A stretch of DNA of 64,000 bases from Nitrospinaceae bacterium (GCA_021604505.1 BQJC01000001.1:248001-312000), one strand, 5' to 3'. Shown: positions 1 through 64,000, counted from the stretch's first letter. Notes: generated by a model not told the origin, from the letters alone. Numbers and translations: made by a program.

Positions 1-537
1 TGGGTAGACGCTGGCGGCGTCTTTTCCCTGGACCGCGGCATAACCGGCGGTGAAGGTGTCGAGCAGGATGGTTTCCCGTGCGGCGCGGTTCATCAGTGTG
101 AGCAGGCGGAGAGGTTCCGAGGTGTAATACAGCATCCCAAAGCAAAACACCGTGTCGAAGCTGTTTTCCGGAGTCGATTCGAGAAAGCGGAACACGTCAC
201 CCACCTCAAAGTGGTAGGAAGCTTCGGGAACGTTTTGCCCCTCAAAAAGCTGCCGGCTTTTTTCCACCATTTTTTTTTCCACTTCGATTCCCTGCACAAA
301 ACCGGCCCCCATCTGGTGCGCCGCGTAGGCAAAGGTTCCCATGTGAGACCCGACATCCAGTATTTTTTTCCCCGTGACCGCGTCCTTTTGTTTACCCAAA
401 AGATTGTCAATCCGGGCGTTCAGGCACTCCAGGCTGTATGGGATGGCCCAGCGGTTTTTCCGGGTATCAGTGGTTAAAAAAGGTGACTCTTCCGGGATGT
501 AAATTTGAACGGGCTTCAAGGGGTGTTTATTCTCCAT
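1..537 (-). CDS. SAM-dependent methyltransferase, 3-prime end cut by window
   Basis: An open frame runs from the ATG at 537 off the left edge of the window (179 codons, no stop). The protein starts MENKHPLKPVQIYIPEE and shows a class I methyltransferase motif I, ILDVGSHMGTFAYAA, at about residues 58-72. An acidic motif II (GIEVEKKM) and a later FDTVFCFGMLYY strand fit post-I/motif IV positions. The family transfers a methyl group from S-adenosylmethionine; the substrate cannot be told. It resembles the tRNA (mo5U34)/CmoB-like or lipid/sugar methyltransferases that share a GxxxGxF-type motif, but this is only resemblance. It is divergent from the J-domain gene at 680. Shorter overlapping frames in this stretch are shadows. 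Confidence 0.75.
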   Translation of the reverse strand, partial: MENKHPLKPVQIYIPEESPFLTTDTRKNRWAIPYSLECLNARIDNLLGKQKDAVTGKKILDVGSHMGTFAYAAHQMGAGFVQGIEVEKKMVEKSRQLFEGQNVPEASYHFEVGDVFRFLESTPENSFDTVFCFGMLYYTSEPLRLLTLMNRAARETILLDTFTAGYAAVQGKDAASVYP

Positions 538-585
538 TTCAAGATAGAAAATGCATTTCGTTCTAAGCCGCGAAGGTGATATAAT

Positions 586-605
586 AGCCCTGATTTTATA
601 GGGCT
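586..605. other. Hairpin between divergent genes
   Basis: AGCCCT (586-591) and AGGGCT (600-605) form a 6-bp stem around an AT-rich 8-base loop, with a TATAAT hexamer just before it at 580-585. It lies between two divergent genes, so it could be a promoter/operator rather than a terminator. No further support. Confidence 0.3.
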
Positions 606-679
606 TAGCATTTATCACGCAACCCTTAAAAACGGAGTTTTCAACGATTTTTAAAGAAAGTACCTCAGCTGTCACTCCC

Positions 680-1441
680 GTGATTTCCCCCGAGGAGGAA
701 GAACTCAGACTCAAGCGGCGGGATCTGGCTCAATTGGAACAGGACCTTGCCGATAAGGAGTTGGAGCTTTCCACCCTCAATGGAGAGCTTCACCTGTTTG
801 AAAAGCGCTACCAACTGGTGGTGGGTGCCAAGTATACCGAACTCGACGAGGTGAAAGCCCAGATTCTGGAACTGGCGTCGCGATTGTACCCGCGTTCCGA
901 TGAATTCAGGGCGGGCGCCCGGTCGGCCCGGGAACGGGCGCAAAGCTCCGCCGAAGGAGCCGATGATATTGAATTGGACCTGCCAAAGGAAGAAGCGTTC
1001 GAACCCACCGAAAATTTAAAAAAACTGTTCCGCGAGGTTGCCAAGAAAATCCATCCGGATTTAGCCTCGAACGACAAGGAGAAAGCCCGGCGGCACGAAC
1101 TGATGGCCCGGTTGAATCAGGCCTACGACCGATTGGATGAGGAAGGGATTCACGCCGTACTTCAGGATTGGGAAGCGGGGGACCAGCCGGAAAAAAAAGA
1201 AACGCTGGGAGTCCGGTTGGTTCGAACCGTCCGGCAAATTTCACAAATTAAAAAGCGTTTGCAAAAGATTGACGAAGAAATGGCGGAGATCAAAAATTCA
1301 GGAATGTATCAATTGATGAATAAAATAGCCACCGCTGGAAAAATAGGTGGCGATATACTTGAGGAAATGGCCGCCAGTGTCGATGAAAAGATAGCTTCGA
1401 TCAAATCCAAAGTACGCGACCTTGCAGGAGAGTTTGATTAA
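680..1441 (+). CDS. J-domain (DnaJ-like) protein with N-terminal coiled coil
   Basis: 253 residues, cytoplasmic, no signal peptide. The first about 60 residues are a charged coiled coil (EEEELRLKRRDLAQLEQDL). Residues about 112-160 hold a J-domain core with the diagnostic HPD (FREVAKKIHPDLA), followed by the helix that packs HPD-containing domains. A second amphipathic helical region and a C-terminal KIASIKSKVRDL segment follow. J-domains stimulate the ATPase of DnaK-type Hsp70; no Gly/Phe region or zinc finger is seen, so this is a class C J-protein with an unknown client. The start chosen is GTG at 680, with only a weak AAAGAAAG upstream. An ATT at 647 lies 9 bases after GGAG (634-637), so a rare-start alternative cannot be excluded. 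The Sel1 gene follows closely and may be co-transcribed. Confidence 0.8.
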   Translation: MISPEEEELRLKRRDLAQLEQDLADKELELSTLNGELHLFEKRYQLVVGAKYTELDEVKAQILELASRLYPRSDEFRAGARSARERAQSSAEGADDIELDLPKEEAFEPTENLKKLFREVAKKIHPDLASNDKEKARRHELMARLNQAYDRLDEEGIHAVLQDWEAGDQPEKKETLGVRLVRTVRQISQIKKRLQKIDEEMAEIKNSGMYQLMNKIATAGKIGGDILEEMAASVDEKIASIKSKVRDLAGEFD

Positions 1442-1468
1442 TGAGCATTGCGATCGATATCCACCGAT

Positions 1469-3934
1469 ATGACTAAACAGGTTGTTCCCTCCACCCCATC
1501 CAAAACCGCTCCCGCAGAATTTTCATCCCCTGCATTTTCCAACATTTCTCTCAAAGGTCTGGATTTTCTATCCAGGGAAAACGAGGAGGCCGGCGCGGAA
1601 CTGGTGTATCAAAAAACCGACGGCTCCCTGGATGCCATCAGCCCGAAAGAAGCGGCCCGCTGGTTTAAAGAAGCCGAGCGCGGCAAGCCGCAGGCGCAAT
1701 ACAATGTCGGGGTGATTTTTTTTAAGGGCGTCGGCGTTGCCCGCAACGACAAGGAAGCCTTCAAATGGTTCCGCAAGTCGGCGGAAAAAGGTTCCGCCAA
1801 TGGTCAGGGGTTCCTTGGCATCATGTATGAGAACGGGCTGGGCATAGCCGAGGACCATGAAAAGAGCGTGCATTGGTACAAAAAAGCCGCGGAGCAGGGG
1901 GACCCCGTAGCGCAGTTCAATCTGGGACGCATGTATTACTTCGGCAAAGGGGTCGATAAAGCGCCTGAAGAAGCGGCCAAATGGTTTTATGAAGTGGCGC
2001 GCTCGGGCAACGATGTGGCGCAAAACATGCTGGGCATCTTGTATGAAAAGGGGGAAGGGGTTCCCAGGGATCTGGAGCTGTCCGGAAAATGGTTTCAGCA
2101 GGCGGCTTTGCACGGAAACGAAGAGGCGCAGTTCAATCTGGGTGATCGTTACGAGCACGGGAAAGGCGTCGACAAAAATCTGGTCAAAGCGATGCGCTGG
2201 TATTACAAAGCCGCTCAAAAGGGCCTGGATCTAGCGCAGTTGAAACTGGGCCTGATGTATTTTAACGGTGAAGGGGTCCCAAAGGACTCGAAGGAGGCGG
2301 TCAAATGGCTGTGCAAGGCGGCGGAGCAAGGCAATGAAGAAGCTCAGGAATTTTTAGAGAAGACCAACGATCAGTCGGTCCCCGATGCGGAGGCGTTTTT
2401 TGACAAAGGAAACTTCTTTTTTGAGCGCAAGGATTATCCGGAAGCGGTTTCCTGGTATTTGAAAGCCGCCCAGCACGATCATGCCGAAGCGCAGTTTTGT
2501 CTGGCGAGAATGAACGATCTGGGGGTGGAAATCGACCAAAATTTTGAGGAAGCCCAAAAGTGGTACCTTAAAGCCACGGAGCTTGGGCATGCCGGAGCCC
2601 AGAACAACCTGGGAATCCTTCATTTCCTGGGAGAAGGGAGCCCCCAGGATTATGAAAAATCCGTTGTGTTTTTCACGGCGGCGGCCCGGCAGAATATTCC
2701 TCTGGCTCAGGTTTTTCTGGGGGTCTTATATGAAAAAGGCAAGGGAGTGGAGAAGGACCCCGCCCAGGCGGTTGACTGGTATCAAAAAGCCGCTGAACTG
2801 GGGGACGATTCCGGTCAGCTTTGTTTGGCTGGATGCTATTCCCAGGGCCGGGGAATCGAAAAGGATCTCGCATTGGCTCTCAAGTGGACCCAAAAGGCGG
2901 CGGCGCAAGGCAATTTAAAAGCCAAGTACGACCTGGGACGCATGTATTATACCGGTGAAAGTGTTTCTCAGGATTACGTGCAGGCGGTTTACTGGTTTCA
3001 GAAAGCCGCGGATGAAGGGCACGCTTACGCTCAATTCGCCCTGGGCAAGGTGTACTATTACGGCCAGGGGGTGAATCAGGATTTAAAGAAAGCCCTGGAT
3101 TGGGTGGGAAAAGCCGCGAACCAGGGGAATGTCGAGGCGCAAAACCATTACGGCTACATGTTGGAAAACGGCGAAGGCACGGCCAAGGATTTTTCAAAGG
3201 CCGTCAACTGGTACGCAAAAGCCGCAGAACAGGGCAACGCTCAGGCTCAGGACAATCTGGGGATGATGTATTTTGTCGGCAAGGGAGTAGCCCAGGATTA
3301 CGAAAAAGCCGCTGAATGGTATCGGAAAGCCGCCCAGAAAGGAACCACGAACGCGAGTGCGGACATCGATTTTCTGGATGCCTCTGAAGGGGGAGTTCCG
3401 GAGGACCCTGCCAAAGCCGTAAAATTTCTACGCCAAGCCGCAAGAGAAGGCGTGGCCCGGGCGCAAAATCAATTGGGGCTCTTATATGAAAAAGGCATCG
3501 GTGTGCCAAAAAGCTCGAAGCAAAGTGTCAACTGGTACCGCCGTGCCGCGGAACAGGGATATGAAGACGCTTTATACAATATGGGACGAGTTTCCTGCCA
3601 GGGACCATCACCGGATTATAAAACTGCATTTTCATGGTATATAAAATCGGCGGAAGCGGGTAATGCAGAGGCCCAGTATCAGCTGGGTAAATTGTATGAA
3701 AATGGCCGGGGAGATTTATCTCAGGATTATTTAAAGGCCTTTGACTGGTATCAGTCAGCCGCGGAAAAAGGCAACTCCAAGGCTCAGTATGCCTTGGGTA
3801 TTCTGTATAAACAGGGCTGGGGCGTTGAGAACGATCCAGCAAATGCCCGCCGGTGGTTCCAGCGTGCCGCGGAACGGGGGTCACTACTGGCCTGGGGGGC
3901 TCTGCAGAAAATGAAAAATACCCCGCCGATGTAG
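1469..3934 (+). CDS. Large Sel1-like repeat protein
   Basis: About 821 residues from the ATG at 1469 (a TTG at 1448 would add seven). After a 60-residue Ser/Pro-rich head, the protein is almost entirely Sel1-like TPR-related repeats of 36 residues. I count 18 to 20, with the pattern AQ-x-x-LG-x-MY-x-x-G-x-GV-x-x-D-x-x-x-A-x-x-W-x-x-KAA-x-x-G. Repeats near residues 300-320 and 640 are degenerate, so the array is split into three blocks. No signal peptide or membrane segment is visible, so it is probably cytoplasmic. Sel1 arrays are protein-protein scaffolds, often in signalling or stress pathways; no partner can be named. It follows the J-domain gene by 27 bases, hinting at a shared operon and a chaperone-adaptor role (inference). 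Confidence 0.85.
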   Translation: MTKQVVPSTPSKTAPAEFSSPAFSNISLKGLDFLSRENEEAGAELVYQKTDGSLDAISPKEAARWFKEAERGKPQAQYNVGVIFFKGVGVARNDKEAFKWFRKSAEKGSANGQGFLGIMYENGLGIAEDHEKSVHWYKKAAEQGDPVAQFNLGRMYYFGKGVDKAPEEAAKWFYEVARSGNDVAQNMLGILYEKGEGVPRDLELSGKWFQQAALHGNEEAQFNLGDRYEHGKGVDKNLVKAMRWYYKAAQKGLDLAQLKLGLMYFNGEGVPKDSKEAVKWLCKAAEQGNEEAQEFLEKTNDQSVPDAEAFFDKGNFFFERKDYPEAVSWYLKAAQHDHAEAQFCLARMNDLGVEIDQNFEEAQKWYLKATELGHAGAQNNLGILHFLGEGSPQDYEKSVVFFTAAARQNIPLAQVFLGVLYEKGKGVEKDPAQAVDWYQKAAELGDDSGQLCLAGCYSQGRGIEKDLALALKWTQKAAAQGNLKAKYDLGRMYYTGESVSQDYVQAVYWFQKAADEGHAYAQFALGKVYYYGQGVNQDLKKALDWVGKAANQGNVEAQNHYGYMLENGEGTAKDFSKAVNWYAKAAEQGNAQAQDNLGMMYFVGKGVAQDYEKAAEWYRKAAQKGTTNASADIDFLDASEGGVPEDPAKAVKFLRQAAREGVARAQNQLGLLYEKGIGVPKSSKQSVNWYRRAAEQGYEDALYNMGRVSCQGPSPDYKTAFSWYIKSAEAGNAEAQYQLGKLYENGRGDLSQDYLKAFDWYQSAAEKGNSKAQYALGILYKQGWGVENDPANARRWFQRAAERGSLLAWGALQKMKNTPPM

Positions 3935-4024
3935 GTCTCCATAGGAATCCACAAATTGTATCTCCTCCCTTCCCCCTTAAAGTATTAAAAGTTCATAATT
4001 ATTTTGTAGGGTAATCGAAGCCGG

Positions 4025-4041
4025 GCCGACTAAAAGTCGGC
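4025..4041. other. Short GC hairpin upstream of pst operon
   Basis: GCCGAC (4025-4030) pairs with GTCGGC (4036-4041) around TAAAA. It lies 90 bases after the Sel1 stop and is not followed by a T-run, so it is a weak terminator candidate. The following 4060-4100 is AT-rich with repeated GATATA. Confidence 0.35.
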
Positions 4042-4134
4042 AGTCCATGGGATTTCGTTTGTTTGACTATATTGATATATTTCGATATATAGATATAGAT
4101 ACCTTTTTATGTAAAAACTTTTTGGAACCCTCAA

Positions 4135-5001
4135 TTGCAAAAGCCGTTGTCTATTTTTATTTGCACCGCCGTCTGGCTTTTATCGGGCATAACGGAATTT
4201 CCCCAAGCAAACGCTGATGCCCCGGTCGAGAGAATAACCGTGGTGGGGTCGACCACAGTGCTTCCCATTGCCACACGGGCCGCCGAACGATTCGTGGCAA
4301 AGAACAACGGGAGGGTTTCTATCACGGTCAACGGTGGCGGGTCGGGGGTTGGAGTGCAATCGGCGGGAAGTGGCCTAACGGATATCGGACTGGTCTCGCG
4401 GGAAATCACACCCAGGGAGAAAAAAAGGTTTGATAAACCCGGATTACGGATTATTGCGGTTGGACGCGATGCAGTGGCCTGTGTTGTTTCCTCGGAAATT
4501 TATTCAGCAGGGGTACGGGCCTTGTCCAGAGAACAGATTGGTGGAATCTATCTTGGAAAAATAAAGAACTGGAAAGAGGTGGGCGGTCCGGACCGGGCGA
4601 TCGTGGTGGTCGATAAAGAGCGCCACCGGGGGACGCGGCACGTGTTTATGAAATATGTGTTCAGCGATGAAAATGCCCGGGCCCCAGGGGCCCGCCTGGT
4701 CACCGGGTCTAACAATGAAGGGCAGAGCAAGATCGCCGACAGTGATTCGGCCATCGGCATGCTCTCTTTTGCGTGGTTGAATAATGAGGTGGTGGGAATC
4801 GGGATTCGTGAAAAAGGTGAAGTGATCACTCCCACTCTGGAAACTGTCCGGGCCAACCGCTATCCGATTTCCCGGTCTCTCAATTTTGTCATCGCAGGAG
4901 AGCCTAAGGGCTTGGTGAAAGAGTTTTTGGATTTTATCATGAGCCCGGAAGGTCAAGCCATTGTTGACCAAAGCGGGTACATACCGGTCCATGCCTTTTG
5001 A
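4135..5001 (+). CDS. pstS: Phosphate ABC transporter, periplasmic substrate-binding protein
   Basis: 288 residues. An N-terminal signal peptide (hydrophobic SIFICTAVWLLSG, cleavage near ANADA) precedes a PstS-type periplasmic binding fold. Phosphate-binding signatures are VVGSTTVLPI near the mature N-terminus, GGGSGVGVQS, and the later RHRGTRHVFMKYV. It captures phosphate and delivers it to PstC/PstA. The start is TTG at 4135; no ATG or GTG lies upstream in frame before stops, and only a weak GGAA precedes it. It is the first gene of pstSCAB, and the downstream pstC start lies just past its stop. No clear Pho box was seen in the 200 bases upstream. The length and motifs fit the short PstS subfamily; a different oxyanion such as molybdate is less likely given the PstB neighbour. 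Confidence 0.9.
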   Translation: MQKPLSIFICTAVWLLSGITEFPQANADAPVERITVVGSTTVLPIATRAAERFVAKNNGRVSITVNGGGSGVGVQSAGSGLTDIGLVSREITPREKKRFDKPGLRIIAVGRDAVACVVSSEIYSAGVRALSREQIGGIYLGKIKNWKEVGGPDRAIVVVDKERHRGTRHVFMKYVFSDENARAPGARLVTGSNNEGQSKIADSDSAIGMLSFAWLNNEVVGIGIREKGEVITPTLETVRANRYPISRSLNFVIAGEPKGLVKEFLDFIMSPEGQAIVDQSGYIPVHAF

Positions 5002-5023
5002 TGGGCCGTTTCAGGTTTGCAGG

Positions 5024-5902
5024 ATGGGTGGATTGCAGGTGAACCGTTTTTTCCGAATAGATTTTTTTCGTGCAGGCGCCTTTATCATGGCACTGGTTTC
5101 ACTCGCTTGCATCGCCGGGTTGTTTGCGTTTTTGGTGATGCAAAGTGTTCCCATCCTTTCGGAACAAAAATGGAATTTTCTGCTGGGCCAGGACTGGTGG
5201 GCAGGCGAGGTGTATGGGGCCTTGCCCCTGATCTACGGATCCTGCATGGTGACTGGGTTGGCGCTCTTACTGGTTTTGCCTTTAGCGATGGGTGGAGCGG
5301 TTTTTACATCGGAATTTTTGTCCGCGCAACAACGCCTATGGGTGAAAGCCCTGATGGAACTCTTTGCTGGCGTGCCGGGCATCATTTATGGTTTGCTGGG
5401 GGTGGGGCTTCTTACCGGCTGGGTGAAAGACAGCTTTGGCTTAATCGATGGCAACACCATCCTGACCGCCGGTTTGCTGTTGGGAATCATGATCCTTCCC
5501 ACCATCCTGACCTTATCCGAGGATGCTCTCAATGCGGTCCCCGGTCATTACCGCGATGCTTCTTTGGGCCTCGGCTTGACAAAACTACAGATGGTCCTGA
5601 GCGCTGTGATTCCTCAAGCCCTGCCGGGAATCGCCGGAGCGGTGTTTTTGGGTTTGGGCCGCGCCATGGGAGAAACCATAGCGGTCATGCTGGTCATTGG
5701 CGGCCTCGATAAAATCGCTGATCCCTGGTACGACCTGTTCGCTCCCGCGCAAAGCATTGCGTCCAAACTGGGGCGGGAAGCGGCGGAAGCCATCGGATCG
5801 GACCTGCAGTGGAGTGCCTTGATGGCTTTAGGACTCATCCTGTTTCTCATAGTGATGTTTTTTAGCTTGCTGGGAAACCTGTTATTAAAAAGAGCGCGAT
5901 GA
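5024..5902 (+). CDS. pstC: Phosphate ABC transporter permease
   Basis: About 292 residues from the ATG at 5024; a GTG at 5039 and an ATG at 4991 are also in frame, and the first methionine inside pstS is too far upstream. The protein has about six membrane segments. It has the BPD-type permease loop typical of PstC, including ELFAGVPGIIYGLLGV and GHYRDASLGLGLTKLQMV, the EAA-like loop that docks on the ATPase. With PstA it forms the inner-membrane channel for phosphate. Its last codons overlap the pstA start by four bases (ATGA), showing translational coupling. Confidence 0.9.
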   Translation: MGGLQVNRFFRIDFFRAGAFIMALVSLACIAGLFAFLVMQSVPILSEQKWNFLLGQDWWAGEVYGALPLIYGSCMVTGLALLLVLPLAMGGAVFTSEFLSAQQRLWVKALMELFAGVPGIIYGLLGVGLLTGWVKDSFGLIDGNTILTAGLLLGIMILPTILTLSEDALNAVPGHYRDASLGLGLTKLQMVLSAVIPQALPGIAGAVFLGLGRAMGETIAVMLVIGGLDKIADPWYDLFAPAQSIASKLGREAAEAIGSDLQWSALMALGLILFLIVMFFSLLGNLLLKRAR

Positions 5903-6750
5903 CCTTTGACCGATCGCTGGAAAAAGTAGTTCTGGGTTTGCTGGGTTTTTTAACCCTGTCAGCCATTTTTATTTTACTGGTGATTCTCGGTGCGGTGTTT
6001 TGGAAAGGAGCCCCGGCCATCGATTGGGAATTTCTGACTCAGGCGTCCTCGGATTTTGGCACATCGGGAGGTATTTTGTATCAGACCGCGGGAACGTTAA
6101 TATTGATGACCGGCGCGGTGATCGTCAGCTTACCGGTGGCTTTGGGAACGGCTTTATTTCAAACGGAATATTTAAGATCCCAGCGGCTCAAAAAGGTTTT
6201 TCGCAATATGATTTATTCTCTAAACGGCATGCCGACCATTCTCTTCGGCCTGGTGGGTTATATGGTCTTCGGGATTTATCTTGAGACGGGCGTGTCCTGG
6301 TTGACCGGGACGCTGATACTGGCGGTGATGATTCTGCCCACCTTGCAGCTGAGTTTTCAACAGGCAGTGGAAGCGCTTCCTGAAAAATACCGGGATCAGG
6401 CAACATCCCTCGGATTGAGTCCATCGGCGATGATACGCGCCGTCATCCTTCCTCAGAGTTTATTTGGCATCGTCACCGGGGTGCTGTTGGGGCTGGCGCG
6501 CGCGGCGGGAGAGACGGCGGCCATCATGTTCACCGCCACGACGTTTTCCGGGATCACGTTGCCCGCTACCTGGACCGATCCGGTGCCCACATTGCAAACG
6601 CATATTCTTGTCCTGGCGCAGGAAGCGTTGAACCCGGAAGCGGTGGCTCACGCCTGGGGATCGGGATGGGTACTGTTGACACTGACGTTTCTATTGATTG
6701 CGGGAGCCTTTTTCTGCCGAAGCCGAATGCCTATGGAGTCGGAACGATGA
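5899..6750 (+). CDS. pstA: Phosphate ABC transporter permease
   Basis: 283 residues with about six membrane segments. The PstA loop NGMPTILFGLVGYMVF and the EAA-type loop PEKYRDQATSLGLSPSAMIRAV are present; the latter contacts PstB. It partners PstC in the inner membrane. The start ATG overlaps the pstC stop, and its own stop overlaps the pstB start in the same ATGA fashion, so C, A and B are translationally coupled in one transcript. Confidence 0.9.
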   Translation: MTFDRSLEKVVLGLLGFLTLSAIFILLVILGAVFWKGAPAIDWEFLTQASSDFGTSGGILYQTAGTLILMTGAVIVSLPVALGTALFQTEYLRSQRLKKVFRNMIYSLNGMPTILFGLVGYMVFGIYLETGVSWLTGTLILAVMILPTLQLSFQQAVEALPEKYRDQATSLGLSPSAMIRAVILPQSLFGIVTGVLLGLARAAGETAAIMFTATTFSGITLPATWTDPVPTLQTHILVLAQEALNPEAVAHAWGSGWVLLTLTFLLIAGAFFCRSRMPMESER

Positions 6751-7520
6751 ATAGTAGATCCCTCCTGCCTGCCATCGAAATGCAGGAAGCCAGTATTTCC
6801 TACAACGGCAGACCCGTGCTTGATGCGGTGGATTTGGTGATCCCTCAAAAAACAGCTTTCGGGATCATCGGTCCTTCCGGTTCGGGGAAATCCACTCTTT
6901 TGCGCACGCTTTGCCGGATGAACGATCGGATTTCAGGGTTTCACATTAAAGGGCGGATTCGAGTGCGCGGCGATGAAATCTACGAAAAAAACATCGATGT
7001 TTACCAATTGCGGCGAAAAGTGGGGATGGTGTTTCAAACTCCCTGTGTGTTTCCGAAAAGTATTTTTGAAAATGTTATTTTTGCCTTAAAGCGTCTTCGT
7101 CCGCATCTTAAGAAAGAATTTGCACAAATTGCGGAACAAACGTTACGCGAAGTATTTTTATGGGATGAAGTCAAAGACCGATTGCATAAACCCGCCTCCA
7201 CCCTGTCCCTTGGACAACAACAACGGTTGGCGATTGCCAGATCTCTCGCTATTGAACCTGAAATTCTCCTGATGGATGAACCCACCTCCGCCCTCGACCC
7301 AAAATCTTCGGAGGCCATTGAAGCCTTGATCGTTTCCCGGAAGACCCGGCATACGGTGGTTCTGGTGACCCACAACCTTTCCCAGGCCAAACGGATCGTC
7401 GATAATTTGATTTTTCTGCATCGCGGAAGAGTCTGGGAGTCGGGAAGCACCACCGAAATGTTTGAAAATCCCTGCCGCTCCGAAACCCGTGAATTTATGA
7501 TTCGGAAAATGGATGGATAA
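6747..7520 (+). CDS. pstB: Phosphate ABC transporter ATPase
   Basis: 257 residues from the ATG at 6747, coupled to pstA. It has Walker A GPSGSGKST, Q-loop GMVFQTPCVFPKSIFENV, signature LSLGQQQR, Walker B ILLMDEPTSALD and H-loop VTHN. The spacing matches PstB (CRMND and the FPKSIFENV region are family hallmarks). The signature has Leu where most PstB have Gly (LSGGQ), a tolerated but uncommon change. It powers phosphate import by PstSCA. No phoU or phoB/R follows within this window; the next gene is a TPR protein. Confidence 0.9.
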   Translation: MNSRSLLPAIEMQEASISYNGRPVLDAVDLVIPQKTAFGIIGPSGSGKSTLLRTLCRMNDRISGFHIKGRIRVRGDEIYEKNIDVYQLRRKVGMVFQTPCVFPKSIFENVIFALKRLRPHLKKEFAQIAEQTLREVFLWDEVKDRLHKPASTLSLGQQQRLAIARSLAIEPEILLMDEPTSALDPKSSEAIEALIVSRKTRHTVVLVTHNLSQAKRIVDNLIFLHRGRVWESGSTTEMFENPCRSETREFMIRKMDG

Positions 7521-7636
7521 CCCGCCAAAACCTGGAATTCGTCCCCTTTAAATCCCTGGCCCAAACATTTATAATCAGGGTATCCAACCATAATTTGGCC
7601 AGCGTCTTGAAAAAGAAAGTAAAGCACAGCAAAAAT

Positions 7637-9181
7637 ATGGATTCATCGCGGTCGGGTTATGTTTCCCTGGCAGAATTGGGGGACGAACTCCGCAAAAAAA
7701 ATCCCGACATGATGAAGAAGGTGGAGGCCTTACAGGGCCCTGAAACCTCTTTGCCAAAAATAATGGAAGACCTTTATGATTTGCTCCCCTATTCCTGGAG
7801 CGATCTGGATAATTTTGAGCATGGGGTCGAACAGATCCTTGCGGGCAATTTTGCGCAGGCGGTTGAGTCTTTAGCAGATCTTCTACGGGAAACCCCCGAT
7901 TGCTACCCCGCCAGTCATCTCATGGGGTTTGCCTGCGGATGTTTGCAAAAATACAAACAGGAATTGGAATGCTATAGGAAAGCGGCGAAAGTCCGTCCGG
8001 ATTATCCCCAGGTTTATTTTGACATGGCCATGTCGCATTTATTGCAGGGAAAGGAGAAAAAGGCGTTTTCTGAATTCAAGCGGGTGATTGCCTTGTCGCC
8101 GGATTTTTCAACGGTGGATTTCTGGCTGCATCTTACCTTTGACCGGTTGGGGCGCGGCATGAAAACAGCAAAACCCGGTGAAAATGGCGGGCGGGAATCC
8201 GATAAAGCCGTGGCTAATGGATGTTGTTTATTGGGTCTGGCCTATCTCGAGTATGGAAAGCATATTGAGGCGCGGCATGCGTTCAAAAAAGCTGTAAATT
8301 TATTGCCCGATTTTGCGGAAGCGCAATATCAATTGGGCGCGATTCATATCAAACGGCTGCGCAATCCGAAAAGGGCAGGAAAATATCTGGAGCGGGCGGA
8401 ACAGCTTTTTCTGCAACAGGGAGACCTGCACCGGGCGACCCTGATTCAACAGCTCTGCCGGCCGGGTGAAAAAGTGGCTGATAATGCCAGGGCCGCCGAG
8501 GATTGGTTGAAAGAAGGGTTGCGGCTCCAGCAACTGGAACGCTATCAGGGAGCGGTGGATGCCTATAAAATGGCGATCAAGTTCCAACCCAATTTTGTGG
8601 ACGCATATTATAATTTGGGAGTTGCCTACGGCAGTCTGGAAGATACCGGACTGGAGTTGATCCATAAAGCGATCTGGGCCTTCAAGCAGGTGATTCAAGT
8701 TAAACCTGATTTTATTCACGCCTATTCCGCTTTGGGCGCATCTTATATGAAGCAGGCAGAATATGGCGAGGCCTTGAAGATTCTCAGCGAAGCTTTGCAA
8801 CTGGAGAAAAAAGAATCGAGCGTTTTTTATTATCTCGGGATGGTCTCCCGGATGACTGGAAATATCGAAGGGGCGGTCGATTATTTTAAAGCGGCTGTTG
8901 ATCTCAACCCGCATTCCGTACAATCCAATTTCTATCTGGGGCTGACTTTGATGGAAATGGAGAAATGCCCGGAAGCCTGCGATGTTCTTCAGGAAGTGGT
9001 GCAGATCAAGCCCGATTTTGCTGAAGTACACTTTATGCTGGGCAGTTTATATACGGAAAGCATCAAAGATCCGGACAAGGCCGTCACTCATCTTAAAAAA
9101 GCGGAGAAATTGTTTGTCAAATTGGGGGATAACCTCCGCTTGTCCCATGTTCGGCAGATGTTGACCCGGCAATCGATCTGA
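7637..9181 (+). CDS. TPR-repeat protein
   Basis: About 514 residues from the ATG at 7637 (TTG at 7595 would add 14). No signal peptide, so probably cytoplasmic. After a 100-residue head, tetratricopeptide repeats appear in two blocks joined by a linker. Repeat signatures include A-x-x-VRPDYPQVYFDMAMSH, LLPDFAEAQYQLGAIHIKR, FQPNFVDAYYNLGVAYG and IKPDFAEVHFMLGSLY. Both blocks end with a similar HLKKAEKLFVKLGD-type module (GKYLERAEQLFLQQGDLHRA and THLKKAEKLFVKLGDNLRL), suggesting internal duplication of a roughly 230-residue unit. TPRs mediate protein contacts; no catalytic domain is visible. It lies 116 bases after pstB and 45 before another helical-repeat gene. Confidence 0.8.
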   Translation: MDSSRSGYVSLAELGDELRKKNPDMMKKVEALQGPETSLPKIMEDLYDLLPYSWSDLDNFEHGVEQILAGNFAQAVESLADLLRETPDCYPASHLMGFACGCLQKYKQELECYRKAAKVRPDYPQVYFDMAMSHLLQGKEKKAFSEFKRVIALSPDFSTVDFWLHLTFDRLGRGMKTAKPGENGGRESDKAVANGCCLLGLAYLEYGKHIEARHAFKKAVNLLPDFAEAQYQLGAIHIKRLRNPKRAGKYLERAEQLFLQQGDLHRATLIQQLCRPGEKVADNARAAEDWLKEGLRLQQLERYQGAVDAYKMAIKFQPNFVDAYYNLGVAYGSLEDTGLELIHKAIWAFKQVIQVKPDFIHAYSALGASYMKQAEYGEALKILSEALQLEKKESSVFYYLGMVSRMTGNIEGAVDYFKAAVDLNPHSVQSNFYLGLTLMEMEKCPEACDVLQEVVQIKPDFAEVHFMLGSLYTESIKDPDKAVTHLKKAEKLFVKLGDNLRLSHVRQMLTRQSI

Positions 9182-9226
9182 TCATCACCCGTTCAAACGA
9201 TCCAAAAATTTTTATGGGAAAAATTT

Positions 9227-10513
9227 ATGCATAAGGGTTGGTTTTCGAAGTCACACCGGATCATCGGTGGCGTGTGGGTCCCGGGCCTGTTGATTATTTT
9301 TTTGTTCGCCGGAGGGTCGATAGCGCAGACCTCTTCGGAAAATCTGAATCCGCAAAAAATGTCCGCCAATGAGGTGGTGGAGCGGGCGCTCACGGATTCT
9401 TTGTATTACAAATTTGACAAGTGGTTTGAAGTTTTTGAAAGAGAAATCAAACGCCTGGAAAATTCCGCAAAATCTCTGGAGAACAAAATTGAATTGATGG
9501 AATATAATTTTTATTTTTCCGGACTTTTGGGAGAGCTTTGTCATACCCTGGCGTTTACCAGCAAATATAAAATAAAAGAAGTTGCAGACCGGTTTATGTT
9601 TTACAGCTCCCGCGCGAAAGCGCTGGCCAAGGAAATTCTGGACACTCCCGGTCTGACGGTTCAGCAACAGGCGCAGGCGTACTTGTACCTGGGCGGAGCG
9701 GAAGGTTATATTGGCATCTTCGAATACGGCGAAGGGAATCTTATCAACGCCCTGGTCAACGGCTTTCAGGCGGACACCCATCTGGAAAAAGCCCTTGCGT
9801 TGGACTCGACCCAGGTGGACGCGCACTTTGGATTGGGAATTTACCGGTACGGAAACAGCCGCCTTGGAGGATTCGGAAATTTCATCATGCAGGGGGGGCG
9901 TGATCTTCGGAAAAAAGGACTCGACCACATAGAGCGCGCCATCCGCGAAAAGGCGCCTTCCAAACCTCTGGCTCTCAAAACCCTCGCCTGGTTTTACATC
10001 TCCGAGCAAGTGAATCCACAAAACGGGAAAATCCCGGCGGGTCAACAATTGTCTGTTTCTTCCTCGCGTTCCAAGGCGATTGAGTTCATGGAAGCGTTGG
10101 AGACGGAGTATTTTGCCAACCCACCCTACACCGACTTCAAAGGCAACAAGGAACTCGCCATGATGCAGGCCCTGCAATATATTCTGGATTCCGATTATCC
10201 GAACGCCAAGGCTAAATTTCAAAAAGTCCTGGATATTTCTGAAGACCTGAAGAACAACCGGGGATTTGCCATCAATCCCCAGTTGACCGATTCGGTGCAG
10301 GCGGGGATCGAATTCAGCGATCTGATGTTGATGGCTTCCGCGAAAAAGGATGAGGTGGGAATCCGTTCCGCTTGTCTGAAAGTCAATGACCAGTTGAACT
10401 TTTTAAATAGTGGAGGAGCCATGGTGGAATATGACTCCAAAAAAATCCGCAGTGAACTCCATTCGCTTTTTGCCGGCAGGCTCCTGGGAGTTTCCCAGGA
10501 AATGAAATGTTGA
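9227..10513 (+). CDS. Exported or membrane-anchored TPR-like protein
   Basis: 428 residues. Residues about 12-33 (GVWVPGLLIIFLFAGG) form a signal peptide or anchor ending in SIAQ. The rest is alpha-helical with weak TPR features (QAYLYLGGAEGYIGIFEYGEG, ANAKAKFQKVLDIS-like helices), predicted periplasmic. It resembles the uncharacterised periplasmic TPR proteins that sense or scaffold envelope components; the function is unknown. It follows the previous TPR gene and probably shares its transcript. Confidence 0.7.
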   Translation: MHKGWFSKSHRIIGGVWVPGLLIIFLFAGGSIAQTSSENLNPQKMSANEVVERALTDSLYYKFDKWFEVFEREIKRLENSAKSLENKIELMEYNFYFSGLLGELCHTLAFTSKYKIKEVADRFMFYSSRAKALAKEILDTPGLTVQQQAQAYLYLGGAEGYIGIFEYGEGNLINALVNGFQADTHLEKALALDSTQVDAHFGLGIYRYGNSRLGGFGNFIMQGGRDLRKKGLDHIERAIREKAPSKPLALKTLAWFYISEQVNPQNGKIPAGQQLSVSSSRSKAIEFMEALETEYFANPPYTDFKGNKELAMMQALQYILDSDYPNAKAKFQKVLDISEDLKNNRGFAINPQLTDSVQAGIEFSDLMLMASAKKDEVGIRSACLKVNDQLNFLNSGGAMVEYDSKKIRSELHSLFAGRLLGVSQEMKC

Positions 10514-10717
10514 TTGTCTTTCTCTGTCCTAGTCTCCCCGTTTTTAGACTTTCCCGATAAGAAGTTCCCTGAGTGACCTCCGTTTTGAGAACGCCAGAGA
10601 TGTTTTCTCAAAATATTTCTCCTGAAGATGTAAGGAATCCACTGTTTTACGGACGTTAGATTGATCGAATATTTTTATTGATTGCGCGTTCCATTGAAAT
10701 TTTAATTGAGGGAACTC

Positions 10718-11251
10718 ATGTTTAGAATTGATTCAATAACGGAGGATGCGGCAGAGGGCCGTGTCAAGGCGGTTTATGATGACTTAAGGGATTCCACTGG
10801 CATCGTACCCAATGTTTTTAAGGTTTTAAGCATATGGCCTGAGGGATTGGAACTGTATGTCGCCATGTTTAAAACGATGATGCTGGACAACACCAGCCTG
10901 ACCCGGGTCGTCAAAGAGATGATTGCCGCTACTGTGTCCAGGCTAAACCAATGCGATTATTGTTTGGGGCATCACCAGAATTTCATGACCCAGTATGGAA
11001 TTTCCTCTGAAATTTCAGAGCAAGTCGTGAACGATCCACAAACGGCTGAAATATCGGATGGAGAAAAAAAGTTGCTCACGTATGTGGAGAAAATGACTCG
11101 CCACGCCTACAAGGTTTTAGACGCGGATATTGAAGCCTTAAAAAAGGTGGGCTGGACCCATGAACAGATTTTAGAGGCGACTTTGATCTGCGCTTTGTTC
11201 AATGCCCTCAACCGGTTTGCGGATGCCCTGGGAGTCCAGCCGGAAGCATGA
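10718..11251 (+). CDS. AhpD-like/carboxymuconolactone decarboxylase family protein (peroxidase-related)
   Basis: 177 residues from the ATG at 10718, preceded by GAGGGA at a good distance; the in-frame TTG at 10706 lies inside that ribosome site. The AhpD core motif is SRLNQCDYCLGHHQNFM, with the redox-active CxxC (CDYC) and the helix His two residues on. Family members of this length (uncharacterised peroxidase-related enzymes) are thought to reduce hydroperoxides with a lipoyl- or thioredoxin-type donor. The N-terminal EGRVKAVYDDLRDSTG segment is typical of that subgroup. The DUF3179 gene starts 44 bases later. Confidence 0.85.
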   Translation: MFRIDSITEDAAEGRVKAVYDDLRDSTGIVPNVFKVLSIWPEGLELYVAMFKTMMLDNTSLTRVVKEMIAATVSRLNQCDYCLGHHQNFMTQYGISSEISEQVVNDPQTAEISDGEKKLLTYVEKMTRHAYKVLDADIEALKKVGWTHEQILEATLICALFNALNRFADALGVQPEA

Positions 11252-11294
11252 GAATTGTTCTGGACGAAAGCATTTCCAAAGAAGGAGTGCCGTT

Positions 11295-12233
11295 GTGTTT
11301 TTTCCTGACAGTTTGAATAAGGCGTTGCTTTTGCGAATCGTTTTAGGAGGGTGGTCGATTTTCCTCCTTGCAGGGTTTGATTATTCCCAACACAGTATTC
11401 CCGTCGATGAAATCTTTTCAGGCGGACCGCAGAAAGATGGAATTCCCTCTATCGACAGGCCTGTTTTTGTGACAATCAACCAAGCTGATGGTTTCCTTAA
11501 AAATGAAGACCGCATACTGGGTTTGTCGAGAAACGGTGTTGCCAAGGCGTATCCAATCAAAATCCTCAATTGGCATGAGATTGTTAACGACAAAATTGGC
11601 AAACAGGCGGTGGTGGTGACGTTTTGCCCCCTGTGCGGCACAGGAATGGTTTTCGATGCCGAGGTCGCAGGGCAGGAACTCACTTTCGGGGTTTCCGGTT
11701 TGCTCTATCAAAGCGATATGTTGCTCTACGACAGAAAGACCGAAAGCCTGTGGTCGCAAATCAAGACGGAAGCTGTGACCGGTCCGATGACAGGCACGCG
11801 TTTAAAACTACTGTCTTCCACGCAAACCACCTGGGAACAATGGAAGAAAAAACATCCTAAGACGCTCGTTCTTTCAGAGAATACCGGTTATCACCGGGAC
11901 TATGACCGCGACCCCTATATGGGGTATTACACCAGCTCCAGATTGATGTTCGGGGTGAAAAACAGGAACCGGGATTTTCATCCCAAGGAGCGGGTGATTG
12001 GCGTCGATCTCGGCGGGACGGTCAAGGCTTATCCGTTTTCAGAACTAGCGAAGGCGAAACAGCCGGTCGTGGATAAATTAAATGGCGCCCCGGTTGAAGT
12101 GGTGTTTGATAAAAAATCGCAAACCGCAGTGATCCGGGATGAAAAAGGCCGCGAAATACCTTCCGTGGTCGGTTTTTGGTTCGCATGGTTCGCCTTTCAC
12201 CCCGAAACCGAAGTTTATAGAGGGAGCCCGTGA
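11295..12233 (+). CDS. DUF3179 family protein, membrane-anchored
   Basis: 312 residues from the GTG at 11295, which has an excellent GAAGGAG eight bases upstream; an earlier ATG at 11202 would overlap the AhpD-like gene by 50 bases. It starts with a hydrophobic segment (LLLRIVLGGWSIFLLAGF) and is likely exported. DUF3179 hallmarks are present: NWHEIVND, a FCPLCGTGMVFD knuckle with CxxC, SGLLYQSDMLLYDRKTESLWSQ, and the GYHRDYDRDPY stretch. The fold and biochemistry are not known; the CPLC pair and conserved His/Asp suggest metal or redox chemistry (inference). It is probably co-transcribed with the AhpD-like gene. Confidence 0.85.
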   Translation: MFFPDSLNKALLLRIVLGGWSIFLLAGFDYSQHSIPVDEIFSGGPQKDGIPSIDRPVFVTINQADGFLKNEDRILGLSRNGVAKAYPIKILNWHEIVNDKIGKQAVVVTFCPLCGTGMVFDAEVAGQELTFGVSGLLYQSDMLLYDRKTESLWSQIKTEAVTGPMTGTRLKLLSSTQTTWEQWKKKHPKTLVLSENTGYHRDYDRDPYMGYYTSSRLMFGVKNRNRDFHPKERVIGVDLGGTVKAYPFSELAKAKQPVVDKLNGAPVEVVFDKKSQTAVIRDEKGREIPSVVGFWFAWFAFHPETEVYRGSP

Positions 12234-12607
12234 TCAAAGGCTAAAATTCGTATTTACGGATGAGACGAACCACAGCAGTCTCTGCGCTGTTACACCCGCA
12301 GGCAGTGCTCCCTAAATCCGTCACAAAGACGCACAAAATGTTTTTCCACATGGGTGAAATTGCCATCTTTCCGATGATCTTCAGCGTTTAGTCAATCCTC
12401 GAATCGCTTGACAGCTTTTATTTTTTTAAGAATATTTAGTCTTTACATACTTTGACTGAGACTTTGCTCTCCTATTACTAAGGAAATCTGTAAATGTAAA
12501 GTAAGCCGAAAACGATTGATTCGCAAAGGTGATGAGAAACCTCCCAGTGAAGCAAAAATTTTTTTGGGATTTTTTGTGTTCTTAATCTGAAAGGGAAATT
12601 AAACGAA
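12234..12607. other. Non-coding stretch before a transposase remnant
   Basis: No convincing gene on either strand in these 374 bases. A TTGACA (12408-12413) with AATATT 17 bases later is a possible but weak promoter pair. It may hold the decayed left end of the insertion sequence, but I could not identify a clear terminal repeat. Confidence 0.4.
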
Positions 12608-13218
12608 ATGACGAGTTCTAAATTTCGCTAATGAAACTGGGAATTTCTCCAAAGCCTGCCGGTTTTTCGGCCTTTCCCGGCAATCATTTCACCTCTGGAA
12701 ACGGTCCTACGAAAAATTCGGAGAACAAGGGCTGGCTCCTAAAAACCTGGTGTCTCCACAGAATATTCAAAAAACCAGATGGTTCTAAAACAAAACGTTT
12801 TCAATGTCCAGCCATTGATGACGCTACCCGTATTCGGGCCTTAAAAATCTATGAAAAACACACGCAACAACATGCGATCTATTTCATCGACTATGGTATA
12901 GAAAAATTCCCTTTTTGTATCCAAAGCGTCCGAACAGATAATGGGCATGAATTTCAATCAAAGTTTCATTGGCATGTTGCGGTTTTAGGAATGCGACACG
13001 CTTATATCCAACCCAGAACACCCCGGCTCAACGAAAAAGTCAAGCGATCTCATAAAACCGATCAGCAAGAGTTCTACCAATTATTCGAATATTCTGGCGA
13101 TGTCGACCTGGGAGAGAAACTAAAAACCTGGGAAAATTTCTACAATTTCGACAGACTTCATGGCGCTTTTTCAGGAAAGACACCCTATGCAATCTTAAAA
13201 GAAAAAATGAAGTTGTAA
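12608..13218 (+). pseudogene. Degenerate IS481-type transposase
   Basis: A transposase split across frames. Frame one begins with the ATG at 12608 but stops after seven codons. Frame two (12630-12799) encodes an HTH: ACRFFGLSRQSFHLWK, then RSYEKFGEQGLAPKN. Frame three (to 13218) carries an rve/DDE integrase core: PAIDDATRIRALKIY, SVRTDNGHEF and a C-terminal DRLHGAFSGKTPYAIL. About 80 residues that normally join HTH and core are missing. In the third catalytic block the usual LNGKVERSH reads LNEKVKRSH, so the catalytic Glu is replaced by Lys. The remnant cannot encode an active enzyme. Family placement is from motif memory, not a search. Confidence 0.85.
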
Positions 13219-13220
13219 GG

Positions 13221-13270
13221 CCTGTGGACTCTGTGTAAAAATGCAAAACATTTTTTCACAAGCCCACAGG
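13221..13270. repeat. Imperfect inverted repeat at end of the transposase remnant
   Basis: CCTGTGGACTCTGTG (from 13221) faces CACAAGCCCACAGG (ending 13270) across an AT-rich centre containing TAAAAATG/CATTTTTT. It begins directly after the transposase stop. It may be the right end of the element or a terminator-like hairpin derived from it. Confidence 0.5.
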
Positions 13271-13493
13271 AAATTCGCCAACGTAGCTCGTTTCATTACA
13301 AATTTAGTCTAGTGCCCATGCGTTTTCGCGAACCTTCGTTTTTTTCGCAACTATATTAAAGAACATCCTTTCGTTAATTTCCTCGATAAATCCCCCGATA
13401 GGGTAACAGTGGGTCGAATTAGCGGTATAATATTTGTCAAGTATTCTGCAGGTGAAATCCCTTAAAGAAAATTTGCTTCAACGGAATGATGCT

Positions 13494-13524
13494 TCAATAC
13501 ACGACATTAATGAATGTGTATTGA
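13494..13524. promoter_or_regulatory. Leader hairpin upstream of gnd
   Basis: TCAATACAC (13494-13502) and GTGTATTGA (13516-13524) form a perfect 9-bp dyad, 40 bases before the gnd start. A TATAAT (13425-13430) lies upstream. It could be an operator or an mRNA leader structure; no regulator is implied by neighbours. Confidence 0.4.
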
Positions 13525-13563
13525 GCCGCAGTACACCCCGCCACATTGTCACAGGAGCCAGGA

Positions 13564-14460
13564 ATGAAAATCGGATTTGTAGGATTGGGAAAAATGGGGT
13601 CCAACATGGTCGAGCGCCTATTAAATGGCGGTCACGAAGCGGCAGTTTATGACAGGTCGCTGGAGGCGGTAGACGCTTTGGCGGGAAAAGGCGCCACAGG
13701 TTCCAGATCTCTAACCGAACTGGTTGAAAACCTACCGGATCGCAAAGTGGTTTGGCTCATGGTTCCGGCAGGAAAACCGGTGGATGAAACCATCGCCGAA
13801 TTGACTCCCATGTTAAAAGACGGCGGCGTCATCATCGATGGAGGAAACTCGAACTGGAGGGAAACGCAAACCCGCGCAAAGGATCTGGAAGCTCGGGGAA
13901 TCGATTATATCGACTGCGGAACCAGCGGTGGCGTGTGGGGGTTGAAAAACGGGTATTGCCTGATGGCCGGAGGAAAAGATTCGGTTTGCAGAGAACTGGA
14001 ACCAGTATTTAACACACTGGCTCCACCGGACGGTTATTTATACTGCGGGACCAGCGGCGCCGGGCACTTCGTCAAAATGGTTCATAACGGGATCGAATAC
14101 GGCATGATGCAAGCCTATGCCGAAGGGTTCGAAATCATGGAAAAGTCGCCCTTTGATCTGGATATTCTGGGAATCAGTAAAGTCTGGCAGCGCGGGAGCG
14201 TGGTCCGGTCGTGGTTGCTGGAGCTTGCCGAACTGGCGTTTCAAGAAGACCCCAAGCTTTCCGCAGTCAAAAGCTATGTGCAGGACAGCGGTGAAGGGCG
14301 GTGGACCGTTCAGGCGGCAATGGATTTTGACGTCCCCGCTCCGGTGATCACGATGTCTCTTTTAGCCCGGTTTCAATCCCGTCAGACCGACTCATTTGCC
14401 ATGAAAGTCCTGGCGGCCCTCAGAAACCAGTTTGGCGGCCATTCAATAAAAAGGAAATAA
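13564..14460 (+). CDS. gnd: 6-phosphogluconate dehydrogenase, decarboxylating (short NAD-type)
   Basis: 298 residues from the ATG at 13564, with AGGAG upstream. Oxidatively decarboxylates 6-phosphogluconate to ribulose 5-phosphate. The Rossmann motif is GFVGLGKMGSNM, followed by DGGNSNW, the substrate loop GTSGGVWGLKNG and KMVHNGIEYGMMQAYAEG with catalytic Lys. The length (about 300, not about 470) marks the short GndA class, which is usually NAD-specific. After the first strand the sequence is AAVYDRS with Asp rather than an NADP-type Arg patch, agreeing with NAD use (inference). One base separates its stop from zwf, so the oxidative pentose phosphate genes are in one operon. Confidence 0.93.
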   Translation: MKIGFVGLGKMGSNMVERLLNGGHEAAVYDRSLEAVDALAGKGATGSRSLTELVENLPDRKVVWLMVPAGKPVDETIAELTPMLKDGGVIIDGGNSNWRETQTRAKDLEARGIDYIDCGTSGGVWGLKNGYCLMAGGKDSVCRELEPVFNTLAPPDGYLYCGTSGAGHFVKMVHNGIEYGMMQAYAEGFEIMEKSPFDLDILGISKVWQRGSVVRSWLLELAELAFQEDPKLSAVKSYVQDSGEGRWTVQAAMDFDVPAPVITMSLLARFQSRQTDSFAMKVLAALRNQFGGHSIKRK

Positions 14461-14461
14461 A

Positions 14462-16000
14462 ATGGAGAAACCCGATAACTGCATCCTTGTCATTTTTGGT
14501 GCATCAGGAGATTTGAGCAGAAGAAAGCTGATTCCGTCATTGTTTGATTTGCATCGACTCGATTTTCTTCCGCAGAATTTTTCTGTGCTGGGGGTAGGCC
14601 GGTCGAAGCTCACCGATACTAAATTCCGTGACCGGATGATGGAAAGCGTGGAAGAATTTTCCGATGACAAGCCCATTGATAAGGAAGAATTGCAGACCTT
14701 TTTGAAAAAATTTCATTTTCTTTCCATCGATTCTTCCAACAGTGACGATTTTGCAAAATTAAAATCCAAACTGGAGAACCTGGATAAGCGTTACAAGATT
14801 GGTGGAAACTTTATTTATTACCTGGCGGTTCCACCCAGCACCTATGAACCCATCATTCAAAATCTCGGGATGCAGGGTCTGCAGAAGGAAAGTTCTTATC
14901 CGGTCGGTTGGAAGCGTTTGATCATCGAAAAACCTTTCGGATATGACCTGGAATCGGCCTTAAAACTGATGAAAACCATGACCCGTGTATTTCGCGAACC
15001 GCAGATTTACCGGATCGATCATTACCTGGGAAAAGAAACCGTTCAAAACATTCTGGTATTCAGATTCGCCAACGGCATTTTTGAGCCGTTGTGGAATCGA
15101 AATTATATTCATCATGTCGAAATCACCGCTGCAGAAAACATCGGCGTGGAAGGGAGGGGGCAATATTACGATGGCGCCGGAGCGCTTCGCGATATGGTGC
15201 AAAACCATTTGATGCAGATCATGGGAGTCGTCGCCATGGAATCCCCCTCGTCCTTTGATTCCACAGCGGTCCGCAATGAAACCGTAAAAGTGTTTCAATC
15301 CCTAAGAGAAATTCCACCTGAGGAAGTGAGTAAATTTGCTATTCGCGGTCAATACACCACATCGGTCATTGAGGGCGAAATCATTCCCGGTTACCGCGAG
15401 GAAGAAAATGTCCCCGATGATTCGAGGACCGATACCTTTGCCGCGCTTAAGGTTTTTATCGATAACTGGCGTTGGGGAGGCGTTCCTTTTTACATCCGCG
15501 CCGGAAAAAGAATGCCCACGCGGGTGACAGAGGTGGCCATCCATTTCAAACCCACTCCGCATTTTCTGTTTGCCAAGGAGAGCAAGGAAAGCGGCGGGTT
15601 GAACCAGTTGATCATGCGCATCCAACCCAATGAAGGCATCGTTTTAAAATTCGCCCTGAAGGTGCCTGGCGCCGGGTTTCACGTGCAGAACGTGAACATG
15701 GATTTTCATTACTCGCAATTGTCCAACACCCGGGTCGCATCCGCCTATGAGCGGCTGTTGTTGGACTGCATGCTCGGCGACTCCACCCTCTATGCCAGGG
15801 AAGATGCTGTGGAAGCCTGCTGGAAGTTTGTCGATCCCATTCTGGATGAATGGCAAAACAATTCCGAGCTCAAAGTCTATGGTTATCCAGCAGGAACGTG
15901 GGGCCCGCGAGAGGCCGATGCGTTGTTTCAGGAGCACGGTATCGAATGGCGTTACCCCTGTAAAAATCTGGTGGACGATGGCGTTGTGTGTGAGTTCTAG
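14462..16000 (+). CDS. zwf: Glucose-6-phosphate 1-dehydrogenase
   Basis: 512 residues, full length for the family. The ATG at 14462 follows AAAAAGGAAATAA. The nucleotide site is VIFGASGDLSRRKLIP, and the active-site signature RIDHYLGKETVQN carries the catalytic His and Lys region; EKPFG and the GGVPFYIRAGKRM loop are also present. It oxidises glucose 6-phosphate to 6-phosphogluconolactone, reducing NADP or NAD. It lies between gnd and pgl. Confidence 0.95.
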   Translation: MEKPDNCILVIFGASGDLSRRKLIPSLFDLHRLDFLPQNFSVLGVGRSKLTDTKFRDRMMESVEEFSDDKPIDKEELQTFLKKFHFLSIDSSNSDDFAKLKSKLENLDKRYKIGGNFIYYLAVPPSTYEPIIQNLGMQGLQKESSYPVGWKRLIIEKPFGYDLESALKLMKTMTRVFREPQIYRIDHYLGKETVQNILVFRFANGIFEPLWNRNYIHHVEITAAENIGVEGRGQYYDGAGALRDMVQNHLMQIMGVVAMESPSSFDSTAVRNETVKVFQSLREIPPEEVSKFAIRGQYTTSVIEGEIIPGYREEENVPDDSRTDTFAALKVFIDNWRWGGVPFYIRAGKRMPTRVTEVAIHFKPTPHFLFAKESKESGGLNQLIMRIQPNEGIVLKFALKVPGAGFHVQNVNMDFHYSQLSNTRVASAYERLLLDCMLGDSTLYAREDAVEACWKFVDPILDEWQNNSELKVYGYPAGTWGPREADALFQEHGIEWRYPCKNLVDDGVVCEF

Positions 16001-16160
16001 GTGCCAGCCTGGGGTTAGGGAAAATAGTAACGTTCGATGGATTTATGGCAGAATTGAATTCTATTTTCCCTCTGCGGGGCAGGAAGGCAATGGTGAAATA
16101 TCTCAAGTGCCGAATAAAAGACCATTGATGACGAGGTGACGGTTTAGTGGCAGGCTCAAA

Positions 16161-16895
16161 ATGAACCCAGACATAAAAATATTTCCGCAACCTGTGATGC
16201 TGGCGGAAGCGCTTGCTCAAGGATTGCATAATGCGTCTTTACAGGCTAAAAAAGCAGGGCGTGTTTTCAACCTGGTTCTGGCAGGTGGGAGCACTCCCCG
16301 CGCGGTGTACGAATATTTTGCCCGGTCCGGGTTTAATAAAACCATCCCCTGGGATAGGATTCATTTTTTCTGGGGAGACGAACGCTGCGTTCCTGGTGAC
16401 CACGAAGACAGCAATTTTCAAATGGTCCGGCGGGCACTGTTGGACCCCCTGGCGATTCACAAAGAGAACATTCACCGCATGCAAGGTGAAAACGATCCCG
16501 TAAAAGAAGCTTCCCGCTACGCAGAAGAGATTAAAAGTCATTGCCATTTAACTGCTGGAGAAATACCGCGGTTCGACTGGATTCTTTTGGGGTTGGGAAC
16601 CGACGGCCACACGGCGTCTCTTTTTCCAGGAGTGAAAACCGATGAAGATCCATCGGGAATTTGCGCCGTGGCCACCCACCCTGAAAGCGGACAAAAACGC
16701 ATCACCCTTACATTAAAAGTGTTGAACCATGCCAGGCGGGTGTCCTTCATCGTTACCGGCAGTGGGAAAGCCCAGGTTCTCGCTGCAATATTCAACCAAT
16801 CCCCCGAAAGCCAACATTATCCCGCTACCCAAGTGAGTCCCGAGCCGGGAAATCTCGAATGGTTTCTGGATAAAGAAGCCGCATCAAAGCTCTAA
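16161..16895 (+). CDS. pgl: 6-phosphogluconolactonase
   Basis: 244 residues, DevB/SOL type. Motifs are NLVLAGGSTPRAVYE, IHFFWGDERCVPGDHEDSNF and LLGLGTDGHTASLFPG, the last containing the catalytic His. It hydrolyses 6-phosphogluconolactone, completing the oxidative branch with zwf and gnd. It starts 160 bases after zwf, with only a weak GCAGG upstream. The gap holds no gene. It converges on the sulfite-oxidase-family gene, with 12 bases between stops. Confidence 0.92.
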   Translation: MNPDIKIFPQPVMLAEALAQGLHNASLQAKKAGRVFNLVLAGGSTPRAVYEYFARSGFNKTIPWDRIHFFWGDERCVPGDHEDSNFQMVRRALLDPLAIHKENIHRMQGENDPVKEASRYAEEIKSHCHLTAGEIPRFDWILLGLGTDGHTASLFPGVKTDEDPSGICAVATHPESGQKRITLTLKVLNHARRVSFIVTGSGKAQVLAAIFNQSPESQHYPATQVSPEPGNLEWFLDKEAASKL

Positions 16896-16907
16896 AACAA
16901 ACTCGGA

Positions 16908-17903
16908 TCAGGAAACGAGAACCTCAATCCGGTGAATGCCGGAAGTGCCTGAGGGGAAGGGGTCGCGTAGATCGTCCTGTTGCAGGCCGCTGTATTGGTC
17001 GGCGGCGCGGACGGCGATGCGGGTGCGTCCAGGTTTAGGAAAGTTGCAGGGAAATTTCCAGAACACCCAGGAATAGGGAGAAAGCGGTTTGTCGAGCTGC
17101 GCCAGAGACCAGGTTCTTTCTCCATCGATGGAGACCTGCACGTATTGAATTCCCCGGTCGCCGGCAAAGGCGATGCCCTGAATCACCGTCTGCCGTGTAA
17201 AAAGCGTTTCGTTGTTCTCCGGGACATCAATGCGTGAAATAATTTTGACCTTTGCCTGTTTGGACCAGCCTTTTTTATGCCAGTATCCTTTGGGGCGGTG
17301 ATTGGCCACTTCGATTTCTTTGATCCACTTCATCTGCTTGATCCCGTAAAGGCCGGGAATCAGAAGACGCAGGGGAAAACCGTGACTCAATGTTAACGGT
17401 TCACCGTTCATTTTAGTGGCGAGCATGGCGGCCGAGTGTTTTGCTTTTCTGAGCGGGATGCTTTCATAATATCCATCTTCGGCTCTTAAAATAAGGGTGT
17501 TGGTAAAAAAGTGCGGATCGGCCTCGTCGATCAAATCCTTCAATGGAATCCCTTCCCACTCGGCGTTGCCGATAGCGCGTCCACCAACGGGGTTGCCGAT
17601 GCAGTTGATCGTGATGATTCGCTTTACGGACGGGCGTGAAAGAATCTGTTTGTAGTCCAGCGTGAGCGGTCGATCCACTTTTCCCTTCACCGTCAAGCGC
17701 CAGCGTTTAGCAGCCCCCCGCCTCAATGATTTCGGCGGTCCGGAGTAGTCCTCGACATAAAACTCTTCTACCGGGGTGATGGGTAAGGGTTGTTTACGGG
17801 TTTTGAAGACACGCGGAACCATATCCGCAAGTGCTTTGAGGGGGAGAAAGATCAGGGCGAGGAAGGCGTAGAGCGAAAACCGTAGAAATTGCGAGCGGGT
17901 CAT
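16908..17903 (-). CDS. Sulfite-oxidase-family molybdopterin oxidoreductase
   Basis: 331 residues. An N-terminal hydrophobic segment (residues about 6-27, cleavage near ALA-DM) suggests export or anchoring. The oxidoreductase molybdopterin-binding domain spans about 50-220, with the probable Mo-ligating Cys in IITINCIGNPVGG and the conserved SHGFPLRLLIPGLYGIKQMKWI. A C-terminal Mo-co dimerisation domain follows (IQGIAFAGDRGIQYVQVSIDGERTW). It is probably a periplasmic oxidase or reductase of a small oxyanion or sulfoxide, as in SoxC/YedY relatives; the substrate is unknown. The leader reads MTRSQFLRF, with RS where a Tat signal would have RR, which is odd for a cofactor protein that normally folds before export. 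It lies just downstream of the ArsM-like gene. Confidence 0.85.
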   Translation of the reverse strand: MTRSQFLRFSLYAFLALIFLPLKALADMVPRVFKTRKQPLPITPVEEFYVEDYSGPPKSLRRGAAKRWRLTVKGKVDRPLTLDYKQILSRPSVKRIITINCIGNPVGGRAIGNAEWEGIPLKDLIDEADPHFFTNTLILRAEDGYYESIPLRKAKHSAAMLATKMNGEPLTLSHGFPLRLLIPGLYGIKQMKWIKEIEVANHRPKGYWHKKGWSKQAKVKIISRIDVPENNETLFTRQTVIQGIAFAGDRGIQYVQVSIDGERTWSLAQLDKPLSPYSWVFWKFPCNFPKPGRTRIAVRAADQYSGLQQDDLRDPFPSGTSGIHRIEVLVS

Positions 17904-17913
17904 TTTCCTGGCA

Positions 17914-17938
17914 AGTGAGAACTCACCGAGTTCTCACT
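17914..17938. other. Perfect intercistronic hairpin
   Basis: AGTGAGAACTC (17914-17924) and GAGTTCTCACT (17928-17938) form an 11-bp perfect stem with a three-base loop. It overlaps the stop of the methyltransferase gene and precedes the next gene on the minus strand. No T-run follows, so it may set mRNA stability or attenuate downstream expression. Confidence 0.6.
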
Positions 17939-18911
17939 ACCCACAACAGGAATCGGAGTCGGCAGGTGTTTCCGATTCTGGGTCGGTGACGATGAAATGC
18001 ACGGCATAAGGCGACGTTTGCATCACCTTCGCCTGGCCTTCATCGATCTCCACTGGGACCCCCACGGGATAGGTGTTTCCATTGTGGATGATGGAATCGA
18101 AGGGGCCGGCGTAGGTTGCAGTGTAATCGCCACAGCAGGATTCGGATAGCGACGCGCTGGATTTAAACCCTTCCAGCGTGTAGGAATAGAACTTGATTCC
18201 TTCTACAATTTTCCACAGGTAGTCTTTTTTAATCTGAAACCCGTGAAAGCCGTGCGGCCGGGCGGCTTCCAGGAATTCGCCGAGGGTCAAGGCGCCGGAA
18301 ATGCACTCGCCCCATAACTCCTGGTGGTTGCGCATTTCCTGAGGGACTTCCTTTTCGGAAATGATATCGGCAATGACAAACCTGCCGCCGGGTTTTAAAA
18401 TCCGGTTGATTTCCTCAAACACGCCACTTTTATTCGTGGACAGGTTGATCACACAGTTGGAGGTGACCAGATCCACACATTGGTCTTCAATAGGAATGGC
18501 TTCCAGGAAGCCTTTTTTGAATTCCACGTTGTTGTAGCCAAGATTTTCAGCCACGCGCAGGGCATTGGTTTTAGCGACCTTGAGCATTTCATCGGTCATG
18601 TCGATTCCGATAACTTTTCCGGACTGGCCAACGTGTTTTGCGGCGATGAAGCAGTCGATGCCGCCGCCGGAGCCCAGGTCGACCACGGTTTCGCCAGGCC
18701 GAATATTGGCGCGGTTTACCGGACTGCCGCATCCGTAGGAAATGGAGCGCACCTCCTCAGGGATGTGTGAGAGGTCGCCGTCGTCGTATTGTGTCGGGCA
18801 GCACAGGCTTTCCTGCGCGGTGACAGCCGCTTTCGAGTAAAAATTGCGGACATCTTCTCTTGAAACATCAGGGGTCTCATCGGTTTCACAAGACGAGCGT
18901 CTCTCATTCAT
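17937..18911 (-). CDS. arsM: ArsM-like SAM-dependent methyltransferase
   Basis: 324 residues. The methyltransferase core has [64 protein letters not shown] and [11 protein letters not shown], matching arsenite methyltransferases. Cys in SYGCGSP, SNC and ECISGAL sit where ArsM binds As(III). A C-terminal domain ([20 protein letters not shown], ending DSDSCCG) is found in longer ArsM-like proteins. It would methylate arsenite using SAM. The neighbourhood (ECF sigma, ArsR-type regulator) is consistent with a metalloid response. It could be a related methyltransferase for another thiophilic metal. Confidence 0.78.
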
Positions 18912-18945
18912 TTGCCGGCCCTTTCTAAAATTAAATGCCTTGCCA

Positions 18946-19233
18946 TTATTTATTGGCTTCGATCATTTTTTGTATTTTTTCTTTTGTTTCCGGGTTGAGT
19001 GCTTCATTCTTTTTGACTGGAGCGTCCTCCCGGCACAAATTTTTAGACAATTTTCTTATGGTTTCTAATTGTTCTTTATAATACAGGCAAACCTCACACA
19101 TGGCCAAATGGATTTTGATCTTCAAACGTTTGATAACAGAAATCCGGTGATCCATCATTTCTGAAATCAAAGGTGAAGTGTCTTTACAGGTCATGTTTAG
19201 CAATCCAAGTATAAAATTCATCAGTTTATCCAT
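18946..19233 (-). CDS. Putative zinc-finger anti-sigma factor
   Basis: 95 residues, cytoplasmic. A compact HxxxCxxC-type centre, IHLAMCEVCLYYKEQL, with an upstream Cys in NMTCKD, matches the zf-HC2 fold of anti-sigma domains. No membrane helix follows, so it would be a soluble anti-sigma. Its start lies six bases after the ECF sigma stop, the usual arrangement for a cognate pair. The C-terminus is a charged helix. Zinc-finger anti-sigmas often respond to thiol oxidation or metals, which would suit the adjacent ArsM-like gene (inference). Confidence 0.75.
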   Translation of the reverse strand: MDKLMNFILGLLNMTCKDTSPLISEMMDHRISVIKRLKIKIHLAMCEVCLYYKEQLETIRKLSKNLCREDAPVKKNEALNPETKEKIQKMIEANK

Positions 19234-19239
19234 ACATAG

Positions 19240-19812
19240 TTATTCCCGCTCTTTCCTGTCAAACCAGTGGATTTCCAGACATTTTTTCAGTTGGTTCCGA
19301 GCCCGGTGCAGGATAACCCACAAGTTAGTCGGTTTGATATTAAAATCATTACATATTTCTTCTGTGCTCAATCCTTCAATCTCTTTTAGAACAAAGACTT
19401 GCCGGAATTTGTCGGATAGGCCATCCAGGCAGGTGGTCAAGGCTTCTGTAAGTGCTTGATTTTCCGCGAATTTTTCAGGGTCCAGCCCCCAGTGCTGGGG
19501 AATTTCCTTCCAATGCCCTGAAGCGTTATATTCACAGGGGTCCTGATCGTCCTGAGGAGCCAGGTCAAAAGTTCTGTTTTTCTTGACTTCGCGGAAGTGG
19601 TCGAGAATTTTATGCTTGAGGATACCGAATAGCCAGCTTTTTTCAGAAGACCGCCCGGCAAACGTGTGGGTGGCCTGCAGGGCGGCGAAAAAGGTGACTT
19701 GCACGATTTCCTCGGCTGCCGCCGGGTCTTTGACCCGGACCAGGCAATAGCGATACATGAGGTCTCCATACCGGTCCACCCATTGGCTGGTGTCAATTAG
19801 CTGTTTATTCAT
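19240..19812 (-). CDS. ECF RNA polymerase sigma factor
   Basis: 190 residues with only sigma regions 2 and 4. Region 2 is YGDLMYRYCLVRVKDPAAAEEIVQVTFFAALQ followed by SWLFGILKHKILDHFR. Region 4 is GLSDKFRQVFVLKEIEGLSTEEICNDFNIKPTNLWVILHRARNQLKKCL, an HTH for the -35 box. It directs polymerase to stress promoters when the downstream anti-sigma releases it. It is divergent from the ArsR gene across 70 bases, so both may share one control region. The likely target is its own operon including the ArsM-like gene (inference). Confidence 0.9.
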   Translation of the reverse strand: MNKQLIDTSQWVDRYGDLMYRYCLVRVKDPAAAEEIVQVTFFAALQATHTFAGRSSEKSWLFGILKHKILDHFREVKKNRTFDLAPQDDQDPCEYNASGHWKEIPQHWGLDPEKFAENQALTEALTTCLDGLSDKFRQVFVLKEIEGLSTEEICNDFNIKPTNLWVILHRARNQLKKCLEIHWFDRKERE

Positions 19813-19882
19813 GTGTTGAGTGATAAAGCGAATATAAGTTTGCCTTGATCGTGCTCTGCCAACCCCATATACTTAAAAAACC

Positions 19883-20203
19883 ATGAAGACCATTGACTCA
19901 GACGAATGCGCAAAAATATTAAAGGCTTTGGGCGATGAATCCAGGTTGAAGATTTTTCGTCTTCTACTTCAGGGCGAGAGGAGCGTTTCGGAAATCGCTC
20001 GCTTGCTGGACATGGTACAACCGCAAGCCTCTCATCACCTCTCGATATTACGTTCCTCTGGTTTGGTTGGGACGCGGCGAGAGGGGAATAAAATCATCAA
20101 TTTCATTCATCCAGGAAAATATCATCTCACAAAAAAAGAAATGGGCATTCAACTGGGTTGTTGTTCTATAAACTTTGACAAAGCTCCGAAAGCATCGGTT
20201 TAA
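19883..20203 (+). CDS. ArsR/SmtB-family transcriptional regulator
   Basis: 106 residues, winged helix-turn-helix. DESRLKIFRLLLQGERSVSEIARLLDMVQPQASHHLSILRSSGLVGTRREGNKIINF covers the recognition helix and wing. The classic ELCVCDL metal site of ArsR is absent (ERSVSEI instead), but the C-terminus carries LGCCSINF, a vicinal Cys pair that could bind a thiophilic metalloid. It is likely a repressor for the divergent sigma/ArsM genes or a self-regulator. It might instead sense another metal or thiol stress. Confidence 0.85.
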   Translation: MKTIDSDECAKILKALGDESRLKIFRLLLQGERSVSEIARLLDMVQPQASHHLSILRSSGLVGTRREGNKIINFIHPGKYHLTKKEMGIQLGCCSINFDKAPKASV

Positions 20204-20238
20204 TCACCAAATATTTTCGCCCGGATCTCAAACCCGTT

Positions 20239-21198
20239 TTATCCTACCAGTTTTTCTTTAATTTTGACTTCATAAATTTGCTTCAGGAAGGACTTTACCA
20301 CTCGGAAAGGGTTGAACGAGATGTCTATGGGGATTTCTGCCAACTGAAAATCCGAGACTTTAAAAAACTCAAGGTTATTTCCCCCCAAAGTTTCTACGGC
20401 GTTTAGATCATAAGTTCCAAAATTTTTAATTCGCGCGGCTTCCAGGGCATACACTTTTTCCGGTGGGACGCCTACGATCTCCGTGAGAACCCGGTCCAGG
20501 GCGGTCAGGTCCTGTCCCGACGCCATCATGCCCAAAGGATAAGGCATCCCGTTAATAGGTCCCTGGCCCTGCATGGCCTGAATGCCATCGACCAGGGTCA
20601 GACTGGGGTTGACGTGTTTGGCGATATCGATCAGCATTTTTCCGAATTGAATTTTGTCGTTATTCACCAGGCAATGAAGCACGGGCTTTCTTTTGCCGAT
20701 CACCAATCCAAAAAGATTTTTTATGGACAATGTCAGCGTCATCTGACAATGCGATTTGACCTTGGGAAGATTGATGATGTGATCGAATTCTTTTAAGTTT
20801 CCGGCAATTTTAAGATGAGGAATGTTTTCTTCCGTTTTCAACGCCACCGGATCTGAAAGTGGAACGATCTTCACTCCGTACTTTTTAACCAGAGGGCCGT
20901 AACCCGCTTTACGGGCCACGGCGGGGAGACTTCCAAGCGCAGGGCTGTCGCTGATGGTGATGTGATCAATGGAATAGTTCTTGAGTACCCGGCAGACTGC
21001 TTCCAGGACCACGGGGTGAGTGGTCACGCATCGCTCAGGCTTAAAGGCGCGCAATAAATTGGGCTTGAGCAAGACTTTTTGCCCGGAACGGAACGAAGAG
21101 TGTGACCTGTTGAAGAGAGTGAAGCTGTCCTCGACGAAGCGTTGCACCGGTTCAAGGTCGTAACTGGCGAGCTTCCTTAAAAGTACTTTTGTTTTCAT
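20239..21198 (-). CDS. DUF362 family protein
   Basis: About 319 residues from the ATG at 21198; an earlier ATG at 21258 gives an unlikely basic extension. DUF362 features are KVLLKPNLL, THPVVLEAVCRVL, ISDSPALG, NLPKVKSHCQMTLTLSIKNLFGLVIG and the later LTLVDGIQAMQGQGP. Members often carry a ferredoxin domain; this one does not, and there is no signal peptide. Biochemistry is not known. It lies 60 bases after the MiaA/Slt fusion on the same strand, possibly in its operon. Confidence 0.85.
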   Translation of the reverse strand: MKTKVLLRKLASYDLEPVQRFVEDSFTLFNRSHSSFRSGQKVLLKPNLLRAFKPERCVTTHPVVLEAVCRVLKNYSIDHITISDSPALGSLPAVARKAGYGPLVKKYGVKIVPLSDPVALKTEENIPHLKIAGNLKEFDHIINLPKVKSHCQMTLTLSIKNLFGLVIGKRKPVLHCLVNNDKIQFGKMLIDIAKHVNPSLTLVDGIQAMQGQGPINGMPYPLGMMASGQDLTALDRVLTEIVGVPPEKVYALEAARIKNFGTYDLNAVETLGGNNLEFFKVSDFQLAEIPIDISFNPFRVVKSFLKQIYEVKIKEKLVG

Positions 21199-21258
21199 TT
21201 CAGTGATTATACTCGGAGTGCGTGGAGAAACAATAATCTTTAAACTGATGCGGTGCAA

Positions 21259-24200
21259 TCAAAGGGGTCCATACAGCCGTTTATAAACGCCGTGGTTTCG
21301 CAAAACGTGTTTGACATAGCGCCGGGTCTCCGGGTAGGGGATGGATTCGATGAAAACATCAGGATCATCGATAGCCCGGAACCGTTTGAGCCATTTCTTC
21401 AACACATGCGGTCCGGCGTTATAAGAAATAAGGATGTGCGTCCCATTTTTTCCAAACCGCTTGTTCAGCTGACTCAGATATTTGATCCCAAGTTGAATGT
21501 TCAAGTTGGGATCGAACAAGAGTTCCTTGTTAAAAGATGGATCCTTGGGGTCCGAAGCATACAAGCGTTTTCCCGTGGCCGGCATGATCTGCATCAATCC
21601 CCTGGCACCCGCTTGGGAAAGGGCTTGCGCATCGAACAAGCTTTCCTGGCGAATGAGGCCTTTGACAAAGTATGGGTCGACATCATGGATCTGGGAAGTT
21701 GCCTGAATGGTTTCGGAGTAGGCGAGCGGAAAAAAATATTTCCAGAACTGTTCGGGAAGATCTTTCTCTTCTTGTTTGGATCGGTAATCTTTATATAAAT
21801 AGAGCAGGCGAACGGATTCCGCGTAGGCTTTTGCGTCGTTGAAAAGGCTGGACAGCCACATCACGCCAGCCTGGTTTTTTCGCACTGATTTTTCCAGTTG
21901 GCGAATTTCCTGTTTGGCGTATTCATAAAAACCCAGCTGGATCATTTCGCGGGCCCGGGTATGGTGAAAAGTTTCCTGCGGAGTCAGTGGACGATCCAAA
22001 CTGCGAGGCAAAACTTTTTCTTCAAGCAATCCTATTTTTTTAACCGTATAAGCTGTATCTTTTTCGATGGAAGTGGGAATGGGAAATTGACTCACCCGTT
22101 CCCGGGTCCTTACCCCATAAAACGTGTAAGGATAGTTCCTGGCAATGGTCTTATAGATCTCCCGAGCTTCGCCATCTTTGCCCATTTTTTCCAGGGATTT
22201 CCCCTGCCAGAACAAATTGTATTCTATGAAATCCCCTTTCGGAAAATGCTGCACGTTTTCCTTGAACTGGTCATGTGCTTTTTGAAAATGTTTGCGGGTG
22301 TAATGGATCCACCCAATGCGCCATGAGCCCCACTGGGCATACTCAGCGTTTCCGTGTCGGGCAGTCAAATGCTTATATTGCCTGAGGGCTTTGGAGTATT
22401 GTTTTGCCCCCTCATGAATTCGCCCGATGACAAATTGTGATTTGATCACAATGTTTGAGACTTTATTTTTTTTGCCCACCTTGCTTAAAAACTTAATGGC
22501 GGCTTGGTCTTTGCCCAAATTCCAAAGGTCGCGTCCGATTTGATAGTTTGCTTCGTCCGTCCGGCGGTGATTCGGATATTTTTTTAAAAAGGTTTTTAAT
22601 GTTTTGATGGCTTCAGAGCGTTTCTTCAATCCCTTATAGGCGCTGGCCAGGTAAAAATAATATTTGTCCGGCATCTCGGAGCCGGTTTGAGACTCGTTGA
22701 CCTCCTGGATCACCTGCTCATATCGCACGCCCTTTAAAAGTTTTCGGATTCTGATAGACCGTTCATTGGAATCCAGCGGTGCAGGGTTCACATGCGGGAG
22801 ACTTTCCAAACGTTTCATTTCCGATAGCATCTGTAGGGTGATGGGGTGGGCAGGATGGTGGGTGTAGAGATTGCGATACAGAGAATATGCGTTGCTTTCC
22901 TGTCCCAGTTCCAGGTGGAGCTCAGCCTGTTGCGAAATTATTTCAGGGAGCAAATCCTTCGATCCCTCGGTAGAAGAATGAGCGGAGATCCCCTGGACCG
23001 CTTGATTCAGGACCTCAATGGCCTCCCTGGTTTTTCCCAGTTTTTTTAAAACGTCTGCGCGCAGGAGTTGTGCCCTGTGAATGACAACGGTTTTTGGAAA
23101 GTGTTCCAGCAAATGCTTGATCTGTTTCAGAGCGGTTTCATTTTCTCCATTGTCCGAAAATGCTTTTGCCAGCGACCAGCGAATGTAGTCTTCGATTTCT
23201 GGATATTCCTTAAGGCTTTTAATGAATAATTCGATCGCTTTTTTCGGGTTGCTTTTTTCCAGTTGGATATGTCCCAAAAGATAGTTTGACCGTTTGATGT
23301 CTTCGGGATTGGCACCCGAATTGATATCCGCGAGAAAATGATTTTCCGCTTTGGAATAATTCCCCAGGGTGAACTGTTTGACCCCCCTTTGATAGGAGGA
23401 AATTTCCTCCGCTCTGGTTAGAGTGGGAAAAGCGAAGCATAAAATGCAGGCCAGAAATAAAACAGCCGACTGAGGAAGTCGGGAAACAATTTTGTCGCGT
23501 AAACTTTCGGGTTCATCCGAATCGTCTGCCGGGATAGGGATAGTGTCCGCAACTTTTTTGAACCAGGTGATCTGTCTTTTCGCGTAGTGACGGGTTTCCC
23601 GTTTGATTTCATACACCGCCTGCTCTAATGGTATGGAACCTTCCAGGTGGTTGATCACTTGAGCGTAACCAATGCTTTTAAAGGGTTTTGAATTTTTACT
23701 GTAGCCCCGGTTCAGAAGTCCTTTCACTTCATCGACCAGACCTTTTTCCATCATCCCGTCGACCCGTCTGTCGATGTTGTCGTAAAGGTCCTGGCGGTTT
23801 CGCTCGATCAGGAAGGTCATTATGGGAAACTCATAGGTTGCCGGGGTTTCCTGAGCATGAAATTCAGAAAATTTTCTTCCTGTCTGGCGGTAAACTCCCA
23901 GGGCGCGTTCGATCCTGAGAGCGTCTGTGGTTTTGATGGAAGACGCATACAGAGGATCGACCGCCTGCAATTCTTCGTGCAGTGGCTCGATACCTTTTTC
24001 GCCGATTTCGGATTGGATTTCATTTTTTATTTCCACGGAAATAGGGGCCGCGCAATCGTAATCTTGAGTCAGAACCTTTATATAAAGACCGGTGCCACCC
24101 ACCATGATGGGGATTTTGCCCTTCTGCAAAATTTCCCGCACGTGTTTTAAGGCTCTCACTTTAAAATCGAAGGCATTAAAACCTTCCTCCGGTTCCAGAA

Positions 24201-24390
24201 TATCGATGAGGTGGTGAACGATTCGTTGGCGGACTTCTTTTGAGGGTTTGGCGGTTCCGATATCGAAGTGTTTATAGACCTGCATCGAATCGGCGTTGAT
24301 GATTTCAGTATTGAGCTTTTCAGCCAACGCCACTGCCGCATCGCTTTTCCCCGATGTCGTCGGACCGGTCAGTATGATCAAAGGAATCAT
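21259..24390 (-). CDS. miaA: MiaA tRNA dimethylallyltransferase fused to TPR/lytic transglycosylase
   Basis: About 1043 residues from the ATG at 24390 in one frame. Residues 1-300 are a full MiaA, with P-loop GPTTSGKS, INADSMQVYKHFDIGTAKP, MVGGTGLYIKVL and RHYAKRQITWF; it would prenylate A37 of UNN-decoding tRNAs. Residues about 306-325 are hydrophobic (AVLFLACILCFAF) and end TRA-EE like a signal sequence. The remainder is TPR helices and a Slt-type transglycosylase domain (RQES near Glu916, GARGLMQIMPATG, ISYNAGP), a periplasmic murein enzyme. No in-frame ATG, GTG or TTG exists between about residue 260 and the hydrophobic segment, so two ordinary genes do not explain it. Topology would be cytoplasm-membrane-periplasm. 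A read error merging two genes is possible. Confidence 0.8.
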   Translation of the reverse strand: MIPLIILTGPTTSGKSDAAVALAEKLNTEIINADSMQVYKHFDIGTAKPSKEVRQRIVHHLIDILEPEEGFNAFDFKVRALKHVREILQKGKIPIMVGGTGLYIKVLTQDYDCAAPISVEIKNEIQSEIGEKGIEPLHEELQAVDPLYASSIKTTDALRIERALGVYRQTGRKFSEFHAQETPATYEFPIMTFLIERNRQDLYDNIDRRVDGMMEKGLVDEVKGLLNRGYSKNSKPFKSIGYAQVINHLEGSIPLEQAVYEIKRETRHYAKRQITWFKKVADTIPIPADDSDEPESLRDKIVSRLPQSAVLFLACILCFAFPTLTRAEEISSYQRGVKQFTLGNYSKAENHFLADINSGANPEDIKRSNYLLGHIQLEKSNPKKAIELFIKSLKEYPEIEDYIRWSLAKAFSDNGENETALKQIKHLLEHFPKTVVIHRAQLLRADVLKKLGKTREAIEVLNQAVQGISAHSSTEGSKDLLPEIISQQAELHLELGQESNAYSLYRNLYTHHPAHPITLQMLSEMKRLESLPHVNPAPLDSNERSIRIRKLLKGVRYEQVIQEVNESQTGSEMPDKYYFYLASAYKGLKKRSEAIKTLKTFLKKYPNHRRTDEANYQIGRDLWNLGKDQAAIKFLSKVGKKNKVSNIVIKSQFVIGRIHEGAKQYSKALRQYKHLTARHGNAEYAQWGSWRIGWIHYTRKHFQKAHDQFKENVQHFPKGDFIEYNLFWQGKSLEKMGKDGEAREIYKTIARNYPYTFYGVRTRERVSQFPIPTSIEKDTAYTVKKIGLLEEKVLPRSLDRPLTPQETFHHTRAREMIQLGFYEYAKQEIRQLEKSVRKNQAGVMWLSSLFNDAKAYAESVRLLYLYKDYRSKQEEKDLPEQFWKYFFPLAYSETIQATSQIHDVDPYFVKGLIRQESLFDAQALSQAGARGLMQIMPATGKRLYASDPKDPSFNKELLFDPNLNIQLGIKYLSQLNKRFGKNGTHILISYNAGPHVLKKWLKRFRAIDDPDVFIESIPYPETRRYVKHVLRNHGVYKRLYGPL
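23466..23482. other. Hairpin inside the MiaA/Slt junction
   Basis: CCGACT (23466-23471) and AGTCGG (23477-23482) form a 6-bp stem. Read on the minus strand it is followed by CTGTTTTATTT. This terminator-like shape lies exactly between the two modules, inside the coding frame. It may be the vestige of a former intergenic terminator or chance. Confidence 0.35.
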
Positions 24391-25063
24391 AAATGTGTTC
24401 CATCTCTTCCGTGAATGAGTTGTTTTCCTTGTATACGTAAAGCGGAGGTTCCACACTGCAATTCGTTTGGCAGCCTTTGATCCCCTCTACGAGAAAAATT
24501 TTAGCATCCGTCCCCCGGCTTCCGTGAATAAAACGTAAGCGGGAGGGAAAAAGTTCATGGTTCTTCATCTCAGAAAGCACTTCGGACAACCGGTGCGGGG
24601 GATAGGTCAGAGCAATTTTTCCTCCCGCTTTTAACAGGCAGGCGCTGTCTTTCAGAATCGAATGAAGATTGAGCAGAAGCTCATGTCTGGCAATGGCTTT
24701 TTCTTCGTTGGGATTTGTGCGTCCGGTATTCCTCTTCCGGTAGGGCGGGTTGGAGATGACCAGATCAAAGACATCATTTCCCAAAGTTTCCGCCACTTGC
24801 GAAAAATTCCCGTGAATAACTTGAATATGGTTTAAAAGTCCATTTTTAGCCACATTTTGCCTGGCGAGGTCGTTGAGAGATTTCTGAATTTCAACGGCAA
24901 TGATTTGCAACTGCGGTTCCCGGGTCATCAAGAGAAGGGGGATGACCCCGCACCCGGTTCCTATGTCGAGAACCTCAAACCCCGGTTCCAAGTGAATGAA
25001 GTTCGCCAGTAGAAAAGGCTCAATGGAATACCGGTAACCTTGAGCGTTTTGTTCAATATCCAT
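24320..25063 (-). CDS. TrmN6/YfiC-like methyltransferase
   Basis: 247 residues. It has a motif I region VLDIGTGCGVIPLLL and the N6-adenine/glutamine-type catalytic motif NPPY (DLVISNPPYRKRNTG), with the family phrase RYSIEPFLLANFI near the N-terminus. These mark tRNA1(Val) A37 N6-methyltransferase relatives. The tail (EEMEHIYDSFDHTDRS) is encoded in the 71 bases that overlap the miaA start, an unusually long overlap. Both modify tRNA position 37 (if the TrmN6 assignment holds), so the pairing makes sense. It could instead methylate another RNA or a protein. Confidence 0.8.
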   Translation of the reverse strand: MDIEQNAQGYRYSIEPFLLANFIHLEPGFEVLDIGTGCGVIPLLLMTREPQLQIIAVEIQKSLNDLARQNVAKNGLLNHIQVIHGNFSQVAETLGNDVFDLVISNPPYRKRNTGRTNPNEEKAIARHELLLNLHSILKDSACLLKAGGKIALTYPPHRLSEVLSEMKNHELFPSRLRFIHGSRGTDAKIFLVEGIKGCQTNCSVEPPLYVYKENNSFTEEMEHIYDSFDHTDRSDDIGEKRCGSGVG

Positions 25064-25342
25064 AAGCTAAAATCTTTGCAGCTGCTTCATAGCCACCGAA
25101 GCAATTGGATCAGAAAGCAATTGTATCGCAGTGCATTTCATCTTGTTCGCCGAACTTAATATTTGTTCCGGGCAGGGCCTATATCTCATTGTAATTTAAT
25201 ATTTTAACGAAAATCCGGCGGTTTGGCAATCGGGTCTTTTCTGAGTTTTCTGGGCTTCCTGGGAAAATCGCTTATTTTTGATGGGTCGTTGTATAATGGC
25301 CGAGTCGAACACATAAAACCAAAAGTTAAATTTTTCAATATC

Positions 25343-26746
25343 ATGGCAAAGAAAAACCTGACCGGGGAATGGACGAGTCGAATCGCGGCGGAGTACGAAG
25401 TCCTTCACCAGGTGGCAAAAATTTTGCAGAATGGTTGCAGCACTCAGGATATGCTGCAACAAATTTTAAAGGTCATCACTCGCTTCGATGATTTGAAGGT
25501 CGAGCGCAAAGCCGGGATTTTCCTGGCGGATGAAGAAACGCAGGTGTTGCGGTTGTTTGCCACCATCGGAGAGTTTTCTGAAGAGTTTTTAGATACGGAG
25601 AAAGTGGTTCCCTTCGGAGAATGCCTTTGTGGCCGGGTTGCCGTTTCAGGCGAGTTACTGATGAGCGAAAGCTGTTTCACAGATTCCAGGCATGAGAGAA
25701 AATACTCCGGCATGACTCCCCACGGTCATTACATCGTTCCCCTTAAAAGCCGCGATAAACTGGTGGGCGTCCTATTTCTATACACCGATGTGCAGCCCTC
25801 CTGGTATCGGCACAGCCAGGAGGTTCTCATTTCCATTGGCGGCTTGATCGCCGACGCCATCGAACACAGTCGTAGTGAAGAACGGTTAAAAGCGAGTTGT
25901 CAGCGATTGGAACGGGAAATTTCGGAACGCCAACGCGTAGAGGAAGAGTTGATTAATTACCGAAACGACCTGGAAGCGCTGGTGGAAAGCAGGACGCAGA
26001 ATCTGATGGAAACCAATGCACAACTCAAAGATGAAGTGCAGGAAAGAAAACTCGCTGAGGACCGATTGCGGAGCATGAAGGAAAAACTGCGCCTTCTCAA
26101 CAACCGCATACAAAATGTCCGGGAAGAAGAGAAGACCCGCATTTCCCGGCAGGTCCACGACGAATTAGGACAGTCTTTGACAGCTTTGAAGATGGATGTG
26201 ACTTATCTTGAGAGAAAAATTCCCGGCGAACAATTGCTCTTGTTGGAAAAGACGCGGGCAATGAAAGAGCTGATCGATTCCACCGTGAAATCCGTTCAGA
26301 TGATTTCTATGAATTTGCGCCCCCCCATTCTCGATGCGTTTGGGATATGCGAAGCCATCGCCTGGCAGGCAGATGAATATAGAGTCCGCACGGGCATCGA
26401 GTTTGATCTGAACTGCTTGAATGAACACGTGTCGCTGAGCCGGGGCGTTTCTACCACTTTATTCAGGGTTTTTCAGGAAATGTTGACCAATATCATTCGC
26501 CACGCGGAAGCGGGCAAGGTGCAAATCAGCTTGAACCCCCATGACGACCAGCTGACCCTTGAGGTGAAGGATAACGGCAAGGGGATTGAGGCCGGGCTGA
26601 TCGACAATCCCAAATCACTGGGGCTTCTTGGGATTCAGGAGCGTGTGCGAAATTTGGGAGGCGAATTTACTATCAAAGGAAGCCCTGGAAAAGGGACCAC
26701 GGCTACGGTAAGAATTCCCTGTAAAAGTGACGATGCCAACCCATAA
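25343..26746 (+). CDS. GAF-domain NarL-family sensor histidine kinase
   Basis: About 467 residues from the ATG at 25343; the 120 bases upstream in frame look like leader. A GAF domain (about 15-180) is followed by a coiled coil, then HisKA_3 with phospho-acceptor HDELGQ (ISRQVHDELGQSLTALKMDV) and an HATPase with NIIRHAEAGKVQI, DNGKGI and SLGLLGIQERV. No membrane segment: a soluble sensor. The GAF carries FGECLCGRVAVSGE, SESCFTDSRHE and HGHYIVPLKSR, nearly identical to the GAF of the kinase at 30690, so both may sense the same cue; the three Cys could bind a metal, Fe-S cluster or oxidant. It overlaps the response-regulator start by 14 bases, so the two are partners. Confidence 0.88.
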   Translation: MAKKNLTGEWTSRIAAEYEVLHQVAKILQNGCSTQDMLQQILKVITRFDDLKVERKAGIFLADEETQVLRLFATIGEFSEEFLDTEKVVPFGECLCGRVAVSGELLMSESCFTDSRHERKYSGMTPHGHYIVPLKSRDKLVGVLFLYTDVQPSWYRHSQEVLISIGGLIADAIEHSRSEERLKASCQRLEREISERQRVEEELINYRNDLEALVESRTQNLMETNAQLKDEVQERKLAEDRLRSMKEKLRLLNNRIQNVREEEKTRISRQVHDELGQSLTALKMDVTYLERKIPGEQLLLLEKTRAMKELIDSTVKSVQMISMNLRPPILDAFGICEAIAWQADEYRVRTGIEFDLNCLNEHVSLSRGVSTTLFRVFQEMLTNIIRHAEAGKVQISLNPHDDQLTLEVKDNGKGIEAGLIDNPKSLGLLGIQERVRNLGGEFTIKGSPGKGTTATVRIPCKSDDANP

Positions 26747-27383
26747 TTCGAAAATAAAAGTTTTCATCGCCGACGATCATGCCATTGTCCGGCAGGGCTT
26801 AAAGCAAATCCTTTCTGAAACTTCTAATCTAATCGTTGTGGGGGAGGCGGGGAACGGCAAGGAAGTCTTGCAAAAAATTGAGGGCACCAAAGTGGATGTT
26901 CTTTTAATGGATTACGACATGCCAGGAAAAAACGGCCTGGATGTACTGATTGAATTGAAAAGCATCCTCCCGAATTTGCCGGTGATTATCATAAGCATTT
27001 TTCCCGAAGAACATTACGGAACCCGGTTTCTTAAAGCCGGAGCATCGGGTTATTTGACCAAAGGCAGTGCCCCGGAACAGGTGGTCGAAGCCATTAAAAC
27101 CGTCTATTGCGGTGGTAATTTCGTGAGCCCCAATCTGACGGCGAAACTGGTGTCCGAATTAAAAAAAGATTCCGCAAAACTGCCGCACGAAATTCTTTCC
27201 GACCGGGAGTTTCAGGTGTTCATCATGATTGCCTCTGGCAAACGACTTAAAACCATCGCTGAGGAACTTTCTCTCAGTGTCAACACCGTCAGCACCCACA
27301 GGACCCGCATCCTCGAAAAACTGGAAATGGCAAGCAACTCAGATTTGACCTATTACGCGGTAAAAAACGGTTTGATAAACTGA
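26733..27383 (+). CDS. NarL/FixJ-family response regulator
   Basis: About 216 residues from the ATG at 26733 (GTG at 26727 also possible). The receiver has the acidic pair in FIADDHAIV, phospho-Asp in VDVLLMDYDMPGKNG and Lys in GYLTKGSAPEQ. A LuxR-type HTH follows: LSDREFQVFIMIASGKRLKTIAEELSLSVNTVSTHRTRILEKL. It is phosphorylated by the overlapping GAF kinase and acts as a transcription factor. Targets are unknown; the adjacent tetrahaem cytochrome genes are candidates by location. Confidence 0.9.
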   Translation: MPTHNSKIKVFIADDHAIVRQGLKQILSETSNLIVVGEAGNGKEVLQKIEGTKVDVLLMDYDMPGKNGLDVLIELKSILPNLPVIIISIFPEEHYGTRFLKAGASGYLTKGSAPEQVVEAIKTVYCGGNFVSPNLTAKLVSELKKDSAKLPHEILSDREFQVFIMIASGKRLKTIAEELSLSVNTVSTHRTRILEKLEMASNSDLTYYAVKNGLIN

Positions 27384-27741
27384 GAAACTTTCCCGTTTAA
27401 AGTCTTCCACCCTGTCTTTCTGCTGAACGCCTCCTTCGTAGTAAAAACACTACAGACGAATCAGGAGATGTTCACCCCCGATTGGTTATTCCGAGGATAT
27501 TTTTTTCTTTGGCTTCTTCCTACAATCATATCAAGTACAAAAGAGCCCATGGCCTTTTCAGCATAGGCACTGAAACGTAGCACGCGGGGAGCTTAAATAC
27601 AGCTGATTTATTTGTTTGAAAAGGATGAGGCATTCGTTGAATTCTTTTAAACCTAGATGACGCTCCTATCAGGGGTTCAACGAGGCCTTGTCTCTCGAAG
27701 CGGAACCTCAAATTGAAAACTAAAATCGAAAGGGGATCACA
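27384..27741. other. Intergenic region between response regulators
   Basis: No convincing gene is seen in 358 bases. It holds the leader and the AAAGGGGATCAC ribosome site of the CheY-like gene. No clear sigma-54 element or terminator was found. Confidence 0.4.
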
Positions 27742-28137
27742 ATGGCTAAAGGAAAAGTGCTGGTGGTTGATGATGAAGCAGATGTGAGAGACGTAATCCG
27801 CCTTCACCTGGAAGGGGCAGGGTATAATATCCTGGAAGCCGAAAATGGTGAAATGGCCATCGCTAATCTTCGTGAAGAAGATAATATGGTCAATGTCGGG
27901 CTCATTTTATGCGACATTCGCATGCCAAAGGTCAATGGCATTGAATGCATCCAGTTTTTAAGCCGTGAAGCTCCAGGAATCCCGGTGGTCGTCGTTACCG
28001 GATACCCCGACACGGAAATGGCTACCTCATTGCTGAAGAATGGCGTCAAAGATTATTTGGTCAAGCCGGTGGAGAAGGAGAAACTCCTAAAAACGGTGGA
28101 AAAAATCGTTGCCGCAGGCAAGGGTATCGGGCTTTAG
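27742..28137 (+). CDS. CheY-like single-domain response regulator
   Basis: 131 residues: a lone receiver with VLVVDDEADVRD, phospho-Asp in GLILCDIRMPKVNG, Thr in VVVTGYPD and the conserved Lys in DYLVKPVEKEKL. There is no output domain, so it probably acts by protein contact or as a phosphorelay shuttle. It is a close paralogue of the receiver at 60382-60777 (same length, shared EDNMVNVGLILCDIRMPKVNG-type core), unlike the NarL regulator next door. It is transcribed just before the tetrahaem cytochrome gene. Confidence 0.9.
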   Translation: MAKGKVLVVDDEADVRDVIRLHLEGAGYNILEAENGEMAIANLREEDNMVNVGLILCDIRMPKVNGIECIQFLSREAPGIPVVVVTGYPDTEMATSLLKNGVKDYLVKPVEKEKLLKTVEKIVAAGKGIGL

Positions 28138-28310
28138 TGGGCTTCCACCATTTTTTACGGAATATTTCTTCGGATTTTTCATCAAGAGAATAAAGAGGAG
28201 CTGGCTCTATTAATTATCAAACCAGGAAATCAAAATACATATGCTGATTGGTTTTAATGCCGCAGCTCCTCTTGTTCGTCTTGTGAAAACTTTAAAAAAG
28301 GATTCAGGTT

Positions 28311-29744
28311 ATGAAGTTCGCAAAGGCTGCCCCATTCTCTTTTTCAACTGCGTTTCAAAAAAATGTTTGTTTATCCTTTTTCATTTTATTGCTCATTCCC
28401 GGATTTATTTCCACAGGGCATGCGGAGCAGGCCGCAAAAATCATCAATGAGCAGTGTGCCGCCTGTCACCGCCTTTCCGGAGAAGCCAAATCGAGGTTTG
28501 AACTTCAAGCTCCCGATTTGATGTGGGCGGGTGTCAAATTCAAACGTCCCTGGCTGGTGAGTTTCCTGACGGGTCAACAAGAAAATATTTATCAGAAAAA
28601 TTATCGATGGGATGAAACGATCCAGCCCGCGAAACATTTGGCTTTATCCAGAACCGATGCTGAGGCGGTTGCTGACTACATCAAAAAGAATTTGCGGGAC
28701 CCCAGAGTGAAAAAAGATGCGATCGACCTCACGCACTTCACCGAACTTCAGGCTTCCTTTGGCAGGCAGTTATTTATAGAACATTCATGCACCGGGTGCC
28801 ACCAGATCATGGACAACGGCAAAAAAGTGGGTGGTCCCCAGAGCACCTCCATGTTCAATTCGGGAAAACGGTTGGACAAGGACTGGATTCTCCGCTTCAA
28901 CTCGAATCCCCCGGATTTTGTTCCCCACAGTGGAGAATTTGTGGCGGACGTGAGCGAATTGGGACTCCATTACGTTACGGGTTTTCTGGCTACAGAGGGA
29001 GATGATAGCTTTAAATTTTACGAACCCTGGAAGAACGGTCATTTCAAAAATGCCGACACCAATCGAGGAGGGGTCATTTATAAGGAATATTGCATGCAGT
29101 GTCATGGTGCGAAAGGAGAGGGGGACGGTCCCGCCGCATCCGGGTTGGAACCCAAACCTGCGATTCACGCAAAAATGGCGATGGATCAAATGCCTCTGGA
29201 TTACCTCTACAACGTGGTTTATTACGGAGGCAAAGCCGTTGGGAAATCCCCATATATGCCTTATTGGGGGCTGACCCTCGGAGAACAGGGAGTGGCGGAC
29301 GTCATCTCTTATATGCAGGAAACCTTCAAAGGAGAGGAAGAAGTCGCCGTGTCTCCGGGCAACAAGGCAGTTGCTTCCGGCCTTTGTCCTCAGCCACGCA
29401 AGACCAAAAAAGCGCCGTCAAAGTTTCTGAAGAAGCAGAATCCTCTGAAACCCTCCGCGGAAAATGTCAAGACGGGAGAATCGCTGTTTCAGAAAAAAGC
29501 GAAACCTCTGGCCTGCGCTCAGTGCCATGGGAAAACGGGCAATGGTATGGGACCTCTGGGGGGAGGACTGAATCCGAAACCGCGGAATTTCACCTGCTCC
29601 GAAACCATGAAAGAACTGGAAGATGGACAATTATTCTGGGTCATCAAAAATGGATCTTCAGGTACAGGCATGATGGCATACCAGGGCCTCAAGGACGATG
29701 AGATCTGGAAACTGGTTCTTTATCTCAGAGAGTTTGCGAAATAA
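28311..29744 (+). CDS. Exported tetrahaem c-type cytochrome
   Basis: 477 residues. A signal peptide (SFFILLLIPGFISTGHA-EQ) is followed by four CxxCH haem sites: CAACH, CTGCH, CMQCH and CAQCH. They sit in repeated cytochrome-c modules with NG-x-MP and GEGDGP features, several with Met as possible sixth ligand (GPLGGGLNPKPRNF and MMAYQGLKDDEIW resemble the class I pattern). It is a periplasmic electron carrier, perhaps in a respiratory or detoxification chain. The next gene encodes a secreted partner, and GAF kinases flank both. Confidence 0.88.
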   Translation: MKFAKAAPFSFSTAFQKNVCLSFFILLLIPGFISTGHAEQAAKIINEQCAACHRLSGEAKSRFELQAPDLMWAGVKFKRPWLVSFLTGQQENIYQKNYRWDETIQPAKHLALSRTDAEAVADYIKKNLRDPRVKKDAIDLTHFTELQASFGRQLFIEHSCTGCHQIMDNGKKVGGPQSTSMFNSGKRLDKDWILRFNSNPPDFVPHSGEFVADVSELGLHYVTGFLATEGDDSFKFYEPWKNGHFKNADTNRGGVIYKEYCMQCHGAKGEGDGPAASGLEPKPAIHAKMAMDQMPLDYLYNVVYYGGKAVGKSPYMPYWGLTLGEQGVADVISYMQETFKGEEEVAVSPGNKAVASGLCPQPRKTKKAPSKFLKKQNPLKPSAENVKTGESLFQKKAKPLACAQCHGKTGNGMGPLGGGLNPKPRNFTCSETMKELEDGQLFWVIKNGSSGTGMMAYQGLKDDEIWKLVLYLREFAK

Positions 29745-29855
29745 AAGAAAAGCGTTTCGAACCTTCAAGCATTGTCGGCATGGTGGGTTCGGACTCTGTT
29801 TTCCAGTTTCCGCAATTAAGGCTGAAAAAGTTATATTCGTTGGAGACAAATTAAA

Positions 29856-30635
29856 ATGAACAAATGGACAGTTTTAAAAACTTCGGGTGTGTTGTTCATG
29901 ATCTTTAGTTTAGCAGATATCTGCTGGGCGGAGCCAACCGACATCACCGTCCGGGTGATCAGCCGGGACGCCAAATTCATCGGCACCAGTATGGGTGGAG
30001 TCTTGGTCACCGTCAGTGACGCTCAAACAGGCGAAATTCTTTCGCAGGGAAAAACAGCCGGCGGCACCGGAGACACCAACCGTATTATTAAACAGCCCCA
30101 CAAACGAGGGGTTCCGTTGTCTACAGAGAGCGCGGCAAAGTTTTCGGCCACACTTGAATTAAAGGAACCGCGTCTTATCGAAGTGACGGCCTTCGGCCCT
30201 TTGGGACAGCGTCAAGGGGCCAATCGCGTATCTGCCGTTCAGTGGGTGGTTCCCGGCAAACATTTGACAGGTGGCGACGGCTGGCTCCTTGAAATGCCGG
30301 GATTCATCGTCGATGTATTGGCGCCTCCCACGCACTTGAAATTAAAGGGAACACCGCAGACGGTGGAACTCAAGGCGAAGGTGACGATGATGTGCGGATG
30401 TCCCATCGAACCCGGGGGGTTTTGGGATGCGAACCGCTATGAAGTCACAGCTCTTATCAGGAAAAATGGTGAACCTTTCGGAAAAGCCTTATTGAAGTAC
30501 GCGGGAGCGACCAGTCAGTTTGCGGGAACAATGAAAGTGGAAGCGCCTGGAACTTATGAAGCTGTTGTCTATGCCTACGATTCCTCCAATGGAAACACCG
30601 GGTTGGATAAAGTGACATTTGTAGTTTCCAGGTAA
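29856..30635 (+). CDS. Exported protein of unknown function
   Basis: 259 residues with a signal peptide (LFMIFSLADICWA-EP). Beta-rich mature part with an Ig-like appearance (DITVRVISRDAKFIGTSMGG; DGWLLEMPGFIVDVLAPP). A short MMCGCPIEPGGFWDANRY motif, with two Cys as CxC, is the best candidate for a functional site, perhaps a metal or haem-related contact. It follows the tetrahaem cytochrome by 111 bases, so a joint periplasmic electron-transfer role is plausible. I do not recognise the family. Confidence 0.65.
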   Translation: MNKWTVLKTSGVLFMIFSLADICWAEPTDITVRVISRDAKFIGTSMGGVLVTVSDAQTGEILSQGKTAGGTGDTNRIIKQPHKRGVPLSTESAAKFSATLELKEPRLIEVTAFGPLGQRQGANRVSAVQWVVPGKHLTGGDGWLLEMPGFIVDVLAPPTHLKLKGTPQTVELKAKVTMMCGCPIEPGGFWDANRYEVTALIRKNGEPFGKALLKYAGATSQFAGTMKVEAPGTYEAVVYAYDSSNGNTGLDKVTFVVSR

Positions 30636-30689
30636 TTTGCAGGAGGGAATGCACGGATTTAGGAGAGAAGTTTTTATGAGGATGGAGTT

Positions 30690-31946
30690 ATGAAAAAATT
30701 GAAAGAAGAAACCGTAATTAAACAGCGGGACGAGGAGTACAGGGTTTTGCACAATGTTGCTAAATCTCTCCAATCCACCGACGGCATGGAAGCCATGCTC
30801 AACGAAGCGATAAAAGCCATCGTGGAGTACGGAGAGCTGAAGGTTGAGTATAAGGCTGGAATTTTTCTGGTCGATGAAGAAAAACGCGTTTTGAATCTTT
30901 TCACCTGTATTGGCGAATTTACAGAAGAATTTCTCGAAAGAGAGAAAGTGGTTTCCTTCGGAGAATGCCTGTGCGGGCGTGCAGCGGCGTCGGGAGAAAT
31001 GATGATCAGTAATAATTGCTTTTCAGACGACCGCCACGACCGTCAATTCAAAGGAATGACAGCTCACGGGCATTATATTGTGCCCCTGAAAAGCCGAGCC
31101 AAGCTGGTAGGAATTTTATTTCTCTACACCGATCCCGATCCGCCGTGGTTCGAGCGCAGTCAGGAGATTTTACTGTCCATGGGAAGCCTGATCGCCGACG
31201 CCATAGAAAGACAGCACGCCGAAGAAGAGATCCGTAGAACAAATAAAAAGTTGATCGAATTGAATGAGCTTAAAAATAAATTTCTCGGTATCGCGGCCCA
31301 CGATCTACGCAATCCCTTGTACCTAATTCGTTCCTTCAGTGAAATATTGAAGGATGGTTCAGTCGGCAGTGTGAATGAAAAACAGCGTGATATGTTGAAA
31401 AAAATATTTAATTCCAGCGATTTCATGGGAGCTTTACTGAACAACCTTCTGGATATCTCAAAAATTGAAAGTGGAAAGATCGAATTGCATAAAGAAGTCC
31501 AGGATTTTAATGGGCTGGTCAACAAGCAGGTCGAGTTGAACCGGTTGATCGCACAAAAAAAGAATATCCAGCTGCATTTCGATCCAGAGAATATCCCTCC
31601 AATCTCTTTTGATACGAATGCGATGGTTCAGGTCATGGGGAATTTCATCGGCAACGCCATAAAATTCTCACCCCCCAACACCCATATTCACGTGACCACG
31701 GAAAACTTGAAAAATGCAATCCGCTTTTCCGTTCACGATGAAGGGCCGGGAATTTCAAAAGAAGATCAGCAACTATTGTTTGGCGAATTTCAAACCCTGA
31801 GCGCAAAACCCACCGGTGGAGAAAAATCTACAGGTCTCGGTCTGGCCATCGTCAAAAAGCTGGTTCTTCTTCATGAAGGGGAGGTGGGCGTTTCCAGCGA
31901 ATTGGGAAAAGGCAGTACCTTTTATTTCACCCTGCCCAAGGAATAG
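30690..31946 (+). CDS. GAF-domain HisKA sensor histidine kinase
   Basis: 418 residues, soluble. The GAF domain (about 15-180) is a paralogue of that in the kinase at 25343: FGECLCGRAAASGE, SNNCFSDDRHDRQFKGMTAHGHYIVPLKSR. It is followed by a classical HisKA box AAHDLRNPLYLI and an HATPase domain (NFIGNAIKFSPPN, DEGPGISKEDQQLLFGEF, STGLGLAIVKKL). Unlike its sister it is of the bacterial HPK1 type, so the same sensor was joined to two different kinase cores. No adjacent regulator; the CheY-like receivers at 27742 or 60382 are possible partners. Confidence 0.9.
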   Translation: MKKLKEETVIKQRDEEYRVLHNVAKSLQSTDGMEAMLNEAIKAIVEYGELKVEYKAGIFLVDEEKRVLNLFTCIGEFTEEFLEREKVVSFGECLCGRAAASGEMMISNNCFSDDRHDRQFKGMTAHGHYIVPLKSRAKLVGILFLYTDPDPPWFERSQEILLSMGSLIADAIERQHAEEEIRRTNKKLIELNELKNKFLGIAAHDLRNPLYLIRSFSEILKDGSVGSVNEKQRDMLKKIFNSSDFMGALLNNLLDISKIESGKIELHKEVQDFNGLVNKQVELNRLIAQKKNIQLHFDPENIPPISFDTNAMVQVMGNFIGNAIKFSPPNTHIHVTTENLKNAIRFSVHDEGPGISKEDQQLLFGEFQTLSAKPTGGEKSTGLGLAIVKKLVLLHEGEVGVSSELGKGSTFYFTLPKE

Positions 31947-32156
31947 AAACAAAATTTCCGATCATTTGGAAAACCCTTGTATTTCCGCCCTTCAACGAAT
32001 AACCCCCATCGACCACCCCGGTTATATGATGCAATAATGATGATTGTAATTGCCCTTGTATAACCATTTGTTATATAATGGTTTATGTTGTATCTGGAAG
32101 GATTTTCGGGATAAGCGCTAAGGAAATTTGTCTTTCGCTTTGTATAGGATCGCACC

Positions 32157-32408
32157 ATGGATTTTTTTGCCACAGAACAGATTTGGGGAGTCTTCCTATT
32201 TGGTATGGGAGCGGGAGTGCTGAGTCTGTGCAGCCGCTGGGAACGTCAAGACGAGGAGTGGCTTAAGAACCCGAGAAACAAATATAAAAAATGCCGAAGA
32301 AAAAGCGATTTTGCCATCCCCACCACGGTTCGTGGAATGCTCATGACCCTCACCGGAAGCCTGCTATCTTTTACCGGCATCACGATGTTTTTTCTTTATA
32401 TTCAATGA
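32157..32408 (+). CDS. Small two-TM membrane protein
   Basis: 83 residues with two hydrophobic segments, IWGVFLFGMGAGVLSLC near the N-terminus and MLMTLTGSLLSFTGITMFFLY near the C-terminus. They are joined by a basic loop rich in Lys/Arg, which should be cytoplasmic. The start has AGGA upstream. There is no recognisable family. A TATAAT (about 32076) with TTGCCC 18 bases earlier is a possible promoter. The opposite strand carries a convergent gene ending 52 bases on. Confidence 0.6.
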   Translation: MDFFATEQIWGVFLFGMGAGVLSLCSRWERQDEEWLKNPRNKYKKCRRKSDFAIPTTVRGMLMTLTGSLLSFTGITMFFLYIQ

Positions 32409-32459
32409 GGTTCTCCACACGAGTCCTATTTCTTCATCCCCACGCAAAAGTTTTCACAA

Positions 32460-33428
32460 TCAAAAGGGCCAGAACCCCTGCTTCTTATCCGTGAGCAGAG
32501 TGGCGACAGGTTCTTTTTCGAACATCACCGGATAGTGACGCAAGGTGACGAGATACCCGTCCTTAGGCGAGCAATATTCCTCAAGGGTTTCCCCGGAATA
32601 AATCTCCCTCAATTCCCCAAGCTTTTGTCCCTGTTTTAGAAAACTTCCTACAGAAACTTCTGGAATGAACATTCCAGCGTGGGATGAAACGATACGATGC
32701 TGGCCGTTCACCGGATAAATTTGCAGCTCGGTTTTATCCTTCTTTTTTTGCGTAAATGAAAGGACGCCCGTATGGATCATTAATTCCACGAGACCGCCAA
32801 ACAGGGAATCTCCCAATGCCCGGTCTAAAGCGCCGGGTTTTCCGGCAGAGAGAATGAGGGCGTGGACGTTGTTTTCCAGCCAGTGAGAAAACAGACTCAC
32901 CTTGAACGTTGGCGTCTGAGAAAGTTCCTGGACCACCTCCAATCCCAGGCATTCCGCCATCCTTTTAGTGGGGCGGTCGGGATCGTATAATTGTATGTGG
33001 GGTGCGTCATCATAATGATGATGCGCCGTTTTGAGCACAATGGCATGTGTGGAATCCGCCGTGTGAGTGAAGAGGGATCGGGTGATCTGTTCTGCGACCT
33101 CCCCCTTTTCGTTTCCGGGAAAAGCCAGGTCGAGATCCAGATCGTCAAACGACCACAACCTTTCGCCCGACTGCACCGCATGGATGTTGACCACCGGAAA
33201 TATTTGCACTCTTCCCGTTAATTTGAAACCGGGTTCCTTGTTGGCTGCGACCCCATCCAAAAAGCGGGTCAGGAGGGAATTGATATAAAGTCCGTTGACC
33301 TGATCGCCGTGCATACCGCTGACGATGGAAAGGATGCTGTCCGGGGATGCACCGCTTTCCCAGGAATTTTTACAAAGCGAAACCGTGCCGCCAAAGGGAG
33401 ACGAAATGGACAAAAGAGTTTCTTTCAC
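32460..33428 (-). CDS. AstE/AspA-family protein lacking metal ligands
   Basis: 322 residues, same fold family as its neighbour at 33425 (succinylglutamate desuccinylase/aspartoacylase). The zinc site normally reads HGDE; here it is GMHGDQVNG, with Gln for the Glu ligand. The second metal-site block that is VDIHAS in the sister reads LKTAHHHYDD here. The C-terminal barrel-sandwich-like domain (SVGSFLKQGQKLGELREIYSGE, GYLVTLRHYPV) is retained. It is probably not a normal deacylase; a regulatory subunit or altered activity is possible. Its start overlaps the sister stop by four bases (ATGA), so they are translationally coupled and may form a heteromer. Confidence 0.8.
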   Translation of the reverse strand: MKETLLSISSPFGGTVSLCKNSWESGASPDSILSIVSGMHGDQVNGLYINSLLTRFLDGVAANKEPGFKLTGRVQIFPVVNIHAVQSGERLWSFDDLDLDLAFPGNEKGEVAEQITRSLFTHTADSTHAIVLKTAHHHYDDAPHIQLYDPDRPTKRMAECLGLEVVQELSQTPTFKVSLFSHWLENNVHALILSAGKPGALDRALGDSLFGGLVELMIHTGVLSFTQKKKDKTELQIYPVNGQHRIVSSHAGMFIPEVSVGSFLKQGQKLGELREIYSGETLEEYCSPKDGYLVTLRHYPVMFEKEPVATLLTDKKQGFWPF

Positions 33429-34390
33429 TTAGGACCGGCTTCTTTCAATGCGATTCGGGCCAGCGGCGACCCTTGATAGGTCACCGGTTGTTCCCGCAGG
33501 GTGAACAGCATGCCCTCTGCAGGAGAGGTTACGATTTCAAGCGTTCTCCCTTGCACCGCATCGATGATCTTTCCAAGCGGATCCCCCTTGTTTACCTGAT
33601 CCCCCAAAGAAACGTCGCTGATGAACAATCCGGAATGGCTGGTCTGGACCAAAGCCACCTGTTTAGGATTGACCAGTAAAGGGGGTTTCACCTGGGGCGC
33701 GGGGCTCGTAGACTTGAGGACGCCCGTTTTCCGTAGCAGGTTCATCATTCCCATCAAAATCTGCCCGCAATGGTTTTGGTGAATGCGGAGGCAGATACCC
33801 GTTTCGACGACCAGGGTGGGAGTTTTTCTGCGATTGAGGTTATAGCCCAGCGTCGATTCGAAGACCGGAGCCGAGGGATGCACCCAGATCAGGTCCGTGT
33901 TACACAGTTCGGCAAGCGGGATGAGCTTTTTATCAAACTCCTCAATGATGCGGATTTGCGGAAGTTCGTTGAGGTGCAGATTGCTGGCATGAATATCAAC
34001 AACGATGTCTGAAGAAGCTTGCAATTCATCGAGCAGTGTCTGGGCAAACCCTGTTGTCAAAGAACCATTGCCGTCTCCCCCCATTTGCCGGTTCAGGTCA
34101 CTTTGAAAGAAAGGCCAGAGCCTGGAGGTGCTTCTCAGCGCCTCAGGGTTCACAGCGGGGTAAACATGGACTTCGCCTTGAAACGCTTCGGGTTGAGTGT
34201 CCTTTAGATGTTGAAGGGTTTCGATGATCTGGTGGCAGAGGTACACCCCTTCCAGTTCGTCACCGTGCAGGCCCGCCACAAAGGAAATGCGTTTGACGGG
34301 TTTTTCCCGTGCGGCGCTGAAAGTCTGTTTGATAATCTCCACAGGTCCGCCCAGCGGACTTTTATATGATACGATGGTTTGTGTTTTCAA
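33425..34390 (-). CDS. AstE/AspA-family zinc carboxypeptidase-like deacylase
   Basis: 321 residues. It has intact metal ligands in AGLHGDELEG and VVDIHAS, and the family phrase LNRQMGG (as in NRxFPG). The C-terminal domain resembles that of aspartoacylase-like proteins: SLGDQVNKGDPLGKI, SPAEGMLFTLREQP. It would hydrolyse an N-acyl amino acid or related amide; the substrate is unknown. First gene of a coupled pair with the ligand-poor paralogue at 32460. No signal peptide. Confidence 0.85.
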   Translation of the reverse strand: MKTQTIVSYKSPLGGPVEIIKQTFSAAREKPVKRISFVAGLHGDELEGVYLCHQIIETLQHLKDTQPEAFQGEVHVYPAVNPEALRSTSRLWPFFQSDLNRQMGGDGNGSLTTGFAQTLLDELQASSDIVVDIHASNLHLNELPQIRIIEEFDKKLIPLAELCNTDLIWVHPSAPVFESTLGYNLNRRKTPTLVVETGICLRIHQNHCGQILMGMMNLLRKTGVLKSTSPAPQVKPPLLVNPKQVALVQTSHSGLFISDVSLGDQVNKGDPLGKIIDAVQGRTLEIVTSPAEGMLFTLREQPVTYQGSPLARIALKEAGPK

Positions 34391-34445
34391 TCCCTTGGTC
34401 TTTGTTGTGCGGTCGCGGGACGACGGGGTTGTCCCTCCGTCGATT

Positions 34446-35903
34446 TTATATTGCCTGCGGGTCGTTCTTCTTTTTGACCTGGATTTTTAAGGCGTCGATT
34501 TTTCGTTTGAGCGTGTTGCGGTTGATCCCCAGTGCCTTTGCCGTGGGTACCTGCTTGCCGGAATAATGGTCCAGAAGAATTTCGAACAGATGTTTTTCCA
34601 TCGATTGAACCAGACGGTCGTGCAGGTTGTCTTTTTCTTTCCATTGATTCTCGGACAGGTAATCCAGAATCAGTTGGTTTAACTTTTCCCCCCATAGATC
34701 GTTTGCAGAAGCGGTTTCTTTTTGCTCGTTCGCCAGATGATCGGGAAGGTGGTCCGGCAAAATAGGGCCGGAAAGGGCCAGGACCACAGCCCGTTTGATC
34801 ACGTTTTCCAACTCACGAATATTTCCCCGCCAGGAATAACCGGCAATCAGGCGTTCTGTCTCGGGCGAAAGATAAACTTTCCCCCGGGCCAGGCTGGATG
34901 AGAACTTGGTTAAAAAATGATTGGCCAATAAGGGCACATCTTCCAATCGCTCCCTTAAAGGCGGCATGTGGATGTGGGTGACGTTGAGACGATGATACAG
35001 GTCTTCCCGGAACCCTTTGCGCTCCATCAGCGCTTCCAGATCTTGGTTGGTGGCCGCGAGAATGCGAACATCCACGCGGACCGGTTCTTTTCCGCCGACC
35101 CGGTAAAATTCATGATCCTGCAAGGCACGTAAAATTTTTGCCTGCAGGGACAACTCCATGTCGCCGATTTCATCGAGGAATAGAGTGCCGTTGTTGGCCA
35201 GCTCAAATTTTCCATGTTTGAGTTCCCCGGCACCGGTGAAGGCGCCTTTTTCATGGCCAAACAATTCCGATTCCAGCAATTCCCTTGAAATCGCCGCGCA
35301 GTTGATACAGATGAAAGGTCGTTTGTTTCTTTTGGAATAATAGTGCAGGGCTCTCGCAACCATTTCTTTTCCGGTGCCGCTCTCTCCGGTAATGAGAACC
35401 GGGAGATCGGTTTCCGCCAACTGGCCGATGGCTTTAAAGACCGGTTGCATTTTTTTACTTTTGCCGATGATGGCATCCACCGTAAAATCGGCGGTCTCCT
35501 TTTCAGGCAGGGTTGCGGGCGGCGCCTGAATGCTTTCGCTGATCACGGCCTTGTCTACGAGGGCATAAATTTCGTCGAAGTCGAAGGGCTTGCTGATGTA
35601 GTCGGTGGCTCCCTTGCGCATCGCTTCGATGGTGTTATTCATCGTGTCCTGTGCGGTCATAACGACGACTCTGAGATCCTGTTTGGTTTCCTTGACCCGC
35701 TCCAGTAACTCCAGTCCCGTCAGACCCTCCATAAAGATATCCGTAAACACCACCAGATAGTCATTGTTTTGGATTTTATCGAGTGCCTGCTCGCCGCTGG
35801 GCACAGTGTCCACCTGGAAATCTCTTTTCTCCAGAGCTTTTTTGAACACCCAGCGGATGTTTTCCTCATCATCGACAATTAAAATTTTATAGGGTTTGTC
35901 CAT
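34446..35903 (-). CDS. NtrC-family sigma-54 response regulator
   Basis: About 485 residues from the ATG at 35903 (GTG at 35921 also in frame). The receiver has ILIVDDEENIR and phospho-Asp in VVFTDIFMEG. The AAA+ domain follows with Walker A GESGTGKE and the sigma-54 contact loop GAFTGA (HEKGAFTGAGE). A Fis-type HTH closes it: KALGINRNTLKRKIDAL. It activates sigma-54 promoters when phosphorylated by the PAS kinase gene just upstream (15 bases). It is a candidate, alongside the CHASE2 activator at 51024, for control of the sigma-54 regulon that starts at 39 kb. Confidence 0.92.
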   Translation of the reverse strand: MDKPYKILIVDDEENIRWVFKKALEKRDFQVDTVPSGEQALDKIQNNDYLVVFTDIFMEGLTGLELLERVKETKQDLRVVVMTAQDTMNNTIEAMRKGATDYISKPFDFDEIYALVDKAVISESIQAPPATLPEKETADFTVDAIIGKSKKMQPVFKAIGQLAETDLPVLITGESGTGKEMVARALHYYSKRNKRPFICINCAAISRELLESELFGHEKGAFTGAGELKHGKFELANNGTLFLDEIGDMELSLQAKILRALQDHEFYRVGGKEPVRVDVRILAATNQDLEALMERKGFREDLYHRLNVTHIHMPPLRERLEDVPLLANHFLTKFSSSLARGKVYLSPETERLIAGYSWRGNIRELENVIKRAVVLALSGPILPDHLPDHLANEQKETASANDLWGEKLNQLILDYLSENQWKEKDNLHDRLVQSMEKHLFEILLDHYSGKQVPTAKALGINRNTLKRKIDALKIQVKKKNDPQAI

Positions 35904-35917
35904 AATCGCGTATTTTA

Positions 35918-37018
35918 TCACCTTTGCCGGACAGGAAGAAATACCTGGACGGTGGTTCCGAGGCCTTCTTCGGTCGTGATTTTGATCTTTCCGCCATGGT
36001 TTTCAACGATCTTAAGGGAAATGGGAAGTCCCAGTCCACTGCCTTTGTTTTTGGTGGTGAACAGGGGCGTGAAGAGGTTTTTCATGGCGGTTTCGTTGAT
36101 TCCTGTCCCTGAATCGATGATCTCCACCACGATGCTTTGACCGGGAGTGGCATCGGGAGAGGGCTTGATGGCGTAACCGGTGCTGACCCGGGTGATCAAC
36201 TGGATTTTTCCTTTTTCGGATGAGGCTTCGACGGCATTTCGAATCAGGTTGAAAAAGACCTGTTTCAATTGGTCTTCATCGGCGTCAATGAGCGGCAGGC
36301 TGGGGTCGTAAACCTCCTCAAGCCGGATGCGCTTTTGGCCGACGGACTCCCGTTCGAGCAAAATAATATCGTTTAAAACTTTATGGATATTGATTTCATT
36401 TTTGTTCAGCTCCCTGGGGCGGGTGAAATCCATCATCCGTTCGATCAACCGGTTGATTCGGTCCACCTCGGAGATGACCACGTCGAGGTATTCCTGTTGC
36501 TCCGGGTTTTCCAATTCCTGCCTGAGCAATTGCGCCGAAGCTCGGATTCCTCCCAGCGGATTTCTAATTTCGTGGGCCATTCCCAACGCCAGGGATTCTA
36601 TATTGGTGAGGTGATCGAGATTGCGGGAAAACTGCTCCAGTTCCTTTAACAGGCTCATGTCCTTGACCAGAAGGAGAACCCCCTGGACTTGCCCTTTTTC
36701 ATCGAGAAACGGGGAAAGGGTCAGGTTGACCGGAAAGAATGCAGGACGGTTTTTTTGGAATCCCCGGCATTCCACATCGCGGTAGGAAGCGCCTGTGGTC
36801 AAAACCTGTTGAATTTTGTTTTGCATCTCCGGCTGATCCGGAAACAGTTGGGAAAGAGGCTGGCCTTCAAAGGAATCCTTGGACTGGCGGAACATCTCTT
36901 CGATGACCGGGTTGCCTTTTTGGATCGTCAAGTCCTGGGAGACTAGAAGAATGCCATCGATGAGTGAGGAGAATATATTCTGAAGCAAACCGGGAGATTT
37001 TTCAGGAGGGGCGGCCAA
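35918..37018 (-). CDS. NtrB-type PAS sensor histidine kinase
   Basis: 366 residues, start TTG at 37018, no membrane segments. A PAS domain (IFSSLIDGILLVSQDLTIQKGN) is followed by HisKA with GMAHEIRNPLGGIRASAQLL and HATPase with NLIRNAVEAS and DSGTGI and KGSGLGLPISLKIV. It phosphorylates the NtrC-like regulator directly downstream. It begins two bases after the stop of the FmdB-like gene. As in the NtrB/GlnL class the sensor input is cytoplasmic. Confidence 0.88.
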   Translation of the reverse strand: MAAPPEKSPGLLQNIFSSLIDGILLVSQDLTIQKGNPVIEEMFRQSKDSFEGQPLSQLFPDQPEMQNKIQQVLTTGASYRDVECRGFQKNRPAFFPVNLTLSPFLDEKGQVQGVLLLVKDMSLLKELEQFSRNLDHLTNIESLALGMAHEIRNPLGGIRASAQLLRQELENPEQQEYLDVVISEVDRINRLIERMMDFTRPRELNKNEINIHKVLNDIILLERESVGQKRIRLEEVYDPSLPLIDADEDQLKQVFFNLIRNAVEASSEKGKIQLITRVSTGYAIKPSPDATPGQSIVVEIIDSGTGINETAMKNLFTPLFTTKNKGSGLGLPISLKIVENHGGKIKITTEEGLGTTVQVFLPVRQR

Positions 37019-37020
37019 AA

Positions 37021-37407
37021 CTACTTGGGGGTTTTAGTTGTTTTCGCGTTTCGCTTACCTGAATAAGGATTCTTTGCCGCAGGCTTTTTCGCCGTGGCCT
37101 TGGGCGCCGGGGGAGCGGCTTCCGGCTTTTTGGGAGCGCTCTCCCCTTCCTTGGCGGCAGGGGCTTCCGGTGCGGCGGGCTTTGCCTGTGTTTGCTCCTT
37201 ATCCCAACCCTGCTTCCTGGAGTCCGAGGGGTAATCGTTCACGTACCAGCCGGATCCCTTCAGTATGAATCCCGAAGCCGAGACCAGGCGTTGCACTTTG
37301 CCATTACATCCATTTTCATTATGCTTTTTCAATGGCTTGGCAGAAATTGGCTGAATCATTTCAAACGTGGTGTTGCATTTTTCACATTCGTATTCATAAA
37401 TAGGCAT
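37021..37407 (-). CDS. FmdB-family zinc-ribbon protein
   Basis: 128 residues. The N-terminal zinc ribbon is MPIYEYECEKCNTTFEMI followed by CNGKVQRLVSASGFILKGSGWY, with CxxC and a later Cys, typical of FmdB-like putative regulatory proteins. The C-terminal half is a low-complexity Ala/Pro/Lys tail, longer than usual. Function is unknown. It is upstream of, and probably co-transcribed with, the NtrB/NtrC-like genes. Confidence 0.85.
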   Translation of the reverse strand: MPIYEYECEKCNTTFEMIQPISAKPLKKHNENGCNGKVQRLVSASGFILKGSGWYVNDYPSDSRKQGWDKEQTQAKPAAPEAPAAKEGESAPKKPEAAPPAPKATAKKPAAKNPYSGKRNAKTTKTPK

Positions 37408-37528
37408 TTATTGCGACTCCATGACATCGGCTTTGATCGGCATATTATTATTTAACAGGATAGAATTGAAATGGAGGAAAGGCAAGTTTCCCGGCAGTTT
37501 TTTGTGAAAAAAGCCGGATATAAGGAGG

Positions 37529-38458
37529 TCAAACCTCTGTCAGCCAATGATCAAACTGAGTATTGTCGCCACGGACGATGTCAAAAAACGTTTTTTGAAT
37601 CCGATCGGTGATTTCCCCTTTTTTCCCCGACCCGATAACCCGGTTATCCACTTCCCGAACCGGAGTGATTTCCGCCGCCGTTCCCGTTAGAAAAATCTCA
37701 TCCGCGATATACAACTCATCCCGGGTGACATTCCGCTCTTTCACATTGATATTCAAGTCCTTGCAGATCTCTAAAACTGCATCCCGGGTGATCCCGTCCA
37801 GATTCGAGCAGGAGAGGGAAGGGGTGCTGAGCGTTCCTTTATGAAGCAGGAAGATATTTTCGCCCGAGCCCTCAGAGACGAATCCATGAGGATCGAGAAG
37901 AATTCCTTCATCGTACCCATCTTGCACCGCTTCCGCCTTGGCCATGATTGAATTGATATAAAAGCCCGTGGCCTTGGCCTTGGTCATGGAGATATTGACG
38001 TGATGCCGGGTGAACGAGGAGACGCGCACCCGAATTCCCTTGTTGAGCCCGTCTTCGCCGAGGTACGTGCCCCAGGGCCATGCCGCTATGGCGACCCGCA
38101 CATCGACCCCCCTTGGGTTCAGTCCCATTTTATTGTCTCCCAGAAAGACAATAGGACGGATATAGCATTCCTCCAGCCGGTTTTCGCGCACCACCTGGAC
38201 AGTCGCATTAAAAATCTTATCCTTAGTAAAAGGAATTTCGATCCCCAAAATGGCTGCGGAATCGAACAGGCGGTCTACATGTTCCTGAAGCCGGAAAATG
38301 ATCGATGCTTTTTTATTTGTTTGGTAACAGCGGATGCCCTCAAAGACCCCATAGCCGTAATGTAATGTGTGTGTTAGAATATGCACATTGGCTTCGTGCC
38401 AGGGAACCAGTTTTCCATCCATCCAGATTTTTTCAGATTTTTCCAAGTCAAACCTCAA
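37529..38458 (-). CDS. ilvE: Branched-chain amino acid aminotransferase
   Basis: 309 residues, fold IV PLP enzyme. Motifs are KIWMDGKLVPWHEANVHILTHTLHYG, FEGIRCYQT, RPIVFLGDN, the probable PLP-Lys in SMTKAKATGFYINS, GFVSEGSGENIF and LDGITRDAVLEI. It performs the last step of Ile, Leu and Val synthesis with glutamate. The start is TTG at 38458; the next Met would cut the conserved N-terminus. It is a single gene, with two tRNA genes beyond its start on the other strand. Confidence 0.92.
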   Translation of the reverse strand: MRFDLEKSEKIWMDGKLVPWHEANVHILTHTLHYGYGVFEGIRCYQTNKKASIIFRLQEHVDRLFDSAAILGIEIPFTKDKIFNATVQVVRENRLEECYIRPIVFLGDNKMGLNPRGVDVRVAIAAWPWGTYLGEDGLNKGIRVRVSSFTRHHVNISMTKAKATGFYINSIMAKAEAVQDGYDEGILLDPHGFVSEGSGENIFLLHKGTLSTPSLSCSNLDGITRDAVLEICKDLNINVKERNVTRDELYIADEIFLTGTAAEITPVREVDNRVIGSGKKGEITDRIQKTFFDIVRGDNTQFDHWLTEV

Positions 38459-38571
38459 ATGATGCGGTGAACAAGCTAAAGTAAGATATTATTGGCCCTT
38501 CTCGATAAAATCAAGGCAAATAAATTCATTGACATGGTAATATAGGTTTGCTAGTTTTCTGCTTCCATTAC

Positions 38572-38644
38572 GGGCCGCTAGCTCAGTTGGTAGAGCACTT
38601 GACTTTTAATCAAGTGGTCGAAGGTTCGATCCCTTCGCGGCTCA
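38572..38644 (+). tRNA. tRNA-Lys (anticodon TTT)
   Basis: A 73-base cloverleaf. The acceptor stem GGGCCGC pairs with GCGGCTC, the D-arm is GCTCAGTTGG, the anticodon loop CTTTTAA reads TTT, and the T-arm is GGTTCGATCC. The 3-prime CCA is not encoded (CTT follows the discriminator A). It is 33 bases upstream of tRNA-Glu. Confidence 0.95.
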
Positions 38645-38676
38645 CTTTTCTTTTTTCCGACCAAGGATATCAGAGC

Positions 38677-38754
38677 GTCCCCATCGTCTAGCCTGGCCCA
38701 GGACACCGGCCTTTCACGCCGGCGACGCGGGTTCGAATCCCGCTGGGGACGCCA
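38677..38754 (+). tRNA. tRNA-Glu (anticodon TTC)
   Basis: A cloverleaf with acceptor GTCCCCA/TGGGGAC, anticodon loop CTTTCAC reading TTC, and T-arm GGTTCGAATCC. Unlike the neighbouring tRNA-Lys, the terminal CCA is encoded (38752-38754). Both may derive from one transcript. Confidence 0.95.
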
Positions 38755-38866
38755 ATTTCCGCTCGATCTCCTCGTGAGTGACCGTACGTGGGGTTTTCGC
38801 CCGCCATCCATTCGAAAGCAAGTCGCATACTTTAAGGTAGGTTCAGATTGGGGAAACCCAATTCCA

Positions 38867-39208
38867 TTAAATGCCGTCCAAGGCATTTTCCGTGGATTCA
38901 TAAATTTCAAAAACAGGCAATAGTTTGGCTATGCTGAACACATCCCTGACCATAGAACTCAGACCGGTCAGTCGGAATTTAGTGTGGTTATGGTGACTCC
39001 ATTGCAATCCCTCCACCAGTATGGCGAGACCAAAACTATTGATGAAGGTTACCTTGGAAAGGTCCACGATTATTCCTCTGGGATTATTTTTGAATAAATC
39101 GGTTAAATAGGACTGAACCTGGGTCGACCCATTCATATCGATATCTCCCTGGATCCTGACGGCTACCGCTCTGTCGCTGGCTTGGGTAAAATGGATGGAA
39201 GTTTTCAT
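38867..39208 (-). CDS. STAS-domain anti-sigma antagonist-like protein
   Basis: 113 residues from the ATG at 39208, preceded by a GGGGGG-type ribosome site; an ATG at 39271 sits in the transcript leader. Single STAS domain (RAVAVRIQGDIDMNGSTQVQSYL; IIVDLSKVTFINSFGLAILVEGLQ). Ser in NSFG occupies the phosphorylatable position of SpoIIAA-type antagonists. It is a paralogue of 59135-59476: both are 113 residues and end F-x-IY-x-ST-x-x-AL-x-x-I. It is controlled by the sigma-54 promoter at 39328. No partner kinase is in the window, so whether it acts as an antagonist or a scaffold is open. Confidence 0.85.
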   Translation of the reverse strand: MKTSIHFTQASDRAVAVRIQGDIDMNGSTQVQSYLTDLFKNNPRGIIVDLSKVTFINSFGLAILVEGLQWSHHNHTKFRLTGLSSMVRDVFSIAKLLPVFEIYESTENALDGI

Positions 39209-39270
39209 TTTTAGTTCCCCCCTTGAATTCGGTTCATCGACTTCGTTGTTTCGCTTGGGTTGGTTTTTCA

Positions 39271-39315
39271 CGAGTGATGCTCCTTTAAAGAAGCTGGGGT
39301 CCCGCTCCCCATATG
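39271..39315 (-). promoter_or_regulatory. Conserved structured 5-prime leader, copy 1
   Basis: 45 bases starting near the expected sigma-54 transcription start. On the minus strand it holds GGGGAGCGGGACCCC (hairpin), a GCTTC...GGAGC segment and TCACTCG. It aligns without gaps to the leader at 56900-56944 with roughly three quarters identity. Confidence 0.65.
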
Positions 39316-39327
39316 TTCTTTTGTAAT

Positions 39328-39343
39328 TGCATCCGTCGTGCCA
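39328..39343 (-). promoter_or_regulatory. Sigma-54 promoter for the STAS gene
   Basis: Minus-strand TGGCACGACGGATGCA has GG and GC separated by ten bases, matching the -24/-12 consensus TGGCACG-N4-TTGCA. It lies about 120 bases before the STAS start. Confidence 0.85.
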
Positions 39344-39426
39344 AAGCCCAATAAGAAAATAAACGCTTTAAAACCAGGTGGTTACTTGGAAGGGGCAGAA
39401 ATTCGATTGAGACGAAGGTGATGACC

Positions 39427-39446
39427 ATGCATGAACCATGCATGGT
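39427..39446. promoter_or_regulatory. Candidate enhancer-binding site (UAS) for the STAS promoter
   Basis: ATGCATGAACCATGCATGGT, one mismatch from the dyad ATGCATGG-A/T-CCATGCAT, 98 bases upstream of the -12 element. A second half-site (CCATGCAT) follows at about 39468. Confidence 0.75.
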
Positions 39447-39578
39447 AAACCAGGGAAACTCACTCTCCATGCATTACCAGGAATGGAAGCCAGTCAGTTC
39501 AATACAATCAATGGAGCTGAAAGATTTGGGCGGGATTTATGGAGTAAGAAATTCAGGGGTGTCCAATGCGGCGCTTTA

Positions 39579-39622
39579 AAACAACCTCCTGTGGCTGAAT
39601 TCATTTAACGGGAGGGTTTTAA
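39579..39622 (-). terminator. Possible terminator after the curlin/coiled-coil gene
   Basis: AAAACaaCCTCC pairs with GGAGGgTTTT across a 22-base loop, roughly 90 bases past the stop of the gene ending at 39707 on the minus strand. The remaining 39447-39706 has no gene. Confidence 0.45.
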
Positions 39623-39706
39623 AAGGAGGTAAAGGTTGTAATCCATCAAGCCGATTGCCTCGAACGTTATTTCAGGACAACCGGCATGATAACAATTTGC
39701 TCCTTT

Positions 39707-40477
39707 TCAGTTTCCCAGGTCAATAGTGGTCTTGTTATTTGATCCGCTTTGGCGAATTTGGGCCGAGTTATTTTTTCCCCTCTGGACGATGCTCCCCTTG
39801 TTATTGTTTCCCTGTTGATCAATGCTTCCTTTGTTGTTCTTGCCATCCTGAAGAAGTTGAAGCTGGTTGTCCTCCCCGGACTGGGTCAGATTTTTTTCGT
39901 TGTTTTCCCCCATCTGGATGACGACCCGGGAATTGTTTTGGTCATCGGTGATGATCTGCTCCTGAGGTTCCCTGGCGTTGTCCATAGGTTCCGCATTGCC
40001 ATCCATATCCTTCTGTGCCCCTTCCTGCTGGGAGAGAAGAAATTCCTTTCTTTTTTTCTTCATTTCCGTTTCCATCTCTTCTCGTCGCATTTCAAATTCT
40101 TTTCTCATTCGTTGCCTCCGCAGTTCCAGTTCTTTTTTCCGGGCAATAATCTCACGGCTTCTAATAGACCTTTTTCCTGAAATCTGAGCTGAGTGGAAAT
40201 TCGATCTGTTGAAAGACGGAATGCCGTCAATAGAATTTTTCTGTTCAAAAAACGACTTCCGTGGGTAAAGCGCATTGATCTGCTGCTCATAACTTTCCTG
40301 GTAAACGCCCGGTTTGCTGTCCTTTGGAAGTTCCGCCGGATCCACGAAAAGGAGGGTCTGCCCGGAGGCGCCTGATGGAAGAATCATTGCCAGAGAAATA
40401 AGGGCTGCCCGCGCCCAGTAGGGGTTTTTGTTTTTTAGGCTTTTGTTTTTTGTGCAGATTTTATTCATATCTTGCAT
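39707..40477 (-). CDS. Secreted coiled-coil protein with curlin-like repeats
   Basis: 256 residues from the ATG at 40477 (GAAGGA upstream). Signal peptide (ARAALISLAMILPSGASG). Residues about 40-110 form a Tyr/Gln-rich head (YQESYEQQINALYPRKSFF, then GIPSFNRSNF), shared with the protein at 42040. A charged helix (RKKELELRRQRMRKEFEMRR) follows. The C-terminal 75 residues carry about seven 11-residue curlin-type half repeats, e.g. KNLTQSGEDNQ, LQLLQDGKNNK, GSIDQQGNNNK. It may be a nucleator or CsgB/F-like minor subunit that tethers amyloid to the surface (inference). It lies 49 bases after the CsgG-like gene. Confidence 0.8.
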   Translation of the reverse strand: MQDMNKICTKNKSLKNKNPYWARAALISLAMILPSGASGQTLLFVDPAELPKDSKPGVYQESYEQQINALYPRKSFFEQKNSIDGIPSFNRSNFHSAQISGKRSIRSREIIARKKELELRRQRMRKEFEMRREEMETEMKKKRKEFLLSQQEGAQKDMDGNAEPMDNAREPQEQIITDDQNNSRVVIQMGENNEKNLTQSGEDNQLQLLQDGKNNKGSIDQQGNNNKGSIVQRGKNNSAQIRQSGSNNKTTIDLGN

Positions 40478-40526
40478 GGCCGGTTCCTTCAATAAATAAG
40501 TTGTTGGTTTGAGACCATAATGTTCT

Positions 40527-41762
40527 TTAATTTTTTGCCATCTGTATGGCAGAGGATGGGTCTGCGACTGAAGCCAATCCCTTCTTTTTCCTTTCGATCA
40601 ATATATAGCCTTTTTTAATGACCTGGCCATTGGATGCGAAAGCCTTCGAATACTTTTCCTCAGGAGAGGAAACCACGACCGTGCCTACCTTTTTTTTAAG
40701 CGAGCCGAGTTTTTCCCCTGTATCCGGGTCGATCAGTTCTGTGCCAGGGGCGTAAACATCAAACATGTCGCCCCCGAAGACGTTGTTTCGGCTGCCGATG
40801 TTGGTATACAGAGAATCACCGCTGACTTTGATGATTTTCCCTTCGAAGGGAATCTGGTTGAGGTTGTTCGCGATCACTCGCACGGCTTTGTCGATAACCA
40901 TTTGAACGGATTTGCTGAGAGCCGTGTTTTCAAATTTTTCTGCGTCGAATCCGAAACCCATGTAGGAAACGCCGACCTTGTATCCCGTTCCTTTGGATTT
41001 TCCTTCCAGCCTTACAGAATCGATCACCTCCCCCGATGTGGTGTCGATGATTCGTAAAATCAACCCGACGTGAGCCGTGGCTGATTCCCCGCCCAAGGAA
41101 AATCCATTGTAACTTAAGCCCACACCGCCTCCTGACTCCTCCAGTTGAAACTCTGTAATGGCGCCTTTGATCATGATCTGGGCCGGAACCACACTTCCGG
41201 TTTTGGCAACCTTAGAGGCCCTGGCTCGTCCGCTTCGGGCGAAATCCTGCTCGTAAAGGACGTCTGAAATCGAAGCTCGTTCTAAAACAACGAAATTCGC
41301 ACTTTCAACCAGGGCGTTGGTGAGTTGATCGGCCATGCCCGACCCCAGATTGATCTGCCCCGCCGCCGTCGTGCGATTTTCAAATCGGGCCACCGCGATG
41401 GTCTTTCTAAACTGTGCTTTAGGAATTTGTTGCAGGTTATTTTTTTTGATGGCAACGGGAGCGCCTGCCCTGCCGGGTGTGCGTTTAACAGGGGTTGGCT
41501 CGGCAGTTTTTAAAGGATTTCCTTCATATCCAGATGTTTCCCAGGATTCATAATTGCTTGCCTGAGCATTTTGCCGGGTGGCTATTGAGTGATTCGCCTT
41601 GTTGTCAATTCTTGAGGTTCTCGATGGGCCCGATTCATCTGTGGAATATCCGTCAAATCCGGACGTTTCCCAAGACTCATAAGCATTGACCTCAGCACCA
41701 CCTGCAAAAAGAGCGAGAGCTGCAATCAGGACGATGGATTGGAGATTGGGTGCATTTTTCAT
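40527..41762 (-). CDS. CsgG-family secretion channel protein (non-lipidated)
   Basis: 411 residues from the ATG at 41762 (GGGAGGG upstream). A cleavable signal peptide (LQSIVLIAALALFAGGAEVNA-YE) has no lipobox Cys. The mature start carries a duplicated YESWETSGF/Y-D/EG motif. The CsgG domain follows with KTIAVARFENRTTAAGQINLGSGMADQLTNAL, VPAQIMIKGAITEFQLEE and a later SLKKKVGTVVVSSPEEKYS. CsgG forms the outer-membrane curli secretion nonamer. It is a paralogue of 42768-43814, which has the lipobox. The curlin/coiled-coil gene follows it. This operon uses the sigma-54 promoter at 41838. Confidence 0.88.
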   Translation of the reverse strand: MKNAPNLQSIVLIAALALFAGGAEVNAYESWETSGFDGYSTDESGPSRTSRIDNKANHSIATRQNAQASNYESWETSGYEGNPLKTAEPTPVKRTPGRAGAPVAIKKNNLQQIPKAQFRKTIAVARFENRTTAAGQINLGSGMADQLTNALVESANFVVLERASISDVLYEQDFARSGRARASKVAKTGSVVPAQIMIKGAITEFQLEESGGGVGLSYNGFSLGGESATAHVGLILRIIDTTSGEVIDSVRLEGKSKGTGYKVGVSYMGFGFDAEKFENTALSKSVQMVIDKAVRVIANNLNQIPFEGKIIKVSGDSLYTNIGSRNNVFGGDMFDVYAPGTELIDPDTGEKLGSLKKKVGTVVVSSPEEKYSKAFASNGQVIKKGYILIERKKKGLASVADPSSAIQMAKN

Positions 41763-41837
41763 TGGGTGTTCCCTCCCTGCTTTCATGAATGACCACTGAT
41801 TTAGAAGAAGACTCGTTAAGTGTTCTCCGTTTAATAA

Positions 41838-41853
41838 AGCAGGAGACGTGCCA
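41838..41853 (-). promoter_or_regulatory. Sigma-54 promoter for the non-lipidated csgG-like operon
   Basis: Minus-strand TGGCACGTCTCCTGCT: GG and GC separated by ten bases. Leader to the start codon is about 65 bases. Confidence 0.8.
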
Positions 41854-41949
41854 AATTTTGAGTGAGCTCGTCTTAGATTGTTAAACCATTAAATTACAAG
41901 TAAATTAAAGTTTCTTACGGATTTTCCTTATCAGTAGATGGTCTTATCC

Positions 41950-41970
41950 ATGCATGGGGATTGCATGGAT
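41950..41970. promoter_or_regulatory. Candidate UAS for the 41838 promoter
   Basis: ATGCATGGGG followed by ATTGCATGGAT: an expanded, imperfect version of the dyad, about 111 bases upstream of the -12 element. Confidence 0.55.
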
Positions 41971-42039
41971 CAGGGGTTGAAAGAAAGAACCATGCAGAAC
42001 CCATCACTGACTGAAAATATTTTTTCCCCATGGTTGGTA

Positions 42040-42717
42040 TTATTTCTGAATATCCACCAGGGCGCTGTTGCCGGAACCTTCCTGGATCACGGTAACGTTA
42101 CTTTTTACAGATCCTTCAGGGTTTCCCGTTTTCGGGATGAGATTTCCTTCATCATCTTGTGTGATCTGGATAATGACCTCAGTGTTGTTCTGGTTGTCTA
42201 CCAGGATGGGGGCGCCCGGTGGAAAGGACCCACCAAGAGAAACTCCTGGACCCACGACAGGAGAGCCCGTTTCTACGAACTCACCAAAGGGGCCGCTTCC
42301 CCCCTGGCCATAGCCCTGGATTCCTGATGAGGCCTGCTGTTGGTTTTGCAGGCTAAGCTGTCTTTGTTTCAGGTCCGTTTCCATCAGTTCTTTTTGAAGT
42401 TCGAATTCCTTTTCACGGCGCATCTCCTCCCGGCTTCGGTAGGCTCGCGCCTCGGCCTCGTAAAAGTTTTTGAACGTTGGCCGCCGCGAAGAAGGAATCC
42501 CGTAGGAAAACTGATTTTGTTCGAACGATTCCCGCTGATAAGGGGTTTGGACTTCCTGCTGGTAGGTTTCCTGATAAGCGCTGGACTCGATTTCCTGCTG
42601 CGCGCCTGCCGCGGCAGGAATCAAAAGCGCCATGCAGAAAAGCCCCAAAGGATGGGCCCATTTAATTTTTTTTGAAATGTTCTTTCTTGGTAATTGTTTG
42701 TTTATCGTAAAGATCAT
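42040..42717 (-). CDS. Secreted curlin-like accessory protein
   Basis: 225 residues. Signal peptide (GLFCMALLIPAAAGA-QQ). A Tyr/Gln-rich head YQETYQQEVQTPYQRESFEQ, then YGIPSSRRPTFKNFYE and a charged helix, parallel to the head of the protein at 39707. The C-terminal part has only about two weak curlin-like segments (NNTEVIIQITQDDEGN; VTVIQEGSGNSALVDIQ) and a Gly/Pro linker. It directly follows the lipoprotein CsgG gene (50 bases). A role in amyloid export or anchoring is likely but unproven. GGGGACGT precedes the ATG at 42717. Confidence 0.75.
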   Translation of the reverse strand: MIFTINKQLPRKNISKKIKWAHPLGLFCMALLIPAAAGAQQEIESSAYQETYQQEVQTPYQRESFEQNQFSYGIPSSRRPTFKNFYEAEARAYRSREEMRREKEFELQKELMETDLKQRQLSLQNQQQASSGIQGYGQGGSGPFGEFVETGSPVVGPGVSLGGSFPPGAPILVDNQNNTEVIIQITQDDEGNLIPKTGNPEGSVKSNVTVIQEGSGNSALVDIQK

Positions 42718-42767
42718 GGTTACGTCCCCTTTATTGAAAGTTTATAATTAGAAAACTTAGACCGCAT

Positions 42768-43814
42768 TTAATGTTTACTGGGAAACCCTTTAGCCGGCAG
42801 GTTCCTCTCCATTAAGATATATCCCTTTTTTAGAATTTCCCCATTAGCCGCAAACGCCTTAGAGAACTTTTTCTGCGGCGAGGAAATAACAACAGTACCT
42901 ACTTTTTTCTTCAGTGAACCAAGTTGTTCACCGGTATCGGGATCGATCAATTCATCTCCAGGGGAATAAACGTCGAACAAATCCCCGCCATGGACCTGGT
43001 TACGGCTGCCGATGTTTGTGTAACAGGAATCCCCTTCCATCCAGATCACCTTGCCCTGAAACGGAATCTGGTTTAAATGATTGGCAATCCTTTCCACTCC
43101 CTTATCTATGACCTTTTGAACGGCCTTACTGAGAGCCGTATTGTCAAATTTTTCCCCATCGATTCCGACTCCCATGTAAGAGACCCCAAATTTGTATCCC
43201 TTACCCTCCGCTTTGCCTTCCAGGCGGACAGAATCGAGGACCCGGCCCGTGGTGGTGTCAATGATTCTCAAGATAAGGGCTAGATGGGCTATGGAGCTCT
43301 CCCCGCCTACGGAAAACCCCTTGTAGCTGACACCCGCGCCGAGGCCGGCTTCCTGTAATTGAAACTCGGTAATGGATCCCTTAATCAGGATTTGAGCCGG
43401 CACCATTTTTCCGGTACCGGCGGTCGTCGAGTCCTGTGCTCGTTTGCTGCGAGCAAAATCCTGCTCGTAAAGAACATCCGCGATCCCCCGTCTTTCCAGA
43501 ACAACGAAATTACCGCTTTGAACCAAGGCATTGGTGAGCTGGTCGGCCATTCCGGAACCCAGGTTGATTTGGCCGGCGGCCGTCGTGCGGTTTTCAAACT
43601 TGGCCACGGCGATGGTTTTTCTGAATTGGGCTTTCTGGATGGCCGGTTTCTTATCAAGGATTTTTTGATTTCCAGCAAATGGAATTTCAAGGCCGTTCAT
43701 GGAATTCATGGGGCCCGAATTCATGCCCTCATTGGCGTTCGGAACCGAAGCACATCCCCCTGAAAAAACAACCGCTAGAAAAACTAAAATGGTTAATGTC
43801 CTCTGAATTTTCAT
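42768..43814 (-). CDS. csgG: CsgG-family outer-membrane lipoprotein
   Basis: 348 residues from the ATG at 43814 (GGAAAG upstream); an ATG at 43838 is less well placed. Lipoprotein signal LTILVFLAVVFSGGCAS, with Cys as first mature residue. The CsgG domain is nearly the same as its paralogue at 40527: KTIAVAKFENRTTAAGQINLG, VPAQILIKGSITEFQLQE, SLKKKVGTVVISSPQKKFS. It is expected to form the curli-type secretion pore. First gene of an operon under the sigma-54 promoter at 43882. Confidence 0.9.
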   Translation of the reverse strand: MKIQRTLTILVFLAVVFSGGCASVPNANEGMNSGPMNSMNGLEIPFAGNQKILDKKPAIQKAQFRKTIAVAKFENRTTAAGQINLGSGMADQLTNALVQSGNFVVLERRGIADVLYEQDFARSKRAQDSTTAGTGKMVPAQILIKGSITEFQLQEAGLGAGVSYKGFSVGGESSIAHLALILRIIDTTTGRVLDSVRLEGKAEGKGYKFGVSYMGVGIDGEKFDNTALSKAVQKVIDKGVERIANHLNQIPFQGKVIWMEGDSCYTNIGSRNQVHGGDLFDVYSPGDELIDPDTGEQLGSLKKKVGTVVISSPQKKFSKAFAANGEILKKGYILMERNLPAKGFPSKH

Positions 43815-43881
43815 TTTTCTTTCCGTTTTATGATTCATCAGTGACCTTTTGCATAGAGGTCATGAACAGCACCTAATGAAA

Positions 43882-43897
43882 AGCATGGATGATGCCA
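43882..43897 (-). promoter_or_regulatory. Sigma-54 promoter for the csgG lipoprotein operon
   Basis: Minus-strand TGGCATCATCCATGCT with ten bases between GG and GC. Leader to the ATG is about 57 bases. Confidence 0.75.
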
Positions 43898-43990
43898 AAC
43901 GCATGAAAAAAAAATAAATTCCTAAAATACCTTTTTTTATAGATTTTCACACCGTCTCTATCGCAATGCTTCCCATTGGGTTCTTTCGGA

Positions 43991-44010
43991 ATGCATGGTT
44001 CCATGCATGG
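43991..44010. promoter_or_regulatory. UAS shared by divergent promoters
   Basis: ATGCATGGTTCCATGCATGG, a near-perfect dyad with a two-base centre. It lies 108 bases from the minus-strand -12 (csgG lipoprotein) and 109 from the plus-strand -12 (curlin gene at 44209), so one site may serve both. Confidence 0.75.
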
Positions 44011-44106
44011 AGATGAAATGCAGGCGGGTTCCAGGCAGGCGGGCTTAAAGCGGATCAAAGTTTTTATGGTTTTAAAAATCAACGTTTAGCAAGTTTGCAA
44101 TAAGTT

Positions 44107-44122
44107 TGGCATGGGGAATGCA
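44107..44122 (+). promoter_or_regulatory. Sigma-54 promoter for the curlin gene at 44209
   Basis: TGGCATGGGGAATGCA, GG and GC ten bases apart. Divergent from the promoter at 43882. Confidence 0.8.
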
Positions 44123-44208
44123 CTAGAGGGTTTGCAGAAACGTTAAGAAATATTCTTAACAAGACAAAAGTCAAACTCACCACTCACTAAACCTGAAAGG
44201 AACTCATC

Positions 44209-44775
44209 ATGAAAAAGACTCAAATTTTTGCAATCGCCATGGCCGCCATCATCACTATGATCAGTGCTGGGAACAGCAGCGCGTTTGAATGGGATTCCCC
44301 TTACTATCAACCTAAAATGGAAAAAAAGTGGATGCATTCACCCATGGATCGCCCCTGGCATCCCCACAAGCGCTGCAAAGGTGAAAACTCTGCTACTTCC
44401 ATTCAGGAAGGTTTTGAAAATATCGGCCAGATTGGTATGAGCGGATGTCGAAACAACACCGAAGTCTACCAGACCGGTGAATACAATGAAGCCTTGGTCG
44501 ATGTAAAAGGCAAGTATAACAACAGCTACTTGAGCCAGTATGGCTACGAAAACAAGGCTGAGCTTTATCAGTCCAAACGCCGCAACGACGCGACCCTGAA
44601 TCAGTTCGGATACAACAACCGCGCTTTCATGGACCAGTACGGAAAACGCAACAAAGCGGATGTATTTCAGGACGGCGAAGATAACCAGGTATTTTTGAGC
44701 CAGGGCGGAAAAAAAGATTCTGCCTTCGTCAGCCAGATCGGTTCCGGAAATATCACCGAGATCATTCAAGATTAA
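44209..44775 (+). CDS. Secreted curlin-repeat (CsgA-like) protein
   Basis: 188 residues. ATG at 44209 with AAAGGAACTC upstream. Signal peptide (FAIAMAAIITMISAGNSSA-FE), then about 11 half-repeats of 11 residues with pattern A-x-x-x-Q-x-G-x-x-N, e.g. SYLSQYGYENK, ATLNQFGYNNR, AFMDQYGKRNK, AFVSQIGSGNI. That pattern builds the beta-helix of curli. Two Cys (HKRCKG and MSGCRNN), 23 residues apart, occur at the same spacing in the larger sister at 45162. Probably an amyloid fibre subunit exported through the CsgG pores. A strong terminator follows. Confidence 0.85.
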   Translation: MKKTQIFAIAMAAIITMISAGNSSAFEWDSPYYQPKMEKKWMHSPMDRPWHPHKRCKGENSATSIQEGFENIGQIGMSGCRNNTEVYQTGEYNEALVDVKGKYNNSYLSQYGYENKAELYQSKRRNDATLNQFGYNNRAFMDQYGKRNKADVFQDGEDNQVFLSQGGKKDSAFVSQIGSGNITEIIQD

Positions 44776-44817
44776 TAACGGATTCATTCTTAACTCATTC
44801 TGTCTTCCCTCATAATC

Positions 44818-44862
44818 AACCGGGTTCCTGGACTCCAACCCCAGGGACCCGGTTCTTTTTTT
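44818..44862 (+). terminator. Rho-independent terminator after curlin gene
   Basis: AACCGGGTTCCTGG pairs with CCAGGGACCCGGTT (14 bases per arm, one mismatch), then TTCTTTTTTT. Confidence 0.9.
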
Positions 44863-44945
44863 GCTTTCCATTTATCAGGCGGTGCTGATTATCAAGATTT
44901 CAATTTCCAAATCGGATTCTTTCCCACCCGCTTTTCAATAGAACC

Positions 44946-44965
44946 ATGCATGGTCCGATGCATGG
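44946..44965. promoter_or_regulatory. Candidate UAS for the large curlin gene
   Basis: ATGCATGGTCCGATGCATGG, the dyad with one inserted base. It lies about 94 bases upstream of the -12 element at 45059-45060. Confidence 0.7.
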
Positions 44966-45046
44966 AGCCCGTCTTCCTCTTCAAGGTAAAAGGCCAACTT
45001 TGTCGTAACCTTTTGTTTTTAAATAAGAAGAAATTTGTTTTCTGTT

Positions 45047-45062
45047 TGGCACGCTGCCTGCA
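45047..45062 (+). promoter_or_regulatory. Sigma-54 promoter for the large curlin gene
   Basis: TGGCACGCTGCCTGCA, GG and GC ten bases apart, about 100 bases before the start at 45162. Confidence 0.85.
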
Positions 45063-45161
45063 CTACATAAAGTCAGAAAAGTTGATTGAAGCTGAGTCCA
45101 CGAGGCTAACAACCCAATGAATAAAACCCAAACAAACCAAATTCTGAAAGGAGCACCCAAA

Positions 45162-45923
45162 ATGAAAAAGACTCAAGCATTCGCGATGGCACTCGCTGCC
45201 ACACTGACTTTCCTCAGTGCCGGAACCAGCGGCGCCTTTGAAGGAGGAACCTCCTATTACAATTATTATGAAAATAAACACGAAATGGGGAAGCGGTCTC
45301 CGATGCATCGATATCATTGCCCCGGTGGAAACGATGTGCAATCCAGTCAAGATGGATACAAAAATGGCGTCTCCATCGGCACGCAGGGTTGCAACAACAG
45401 CACGACCATTGATCAATTCGGGCATTACAACAGAAGCGAATCCTTTCAGGATGGCTTCAGGAACCGCGCCAGCACTTTCCAATATGGAATCACTAACAAG
45501 AACACAACGGACCAGGCCGGCTACCGAAATTCGGCCAGCACATTTCAGTATGGGGACACGAACAAGGGACAAACCGTCCAGCGGGGTTACCGAAATCGCG
45601 CTTCCATGGACCAGTATGGCGATTTTCAGTGGGGTCAGATCATTCAGGACGGTAAAAGGAATAATGCCCGTATGGACCAGGCAGGGAACTACAACGTTGG
45701 CTTGATCCGCCAGGGCGGACAGGGCTCCAGAAACTGGGCCGGACTGACCCAGGACGGTAACGTCAACGCCGGTGTTATTCTGCAGACGGGGGAGGTAAAT
45801 GAATCCGATCTCCTTCAGAACGGAAGCAACAACGTCGCGGTGGTGGCCCAGTCCTCCAATGCAAACAAAATGAACGTCCTTCAGGATGGCAAGGGCAACA
45901 TCACCATCCTCAGTCAGGATTGA
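45162..45923 (+). CDS. Large secreted curlin-repeat (CsgA-like) protein
   Basis: 253 residues from the ATG at 45162 (AAAGGAG upstream); an ATG at 45117 is in the leader. Signal peptide (FAMALAATLTFLSAGTSGA-FE) close to that at 44209. About 17 half-repeats, e.g. TTIDQFGHYNR, ASTFQYGITNK, ARMDQAGNYNV, AGLTQDGNVNA, GVILQTGEVNE, ending MNVLQDGKGNI and TILSQD. The N-terminal Cys pair (YHCPGG, TQGCNN) has the same 23-residue spacing as in the smaller subunit. It is a candidate major fibre subunit. Confidence 0.87.
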   Translation: MKKTQAFAMALAATLTFLSAGTSGAFEGGTSYYNYYENKHEMGKRSPMHRYHCPGGNDVQSSQDGYKNGVSIGTQGCNNSTTIDQFGHYNRSESFQDGFRNRASTFQYGITNKNTTDQAGYRNSASTFQYGDTNKGQTVQRGYRNRASMDQYGDFQWGQIIQDGKRNNARMDQAGNYNVGLIRQGGQGSRNWAGLTQDGNVNAGVILQTGEVNESDLLQNGSNNVAVVAQSSNANKMNVLQDGKGNITILSQD

Positions 45924-45937
45924 ACAGCACCAATACA

Positions 45938-45975
45938 TTCAAGACCCGGCTTTTTGATTTTAGTCGGGTCTTGAA
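45938..45975 (+). terminator. Hairpin terminator after large curlin gene
   Basis: TTCAAGACCCG (45938-45948) pairs with CGGGTCTTGAA (45965-45975). The loop is T-rich. It may work in both directions. Confidence 0.7.
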
Positions 45976-45982
45976 AACGGCA

Positions 45983-46016
45983 CCGGGTTTTTTGGAAACC
46001 AATTCCAAAAGCCCGG
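45983..46016. terminator. Second hairpin, CCGGG...CCCGG
   Basis: CCGGGTTTTTTGGAA pairs imperfectly with TTCCAAAAGCCCGG, followed by TTTGC. Tandem to the previous hairpin. Confidence 0.5.
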
Positions 46017-46140
46017 TTTGCTATTGGATAAGAGAATCGTTTTGGTACTATAATGAACTCAAAAAACAATCAAATGGTTTTTACTTTAAGAGCCAGAGAA
46101 ACCTGTTTTTTCCCTGGAAACCAATGGGAGGATATTATTC

Positions 46141-46488
46141 ATGCCATCGGATGCCAGTAATAAAGAACGGTTTGTAGTGACCACCGGGCCAATCATCCCC
46201 AGAGTATTAGTCATTATTTTTTCCATCGCTCTCATTTGCTTTGCAGGAGCAATAGGAATGGTCGTTTATAAACAGGTTCCTGTTGAAATTTGGGGCATGA
46301 AAGTCGGATCCCAGAGGGTGGATAGCAAATCGAGCGACATCCCCTTTCTGGTCACTGAAGTCCAGCAATTGAAAGAACAGAGCCAACTACTGGAAAAGCG
46401 GCTTGTTAAGTTGCTCAAAGAAAACGAACTTCAAAAAATTCAGTTAGAAGAATGCAAGGGTAATATTTCTTTAAATTCAAATGATTAG
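46141..46488 (+). CDS. Single-TM coiled-coil membrane protein
   Basis: 115 residues. ATG at 46141 with GGGAGG upstream. One membrane helix (PRVLVIIFSIALICFAGAIGMVV) is followed by a short linker and a C-terminal coiled coil (VTEVQQLKEQSQLLEKRLVKLLKENELQ). No known family. A TATAAT at about 46049 could be its promoter; no sigma-54 site was seen. It sits between the amyloid genes and the caspase/SUMF1 gene. Confidence 0.65.
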   Translation: MPSDASNKERFVVTTGPIIPRVLVIIFSIALICFAGAIGMVVYKQVPVEIWGMKVGSQRVDSKSSDIPFLVTEVQQLKEQSQLLEKRLVKLLKENELQKIQLEECKGNISLNSND

Positions 46489-46875
46489 GCTGAAATCGTC
46501 CGGTATTTTCCGGGAATTTGCTCGTTTTGGCCCAATCATCCATTGGAATCCTGAATTTTATAAACTGAGGCAATTGATTTATTCCTGATGTGCTTTAAAA
46601 ACGTCTATTTGACGGCCTCAATTAATAGCCTATATTAGGTTGAAACGGTTTTACTCTGTTTGTAAAGGCTTTAAGGTTTTATTGCCTGGCCCATGGATGG
46701 TTTGCTAATTTGTGCGGACTAATCGATAGCGAGCTGGTTTGGAACAAACGTTTTTTCTCAGGAGTCTTTTTCTTCAATAGCAAAAAATCTTTTCTATTTT
46801 TTTAATTTGGAACAGTATTTGCTCTATAAATTACCGGGTGAGATAAGGAAAATTATTTAAATAATAGGTGAAAAA
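46489..46875. other. Intergenic region with weak sigma-54-like control elements
   Basis: No gene is apparent in 387 bases. The region contains CCATGGATGG (46691-46700), a half-dyad like those upstream of the other sigma-54 promoters, and the promoter-like element listed next. Confidence 0.5.
46808..46823 (+). promoter_or_regulatory. Possible sigma-54 promoter for the caspase/SUMF1 gene
   Basis: TGGAACAGTATTTGCT has ten bases between GG and GC and a good TTGCT, but A for C in the -24 box. The half-dyad lies about 110 bases upstream, as expected. Confidence 0.55.
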
Positions 46876-49800
46876 ATGAAACTCTTAACTGATGTAAGCA
46901 AATTCAGAAAAGCGAGTTTTTCCGGCCTATTTCAAAGAAGGCGGCGCCTCATATTACCTTATTCAAAATACCGTTCAATCTCGATCGATCGACCACAGGC
47001 TGAAAGAAAAGGGCGGTCCTTTGTATTGTGTATCTCTGTTTTCCTTGTAACCCTTTTTTCCTTTATTGCAGAGCAAGCGTTTTCAAAAGGCGGCATTGTT
47101 GCGGTACCCATCCAGGATGCAAAGGGTCAAGAGGTCATCCTTTATAAAGCCAGCTACGCCTTGGTCGTTGGAATTAGTGACTACACCGGAGATTGGCCCA
47201 GGTTGCCTGGGGTTAAGGATGATGTCAAAGCCGTGAAAGAGGTTTTGGAAGAAATTGGTTTCGAGGTGATCCTGGTTGAAAACCCCACTCGCAGAGAATT
47301 AGAAGCCGCCTACAAGGATTTTGTTCTGGATTATGGTTTGGATCCTGAAAACCGCCTGCTTTTTTACTACGCGGGGCATGGTCATACCCATAAACCCAGT
47401 TATGCCACCGATGATCCGGAAGAGTGGATGGGTTATCTCGTTGCCAGAGACGCCCCCAAAGCCAACAACAATCTGGCAAATTTTTTCGAACATTCGCTAA
47501 GCATGCGAACGGTTGAAAATTTAGCTTTGTCCATCGAATCCAAGCATGCAATTTTTATTTTTGACAGTTGTTTTTCGGGTTCGATTTTCGGACTCAGCCG
47601 CAGCATCCCCCAGGATATTCAGGAACGGGTGGCAAAGCCTGTCCGTCAGTTTATCACTTCCGGAACGGCCGACCAGGTGGTTCCCGATACCAGTATTTTC
47701 CGAAGGCAGTTTATCTCAGCGCTCAAAGGGGAAGCGGACAGAAATAAGGATGGGTATGTAACGGGTTCGGAATTGGGTCTGTTTCTTGAGGAAACGGTCA
47801 CCAACCTGAGCCGTCGATCCCAGACCCCGCGTTATGGAAAAGTCCTGAATCGATTTTTGAATAAGGGGGATTTTGTCTTCAACATTAACAAAGCCGATTC
47901 TCCTCAGATGGCTTCATTAAAATATGAAGACCTTATGGCATCCATCCAGCGTTTAACGGATGAAGTGGTTGCAAACAGAGGAGAACGCTCAAACAGGGTT
48001 AAAATTCATTATTCAAAATTAAAGGAGTTGGATAAATTCAAGGGATCTATATCAAATAATACCAAGATCAAACTCTGGAAAGATTTCATAACCTTGTTCC
48101 CTAAAAACAACCCTTATTTGGAAGAAGCCAAAGCGATCATAAAGAGCTTACGTAACGATCAGGCGCCTTCACCCCGGATAACAGAAACCATCGATCAAAA
48201 AATAGAGTCCCGCTTTGCCTCACTGATGGACCTGGAGCGGCAACCAGTATCTCCTGACAAAAAAATAGACGCCTGGATGGCCTTCGTGGGGGATTTCCCA
48301 AAAAATAATCCCAAGTTGGATTTGGCCCTGGCCAAATTAACCGAACTCAGGGCAGAGCAAAAACGTTTCGCCGAGGAGGAGGCCAGAATAAAAGAGCAGG
48401 AGCGCCTCGCTGAGGAAAAGAGATTGGCCGAAGAGAAAGCCCGGAGAGAAGAACAAACCCGCTTGGCAGAGCAAAAACGTCTTGCCGAGGAGGAGGCCAG
48501 AATAAAAGAGCAGGAACGCCTCGCTGAGGAAAAGAGGCTGGCCGAAGAGAAAGCCCAGAGAGAAGAACAAGCCCGCTTGGCAGAGCAAAAACGTCTTGCC
48601 GAGGAGGAGGCCAGAGTGAAAGAGGAGGAGCGTCTCGCCGAGGAAAAGAGATTGGCCGAAGAGAAAGCCCGGAAAGAAGAACAAGCCCGCTTGGCAGAGC
48701 AAAAACGTCTCGCCGAGGAGGAGGCCAGAGTGAAAGAGGAGGAGCGCCTCGCCGAGGAAAATACGCGTCAATTCCCTCCCTCTGAAGGGTTGGAAGTTGC
48801 CCGTAGGGAACCTGGAATCCCCAGGGATTTTTCGGATCCCTTGACAGGCAATGAAGGGATGATATTCATCCCTGCCGGAAAATATTTTTCAGACAAATCC
48901 CATTCACCGGAGATGCAGTTGTTACATGCCTTTTATATGGATATCAACGAGGTGACGCAAAAAGATTTCGAGCGGGTGATGGGAAAAAACCCATCCCGGT
49001 TTAAGGGAGAGAACCGTCCCGTCGAGAAAGTGACCTGGAACGAAGCGAAGGAATATTGTCATCGAATCGGGAAACGTCTGCCGACCAGCGAAGAGTGGGA
49101 AAAGGCGGCCCGTGCGGGCACCTCCAGCATTTTTTACTGGGGCAACCATTTAGGAAAAAACCATGCGAATTGTCCTGACTGCGGCAGTCGGTGGGATGGG
49201 GTGGAAACAGCCCCTGTAAGGAGCTTTGCCCCCAATGCATGGGGTTTGTACGATATGGCGGGGAACGTCTGGGAATGGGTGAACAAAACCCATGATGGAA
49301 AATTCAAGGTCCTCAGAGGAGGATCCTGGATGGATGACTCCAGCTTTATGAATCCCGCGGAATTTTATTTTATCATGCCGGATAATCGCAGCGGAGATAT
49401 TGGGTTCCGGTGTTCCAAGTCGGAAGGGGCAGCGGTAATTTCGGAAAATGAACCCTCCGCAAACCCAGAATTTTTTAAAACAGATCCGGAACCCCTCGTG
49501 GAAGAAAAAAGTATAACACCCCATCGCCAGGGGGAATTTGAAGTTGCCAGTAAGGAGCCTGGAATGCCGAAAGCTTTTTCGAATTCATTGACGGGGCATG
49601 AGGGCATGATATTGATCCCGGCTGGTAAATATGCTTTCGGCGAGCTTGGTACGCAGAAGATAAAGGTGTTAAATGCTTTTTACATAGATGCGTACGAAGT
49701 GACTCAGAAAGCCTACCAGAAGGTGATGGGAGCCAATCCTTCCCGGTTTAAGGATGAGAACCGCCCGGTTGAGAAAGTGACCTGGGGCGAAGCGAAGGAA

Positions 49801-50172
49801 TATTGTCATCGAATCGGGAAACGTCTGCCGACCAGCGAAGAATGGGAGAAGGCCGCCCGGGCCGGAACATCCTCCGAGTACCACTGGGGGACGGAGCTGG
49901 GGGCAAACAAGGCCAACTGCAATGATTGCGGCAGTGAGTGGGGTGGGCTGAAAACAGCGCCTGTCGGCAGCTTCCATCCAAATGCCTGGGAATTGTATGA
50001 TATGGCGGGCAATGTTTGGGAGTGGGTCGACGAACCCTATGGAGACGGTTTTAAAGTTTTGCGCGGCGGATCCTGGATGGATGATTCTAGTTTTGTAAAG
50101 TCCTCCGGCTCCTACTTCTTGAAGCCCGACAACCGTAGCGGTGATATTGGATTCCGGTGCGCAAAGAATTAA
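46876..50172 (+). CDS. Caspase-like (C14) protein with coiled coil and two SUMF1/FGE domains
   Basis: 1098 residues. A membrane helix or signal (about 48-68) precedes a caspase-type peptidase domain with catalytic His168 (YYAGHGH) and Cys232 (IFDSCFSG). A helical linker follows, then about 150 residues of highly regular charged repeat (AEEKRLAEEKARREEQ). Two formylglycine-generating-enzyme-type (SUMF1, C-type-lectin-like fold) domains end the protein at about 665-855 and 905-1095, each with RPVEKVTW, KRLPTSEEWEKAARAG, DMAGNVWEW and VLRGGSW and ending GFRC. The domains are about 60 percent alike, so duplicated. Likely a signal-dependent protease whose SUMF1 domains bind or present ligands. The repeat block can cause copy-number changes or assembly error. 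Confidence 0.85.
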   Translation: MKLLTDVSKFRKASFSGLFQRRRRLILPYSKYRSISIDRPQAERKGRSFVLCISVFLVTLFSFIAEQAFSKGGIVAVPIQDAKGQEVILYKASYALVVGISDYTGDWPRLPGVKDDVKAVKEVLEEIGFEVILVENPTRRELEAAYKDFVLDYGLDPENRLLFYYAGHGHTHKPSYATDDPEEWMGYLVARDAPKANNNLANFFEHSLSMRTVENLALSIESKHAIFIFDSCFSGSIFGLSRSIPQDIQERVAKPVRQFITSGTADQVVPDTSIFRRQFISALKGEADRNKDGYVTGSELGLFLEETVTNLSRRSQTPRYGKVLNRFLNKGDFVFNINKADSPQMASLKYEDLMASIQRLTDEVVANRGERSNRVKIHYSKLKELDKFKGSISNNTKIKLWKDFITLFPKNNPYLEEAKAIIKSLRNDQAPSPRITETIDQKIESRFASLMDLERQPVSPDKKIDAWMAFVGDFPKNNPKLDLALAKLTELRAEQKRFAEEEARIKEQERLAEEKRLAEEKARREEQTRLAEQKRLAEEEARIKEQERLAEEKRLAEEKAQREEQARLAEQKRLAEEEARVKEEERLAEEKRLAEEKARKEEQARLAEQKRLAEEEARVKEEERLAEENTRQFPPSEGLEVARREPGIPRDFSDPLTGNEGMIFIPAGKYFSDKSHSPEMQLLHAFYMDINEVTQKDFERVMGKNPSRFKGENRPVEKVTWNEAKEYCHRIGKRLPTSEEWEKAARAGTSSIFYWGNHLGKNHANCPDCGSRWDGVETAPVRSFAPNAWGLYDMAGNVWEWVNKTHDGKFKVLRGGSWMDDSSFMNPAEFYFIMPDNRSGDIGFRCSKSEGAAVISENEPSANPEFFKTDPEPLVEEKSITPHRQGEFEVASKEPGMPKAFSNSLTGHEGMILIPAGKYAFGELGTQKIKVLNAFYIDAYEVTQKAYQKVMGANPSRFKDENRPVEKVTWGEAKEYCHRIGKRLPTSEEWEKAARAGTSSEYHWGTELGANKANCNDCGSEWGGLKTAPVGSFHPNAWELYDMAGNVWEWVDEPYGDGFKVLRGGSWMDDSSFVKSSGSYFLKPDNRSGDIGFRCAKN

Positions 50173-50558
50173 AAATGGAATTATTCTTGGCAAGAAAGAA
50201 GCTCGAACAACAACCAAAACGCTCTTTGCCAGGCCTTCCTATCAGATCGTCGGTTCTCCAAGTCGATTCCTGCAGTCAAATTCCCACCTTCAAAGAAACC
50301 CAGGGGCCGTCATTTGAAAATTAGCCTTCAGTCGATTTGGGCGACTGGCCGGTTATTCTTTTGTATGCTCTATTTTTAATTCCGTGATCCTGAAACAGGC
50401 CTGCCAGAATTCGTTTTGCTGGTATTTGATTCAACCACTGACCTATCGGGGGTGATGCAGATCAAGCCTTGTACTGAACAGGTTGTTCTGTTCCTTGATC
50501 GTTAAAGAAACAACCCCAAAGCATCTCATCTTGGGAAGATGCTTTGGGGGCAGTGGAG
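50173..50558. other. Intergenic region after the caspase gene
   Basis: No convincing gene in these 386 bases. The dyad GAACA...TGTTC at about 50476 and the terminator at 50514 are the only structures seen. Confidence 0.4.
50514..50549 (-). terminator. Hairpin terminator of DUF4399 gene
   Basis: CCCCAAAGCATCT and AGATGCTTTGGGG form a 13-bp perfect stem around a ten-base loop. Read on the minus strand it is followed by TTGTTTCTTT. Confidence 0.8.
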
Positions 50559-50969
50559 TTATTCTTTTACCACGATGGTGATCGCGGTAGTGAGAGGTGG
50601 TTTTACCGGGACATGATTCCCGTCCGCAAAAATTGCCTGCAGTGTATGAAGACCTGGGCTTAAATTTATCATTTTGCAGTGCGACCCATCTCCCATATGA
50701 ATGTGACCTTCTCCTTTTGGTATAGTCTGGCTCAAATCCTCGGGTTGTGGAATATCAATCAGGATATGATGGTGCCCCGCACCGGGATTGACCCCCATTT
50801 TCGCGGGTTCGACTCTGATATGGCGGGTTTCGAAACAGACTTCAACGGGGGAACTGACGGTGGAGTTGGCAACGGGCTTTGTGATTTTTAAACTGGGAGT
50901 GCATCCAGCCAAATACAGGCCCATCAAAACGGTTGGAATAATCCAGGAACGATTGGAAGCTTTCATCAT
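50559..50969 (-). CDS. DUF4399 lipoprotein
   Basis: 136 residues. Lipoprotein signal (IIPTVLMGLYLAGCTPS). The mature part fits DUF4399, rich in His: GAGHHHILIDIP and GEGHIHMGDGSHC, and ending in a beta strand (LTTAITIVVKE). The His clusters suggest metal binding, perhaps copper, but no biochemistry is known. AAAGGAG lies seven bases before the ATG at 50969. It starts 54 bases after the CHASE2 activator stop on the same strand and may be in its operon. Confidence 0.85.
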   Translation of the reverse strand: MMKASNRSWIIPTVLMGLYLAGCTPSLKITKPVANSTVSSPVEVCFETRHIRVEPAKMGVNPGAGHHHILIDIPQPEDLSQTIPKGEGHIHMGDGSHCKMINLSPGLHTLQAIFADGNHVPVKPPLTTAITIVVKE

Positions 50970-51023
50970 ATGTCTCCTTTAAAATTATTGAAGAAAGGCA
51001 GACTATTATTTTGTCCCCTGCAG

Positions 51024-53765
51024 TTAAGACGGTTTTCCCTGATAACTCAGTTTTACCAATTCCCGAATAGCAGGATGGTATTGAGTGGGAATATTTTTTG
51101 ACCGTTTAAGGACTTCGTTGACAGCCTCAGTTTCATGGTTAAAGCCATGGACTGTTTTGATCAAATTATCATGATACTCCGCAATTTTCTGATGAACAAT
51201 TTTTTGACCCAGATGATCATTGGAAATTTCTTCCGCCACTTTTCCACGATCTAAATTATTTTTTACCAGCAATTCAAAGCAAATTCCCTTGAATCTGGAG
51301 GACACCGTGTTCCGGCTCATATTTAAATTTGCGGCAGTTTCATTGATCTCAAACTTATTTTCTCGAAGCGAACTCAATAATAATTCATCATCGACGCCCC
51401 CTCTTAACCTGGTCTTATTCTCTACGGGTGCATGAGAATCCCCTTGAGAGTCCAACCCTAAATCTTTTTCCTGGACCATGTCATTCATAGTGAGCGTGAT
51501 GCCGCGTTGAACAATATTTTCCAGTTCTCGAATATTCCCCTTCCAATCATGGTTCATAAGTTTTTTCATCGCTTGCTCAGAAACACCTGATAGGTTCTTT
51601 CCGTAAGCCTTTGAATATTTCAGGATAAAGTGCTGAACCAGAAAAGGAATATCCTCTTTCCTGTCCCGCAACGGAGGCAAAGTCACCGTAAGCGCATTCA
51701 ACCGGTAAAACAGGTCTTCCCTGAATCGGTCATTTCGAATCAGGTTTTCCAGCTTTTGATGGGTTGCGGCTACAACCCGGGTGTCGGTTTTTAATGCATT
51801 CCCGCCGATAGGCTGGACCTCTTTTTCCTGAAGAACCCGTAACAATTTAACTTGCGCATCTAAACTGGTGTCGCCAATCTCATCCAGAAAAATGGTGCCT
51901 TTATCGGCAAGAACAAATTTTCCTTTTTTATCGTTGATGGCTCCTGTAAAAGCCCCCTTTTTATGGCCAAAAAGTTCGCTCTCAATGAGATCTTTTGGAA
52001 TGGCCCCCATATTCACCGGGATGAACGGCTTATCCTTCCTTTCGCTCAGGGTATGAAGAGCCCGGGCAAACAGTTCCTTACCTGTTCCAGATTCACCTAA
52101 GATCAGTACCGGTGAGGGAACCGAGGCAAACTGTTTGAGAACCAGGAAGGTTTCAAGGATTTTCCGGTTTTGGGTCACGATTCCTGCATTCATGCATTCC
52201 TCGTGGATTTTTTCCATTTCTCCTTTGAACGTAGAGGGCTCGGCCAGGGAACCGACGTTCAGGTCACAAAATCTTTTTTCCAATTCCTCGTGTTCTTCCT
52301 GCAGTTTTAATTTTTGTTTAGTGATGGTTTCCAGTTTTGCCTGCAACTCATGGATTCGTTGATACTGAGTCTCCTCCAGCTTTTTTTCTTCAACCATACC
52401 TTCCTGCAAATCACTCAGCATGTTTAAAGTTTGCTTTAGTTCTTCCTCTTTTCCGGTCAACTTTTGTAAAACACGGGCGATGCTGGATTCGATTTGCTGT
52501 TTTTCAATTAATAACTCATCGGAATATTTTTTCTCCACCGTGGACTGATAGACAGAAGCGAGCAAACTGGTTATCACAATAGTGAGAATGGGTAAAAACA
52601 GTTCGAGAATGACTCCAAAGTAAAATAAAAAAATTCCTAAAACCACATACCCGCCCGCCAGAATAAAAACCGCACTTATGGTTCGAACGTACTGTCGGGA
52701 TATCAGCATTCGGGAAGTTGCGAAGCTCAACAGAAAAATCATCAGGACGTTGAAAGCCGGAGTGGTTTCGCGGAGAAAATTTCGGGTCAACAGGGTGTTG
52801 ATAATGTTAGCGTGGATACCGGGGCCGGGGAAATTTCTTTCCAGGGGAATGCTTTTTATATCGCTTCCGGATAAGGTGTTTGCGATTAAAATTATTTTTC
52901 CGGTCAGGTCTTCAATCCCTTCCGAGGGAGCCGCTTTTTCATCGGATAAAACAGAAGCAAAGGAGGCATGCTTGAAAGTGTCCTCCCATTTGCCGGCAAA
53001 GTTGATGAGCATCTGCCCCTTGGAATCGACAGGAATGGATAAATCCGTAACTGCTTTTTCGCCAGGAAGGCTGACTCCCGGAACGATTAGAGATGAACCT
53101 GTGAATCGGATATTTGAATGAGGGACTTTCAAAAAATTAAGGACGGTTTGAAATGCCAGGGAGGGGAGAAGTTTTTCCTGATGGCGAACCACCAGCGGGA
53201 CGCGTCTCACGATCCCGTCAATATCGCGGTTGGTGGCAATATGGCCCAGCCCTTCCGGACGCATTAGTTCAGGCAAGGGGAATATGGAGTCTTCCGACGA
53301 AAAAAGATTCTTTTTAGTCCCGGAGGCCAAATGATCTTCCCATAAATAAGACGAACCGGGCTTTTTTTCTGAAAGCAGAAGATCGCTTTCAGAAAGGCTG
53401 ATAGCAACCGGAAACACAACATTTCCTATATCGCGGGAAGCGGACGCCAGAAAGGCATCTTTTTCAGGGGCCTGAGGGTGTGCAAACAAAATATCATAGG
53501 TGACCACCGCGGCTTCAGCATCCTTTAAAAACGCAAGCATTTGCGCATGAATCGACCGGTCCCAGGGCCAGTTCCCGTATTTCCTGGCGCTGGCATCATC
53601 CGCATCGATCATAACCAGGGAAGAAACAGTATCTATTTCCCCCCGGAATGCGAACCGCATGTCTATCGTTTTTAATTCCCAGGATCGGAAAAGATCCCCG
53701 GCTAAAAAAAACAACGTCAGGGTGAGTCCTGCTCCGCACAGACCTATCAGGAAAAATTTCTTCAT
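51024..53765 (-). CDS. Membrane-bound CHASE2 sigma-54 activator
   Basis: 913 residues from the ATG at 53765 (TTG at 53783 would add six). One N-terminal helix, then a CHASE2-type extracytoplasmic sensor (about 35-335), three further membrane helices (about 338-405), and a coiled coil. It ends in an AAA+ sigma-54-interacting domain with Walker A GESGTGKE (about 557) and GAFTGA (about 604), and a Fis-type HTH (INETAANLNMSRNTVSSRF). CHASE2 senses small molecules outside. Most sigma-54 activators are cytoplasmic, so a membrane-anchored DNA-binding version is notable. It is the strongest candidate for the dyads at the sigma-54 promoters nearby. Confidence 0.9.
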   Translation of the reverse strand: MKKFFLIGLCGAGLTLTLFFLAGDLFRSWELKTIDMRFAFRGEIDTVSSLVMIDADDASARKYGNWPWDRSIHAQMLAFLKDAEAAVVTYDILFAHPQAPEKDAFLASASRDIGNVVFPVAISLSESDLLLSEKKPGSSYLWEDHLASGTKKNLFSSEDSIFPLPELMRPEGLGHIATNRDIDGIVRRVPLVVRHQEKLLPSLAFQTVLNFLKVPHSNIRFTGSSLIVPGVSLPGEKAVTDLSIPVDSKGQMLINFAGKWEDTFKHASFASVLSDEKAAPSEGIEDLTGKIILIANTLSGSDIKSIPLERNFPGPGIHANIINTLLTRNFLRETTPAFNVLMIFLLSFATSRMLISRQYVRTISAVFILAGGYVVLGIFLFYFGVILELFLPILTIVITSLLASVYQSTVEKKYSDELLIEKQQIESSIARVLQKLTGKEEELKQTLNMLSDLQEGMVEEKKLEETQYQRIHELQAKLETITKQKLKLQEEHEELEKRFCDLNVGSLAEPSTFKGEMEKIHEECMNAGIVTQNRKILETFLVLKQFASVPSPVLILGESGTGKELFARALHTLSERKDKPFIPVNMGAIPKDLIESELFGHKKGAFTGAINDKKGKFVLADKGTIFLDEIGDTSLDAQVKLLRVLQEKEVQPIGGNALKTDTRVVAATHQKLENLIRNDRFREDLFYRLNALTVTLPPLRDRKEDIPFLVQHFILKYSKAYGKNLSGVSEQAMKKLMNHDWKGNIRELENIVQRGITLTMNDMVQEKDLGLDSQGDSHAPVENKTRLRGGVDDELLLSSLRENKFEINETAANLNMSRNTVSSRFKGICFELLVKNNLDRGKVAEEISNDHLGQKIVHQKIAEYHDNLIKTVHGFNHETEAVNEVLKRSKNIPTQYHPAIRELVKLSYQGKPS

Positions 53766-53791
53766 CGTAATCGTAAGATCCAAGGTTCGGG

Positions 53792-55057
53792 CTATTTTCG
53801 TTCCAGCTCTTTTCCCATGGTCCCTATCATGTCGATAGGCTTATCCGGTTTGTCGATCAAAGGAATTTTACGAGATCCACGCATAATACTCTGATTTTTC
53901 TCATAAATAAACACCTCCATATAGGCCTCAGTCCATTCCGATTCGTCTTGCCGGGTAAAAAACTCAACCAGGCGATTGATATCTTGAAAACCTGTAAGCG
54001 AATTTTTTTCTATGGTAAAAAATTTGTTCCTCAAATCCAGATCCACAGGGATCCCGGGCCGTGAAGAAACCAAAGCCTTTAATCGCTCCAAACCCGCGGG
54101 TCCCTGAACACGAAATTCAATTCCGGAACTTTCTGCCGGCACCTGGAGGGTTTCTCCTGCCTGAATGAAATTATTTTTTGTGTCTTCGTTGGGAAAGATC
54201 ACTTTAGCCTCACCATCGGGTCTGACATCAAACAGAATCAGGTAGCAGGGCCTTTCAGCTTTGATAAAAAAGGTAATTTTCTCACCAATTTGATATTCAT
54301 TTTTTTCCGTCCAAATTTTAACGTTCAAACTGGTTTCATTGGGTTTCAGTGCAATCAGATGATCCAGCGCCTCGTCATAATTTTCGACATGGCCCAATGC
54401 TCTCACAGACGATTCCTGTTTTTTCAGTCGTTCCAACAAAGCCAGATCTTCTTTAAAAATAGCATTTTTAGGCATTTCTATCTTGCCGGATGAGGCAATG
54501 TGCCCCGTGGATGTGGACACCAGTTGAGCCCAGATGGAAAGACCGCGTTTTCCCTGTTTGTAATACCCTCTGATAAAATAATCCATGCCCCGCTCCTCAG
54601 CCAATTGCCGGAAATCGGTGGGGTTGGAAATTTTTTCTACCTCCATTACCTCCAGGCTTTCTACCTGGGAAAGCACAATGGTGAAATCTTCTTTAAAGCG
54701 GGAACTGAATTCGGTGGTTTGGTTTATCCCCATGGACCTGAAGTCGTACACACCGATTTTTGGGTCTCCCCCGGGAGGAATATTATGAAGAATCTGGTTG
54801 ACCAATCTCGCCACCCCATTGTTCCATAAGGAAGATTTGCCAGGAATGGCAACCATCGGGTTTTCCAGATTCCCAATAATAAATTTATGAGACACATTGG
54901 GACTGCCGCCGGCATTTCCGGAAAAAACCAGAAACAAAGACATCCCTATGAAAACGGCCGTAAACGGTTGTTTGAAAAACTCATTTTTAGAGTTGAAAAA
55001 ACGAGATTCAAACCGTTGTTTCCAAACCTGCCAATAAAGTTTCTTTTCCTTTTTCAT
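53792..55057 (-). CDS. FlgO/CsgG-like plus DUF4384 exported protein
   Basis: 421 residues. An unusual basic N-terminus precedes a hydrophobic segment (FTAVFIGMSLFLVFSG), presumably a signal or anchor. Residues about 95-200 resemble FlgO/CsgG-type domains (KIGVYDFRSMGINQTTEF; ERGMDYFIRGYYKQGKRGLSIWAQLVSTSTGHI). The second half is DUF4384 (SLNVKIWTEKNEYQIGEKITF, CYLILFDVRPDGEAKVIFPN, IEFRVQGPAGLERLKALVSSRP). Such proteins often pair with sensor kinases or caspases in envelope signalling. It is 26 bases upstream of the CHASE2 activator and likely feeds it a signal (inference). Confidence 0.75.
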   Translation of the reverse strand: MKKEKKLYWQVWKQRFESRFFNSKNEFFKQPFTAVFIGMSLFLVFSGNAGGSPNVSHKFIIGNLENPMVAIPGKSSLWNNGVARLVNQILHNIPPGGDPKIGVYDFRSMGINQTTEFSSRFKEDFTIVLSQVESLEVMEVEKISNPTDFRQLAEERGMDYFIRGYYKQGKRGLSIWAQLVSTSTGHIASSGKIEMPKNAIFKEDLALLERLKKQESSVRALGHVENYDEALDHLIALKPNETSLNVKIWTEKNEYQIGEKITFFIKAERPCYLILFDVRPDGEAKVIFPNEDTKNNFIQAGETLQVPAESSGIEFRVQGPAGLERLKALVSSRPGIPVDLDLRNKFFTIEKNSLTGFQDINRLVEFFTRQDESEWTEAYMEVFIYEKNQSIMRGSRKIPLIDKPDKPIDMIGTMGKELERK

Positions 55058-55183
55058 TTTCAGGCTCCTTTGTTTTCTCTGAGTTAAATTACATTATTTG
55101 GGTTCATATTGCTTTGCGAAATGACCTTTTATGACTTTTCTGACATATAACCCGTTGAAAATTAATCCCTAAAACCTTTAAAA

Positions 55184-55507
55184 TCAGTTTAAAAAATATT
55201 CCGCGTGGTATCTTTTTAAGGTGTTATCTCCATTGGCGCTGTAAGGGGTAATTTTTTGTTGAGAGTCCCGGAGCTTGTGATCAGGCATATCTAAAGAACC
55301 AGAAACCCCGCCGACTGTTGCTACCTGATTTAGTAAGATCCGCGGTTCCACCGTTTTCTCACATTTGAGAGGGCGCCGATCCATCTTCATACCTTCCGGA
55401 AGCCCATTGGAGTGGTTCTCCATCGACTCAGTTAATTGAGGAGATGATTTTTGAGAAGGCCAGGGGACAACGTCTGTCTCGATACAAATGACATTTAAAT
55501 TTCGCAT
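55184..55507 (-). CDS. Hypothetical protein with strong ribosome site
   Basis: 107 residues from the ATG at 55507, with AAGGAG nine bases before it. No signal peptide or known domain is seen. The composition is ordinary. The next reading frame upstream on this strand (55495-55848) overlaps its start by 13 bases. The excellent ribosome site is the main support. Confidence 0.45.
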   Translation of the reverse strand: MRNLNVICIETDVVPWPSQKSSPQLTESMENHSNGLPEGMKMDRRPLKCEKTVEPRILLNQVATVGGVSGSLDMPDHKLRDSQQKITPYSANGDNTLKRYHAEYFLN

Positions 55508-55848
55508 TTCAGAAACTCCTTATTTAAAATTGGTAAAAATAGTTTCAACCAAATGGATGCATAAAACGGCCAGGCAAAAACGGACGGGTTTCCCATCCAT
55601 TTGTGTTGAAATTGGGAACGAGAATTATGTCGGGCAATACTAAAAATATTCGGCCACCCCAAAAAGGGTCTGTAGCCGGGAGGGAAATTGGAGGAATTGG
55701 AGAGGCAATAGGAAGGATCATTGAAGAAAAAGGGAAGGGTATTAGAAGTATTACCCCACATAATTTCCGTTTGTTTATCATCGGAACCCAACAAACCATT
55801 GTTGGATGTTCGCGGGTTAACCGTTTTAATTTTTTTTGCGGAACTCAT
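55495..55848 (-). CDS. Doubtful hypothetical protein
   Basis: 117 residues, ATG at 55848 with AAAGG upstream. It is rich in aromatic residues in its second half (WPNIFSIARHNSRSQFQ). No family is recognised and an opposite-strand frame overlaps it. Kept only because it is coupled to the next frame. Confidence 0.25.
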   Translation of the reverse strand: MSSAKKIKTVNPRTSNNGLLGSDDKQTEIMWGNTSNTLPFFFNDPSYCLSNSSNFPPGYRPFLGWPNIFSIARHNSRSQFQHKWMGNPSVFAWPFYASIWLKLFLPILNKEFLKCEI

Positions 55849-55901
55849 TTTGAAAACGCCTTTAAAATCAACTTTTTTCTAAGGTTATAATTTGCAAACG
55901 C

Positions 55902-56360
55902 TTACGAATTTGGAAAGGGGCTTTTTCTTTTATAGTCCCGATAATGGAGACTTTCGTTTCCATTCACCCCGTCTTCCAGCGGGTCTTTGTAAATGAGATC
56001 CCATGAACCGTCCTGATCGACATCGACGGCATACAGCGTCGGCTCTTTGACCGCAATGTAATAGTAAAAGGACTCCGTGTAATTCACCGTGAACACCAAG
56101 TGGTCCGCATTGTTTTTCATCACCTCATCCAGTAATTCTTTTGAAAAATATGAGGTTGTGACTATTCTCCAGGAACAGAAATCGACCCTGCCGTCGTTGT
56201 CGGTGTCGTAGGTGATGTAGAGCAGACCGTCATTGGCGAGGTCCCAATCCACCCGCGTTTCAATTTCCGGTTCTGCGTTGGGAAGCCCTTGCGTCCATGC
56301 CCCGGATGGAGAAAGCAGGAAAATCGAAATTATAATCAGGATGTGAATTTTGGTTTTCAT
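55902..56360 (-). CDS. Secreted protein with EF-hand-like Asp loops
   Basis: 152 residues. Signal peptide (HILIIISIFLLSPSGAWTQ-GL). Two calcium-loop-like segments, YDTDNDGRVDF and DVDQDGSWDLIYKDP, are typical of secreted repeat proteins (VCBS/EF-hand style). AAGGAGAAGCC precedes the ATG, a leader shared with other genes here. Controlled by the sigma-54 promoter at 56438. Confidence 0.7.
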   Translation of the reverse strand: MKTKIHILIIISIFLLSPSGAWTQGLPNAEPEIETRVDWDLANDGLLYITYDTDNDGRVDFCSWRIVTTSYFSKELLDEVMKNNADHLVFTVNYTESFYYYIAVKEPTLYAVDVDQDGSWDLIYKDPLEDGVNGNESLHYRDYKRKSPFPNS

Positions 56361-56437
56361 TTTGGCTTCTCCTTACTTTTTCTTTCCGGTGAACTCCCTA
56401 ACGATTCTCTTTTGAAAATCGCTCTTACTTAGGGAAG

Positions 56438-56453
56438 TGCATCCTGCGTGCCA
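56438..56453 (-). promoter_or_regulatory. Sigma-54 promoter for secreted Asp-loop gene
   Basis: Minus-strand TGGCACGCAGGATGCA. The identical 16-mer recurs at 56957, 60041 and 63305. Confidence 0.88.
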
Positions 56454-56526
56454 AACTAAAAGCAAAAGATAACCCCTTTAAAATTATTGAGTTATGTAAT
56501 TTTTCCGATGCAGGGGAATACCGTTA

Positions 56527-56546
56527 ATGCATGGTCCATGCATGGT
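56527..56546. promoter_or_regulatory. UAS for the 56438 promoter
   Basis: ATGCATGGTCCATGCATGGT: perfect dyad ATGCATGG-T-CCATGCAT, 88 bases upstream of the -12 element. Confidence 0.85.
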
Positions 56547-56678
56547 CCCTGCAGGGAGTCCAAAGTGTGGATAAACCTTTTGTGGGAGAAAATTGAGTAG
56601 GTTATTGAATATAAATTGGGAATCTTTGAGGTGGGATTTTTCCCAGGTACCGAATGATTGTGAAACAATCTAAAAATC

Positions 56679-56714
56679 AAAAAGGTTGCAGTTTGTTAGA
56701 ACCGCAACCTTTTT
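56679..56714 (-). terminator. Terminator of the 28-residue membrane peptide gene
   Basis: AAAAAGGTTGC (56679-56689) pairs with GCAACCTTTTT (56704-56714). It sits 24 bases past the peptide stop on the minus strand. Confidence 0.8.
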
Positions 56715-56738
56715 GAGCATCCGAATGGCTTTTTAGAT

Positions 56739-56825
56739 TTACAGGTTGATCAAGAAAACAGCAATAAAAATAAGTGACAGAGGAAAAAGTAATGCCTTGA
56801 CTAGTGTTTCTGGGGTGATAAGCAT
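56739..56825 (-). CDS. 28-residue single-pass membrane peptide
   Basis: ATG at 56825, 28 codons, ending TAA at 56739. MLITPETLVK is followed by a single hydrophobic helix (ALLFPLSLIFIAVFLINL). GGAGAGACCAAA precedes the ATG, like the leaders of the other secreted-protein genes here. It has its own sigma-54 promoter (56957), leader and terminator, so it is a complete small transcription unit. A longer ATG at 56936 would start inside the structured leader. Function unknown; small peptides of this kind often modulate membrane proteins or sense stress. Confidence 0.65.
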   Translation of the reverse strand: MLITPETLVKALLFPLSLIFIAVFLINL

Positions 56826-56899
56826 TTTGGTCTCTCCATGCAAATTGGGTTGAAATAAATTTGGAATTGATGCGATCGATTCCCGATAATTTGGTTTTG

Positions 56900-56944
56900 C
56901 GAGTGACGCTTCCTTTTGGAAGCCGGGGTCCCGCACCCCTCATG
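56900..56944 (-). promoter_or_regulatory. Conserved structured 5-prime leader, copy 2
   Basis: On the minus strand it holds GGGGTGCGGGACCCC (stem GGGGT/ACCCC), then GGCTTCC-AAAA-GGAAGC (second hairpin) and GTCACTCG. It starts at the expected transcription start. Confidence 0.7.
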
Positions 56945-56956
56945 CATATTTGTTAA

Positions 56957-56972
56957 TGCATCCTGCGTGCCA
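56957..56972 (-). promoter_or_regulatory. Sigma-54 promoter for membrane peptide
   Basis: Minus-strand TGGCACGCAGGATGCA. Confidence 0.88.
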
Positions 56973-57043
56973 AACCAAATAGATTAAAAACCATAATTTT
57001 TACAAAAAGTTACTCCGAAAGATCAACAATGTGGGAAGGGGGG

Positions 57044-57063
57044 ATGCGTGGACCATGCATGGT
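57044..57063. promoter_or_regulatory. UAS for the 56957 promoter
   Basis: ATGCGTGGACCATGCATGGT, one change from the dyad, 86 bases upstream of the -12 element. Confidence 0.8.
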
Positions 57064-57182
57064 CTTTGCAGGGTTTTCAGGGTATGGATGCGCTGTTGGT
57101 GAAGAAAAGGGGGGAGGGTCTTAAAAAAATTTTGGAAGGCCTCCAGAAGGGATTATTTAATTCCCGACTGAATGGCGCCGAA

Positions 57183-57214
57183 AAAAGGCTGCGGCCCCTT
57201 TCGACCGCAACCTT
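57183..57214 (-). terminator. Terminator of the CARDB-like gene
   Basis: AAAAGGCTGCGG pairs (one mismatch) with CCGCAACCTTT, 18 bases past the stop on the minus strand; the minus-strand continuation is TTTTTTCGG. Confidence 0.65.
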
Positions 57215-57231
57215 TATAAACGCAATGATTT

Positions 57232-57744
57232 TCATAGTATACAAGTAAAAACCTTTTCGTTGTTCCTTTCGTTCGATTCGTTATTGGTGTTGTAAAAATC
57301 AACACGGATTTTCCCTCTACTGCCATCCCCAACCCCGCTCGGGCGATACAGCCCGGTCAGAGTAATGGATTCACCCGGTTTGAGGGCAGGGGTCGGAACC
57401 AACCTCGGTTTTCCGGGAAACGCAATTTTTGTGGTGCTGGGTTTGGAGGTCATGTTTCCAACGTTCTTGATGGTCACCTTTCCCCCGTTAACCCGGTCCG
57501 TAAAACATAGAGTGGGGTTCCCGACAACTTTTAAATCAACCCATGTTTGAACCATGGTGTCATTTCCTGGAGGAATAGGTTGGGAAAGAGGAGGGGTAAA
57601 TTTCCACGTGGATGAACCGCTGTACTTTTGATTGGAACCTTTAGTTCCCCATTTGCTCGAAAACGCTTCATTGTCTCCTGCGCTCATTAAACTGATGGCT
57701 GCTGTTACTGCGGCGATGGCGATCGTCTGATTTAGCTTTTTCAT
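57232..57744 (-). CDS. Secreted CARDB-like adhesion domain protein
   Basis: 170 residues. Signal peptide (TIAIAAVTAAISLMSAGDNEA-FS). The mature part has a beta-sandwich pattern of CARDB/Ig-like domains: VDLKVVGNPTLCFTDRVN, VTIKNVGNMTSKPSTTKI, LKPGESITLTGLYRP, and Cys in LCFTD and FTCIL that could form a disulfide. Such domains occur in surface adhesins. GGAGAAGCC precedes the ATG. Sigma-54 promoter at 57871. Confidence 0.7.
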   Translation of the reverse strand: MKKLNQTIAIAAVTAAISLMSAGDNEAFSSKWGTKGSNQKYSGSSTWKFTPPLSQPIPPGNDTMVQTWVDLKVVGNPTLCFTDRVNGGKVTIKNVGNMTSKPSTTKIAFPGKPRLVPTPALKPGESITLTGLYRPSGVGDGSRGKIRVDFYNTNNESNERNNEKVFTCIL

Positions 57745-57870
57745 TTGGCTTCTCCTTTTTGTTTTATTTCCAAATTTTTTAATAAAACCCTGATTCCAGA
57801 TTCAGGGGATTCTCGAGGCATGCTCCCCTTTTCCAACCGGAGATTCACACTCCATATCCTTTTCTTCTGT

Positions 57871-57886
57871 TGCACTACGCATGCCA
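57871..57886 (-). promoter_or_regulatory. Sigma-54 promoter for the CARDB-like gene
   Basis: Minus-strand TGGCATGCGTAGTGCA; GG and GC ten bases apart. Confidence 0.8.
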
Positions 57887-57956
57887 AACAAAATAATTTG
57901 ATTTTATCTTTAGCCCGCCGCCTGGCTTGATCGGTGGTGAATGACTGAAGGAATAC

Positions 57957-57982
57957 ATGCGGCCTGCTTCGGTCATGCAGGG
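57957..57982. promoter_or_regulatory. Decayed UAS for the 57871 promoter
   Basis: ATGCGGCCTGCTTC then GGTCATGCAGGG: at the same 85-base distance as the other sites but with the dyad centre lost. The flanking GCAGGGTTT also follows the UAS at 57044. Confidence 0.45.
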
Positions 57983-58082
57983 TTTCCAAAAAATGACTGA
58001 GCCACACTTGAAAAAAATGTAAACAGAATATGGATAAAAAATTTAGGTTCATGGGAAGGGAGATCCAGGATACCTAAAAAAT

Positions 58083-58103
58083 GCTGCAAAAAAGGGTTGC
58101 AGC
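58083..58103 (-). terminator. Hairpin after the 58170 gene
   Basis: GCTGCAA (58083-58089) pairs with TTGCAGC (58097-58103), and TTTTTTAGG lies beside it; about 70 bases past the stop. Confidence 0.5.
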
Positions 58104-58169
58104 CCGTTTGGACTACTATCCTATTGAATTTAAATTGCAGGTTTTTGAACTTGCTGATCCTGGTTTAAC

Positions 58170-58649
58170 TTAGTATTGCAAGCCAGATCCAGCACCACCC
58201 AGTGATCCACCGCCGCCCTGCGGACCATCAGGGTCAGCTAGTTCCCCGCCCCCGCCCTGAGGTCCGTCAGGGGTTTCAAGGCTGCCACCATCGGTTTCCC
58301 AACTTGGGTTTGCTACCTTGTGGGCCAATAACCCAATGGATACTCCCGCAGATAGGATCGTAAACGCTGCACCCATAAAATGGGTTGGCTTTCCATCATT
58401 CTTAGGAGGTTTAGGAGTGTTCGAAACAGGCATTGCGGGCCCAGTAGAAACTTTTCCGATCTGTGCATATCTATTGATTCGTTGCGGTGCGAGCCTGGTT
58501 TTACTGGTTGGGGCATAAGATTTGTTGAACGATGTGCCCCCACTCCCGTAACTTGGATGCTTTGGGCCGCCAATGGCCAAACCGGTTGAACCGAGCAACA
58601 GCGTGAGGGTGACTACGGATACGATGGGTGCTTTGATAAGATTTTTCAT
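58170..58649 (-). CDS. Exported protein with C-terminal Gly-rich repeat
   Basis: 159 residues. Signal peptide (SVVTLTLLLGSTGLAIG). A second hydrophobic segment (HFMGAAFTILSAGVSIGLLA) suggests re-insertion into a membrane. The C-terminus has a duplicated DGPQGGGG (residues about 130 and 142), possibly a flexible or wall-binding tail. No family is recognised. GAAGGAGAAAAC precedes the ATG. Sigma-54 promoter at 58772. Confidence 0.65.
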   Translation of the reverse strand: MKNLIKAPIVSVVTLTLLLGSTGLAIGGPKHPSYGSGGTSFNKSYAPTSKTRLAPQRINRYAQIGKVSTGPAMPVSNTPKPPKNDGKPTHFMGAAFTILSAGVSIGLLAHKVANPSWETDGGSLETPDGPQGGGGELADPDGPQGGGGSLGGAGSGLQY

Positions 58650-58718
58650 TTTGTTTTCTCCTTCAGGTTGAGGTTTAACAGTTCTGAAAATTTACCAGCT
58701 TCGGTTTTTGCTCGAATA

Positions 58719-58763
58719 GGGGTGAGGGTCCATTTTGAAAGCCGGGGTCCCGTGTCCTGTATG
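58719..58763 (-). promoter_or_regulatory. Conserved structured 5-prime leader, copy 3 (partly degenerate)
   Basis: The minus-strand ACGGGACCCCGGCTTTCAAAA core matches copies at 39271 and 56900. The first hairpin is weakened. Confidence 0.5.
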
Positions 58764-58771
58764 TATTCATT

Positions 58772-58787
58772 TGCACTCTACGTGCCA
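58772..58787 (-). promoter_or_regulatory. Sigma-54 promoter for the 58170 gene
   Basis: Minus-strand TGGCACGTAGAGTGCA. Confidence 0.85.
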
Positions 58788-58860
58788 AATCAAATTTAAT
58801 TTATTGATCTTTGTATCACCCCTAATCCAGGGTCTTGATCGGTGGTGGAGAAACAAATGC

Positions 58861-58880
58861 ATGCATGGACCATGCATGGA
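58861..58880. promoter_or_regulatory. UAS for the 58772 promoter
   Basis: ATGCATGGACCATGCATGGA: perfect dyad, 88 bases upstream of the -12 element. The following 58881-59134 holds no gene that I can support. Confidence 0.85.
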
Positions 58881-59134
58881 AGGGCATAGGAAAAACCAGA
58901 AAATGGTTCCTGGACTATTGAAAAAAGTAGATGGTGAAAAGAATAGCGAACCCGCTGAGGTATTGACCTTCGAAAGGGAGGTTGGACGAACGAGACCGGA
59001 TGGTGATTGGTGGGGGAGTAAAGCGGTTAAAAATTCTTTGCTACGCAATTAAATAGTGTCTGGTTCAAAACGGTTTAAGGTCTAAGCGCGCCAGCCATCA
59101 AGGATTGGAGTGGGCAAGAACTCAGCCGTCGCCG

Positions 59135-59476
59135 TCAAATCGCATTCAGGGCGTCCTCAGTTGAGTCATAGATTTCAAAAACCGTCAGGAGGTGAGCCAT
59201 TGCGAATACATCCTTGACCATCGGCGATAAACTGGCCAGCAGGAATTTTGTGTTATTGTTTTGGCTCGCTTGCATCCCTTCCACCAAGGTGGAAAGGCCC
59301 AGGCTGTTAATATAGGTTACCCCGGATAGGTTGATAATTACCGCACTGGGGTTATCTTTTAATAAATCCTTCCACTGTTCCAAAACTTGGGGAGATGTAT
59401 GGGTATCCACCTCACCCTGAATAGCAAGCGTCACGACTCCGTTACTTTTCTGATTGGATTGAATTTCGATTTTCAC
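59135..59476 (-). CDS. STAS-domain anti-sigma antagonist-like protein, paralogue
   Basis: 113 residues, start GTG at 59476 with GAGGTG upstream. STAS fold (VVTLAIQGEVDTHTSPQVL; VIINLSGVTYINSLGLSTLVEGMQ), with Ser in NSLG at the phosphosite. Closely related to 38867-39208. It lies downstream of the secreted four-Cys protein, with only a hairpin between, so it may be read from the sigma-54 promoter at 60041. No own sigma-54 site was found. Confidence 0.83.
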   Translation of the reverse strand: MKIEIQSNQKSNGVVTLAIQGEVDTHTSPQVLEQWKDLLKDNPSAVIINLSGVTYINSLGLSTLVEGMQASQNNNTKFLLASLSPMVKDVFAMAHLLTVFEIYDSTEDALNAI

Positions 59477-59497
59477 GAGTCCACCTCTATTTTATTT

Positions 59498-59536
59498 CGG
59501 GGCTTTCTGGTCCCTGGAGGCCGCCAGAAAACCCGG
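59498..59536 (-). terminator. Hairpin between four-Cys gene and STAS gene
   Basis: CGGGGCTTTCTGG pairs with CCAGAAAACCCGG (imperfect). A paralogous hairpin follows the pseudogene at 60924-60966. Confidence 0.5.
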
Positions 59537-59543
59537 CGGTTGT

Positions 59544-59909
59544 TCAACGTCTGGAAAAAATTCTTCCGGATTCTTTCTGGCAGCTGATGGTGGTTCTTGT
59601 TGCAGTGCATTGATTGATACTGAAAGAAATTCTTGTTAATCCACCGCTATAGTTGGTGCTGGGGACCATAAAGGTCCTTCCTTCGAGGGCACTCAAATCC
59701 CCCAACCGCGTTTGACACCGGATTCCGGCTCCTGCGGCTGGCATCAATGACCTGCAATAGTTAGTTTCAAAGGATACAAACCGGACAAGCGAAGACCAAC
59801 GACTTATTTCTCCTCCCCGCTGTGCATTGCCTGCAAAACTGTTCTCTGCCATTACTATAGTCATAAAAGCCACAATAGAGAGCGTGATCCATTGAGTCGA
59901 CCTTTTCAT
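59544..59909 (-). CDS. Small secreted four-Cys protein
   Basis: 121 residues. Signal peptide (WITLSIVAFMTIVMAENSFA-GN). Four Cys (NYCRS, IRCQTR, NQCTATR, ISCQK) suggest two disulfides in a small beta-rich extracellular domain. GAAAGGAGAAACC precedes the ATG. A degenerate copy lies at 60972-61337. Sigma-54 promoter at 60041 with a UAS. Function unknown. Confidence 0.7.
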   Translation of the reverse strand: MKRSTQWITLSIVAFMTIVMAENSFAGNAQRGGEISRWSSLVRFVSFETNYCRSLMPAAGAGIRCQTRLGDLSALEGRTFMVPSTNYSGGLTRISFSINQCTATRTTISCQKESGRIFSRR

Positions 59910-60040
59910 TTTGGTTTCTCCTTTCTTTTTTTAATTTTAAAATTTGAGAGTTGATAGTTTTGAATCCCGATTCATCGGTTTGGCAACTCCGTCGTCCAGA
60001 AGGAAGCCGCAGCTGCGCGCCCGTTATTGATAATTGGTAT

Positions 60041-60056
60041 TGCATCCTGCGTGCCA
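60041..60056 (-). promoter_or_regulatory. Sigma-54 promoter for four-Cys gene
   Basis: Minus-strand TGGCACGCAGGATGCA. Confidence 0.88.
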
Positions 60057-60129
60057 AAAAAAGGAGAGAACGAACCCCAATTATTTTCAATAAGTTTCGC
60101 TGGTGAGTCGGTGGTCGAGTGATGGGTCG

Positions 60130-60149
60130 ATGCGTGGACCATGCACGGA
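60130..60149. promoter_or_regulatory. UAS for the 60041 promoter
   Basis: ATGCGTGGACCATGCACGGA, two symmetric changes from the dyad (ATGCGTGG and CCATGCAC), 88 bases upstream of the -12 element. Confidence 0.75.
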
Positions 60150-60274
60150 TTCGTGCCGGGACCAATAGGCGACAAGATAAAACTATCAGAGTATGTTTTG
60201 AAGAGCGGACAATCGCCACTATCTACCATTGGGTGAATTTGGTAATTTTTACGAATACTAAATTTGGTCAAAAA

Positions 60275-60315
60275 AAAAGGTTTTGCAACCTATGATTAAG
60301 ATTGCAAAACCTTTT
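60275..60315 (-). terminator. Intrinsic terminator of the CheY-like gene
   Basis: AAAAGGTTTTGCAA pairs with TTGCAAAACCTTTT; read on the minus strand it continues with a run of T. Very strong. Confidence 0.88.
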
Positions 60316-60381
60316 AGGACTTAAAATAAAACCAAAAGCCTGGAAAAACTCAGGCCGGATTAAAATTTTATATACGCAATT

Positions 60382-60777
60382 TTAAAGCCCGATATCTTTC
60401 CCAGCCGCGACCCTCTCGTCGACCACATCCATAAGTTTTTCTTTCGTCACGGGTTTTACCAGATAATCTTTCACGCCTTTTTTCAGTAACGACATTGCCA
60501 TGTTAGTATCTGGATACCCGGTAACGATCACCACAGGAATTCCCGGAGCTTCTCGCATGAGAAAATCAACACACTCCATTCCATTGACTTTGGGCATGCG
60601 AATATCGCATAAAATCAGGCCCACGTTGACCATATTGTCTTCCGACTGAAGAGTGGCAATGCCCATTTCTCCGTTGTCGGCTTCTATTACATGAAACCCT
60701 GCGCTTTCCAAATGAATTCTCAACACTTCACGGACATCTTCTTCATCATCGATAATTAAGATTTTTCCTTGAGACAT
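60382..60777 (-). CDS. CheY-like single-domain response regulator, paralogue
   Basis: 131 residues, receiver only: ILIIDDEEDVREVLRIHLE, phospho-Asp in LILCDIRMPKVNG, VIVTGYPD and DYLVKPVTKEKL. Close paralogue of 27742-28137 (same length; core sequence shared almost unchanged). AGGAGG lies before the ATG. No output domain. It sits among secreted-protein genes, perhaps taking part in the signalling that controls them. No sigma-54 site was found upstream. Confidence 0.9.
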   Translation of the reverse strand: MSQGKILIIDDEEDVREVLRIHLESAGFHVIEADNGEMGIATLQSEDNMVNVGLILCDIRMPKVNGMECVDFLMREAPGIPVVIVTGYPDTNMAMSLLKKGVKDYLVKPVTKEKLMDVVDERVAAGKDIGL

Positions 60778-60923
60778 TTTTCATTCCTCCTGGTTAAAGT
60801 TTAATGGGTGCTTCATAAGTTCATCCTGTTAAACAAGCGAGAAGTCCGATCAAGGTCGAAAGCTTTTTGTGCTTCCCAGGCCCATGTCGGACTGTGGTTT
60901 CTTCTAACTCATCGGAAACCCTG

Positions 60924-60966
60924 AGCCGGGCTTTCTGGTCCGTGATGGCCGCCCGAAAGCCCGGCT
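60924..60966 (-). terminator. Hairpin after the four-Cys pseudogene
   Basis: AGCCGGGCTTTC (60924-60935) pairs with GAAAGCCCGGCT (60955-60966), a perfect 12-bp stem. Paralogous to 59498-59536. Confidence 0.6.
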
Positions 60967-60971
60967 GTTGT

Positions 60972-61337
60972 TCAACGTCTGGAAAAAGTTCTCCCGGTAT
61001 TCTTTTGGCAACTGATGGTAGCTCTTGTCTCAGTACATTGATTGATGTTGAAAGAAATTCTTTTTAATCCCCGACTATAGTTGGTGCTAGGGATCATATA
61101 TGTTCTTCCTTCGAGGTCACTCCCATCACCTATGCGCGTTTGACAACGGATTCCGCCTCCTATCCTTTGAAGGGATTTTTTGCAGTAATTAGATTCAAAG
61201 GATACAAACAGGACTCGAGGAGAACCTCCTCTTTATTCTCCTCTTAGAGGTAAATTCCCGGCAAAACTGTTTCCCACCATTAAAAATGTAAATGCAGTAG
61301 TTAATAAAAGGGTGAGTGATTGAATGGGTTTATTCAT
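60972..61337 (-). pseudogene. Disrupted copy of the secreted four-Cys gene
   Basis: Same length as 59544-59909 (366 bases), and colinear. The frame opens MNKPIQSLTLLLTTAFTFLM (signal peptide) but reaches an in-frame TAA after LRGE. A one-base loss there is compensated about 20 bases on, and the rest matches: FVSFESNYC, IRCQTRIGD, MIPSTNYS and ISCQKNTGRTFSRR. It has a good ribosome site but no sigma-54 promoter; only a lone CCATGCAT remains upstream (61393). Confidence 0.8.
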
Positions 61338-61557
61338 TTTGATGTCTCCCTTTGTTTCAAGTTAAAAAGTTTAGGTTTAGGCAGTGTGATTCACCATGCA
61401 TCGCTATTTCGATCGTCGTTTCTTCCTTGATGGCCAGCTCCCGCGGAAATTTTATTTGTCTTTATTTTTTCCTACGTAATAAACCTGTTCCCTTTTTTTA
61501 AACTTTGAAATAGGGAAGGGAATTGGGCGTTCCAAACCTTCCTGCTATATTTCTTTA

Positions 61558-61800
61558 TTAGTGAGGAATCTCTACGCCCCGCTTACAAAAACCTGCGATG
61601 TACACTTTTTTGCCATTTAATGTTATCCACTTCGCAGGCACCCAGTGCCAGGAAAAGCCTCCCACAAGATTGTGGTTTTTTTGAATACAACGCATCTGTG
61701 CCGTTGGCTTTAAGATAGGAAAAGCGGCAACGGTGTTTACGATGACGATAAGAGCCAACGAACCTGCTATTACTAAAGCAATAATGGATTTACTTTTCAT
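61558..61800 (-). CDS. Small exported protein
   Basis: 80 residues from the ATG at 61800, with GGAAGGAGC upstream; longer frame starts lie in non-coding leader. Signal or anchor segment (IIALVIAGSLALIVIVNTVAA). The mature part (MRCIQKNHNLVGGFSWHWVP; VYIAGFCKRGVEIPH) has two Cys that could pair. No known family. No sigma-54 element precedes it, so it may be read from the genes upstream (minus strand). The 220 bases before it, 61338-61557, hold no gene that I can support. Confidence 0.6.
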   Translation of the reverse strand: MKSKSIIALVIAGSLALIVIVNTVAAFPILKPTAQMRCIQKNHNLVGGFSWHWVPAKWITLNGKKVYIAGFCKRGVEIPH

Positions 61801-61950
61801 TTTGGAGCTCCTTCCTTTTGAGTTTAAAAAATAAGGCATCGATAATTCAAAATTTCCTATGAATTGGTTTAGCGGACGAATCCTCTTCCTGAAAGAAAGA
61901 GAAGTCTGCATTTGCTCATCTCAATCGCTGTCTCCGTATAAACCTGCATT

Positions 61951-62313
61951 TCATTTTCTGCCCACTTTGTAAAATGGAAGCGTGTTTGATCCGAACCCTC
62001 CCCTGTACAGGGGGCGAAATTTTCTGTCCGGAACCGGCTGGGTCGTTCCCATCACACGCGGGTCTCCCGTCGGCCGGTTGCCATTCGATCCGATATAACC
62101 CTGGGGTAGTTTTTTACCCGGCAGGGGAACGGTATCGATCGCAACGCTTCCAAAAAAGGATCTCTCTGGAAGGGGGACCGTGCCAATCGCCATCCCTCCC
62201 CAACGAGGTTTACTTGGCAAAGGAACCGAATCAATGGCCTCGCTGGTTCCAACCACGGAAAAAGTGATTACAGATGCTAATGCCATGCCTAATACTTTCG
62301 TTGAAGCTATCAT
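61951..62313 (-). CDS. Secreted protein with VPLP repeats
   Basis: 120 residues. Signal peptide (VLGMALASVITFSVVGTSEA-ID). Then three VPLP repeat units about 16-18 residues apart (SVPLPSKPRWGGMAIG, TVPLPERSFFGSVAID, TVPLPGKKLPQGYIG). The Pro-rich repeats suggest a wall or matrix-binding segment. Ribosome site GGAGAAACC. No sigma-54 site directly before it; it lies 147 bases downstream of the haem-oxygenase-fold gene and could be co-transcribed. Confidence 0.65.
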   Translation of the reverse strand: MIASTKVLGMALASVITFSVVGTSEAIDSVPLPSKPRWGGMAIGTVPLPERSFFGSVAIDTVPLPGKKLPQGYIGSNGNRPTGDPRVMGTTQPVPDRKFRPLYRGGFGSNTLPFYKVGRK

Positions 62314-62460
62314 TTTGGTTTCTCCTTTATAGATTTGAGATGAAGGTTTGGGGAGTTAATGAATCTGCCCCTTTTAAGTTGCTTTAAAAGAACACTGGGT
62401 GTGGTTCCTTCGCCCAGGGTCTTTTCGCTCCTTACACGTATCCCCAAATTTCTGGGCAGA

Positions 62461-63201
62461 TTATTTAAGACAATCGTCAAGAGCCATCACGTAGTATTCC
62501 AGAGAACGCCGTGTGGCCTGAACCGCATCCTCTAAATCCGAATCGTTTTCCGCGCATTTCACAACCAGATCCATGGCTTCATAAGGGTGAGTGTCATCAT
62601 AGGTGCCGTGCGCCTTGAGCCAGCTGGTGATTCGCCGGTCTTTTGGAACCAACCCTCTCTCCATATAAGACTCGACACCTTGCTTTACTTTTTTTGACCA
62701 TTCGCCTGTTGCCCATTCGATGCCTACATTTGCGGCACCAAAACAAACGGAAACGGTTTTGTAGGTATTGACATTCCAGAGATGATGGACGACTGCTTCC
62801 ATCGCAGGCGTTGGTTTAACATTCAGTATTTCTTCTCGTGATATTCCAAATCCCTCAGCCCAGGCCATGTACCATTTGGCGTGGTTTTGTTCGACATGAA
62901 TGTTGGAAATGAGCCAGGATTTTGCTTCTTCATGTCCAGGCAGATGACACCGCGTTTTAGCCAGATTTAAGGCCATGAATTTGGGAAAATTTTCAACCAG
63001 GGGGAAAAAATTAAGAAGGGTCTTTCTGAATTGAGGCAGTGTAAGCCCTCCCGCCCCCATGAGGCAAAATACTTCATGGTGGACCACCTGACTTTTGACC
63101 GCTAATAACTCATCAAAAATTCCTAAATTGGTTTCACAGAAAGAATGATTTTTTTTCCCTTGAGAATTGCGATTTACCTGCTGAACCAGAACTTGAGTCA
63201 T
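62461..63201 (-). CDS. Haem-oxygenase-fold diiron-type (CADD/PqqC-like) protein
   Basis: 246 residues, no signal peptide. Helical PqqC/TenA-type fold with candidate ligands: Glu/His in NIHVEQNHAKWYMAWAEG, Glu in NVGIEWATGEW, and the H-x3-D-x2-H pattern KAHGTYDDTHPYEAMD. Members of this group (iron-containing redox enzymes such as CADD) bind two irons and oxidise small substrates. The role here is unknown; its cytoplasmic position contrasts with the secreted proteins sharing the regulon. AAAGGAGAAAC before ATG. Confidence 0.75.
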   Translation of the reverse strand: MTQVLVQQVNRNSQGKKNHSFCETNLGIFDELLAVKSQVVHHEVFCLMGAGGLTLPQFRKTLLNFFPLVENFPKFMALNLAKTRCHLPGHEEAKSWLISNIHVEQNHAKWYMAWAEGFGISREEILNVKPTPAMEAVVHHLWNVNTYKTVSVCFGAANVGIEWATGEWSKKVKQGVESYMERGLVPKDRRITSWLKAHGTYDDTHPYEAMDLVVKCAENDSDLEDAVQATRRSLEYYVMALDDCLK

Positions 63202-63249
63202 TATGTTTCTCCTTTCTATTTAGAAAATTTTGAATTTGGTTAACCAGTG

Positions 63250-63293
63250 AGTGAGGCTCTCTGCTTTAGCCCAGGGGTCAGCACCCTTAACGC
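63250..63293 (-). promoter_or_regulatory. Conserved structured 5-prime leader, copy 4 (degenerate)
   Basis: The minus-strand AGGGTGCTGACCCCT hairpin plus GGCTAAAGC and GCCTCACTC segments match the copies at 39271 and 56900 in order and position. Confidence 0.5.
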
Positions 63294-63304
63294 ATGCATC
63301 TAGT

Positions 63305-63320
63305 TGCATCCTGCGTGCCA
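63305..63320 (-). promoter_or_regulatory. Sigma-54 promoter for the haem-oxygenase-fold gene
   Basis: Minus-strand TGGCACGCAGGATGCA. Confidence 0.88.
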
Positions 63321-63391
63321 AACCAAAAAAAAATTAAACCGTTTATTTTTAGTGGGTTGTGAAAATTTCACGGGCACCAAGGCTTGGAGCG

Positions 63392-63411
63392 ATGCATGGA
63401 CCATGCATGGT
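63392..63411. promoter_or_regulatory. UAS for the 63305 promoter
   Basis: ATGCATGGACCATGCATGGT: perfect dyad ATGCATGG-A-CCATGCAT, 86 bases upstream of the -12 element. The remaining 63412-63766 holds no supported gene. Confidence 0.87.
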
Positions 63412-63766
63412 TTATGCGAAGAAAGGAGTGATCAACTTCTGAGAAGGAGAGTGCGTGGCTCGTTAAAACGGAATCACCGCAAAAATAAAAAGATGGAAGA
63501 ATCGTCTGCTTCTAGATGACTCGTTTTTATTTAGGGAAACCCACAGGGATCATCAACCCTGCCGGTTTGCCAAGCTATCGTGAATTTGGTGCGGATCGGG
63601 CCATATTAAAATGAAAACAGGACTCGAACCAAAAACCGGGGCATAGTTCCTCTGAATTTTGTCTGCTGTTTTCTGCTGGGCCGAGAGTTATGGATTTTAT
63701 TTTTCCCGTCAAAGACTTGAATCGGAGAAAGACTTAGATCGAGACTCATATTCTTCGGATGTGAAA

Positions 63767-63997
63767 TTAACGGTGCCATTGTGGGCCTCCCTCTTCCAGC
63801 GCTTCCAAACGCCAAATAGGGCTTTCAATATTTACGTAAGGACTTTCCAGAAATTCTGAGAGCGGGTCGGGAATGCAGGGAAATGAACACTCATCTGCGC
63901 AATCATAGTCGGGGCAATCGATCGAGGCAGGTTCATTGGTCTCAAAATTTTCGATCCATTCATCCAGGGATTGAAAGAAAGATGGGGTCAGTTTCAT
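63767..63997 (-). CDS. Small Cys-rich hypothetical protein
   Basis: 76 residues; ATG at 63997, close to the window end. An acidic protein with four Cys in DCPDYDCADECSFPC, reminiscent of a small metal-binding or knottin-like patch. No signal peptide. Upstream control is outside the window. No family is recognised. Confidence 0.45.
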   Translation of the reverse strand: MKLTPSFFQSLDEWIENFETNEPASIDCPDYDCADECSFPCIPDPLSEFLESPYVNIESPIWRLEALEEGGPQWHR

Positions 63998-64000
63998 GGC

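Follow-up and report, generated by a model that had tools for sequence, protein, structure and literature searches.

How could curli-type subunits be exported and assembled where CsgG is encoded twice, one copy is not lipidated, and the helpers CsgE and CsgF are not found? This question is raised by a locus in C1:248001-312000 of Nitrospinaceae bacterium assembly G000 (3.64 Mb, 96% complete). We refer to this whole stretch of 64,000 nucleotides as the window and count positions from its first letter. All six open reading frames of the original prediction were recovered:

39707..40477, minus strand: head A, with a signal peptide, a disordered Tyr/Gln/Phe segment, a helix of ~60 residues, and 8 C-terminal curlin-type half-repeats (Curlin_rpt E=2.2e-9; AF2)
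40527..41786, minus strand: CsgG2, a CsgG-family protein with a signal peptide but no lipobox, and no constriction loop (PF03783 E=1.5e-37; alignment; groups with the G003 gene)
42040..42717, minus strand: head B, laid out as head A with a longer linker and a weak curlin-like tail (37% identical to head A; one QxGxxN)
42768..43838, minus strand: CsgG1, a CsgG-family protein and putative lipoprotein with a C-terminal extension and no constriction loop (PF03783 E=6.2e-36; FlgT_C E=0.0036; lipobox-like VFSGGC)
44209..44775, plus strand: curlin subunit 1, with 11 full half-repeats in register (Curlin_rpt E=1.9e-22)
45117..45923, plus strand: curlin subunit 2, with 17 full half-repeats in register (Curlin_rpt E=3.1e-16)

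The Pfam models agreed with the description of a curli-like locus in which CsgG is duplicated, as CsgG matched the two large proteins and Curlin_rpt matched both subunits. Together with profile comparison, they place CsgG-domain proteins directly beside curlin subunits, as expected of a curli system.

Two CsgG Proteins of a Separate Branch

CsgG1 and CsgG2 showed 66% identity to each other and 19-23% identity to E. coli CsgG and to the curli CsgGs of the order. In a maximum-likelihood tree of 15 rows, with two long branches, they and genes from G003, G004, G041, and G056 formed a group distinct from the curli branch (98/97). Profile comparison nevertheless connected the window CsgGs with curli CsgGs (96.8%, E=2.6e-10) over a region spanning both transmembrane hairpins. 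CsgG2 begins with WETSGxDG repeats, and both proteins carry a C-terminal extension; that of CsgG2 aligned with the region of CsgG1 that we call FlgT_C-like after a Pfam match that is below the cut-off and was obtained for CsgG1 only.

When the two proteins were aligned to curli CsgG, 11 residues were missing exactly at the constriction loop (GQYKPGTGTTGWSTAVTQ vs GQ-INLGSG); thus, neither protein has the loop of curli-type CsgG, which in E. coli forms a constriction of three stacked rings, Tyr66, Asn70, and Phe71 (PMC7304575). The two predicted amphipathic transmembrane hairpins were present in both. Their lipid-facing alternation (TM2, p=0.013 and 0.003; TM1, p=0.007 and 0.07) was as clear as that of E. 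coli CsgG assessed in the same way, and a third CsgG paralogue of the genome (L051) lacked both hairpins. An AlphaFold2 model of CsgG1, built from a 3-row alignment, had a mean pLDDT of 36 and was not used.

The two proteins had been predicted to be channels. This word is too strong, because the canonical constriction loop is gone, and it is the conserved hairpins from which channel activity may be supposed; the 11-residue gap counts against such activity, as does the position of the nearest relatives beyond G003 (G004, G041, and G056) in loci without curlins. The possibility that these three are additional curli loci was dismissed, since they contain small lipoproteins and other genes. In our best reading, the locus of the window is an alternative curli system, and we infer that the window CsgGs export the curlins.

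The strongest rival reading is that the window CsgGs form an outer-membrane ring that anchors or stabilizes, to which the heads attach fibres, and that the curlins exit elsewhere, for example through the CsgG at C2:702139. This reading would fit the lost loop, the extra FlgT_C-like domain, and the non-curli surroundings of the nearest relatives, and such rings may also be formed by non-curli proteins of the wider CsgG/LpoB/FlgT group. The genome has just one more curli-like CsgG, that at C2:702139; it has the loop region and hairpins and groups with the curli CsgGs on a long branch. However, putative substrates of its own lie next to it, and four family genomes that gave no curlin matches have retained it (82-86% identity), so that it does not track curlins; moreover, the hairpins of the window CsgGs remain well formed. 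We consider the anchoring ring a serious possibility, though a somewhat unlikely one.

The second, non-lipidated CsgG had been regarded as a puzzle, which is now partly resolved. CsgG2 has an AxA-type signal peptide with no Cys, and it grouped (96/93) with the sole CsgG of the genus-mate G003, in which the lipobox is absent too. Because the two genes are orthologues, the non-lipidated form is conserved and not an annotation error. E. coli CsgG without its lipidated Cys does not insert into the membrane and forms a soluble ring (PMC4389571); thus, we propose that CsgG2 would need CsgG1, inserting by co-assembly with it, or would act as a periplasmic ring. G056, too, has a tandem CsgG pair in which only one member carries a lipobox-like Cys, although in a non-curli setting.

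Absence of CsgE and CsgF

No CsgE was detected in the whole genome with the Pfam model, and the best CsgF score genome-wide was 13.7 bits, which is at chance level (cut-off 25.8). As a positive control, the same models scored the CsgE and CsgF proteins of order-mates at 73-94 bits, and G046 and G055, two genomes of the same order, have ordinary curli loci with both genes. Because the models find the copies of the order-mates, the absence of CsgE and CsgF, first noticed at the locus and here extended to the rest of the genome, is genuine as far as this assembly goes, given that it is 4% incomplete. Neither CsgC nor CsgD was recognized, and no csgH-like gene was recognized here.

These results could also describe an ordinary curli locus in degeneration, in which CsgE and CsgF were lost or diverged past recognition and CsgG was duplicated, with no new mechanism. 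About half of the alphaproteobacterial curli genera lack both CsgE and CsgF (PMC3521004), and canonical curli exist within the same order. However, the window CsgGs are not derived from the canonical curli CsgG of the order, as their low identity and the tree indicate; since they form a branch separate from it, replacement, and not simple loss, is suggested, and we regard degeneration as improbable.

Curlin Subunits

The half-repeat counts of the two subunits were those originally predicted, and the 11-residue register was clean, with hardly any slippage. Strict QxGxxN motifs numbered 7 in curlin 1 and 13 in curlin 2, compared with 0.10 and 0.33 expected from shuffling. Signal peptides could be read from the sequence of both curlins, and a search of the whole genome found curlin repeats at this locus only. 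We infer that the product is amyloid. That the locus instead makes secreted proteins without amyloid fibres, the repeats being soluble or matrix beta-solenoids, might be suggested by the many other small secreted proteins in the regulon described below, but it is highly improbable in view of the near-perfect register, the Q/G/N positions as in known curlins, and matches of CsgB/CsgA models to the locus down to E=2.6e-26.

Head Proteins Paired with CsgG

Each CsgG gene is followed by a head gene. For head A, the ATG at 40477 was preferred as the start to the TTG at 40492. The identity between the two heads lies mostly within the N-terminal two thirds, and head B (42040-42717) matched no Pfam family. 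Both heads had been predicted to have curlin-like C-termini; this is solid for head A, which matches Curlin_rpt and has 6 strict QxGxxN motifs against 0.15 expected, and weak for head B, whose one motif is not significant. In the AF2 model of head A, a disordered N-terminal part is followed by a helix (94-156, pLDDT ~90) and by eight strands that recur every 11 residues (173-255, pLDDT ~80). A Foldseek search with this model returned nothing significant; the best hit (E=0.2) was the amyloid FapC, and a CsgA fibril ranked fourth.

The idea that the heads substitute for CsgF and CsgB received indirect support, from gene order and not from homology. No homology to CsgF was found by Pfam (PF10614) or by profile comparison (probability 0.15%). 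With the CsgB equivalog model, head A scored 43.7 bits (cut-off 165) and head B did not match, and the CsgB match was confined to the repeats. In all three pairs found, including that of G003, the order is CsgG, then head. The G003 head has 133 residues and keeps the head B region P-S-[SR]-R-R-P-x-F-x-N-F; it has no curlin tail in any frame, by which a frameshift was rejected as the cause of the missing tail, and the G003 genome has no curlin match at E<=1e-4. Because this pair lacks both curlin and tail, we proposed that the head is the partner of this CsgG branch and that the curlin tail is an add-on where curlins exist. Further relatives, sought in named genomes, were found on one contig only, and none in viral contigs.

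CsgF binds within the lumen of CsgG by its N-terminal part, which is aromatic and prion-like; it also serves as an anchor for CsgB and as a regulator of secretion (PMC10133297; PMC7304575). We hold with about even confidence that the locus is a functional-amyloid (curli-type) locus in which the usual export helpers have been replaced, the heads combining the work of CsgF and CsgB.

A Sigma-54 Regulon

The predicted divergent sigma-54 promoters were verified as perfect TTGGCAYN6TGCW sites, and a fifth such site precedes a STAS gene. The promoters (all perfect matches), enhancer-like sites, and related genes were as follows:

38867..39271, minus strand: STAS-domain protein with the same promoter type (PF01740 E=4.7e-16)
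39328..39344, minus strand: sigma-54 promoter, STAS gene
41838..41854, minus strand: sigma-54 promoter, CsgG2-head A
43882..43898, minus strand: sigma-54 promoter, CsgG1-head B
44106..44122, plus strand: sigma-54 promoter, curlin 1
45046..45062, plus strand: sigma-54 promoter, curlin 2
39425..39445: double palindrome (enhancer-like), STAS upstream region
41948..41968: double palindrome (enhancer-like), CsgG2 upstream region
43991..44010: double palindrome (enhancer-like), lying between CsgG1 and curlin 1 and shared by them
44944..44965: double palindrome (enhancer-like), curlin 2 upstream region
34446..35921, minus strand: NtrC-type response regulator, alternative candidate regulator (adjoins a PAS histidine kinase, 35918-37018)
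51024..53783, minus strand: sigma-54 activator with a CHASE2 sensor, candidate for control of the regulon (PF05226 E=4.4e-50; PF00158 E=1.9e-64)
59135-59476: second STAS gene (PF01740 E=4e-21)

The window contains 11 perfect promoters against 0.12 expected from a second-order Markov control, all within 39328-63321 and none in the first 39.3 kb. Genome-wide, 12 of the 16 strict sites lie inside C1 287328-313802 (~26.5 kb). One or two CCATGCATGG-type palindromes occur upstream of most of these promoters (17 matches with at most one mismatch vs 2.4 expected), often paired 11-12 bp apart and mostly 71-106 bp upstream of the promoter; the promoter at 57871 has no recognizable site of this type upstream. 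Behind such promoters lie both CsgG-head pairs, both curlins, and the STAS protein; other units encode a haem-oxygenase-like product and a number of small secreted proteins, of which one contains a CARDB domain. One further promoter with a double palindrome was observed on C4 (C4:47631), where it precedes the gene of a small secreted protein, and no such motif was found upstream of the CsgG-head pair of G003.

With GG-N10-GC promoters, upstream enhancer-like sites, rpoN in the genome, and an activator, the features of a sigma-54 regulon are all present, and as read from these motifs, the locus is part of a predicted sigma-54 regulon of ~26.5 kb. A general association of sigma-54 with control over the cell exterior has been described (PMC3162934).

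Comparison with Known Systems and a Proposed Mechanism

Like the curli (type VIII secretion) loci csgBAC-csgDEFG of E. coli and of order-mates, the locus has curlin repeats and, next to the subunit genes, divergently arranged units that encode CsgG-domain proteins. Unlike them, it has no detected CsgE or CsgF and no recognized CsgC or CsgD; its two CsgGs belong to another branch, lack the constriction loop, and have an additional domain at the C-terminus; and its promoters are of the sigma-54 type. Curlins and CsgG without CsgE and CsgF are already known from alphaproteobacterial curli with csgH (PMC3521004); the extra gene here encodes a CsgG-linked head with a curlin tail instead. An analogy may also be drawn with the HfaA-HfaB-HfaD holdfast anchor of Caulobacter, in which the CsgG-like HfaB is required to place a curlin-like protein on the surface (PMC6707917), although two CsgG-head pairs are present here. 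The heads resemble CsgF in their Gln/aromatic-rich disordered N-terminal part (PMC10133297), a likeness of function without detectable homology, and CsgB in their curlin repeats, hence the proposed joint role; they differ from both in the long helix between the parts and in uniting the two proposed jobs in one chain.

We propose that an enhancer-binding protein would bind the CCATGCATGG double palindromes and switch on the cluster; the candidates, encoded within the cluster or adjoining it, are the CHASE2 activator (51024) and, alternatively, the NtrC-type regulator (34446). The CsgG proteins would then form outer-membrane rings via their conserved amphipathic hairpins and release unfolded curlins. 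Each head would bind its CsgG through the aromatic/Gln-rich N-terminal part and, like CsgF, would narrow or gate a pore that has no constriction of its own; its long helix would span outward, and its short curlin stack would seed and anchor the curlin fibres, the job of CsgB. The full version of this proposal is an alternative amyloid-export machine, in which one protein, a CsgF-like plug joined by a helical rod to a CsgB-like nucleator, gates and caps a wide loop-less ring of lipidated and non-lipidated CsgG subunits, with two such units feeding one curlin pair; we offer it tentatively and think it distinctly unlikely to be correct as a whole.

In the literature searched, which for curli together with Nitrospinota yielded a single paper, on magnetosomes, we found no description of the use of a loop-less CsgG branch, of duplicated CsgG-head units, or of this sigma-54 regulon. 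The locus offers for testing both a natural CsgG without a constriction loop and a natural pair of lipidated and non-lipidated CsgGs, and it would place the making of amyloid under a compact sigma-54 regulon with clear boundaries. Taken together, the results suggest that curli-type amyloids may be possible with a CsgG of a non-curli branch and without CsgE and CsgF; if so, what is essential, the ring and the curlin, would be separable from what is exchangeable, the gate and the nucleator.

CsgG-Type Loci and Curlins beyond the Window

A second CsgG-type locus was found on another contig (C2) of the window's own genome (G000), and curlin genes were found in two genomes of the family:

L052:6492-9140 (G000:C2:701491-704139), second CsgG-type locus, whose CsgG is a lipoprotein that has a loop region
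L037:8945-10841 and L091:10330-11000, curlin genes near a TPR protein in the family genomes G013 and G005

The C2 CsgG is conserved, at 82-86% identity, in G002, G003, G004, and G008; no curlin matches were found in these four genomes. The neighbours of this lipoprotein are D/N-rich, with KTKTITKT repeats. Around the curlin genes of G013 and G005, no CsgG was recognised within the stretch examined. In same-order genomes, curlins were clustered, many per site (L038, L040-L046, L048, and L049), with eight in L038 and about a dozen in L040-L041 of G048, and CsgE-CsgF-CsgG immediately followed the curlins in L038 and L048.

The N-terminus of CsgG2, the paralogue without a lipobox (window 40527-41786, minus strand), carries two copies of YESWETSG[FY][DE]G, and the CsgG of the genus-mate G003 has a single similar stretch, EGWDPSGYDG. 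Near its CsgG-head pair, G003 also encodes a shorter homologue of the following window protein (sigma-54 site with one mismatch at 46807):

46876-50172, caspase-like domain and two FGE-sulfatase domains, joined by a linker of KRLAEEEAR-type repeats

Other Units with Sigma-54 Promoters

Small proteins were encoded behind further promoters:

Window 55902-63321 and L099:8768-10885, run of small proteins without an assigned function, most of them secreted; their sigma-54 promoters have enhancer-like sites
L122:3777-4184 and L123:4144-5660, neighbourhoods of C4:47631 and C3:215003, small secreted proteins downstream of TTGGCACGCGAGGTGCA

The promoter TTGGCACGCGAGGTGCA is identical at these two distant sites, and one protein in each neighbourhood has a signal region (MKNLIK...) like that of window 58170-58649. 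Some sigma-54 promoters, such as those at window 56957, C1:313014, and C1:313786, had no convincing ORF downstream; their targets might be small RNAs or missed genes.

Shared Features of the Window Curlins

44209-44775, plus strand, curlin subunit
45117-45923, plus strand, curlin subunit

In contrast to E. coli CsgA, both curlins have two cysteines close to where the repeat region begins, together with an N-terminal segment that contains His. These residues could possibly form a disulfide or a metal site.
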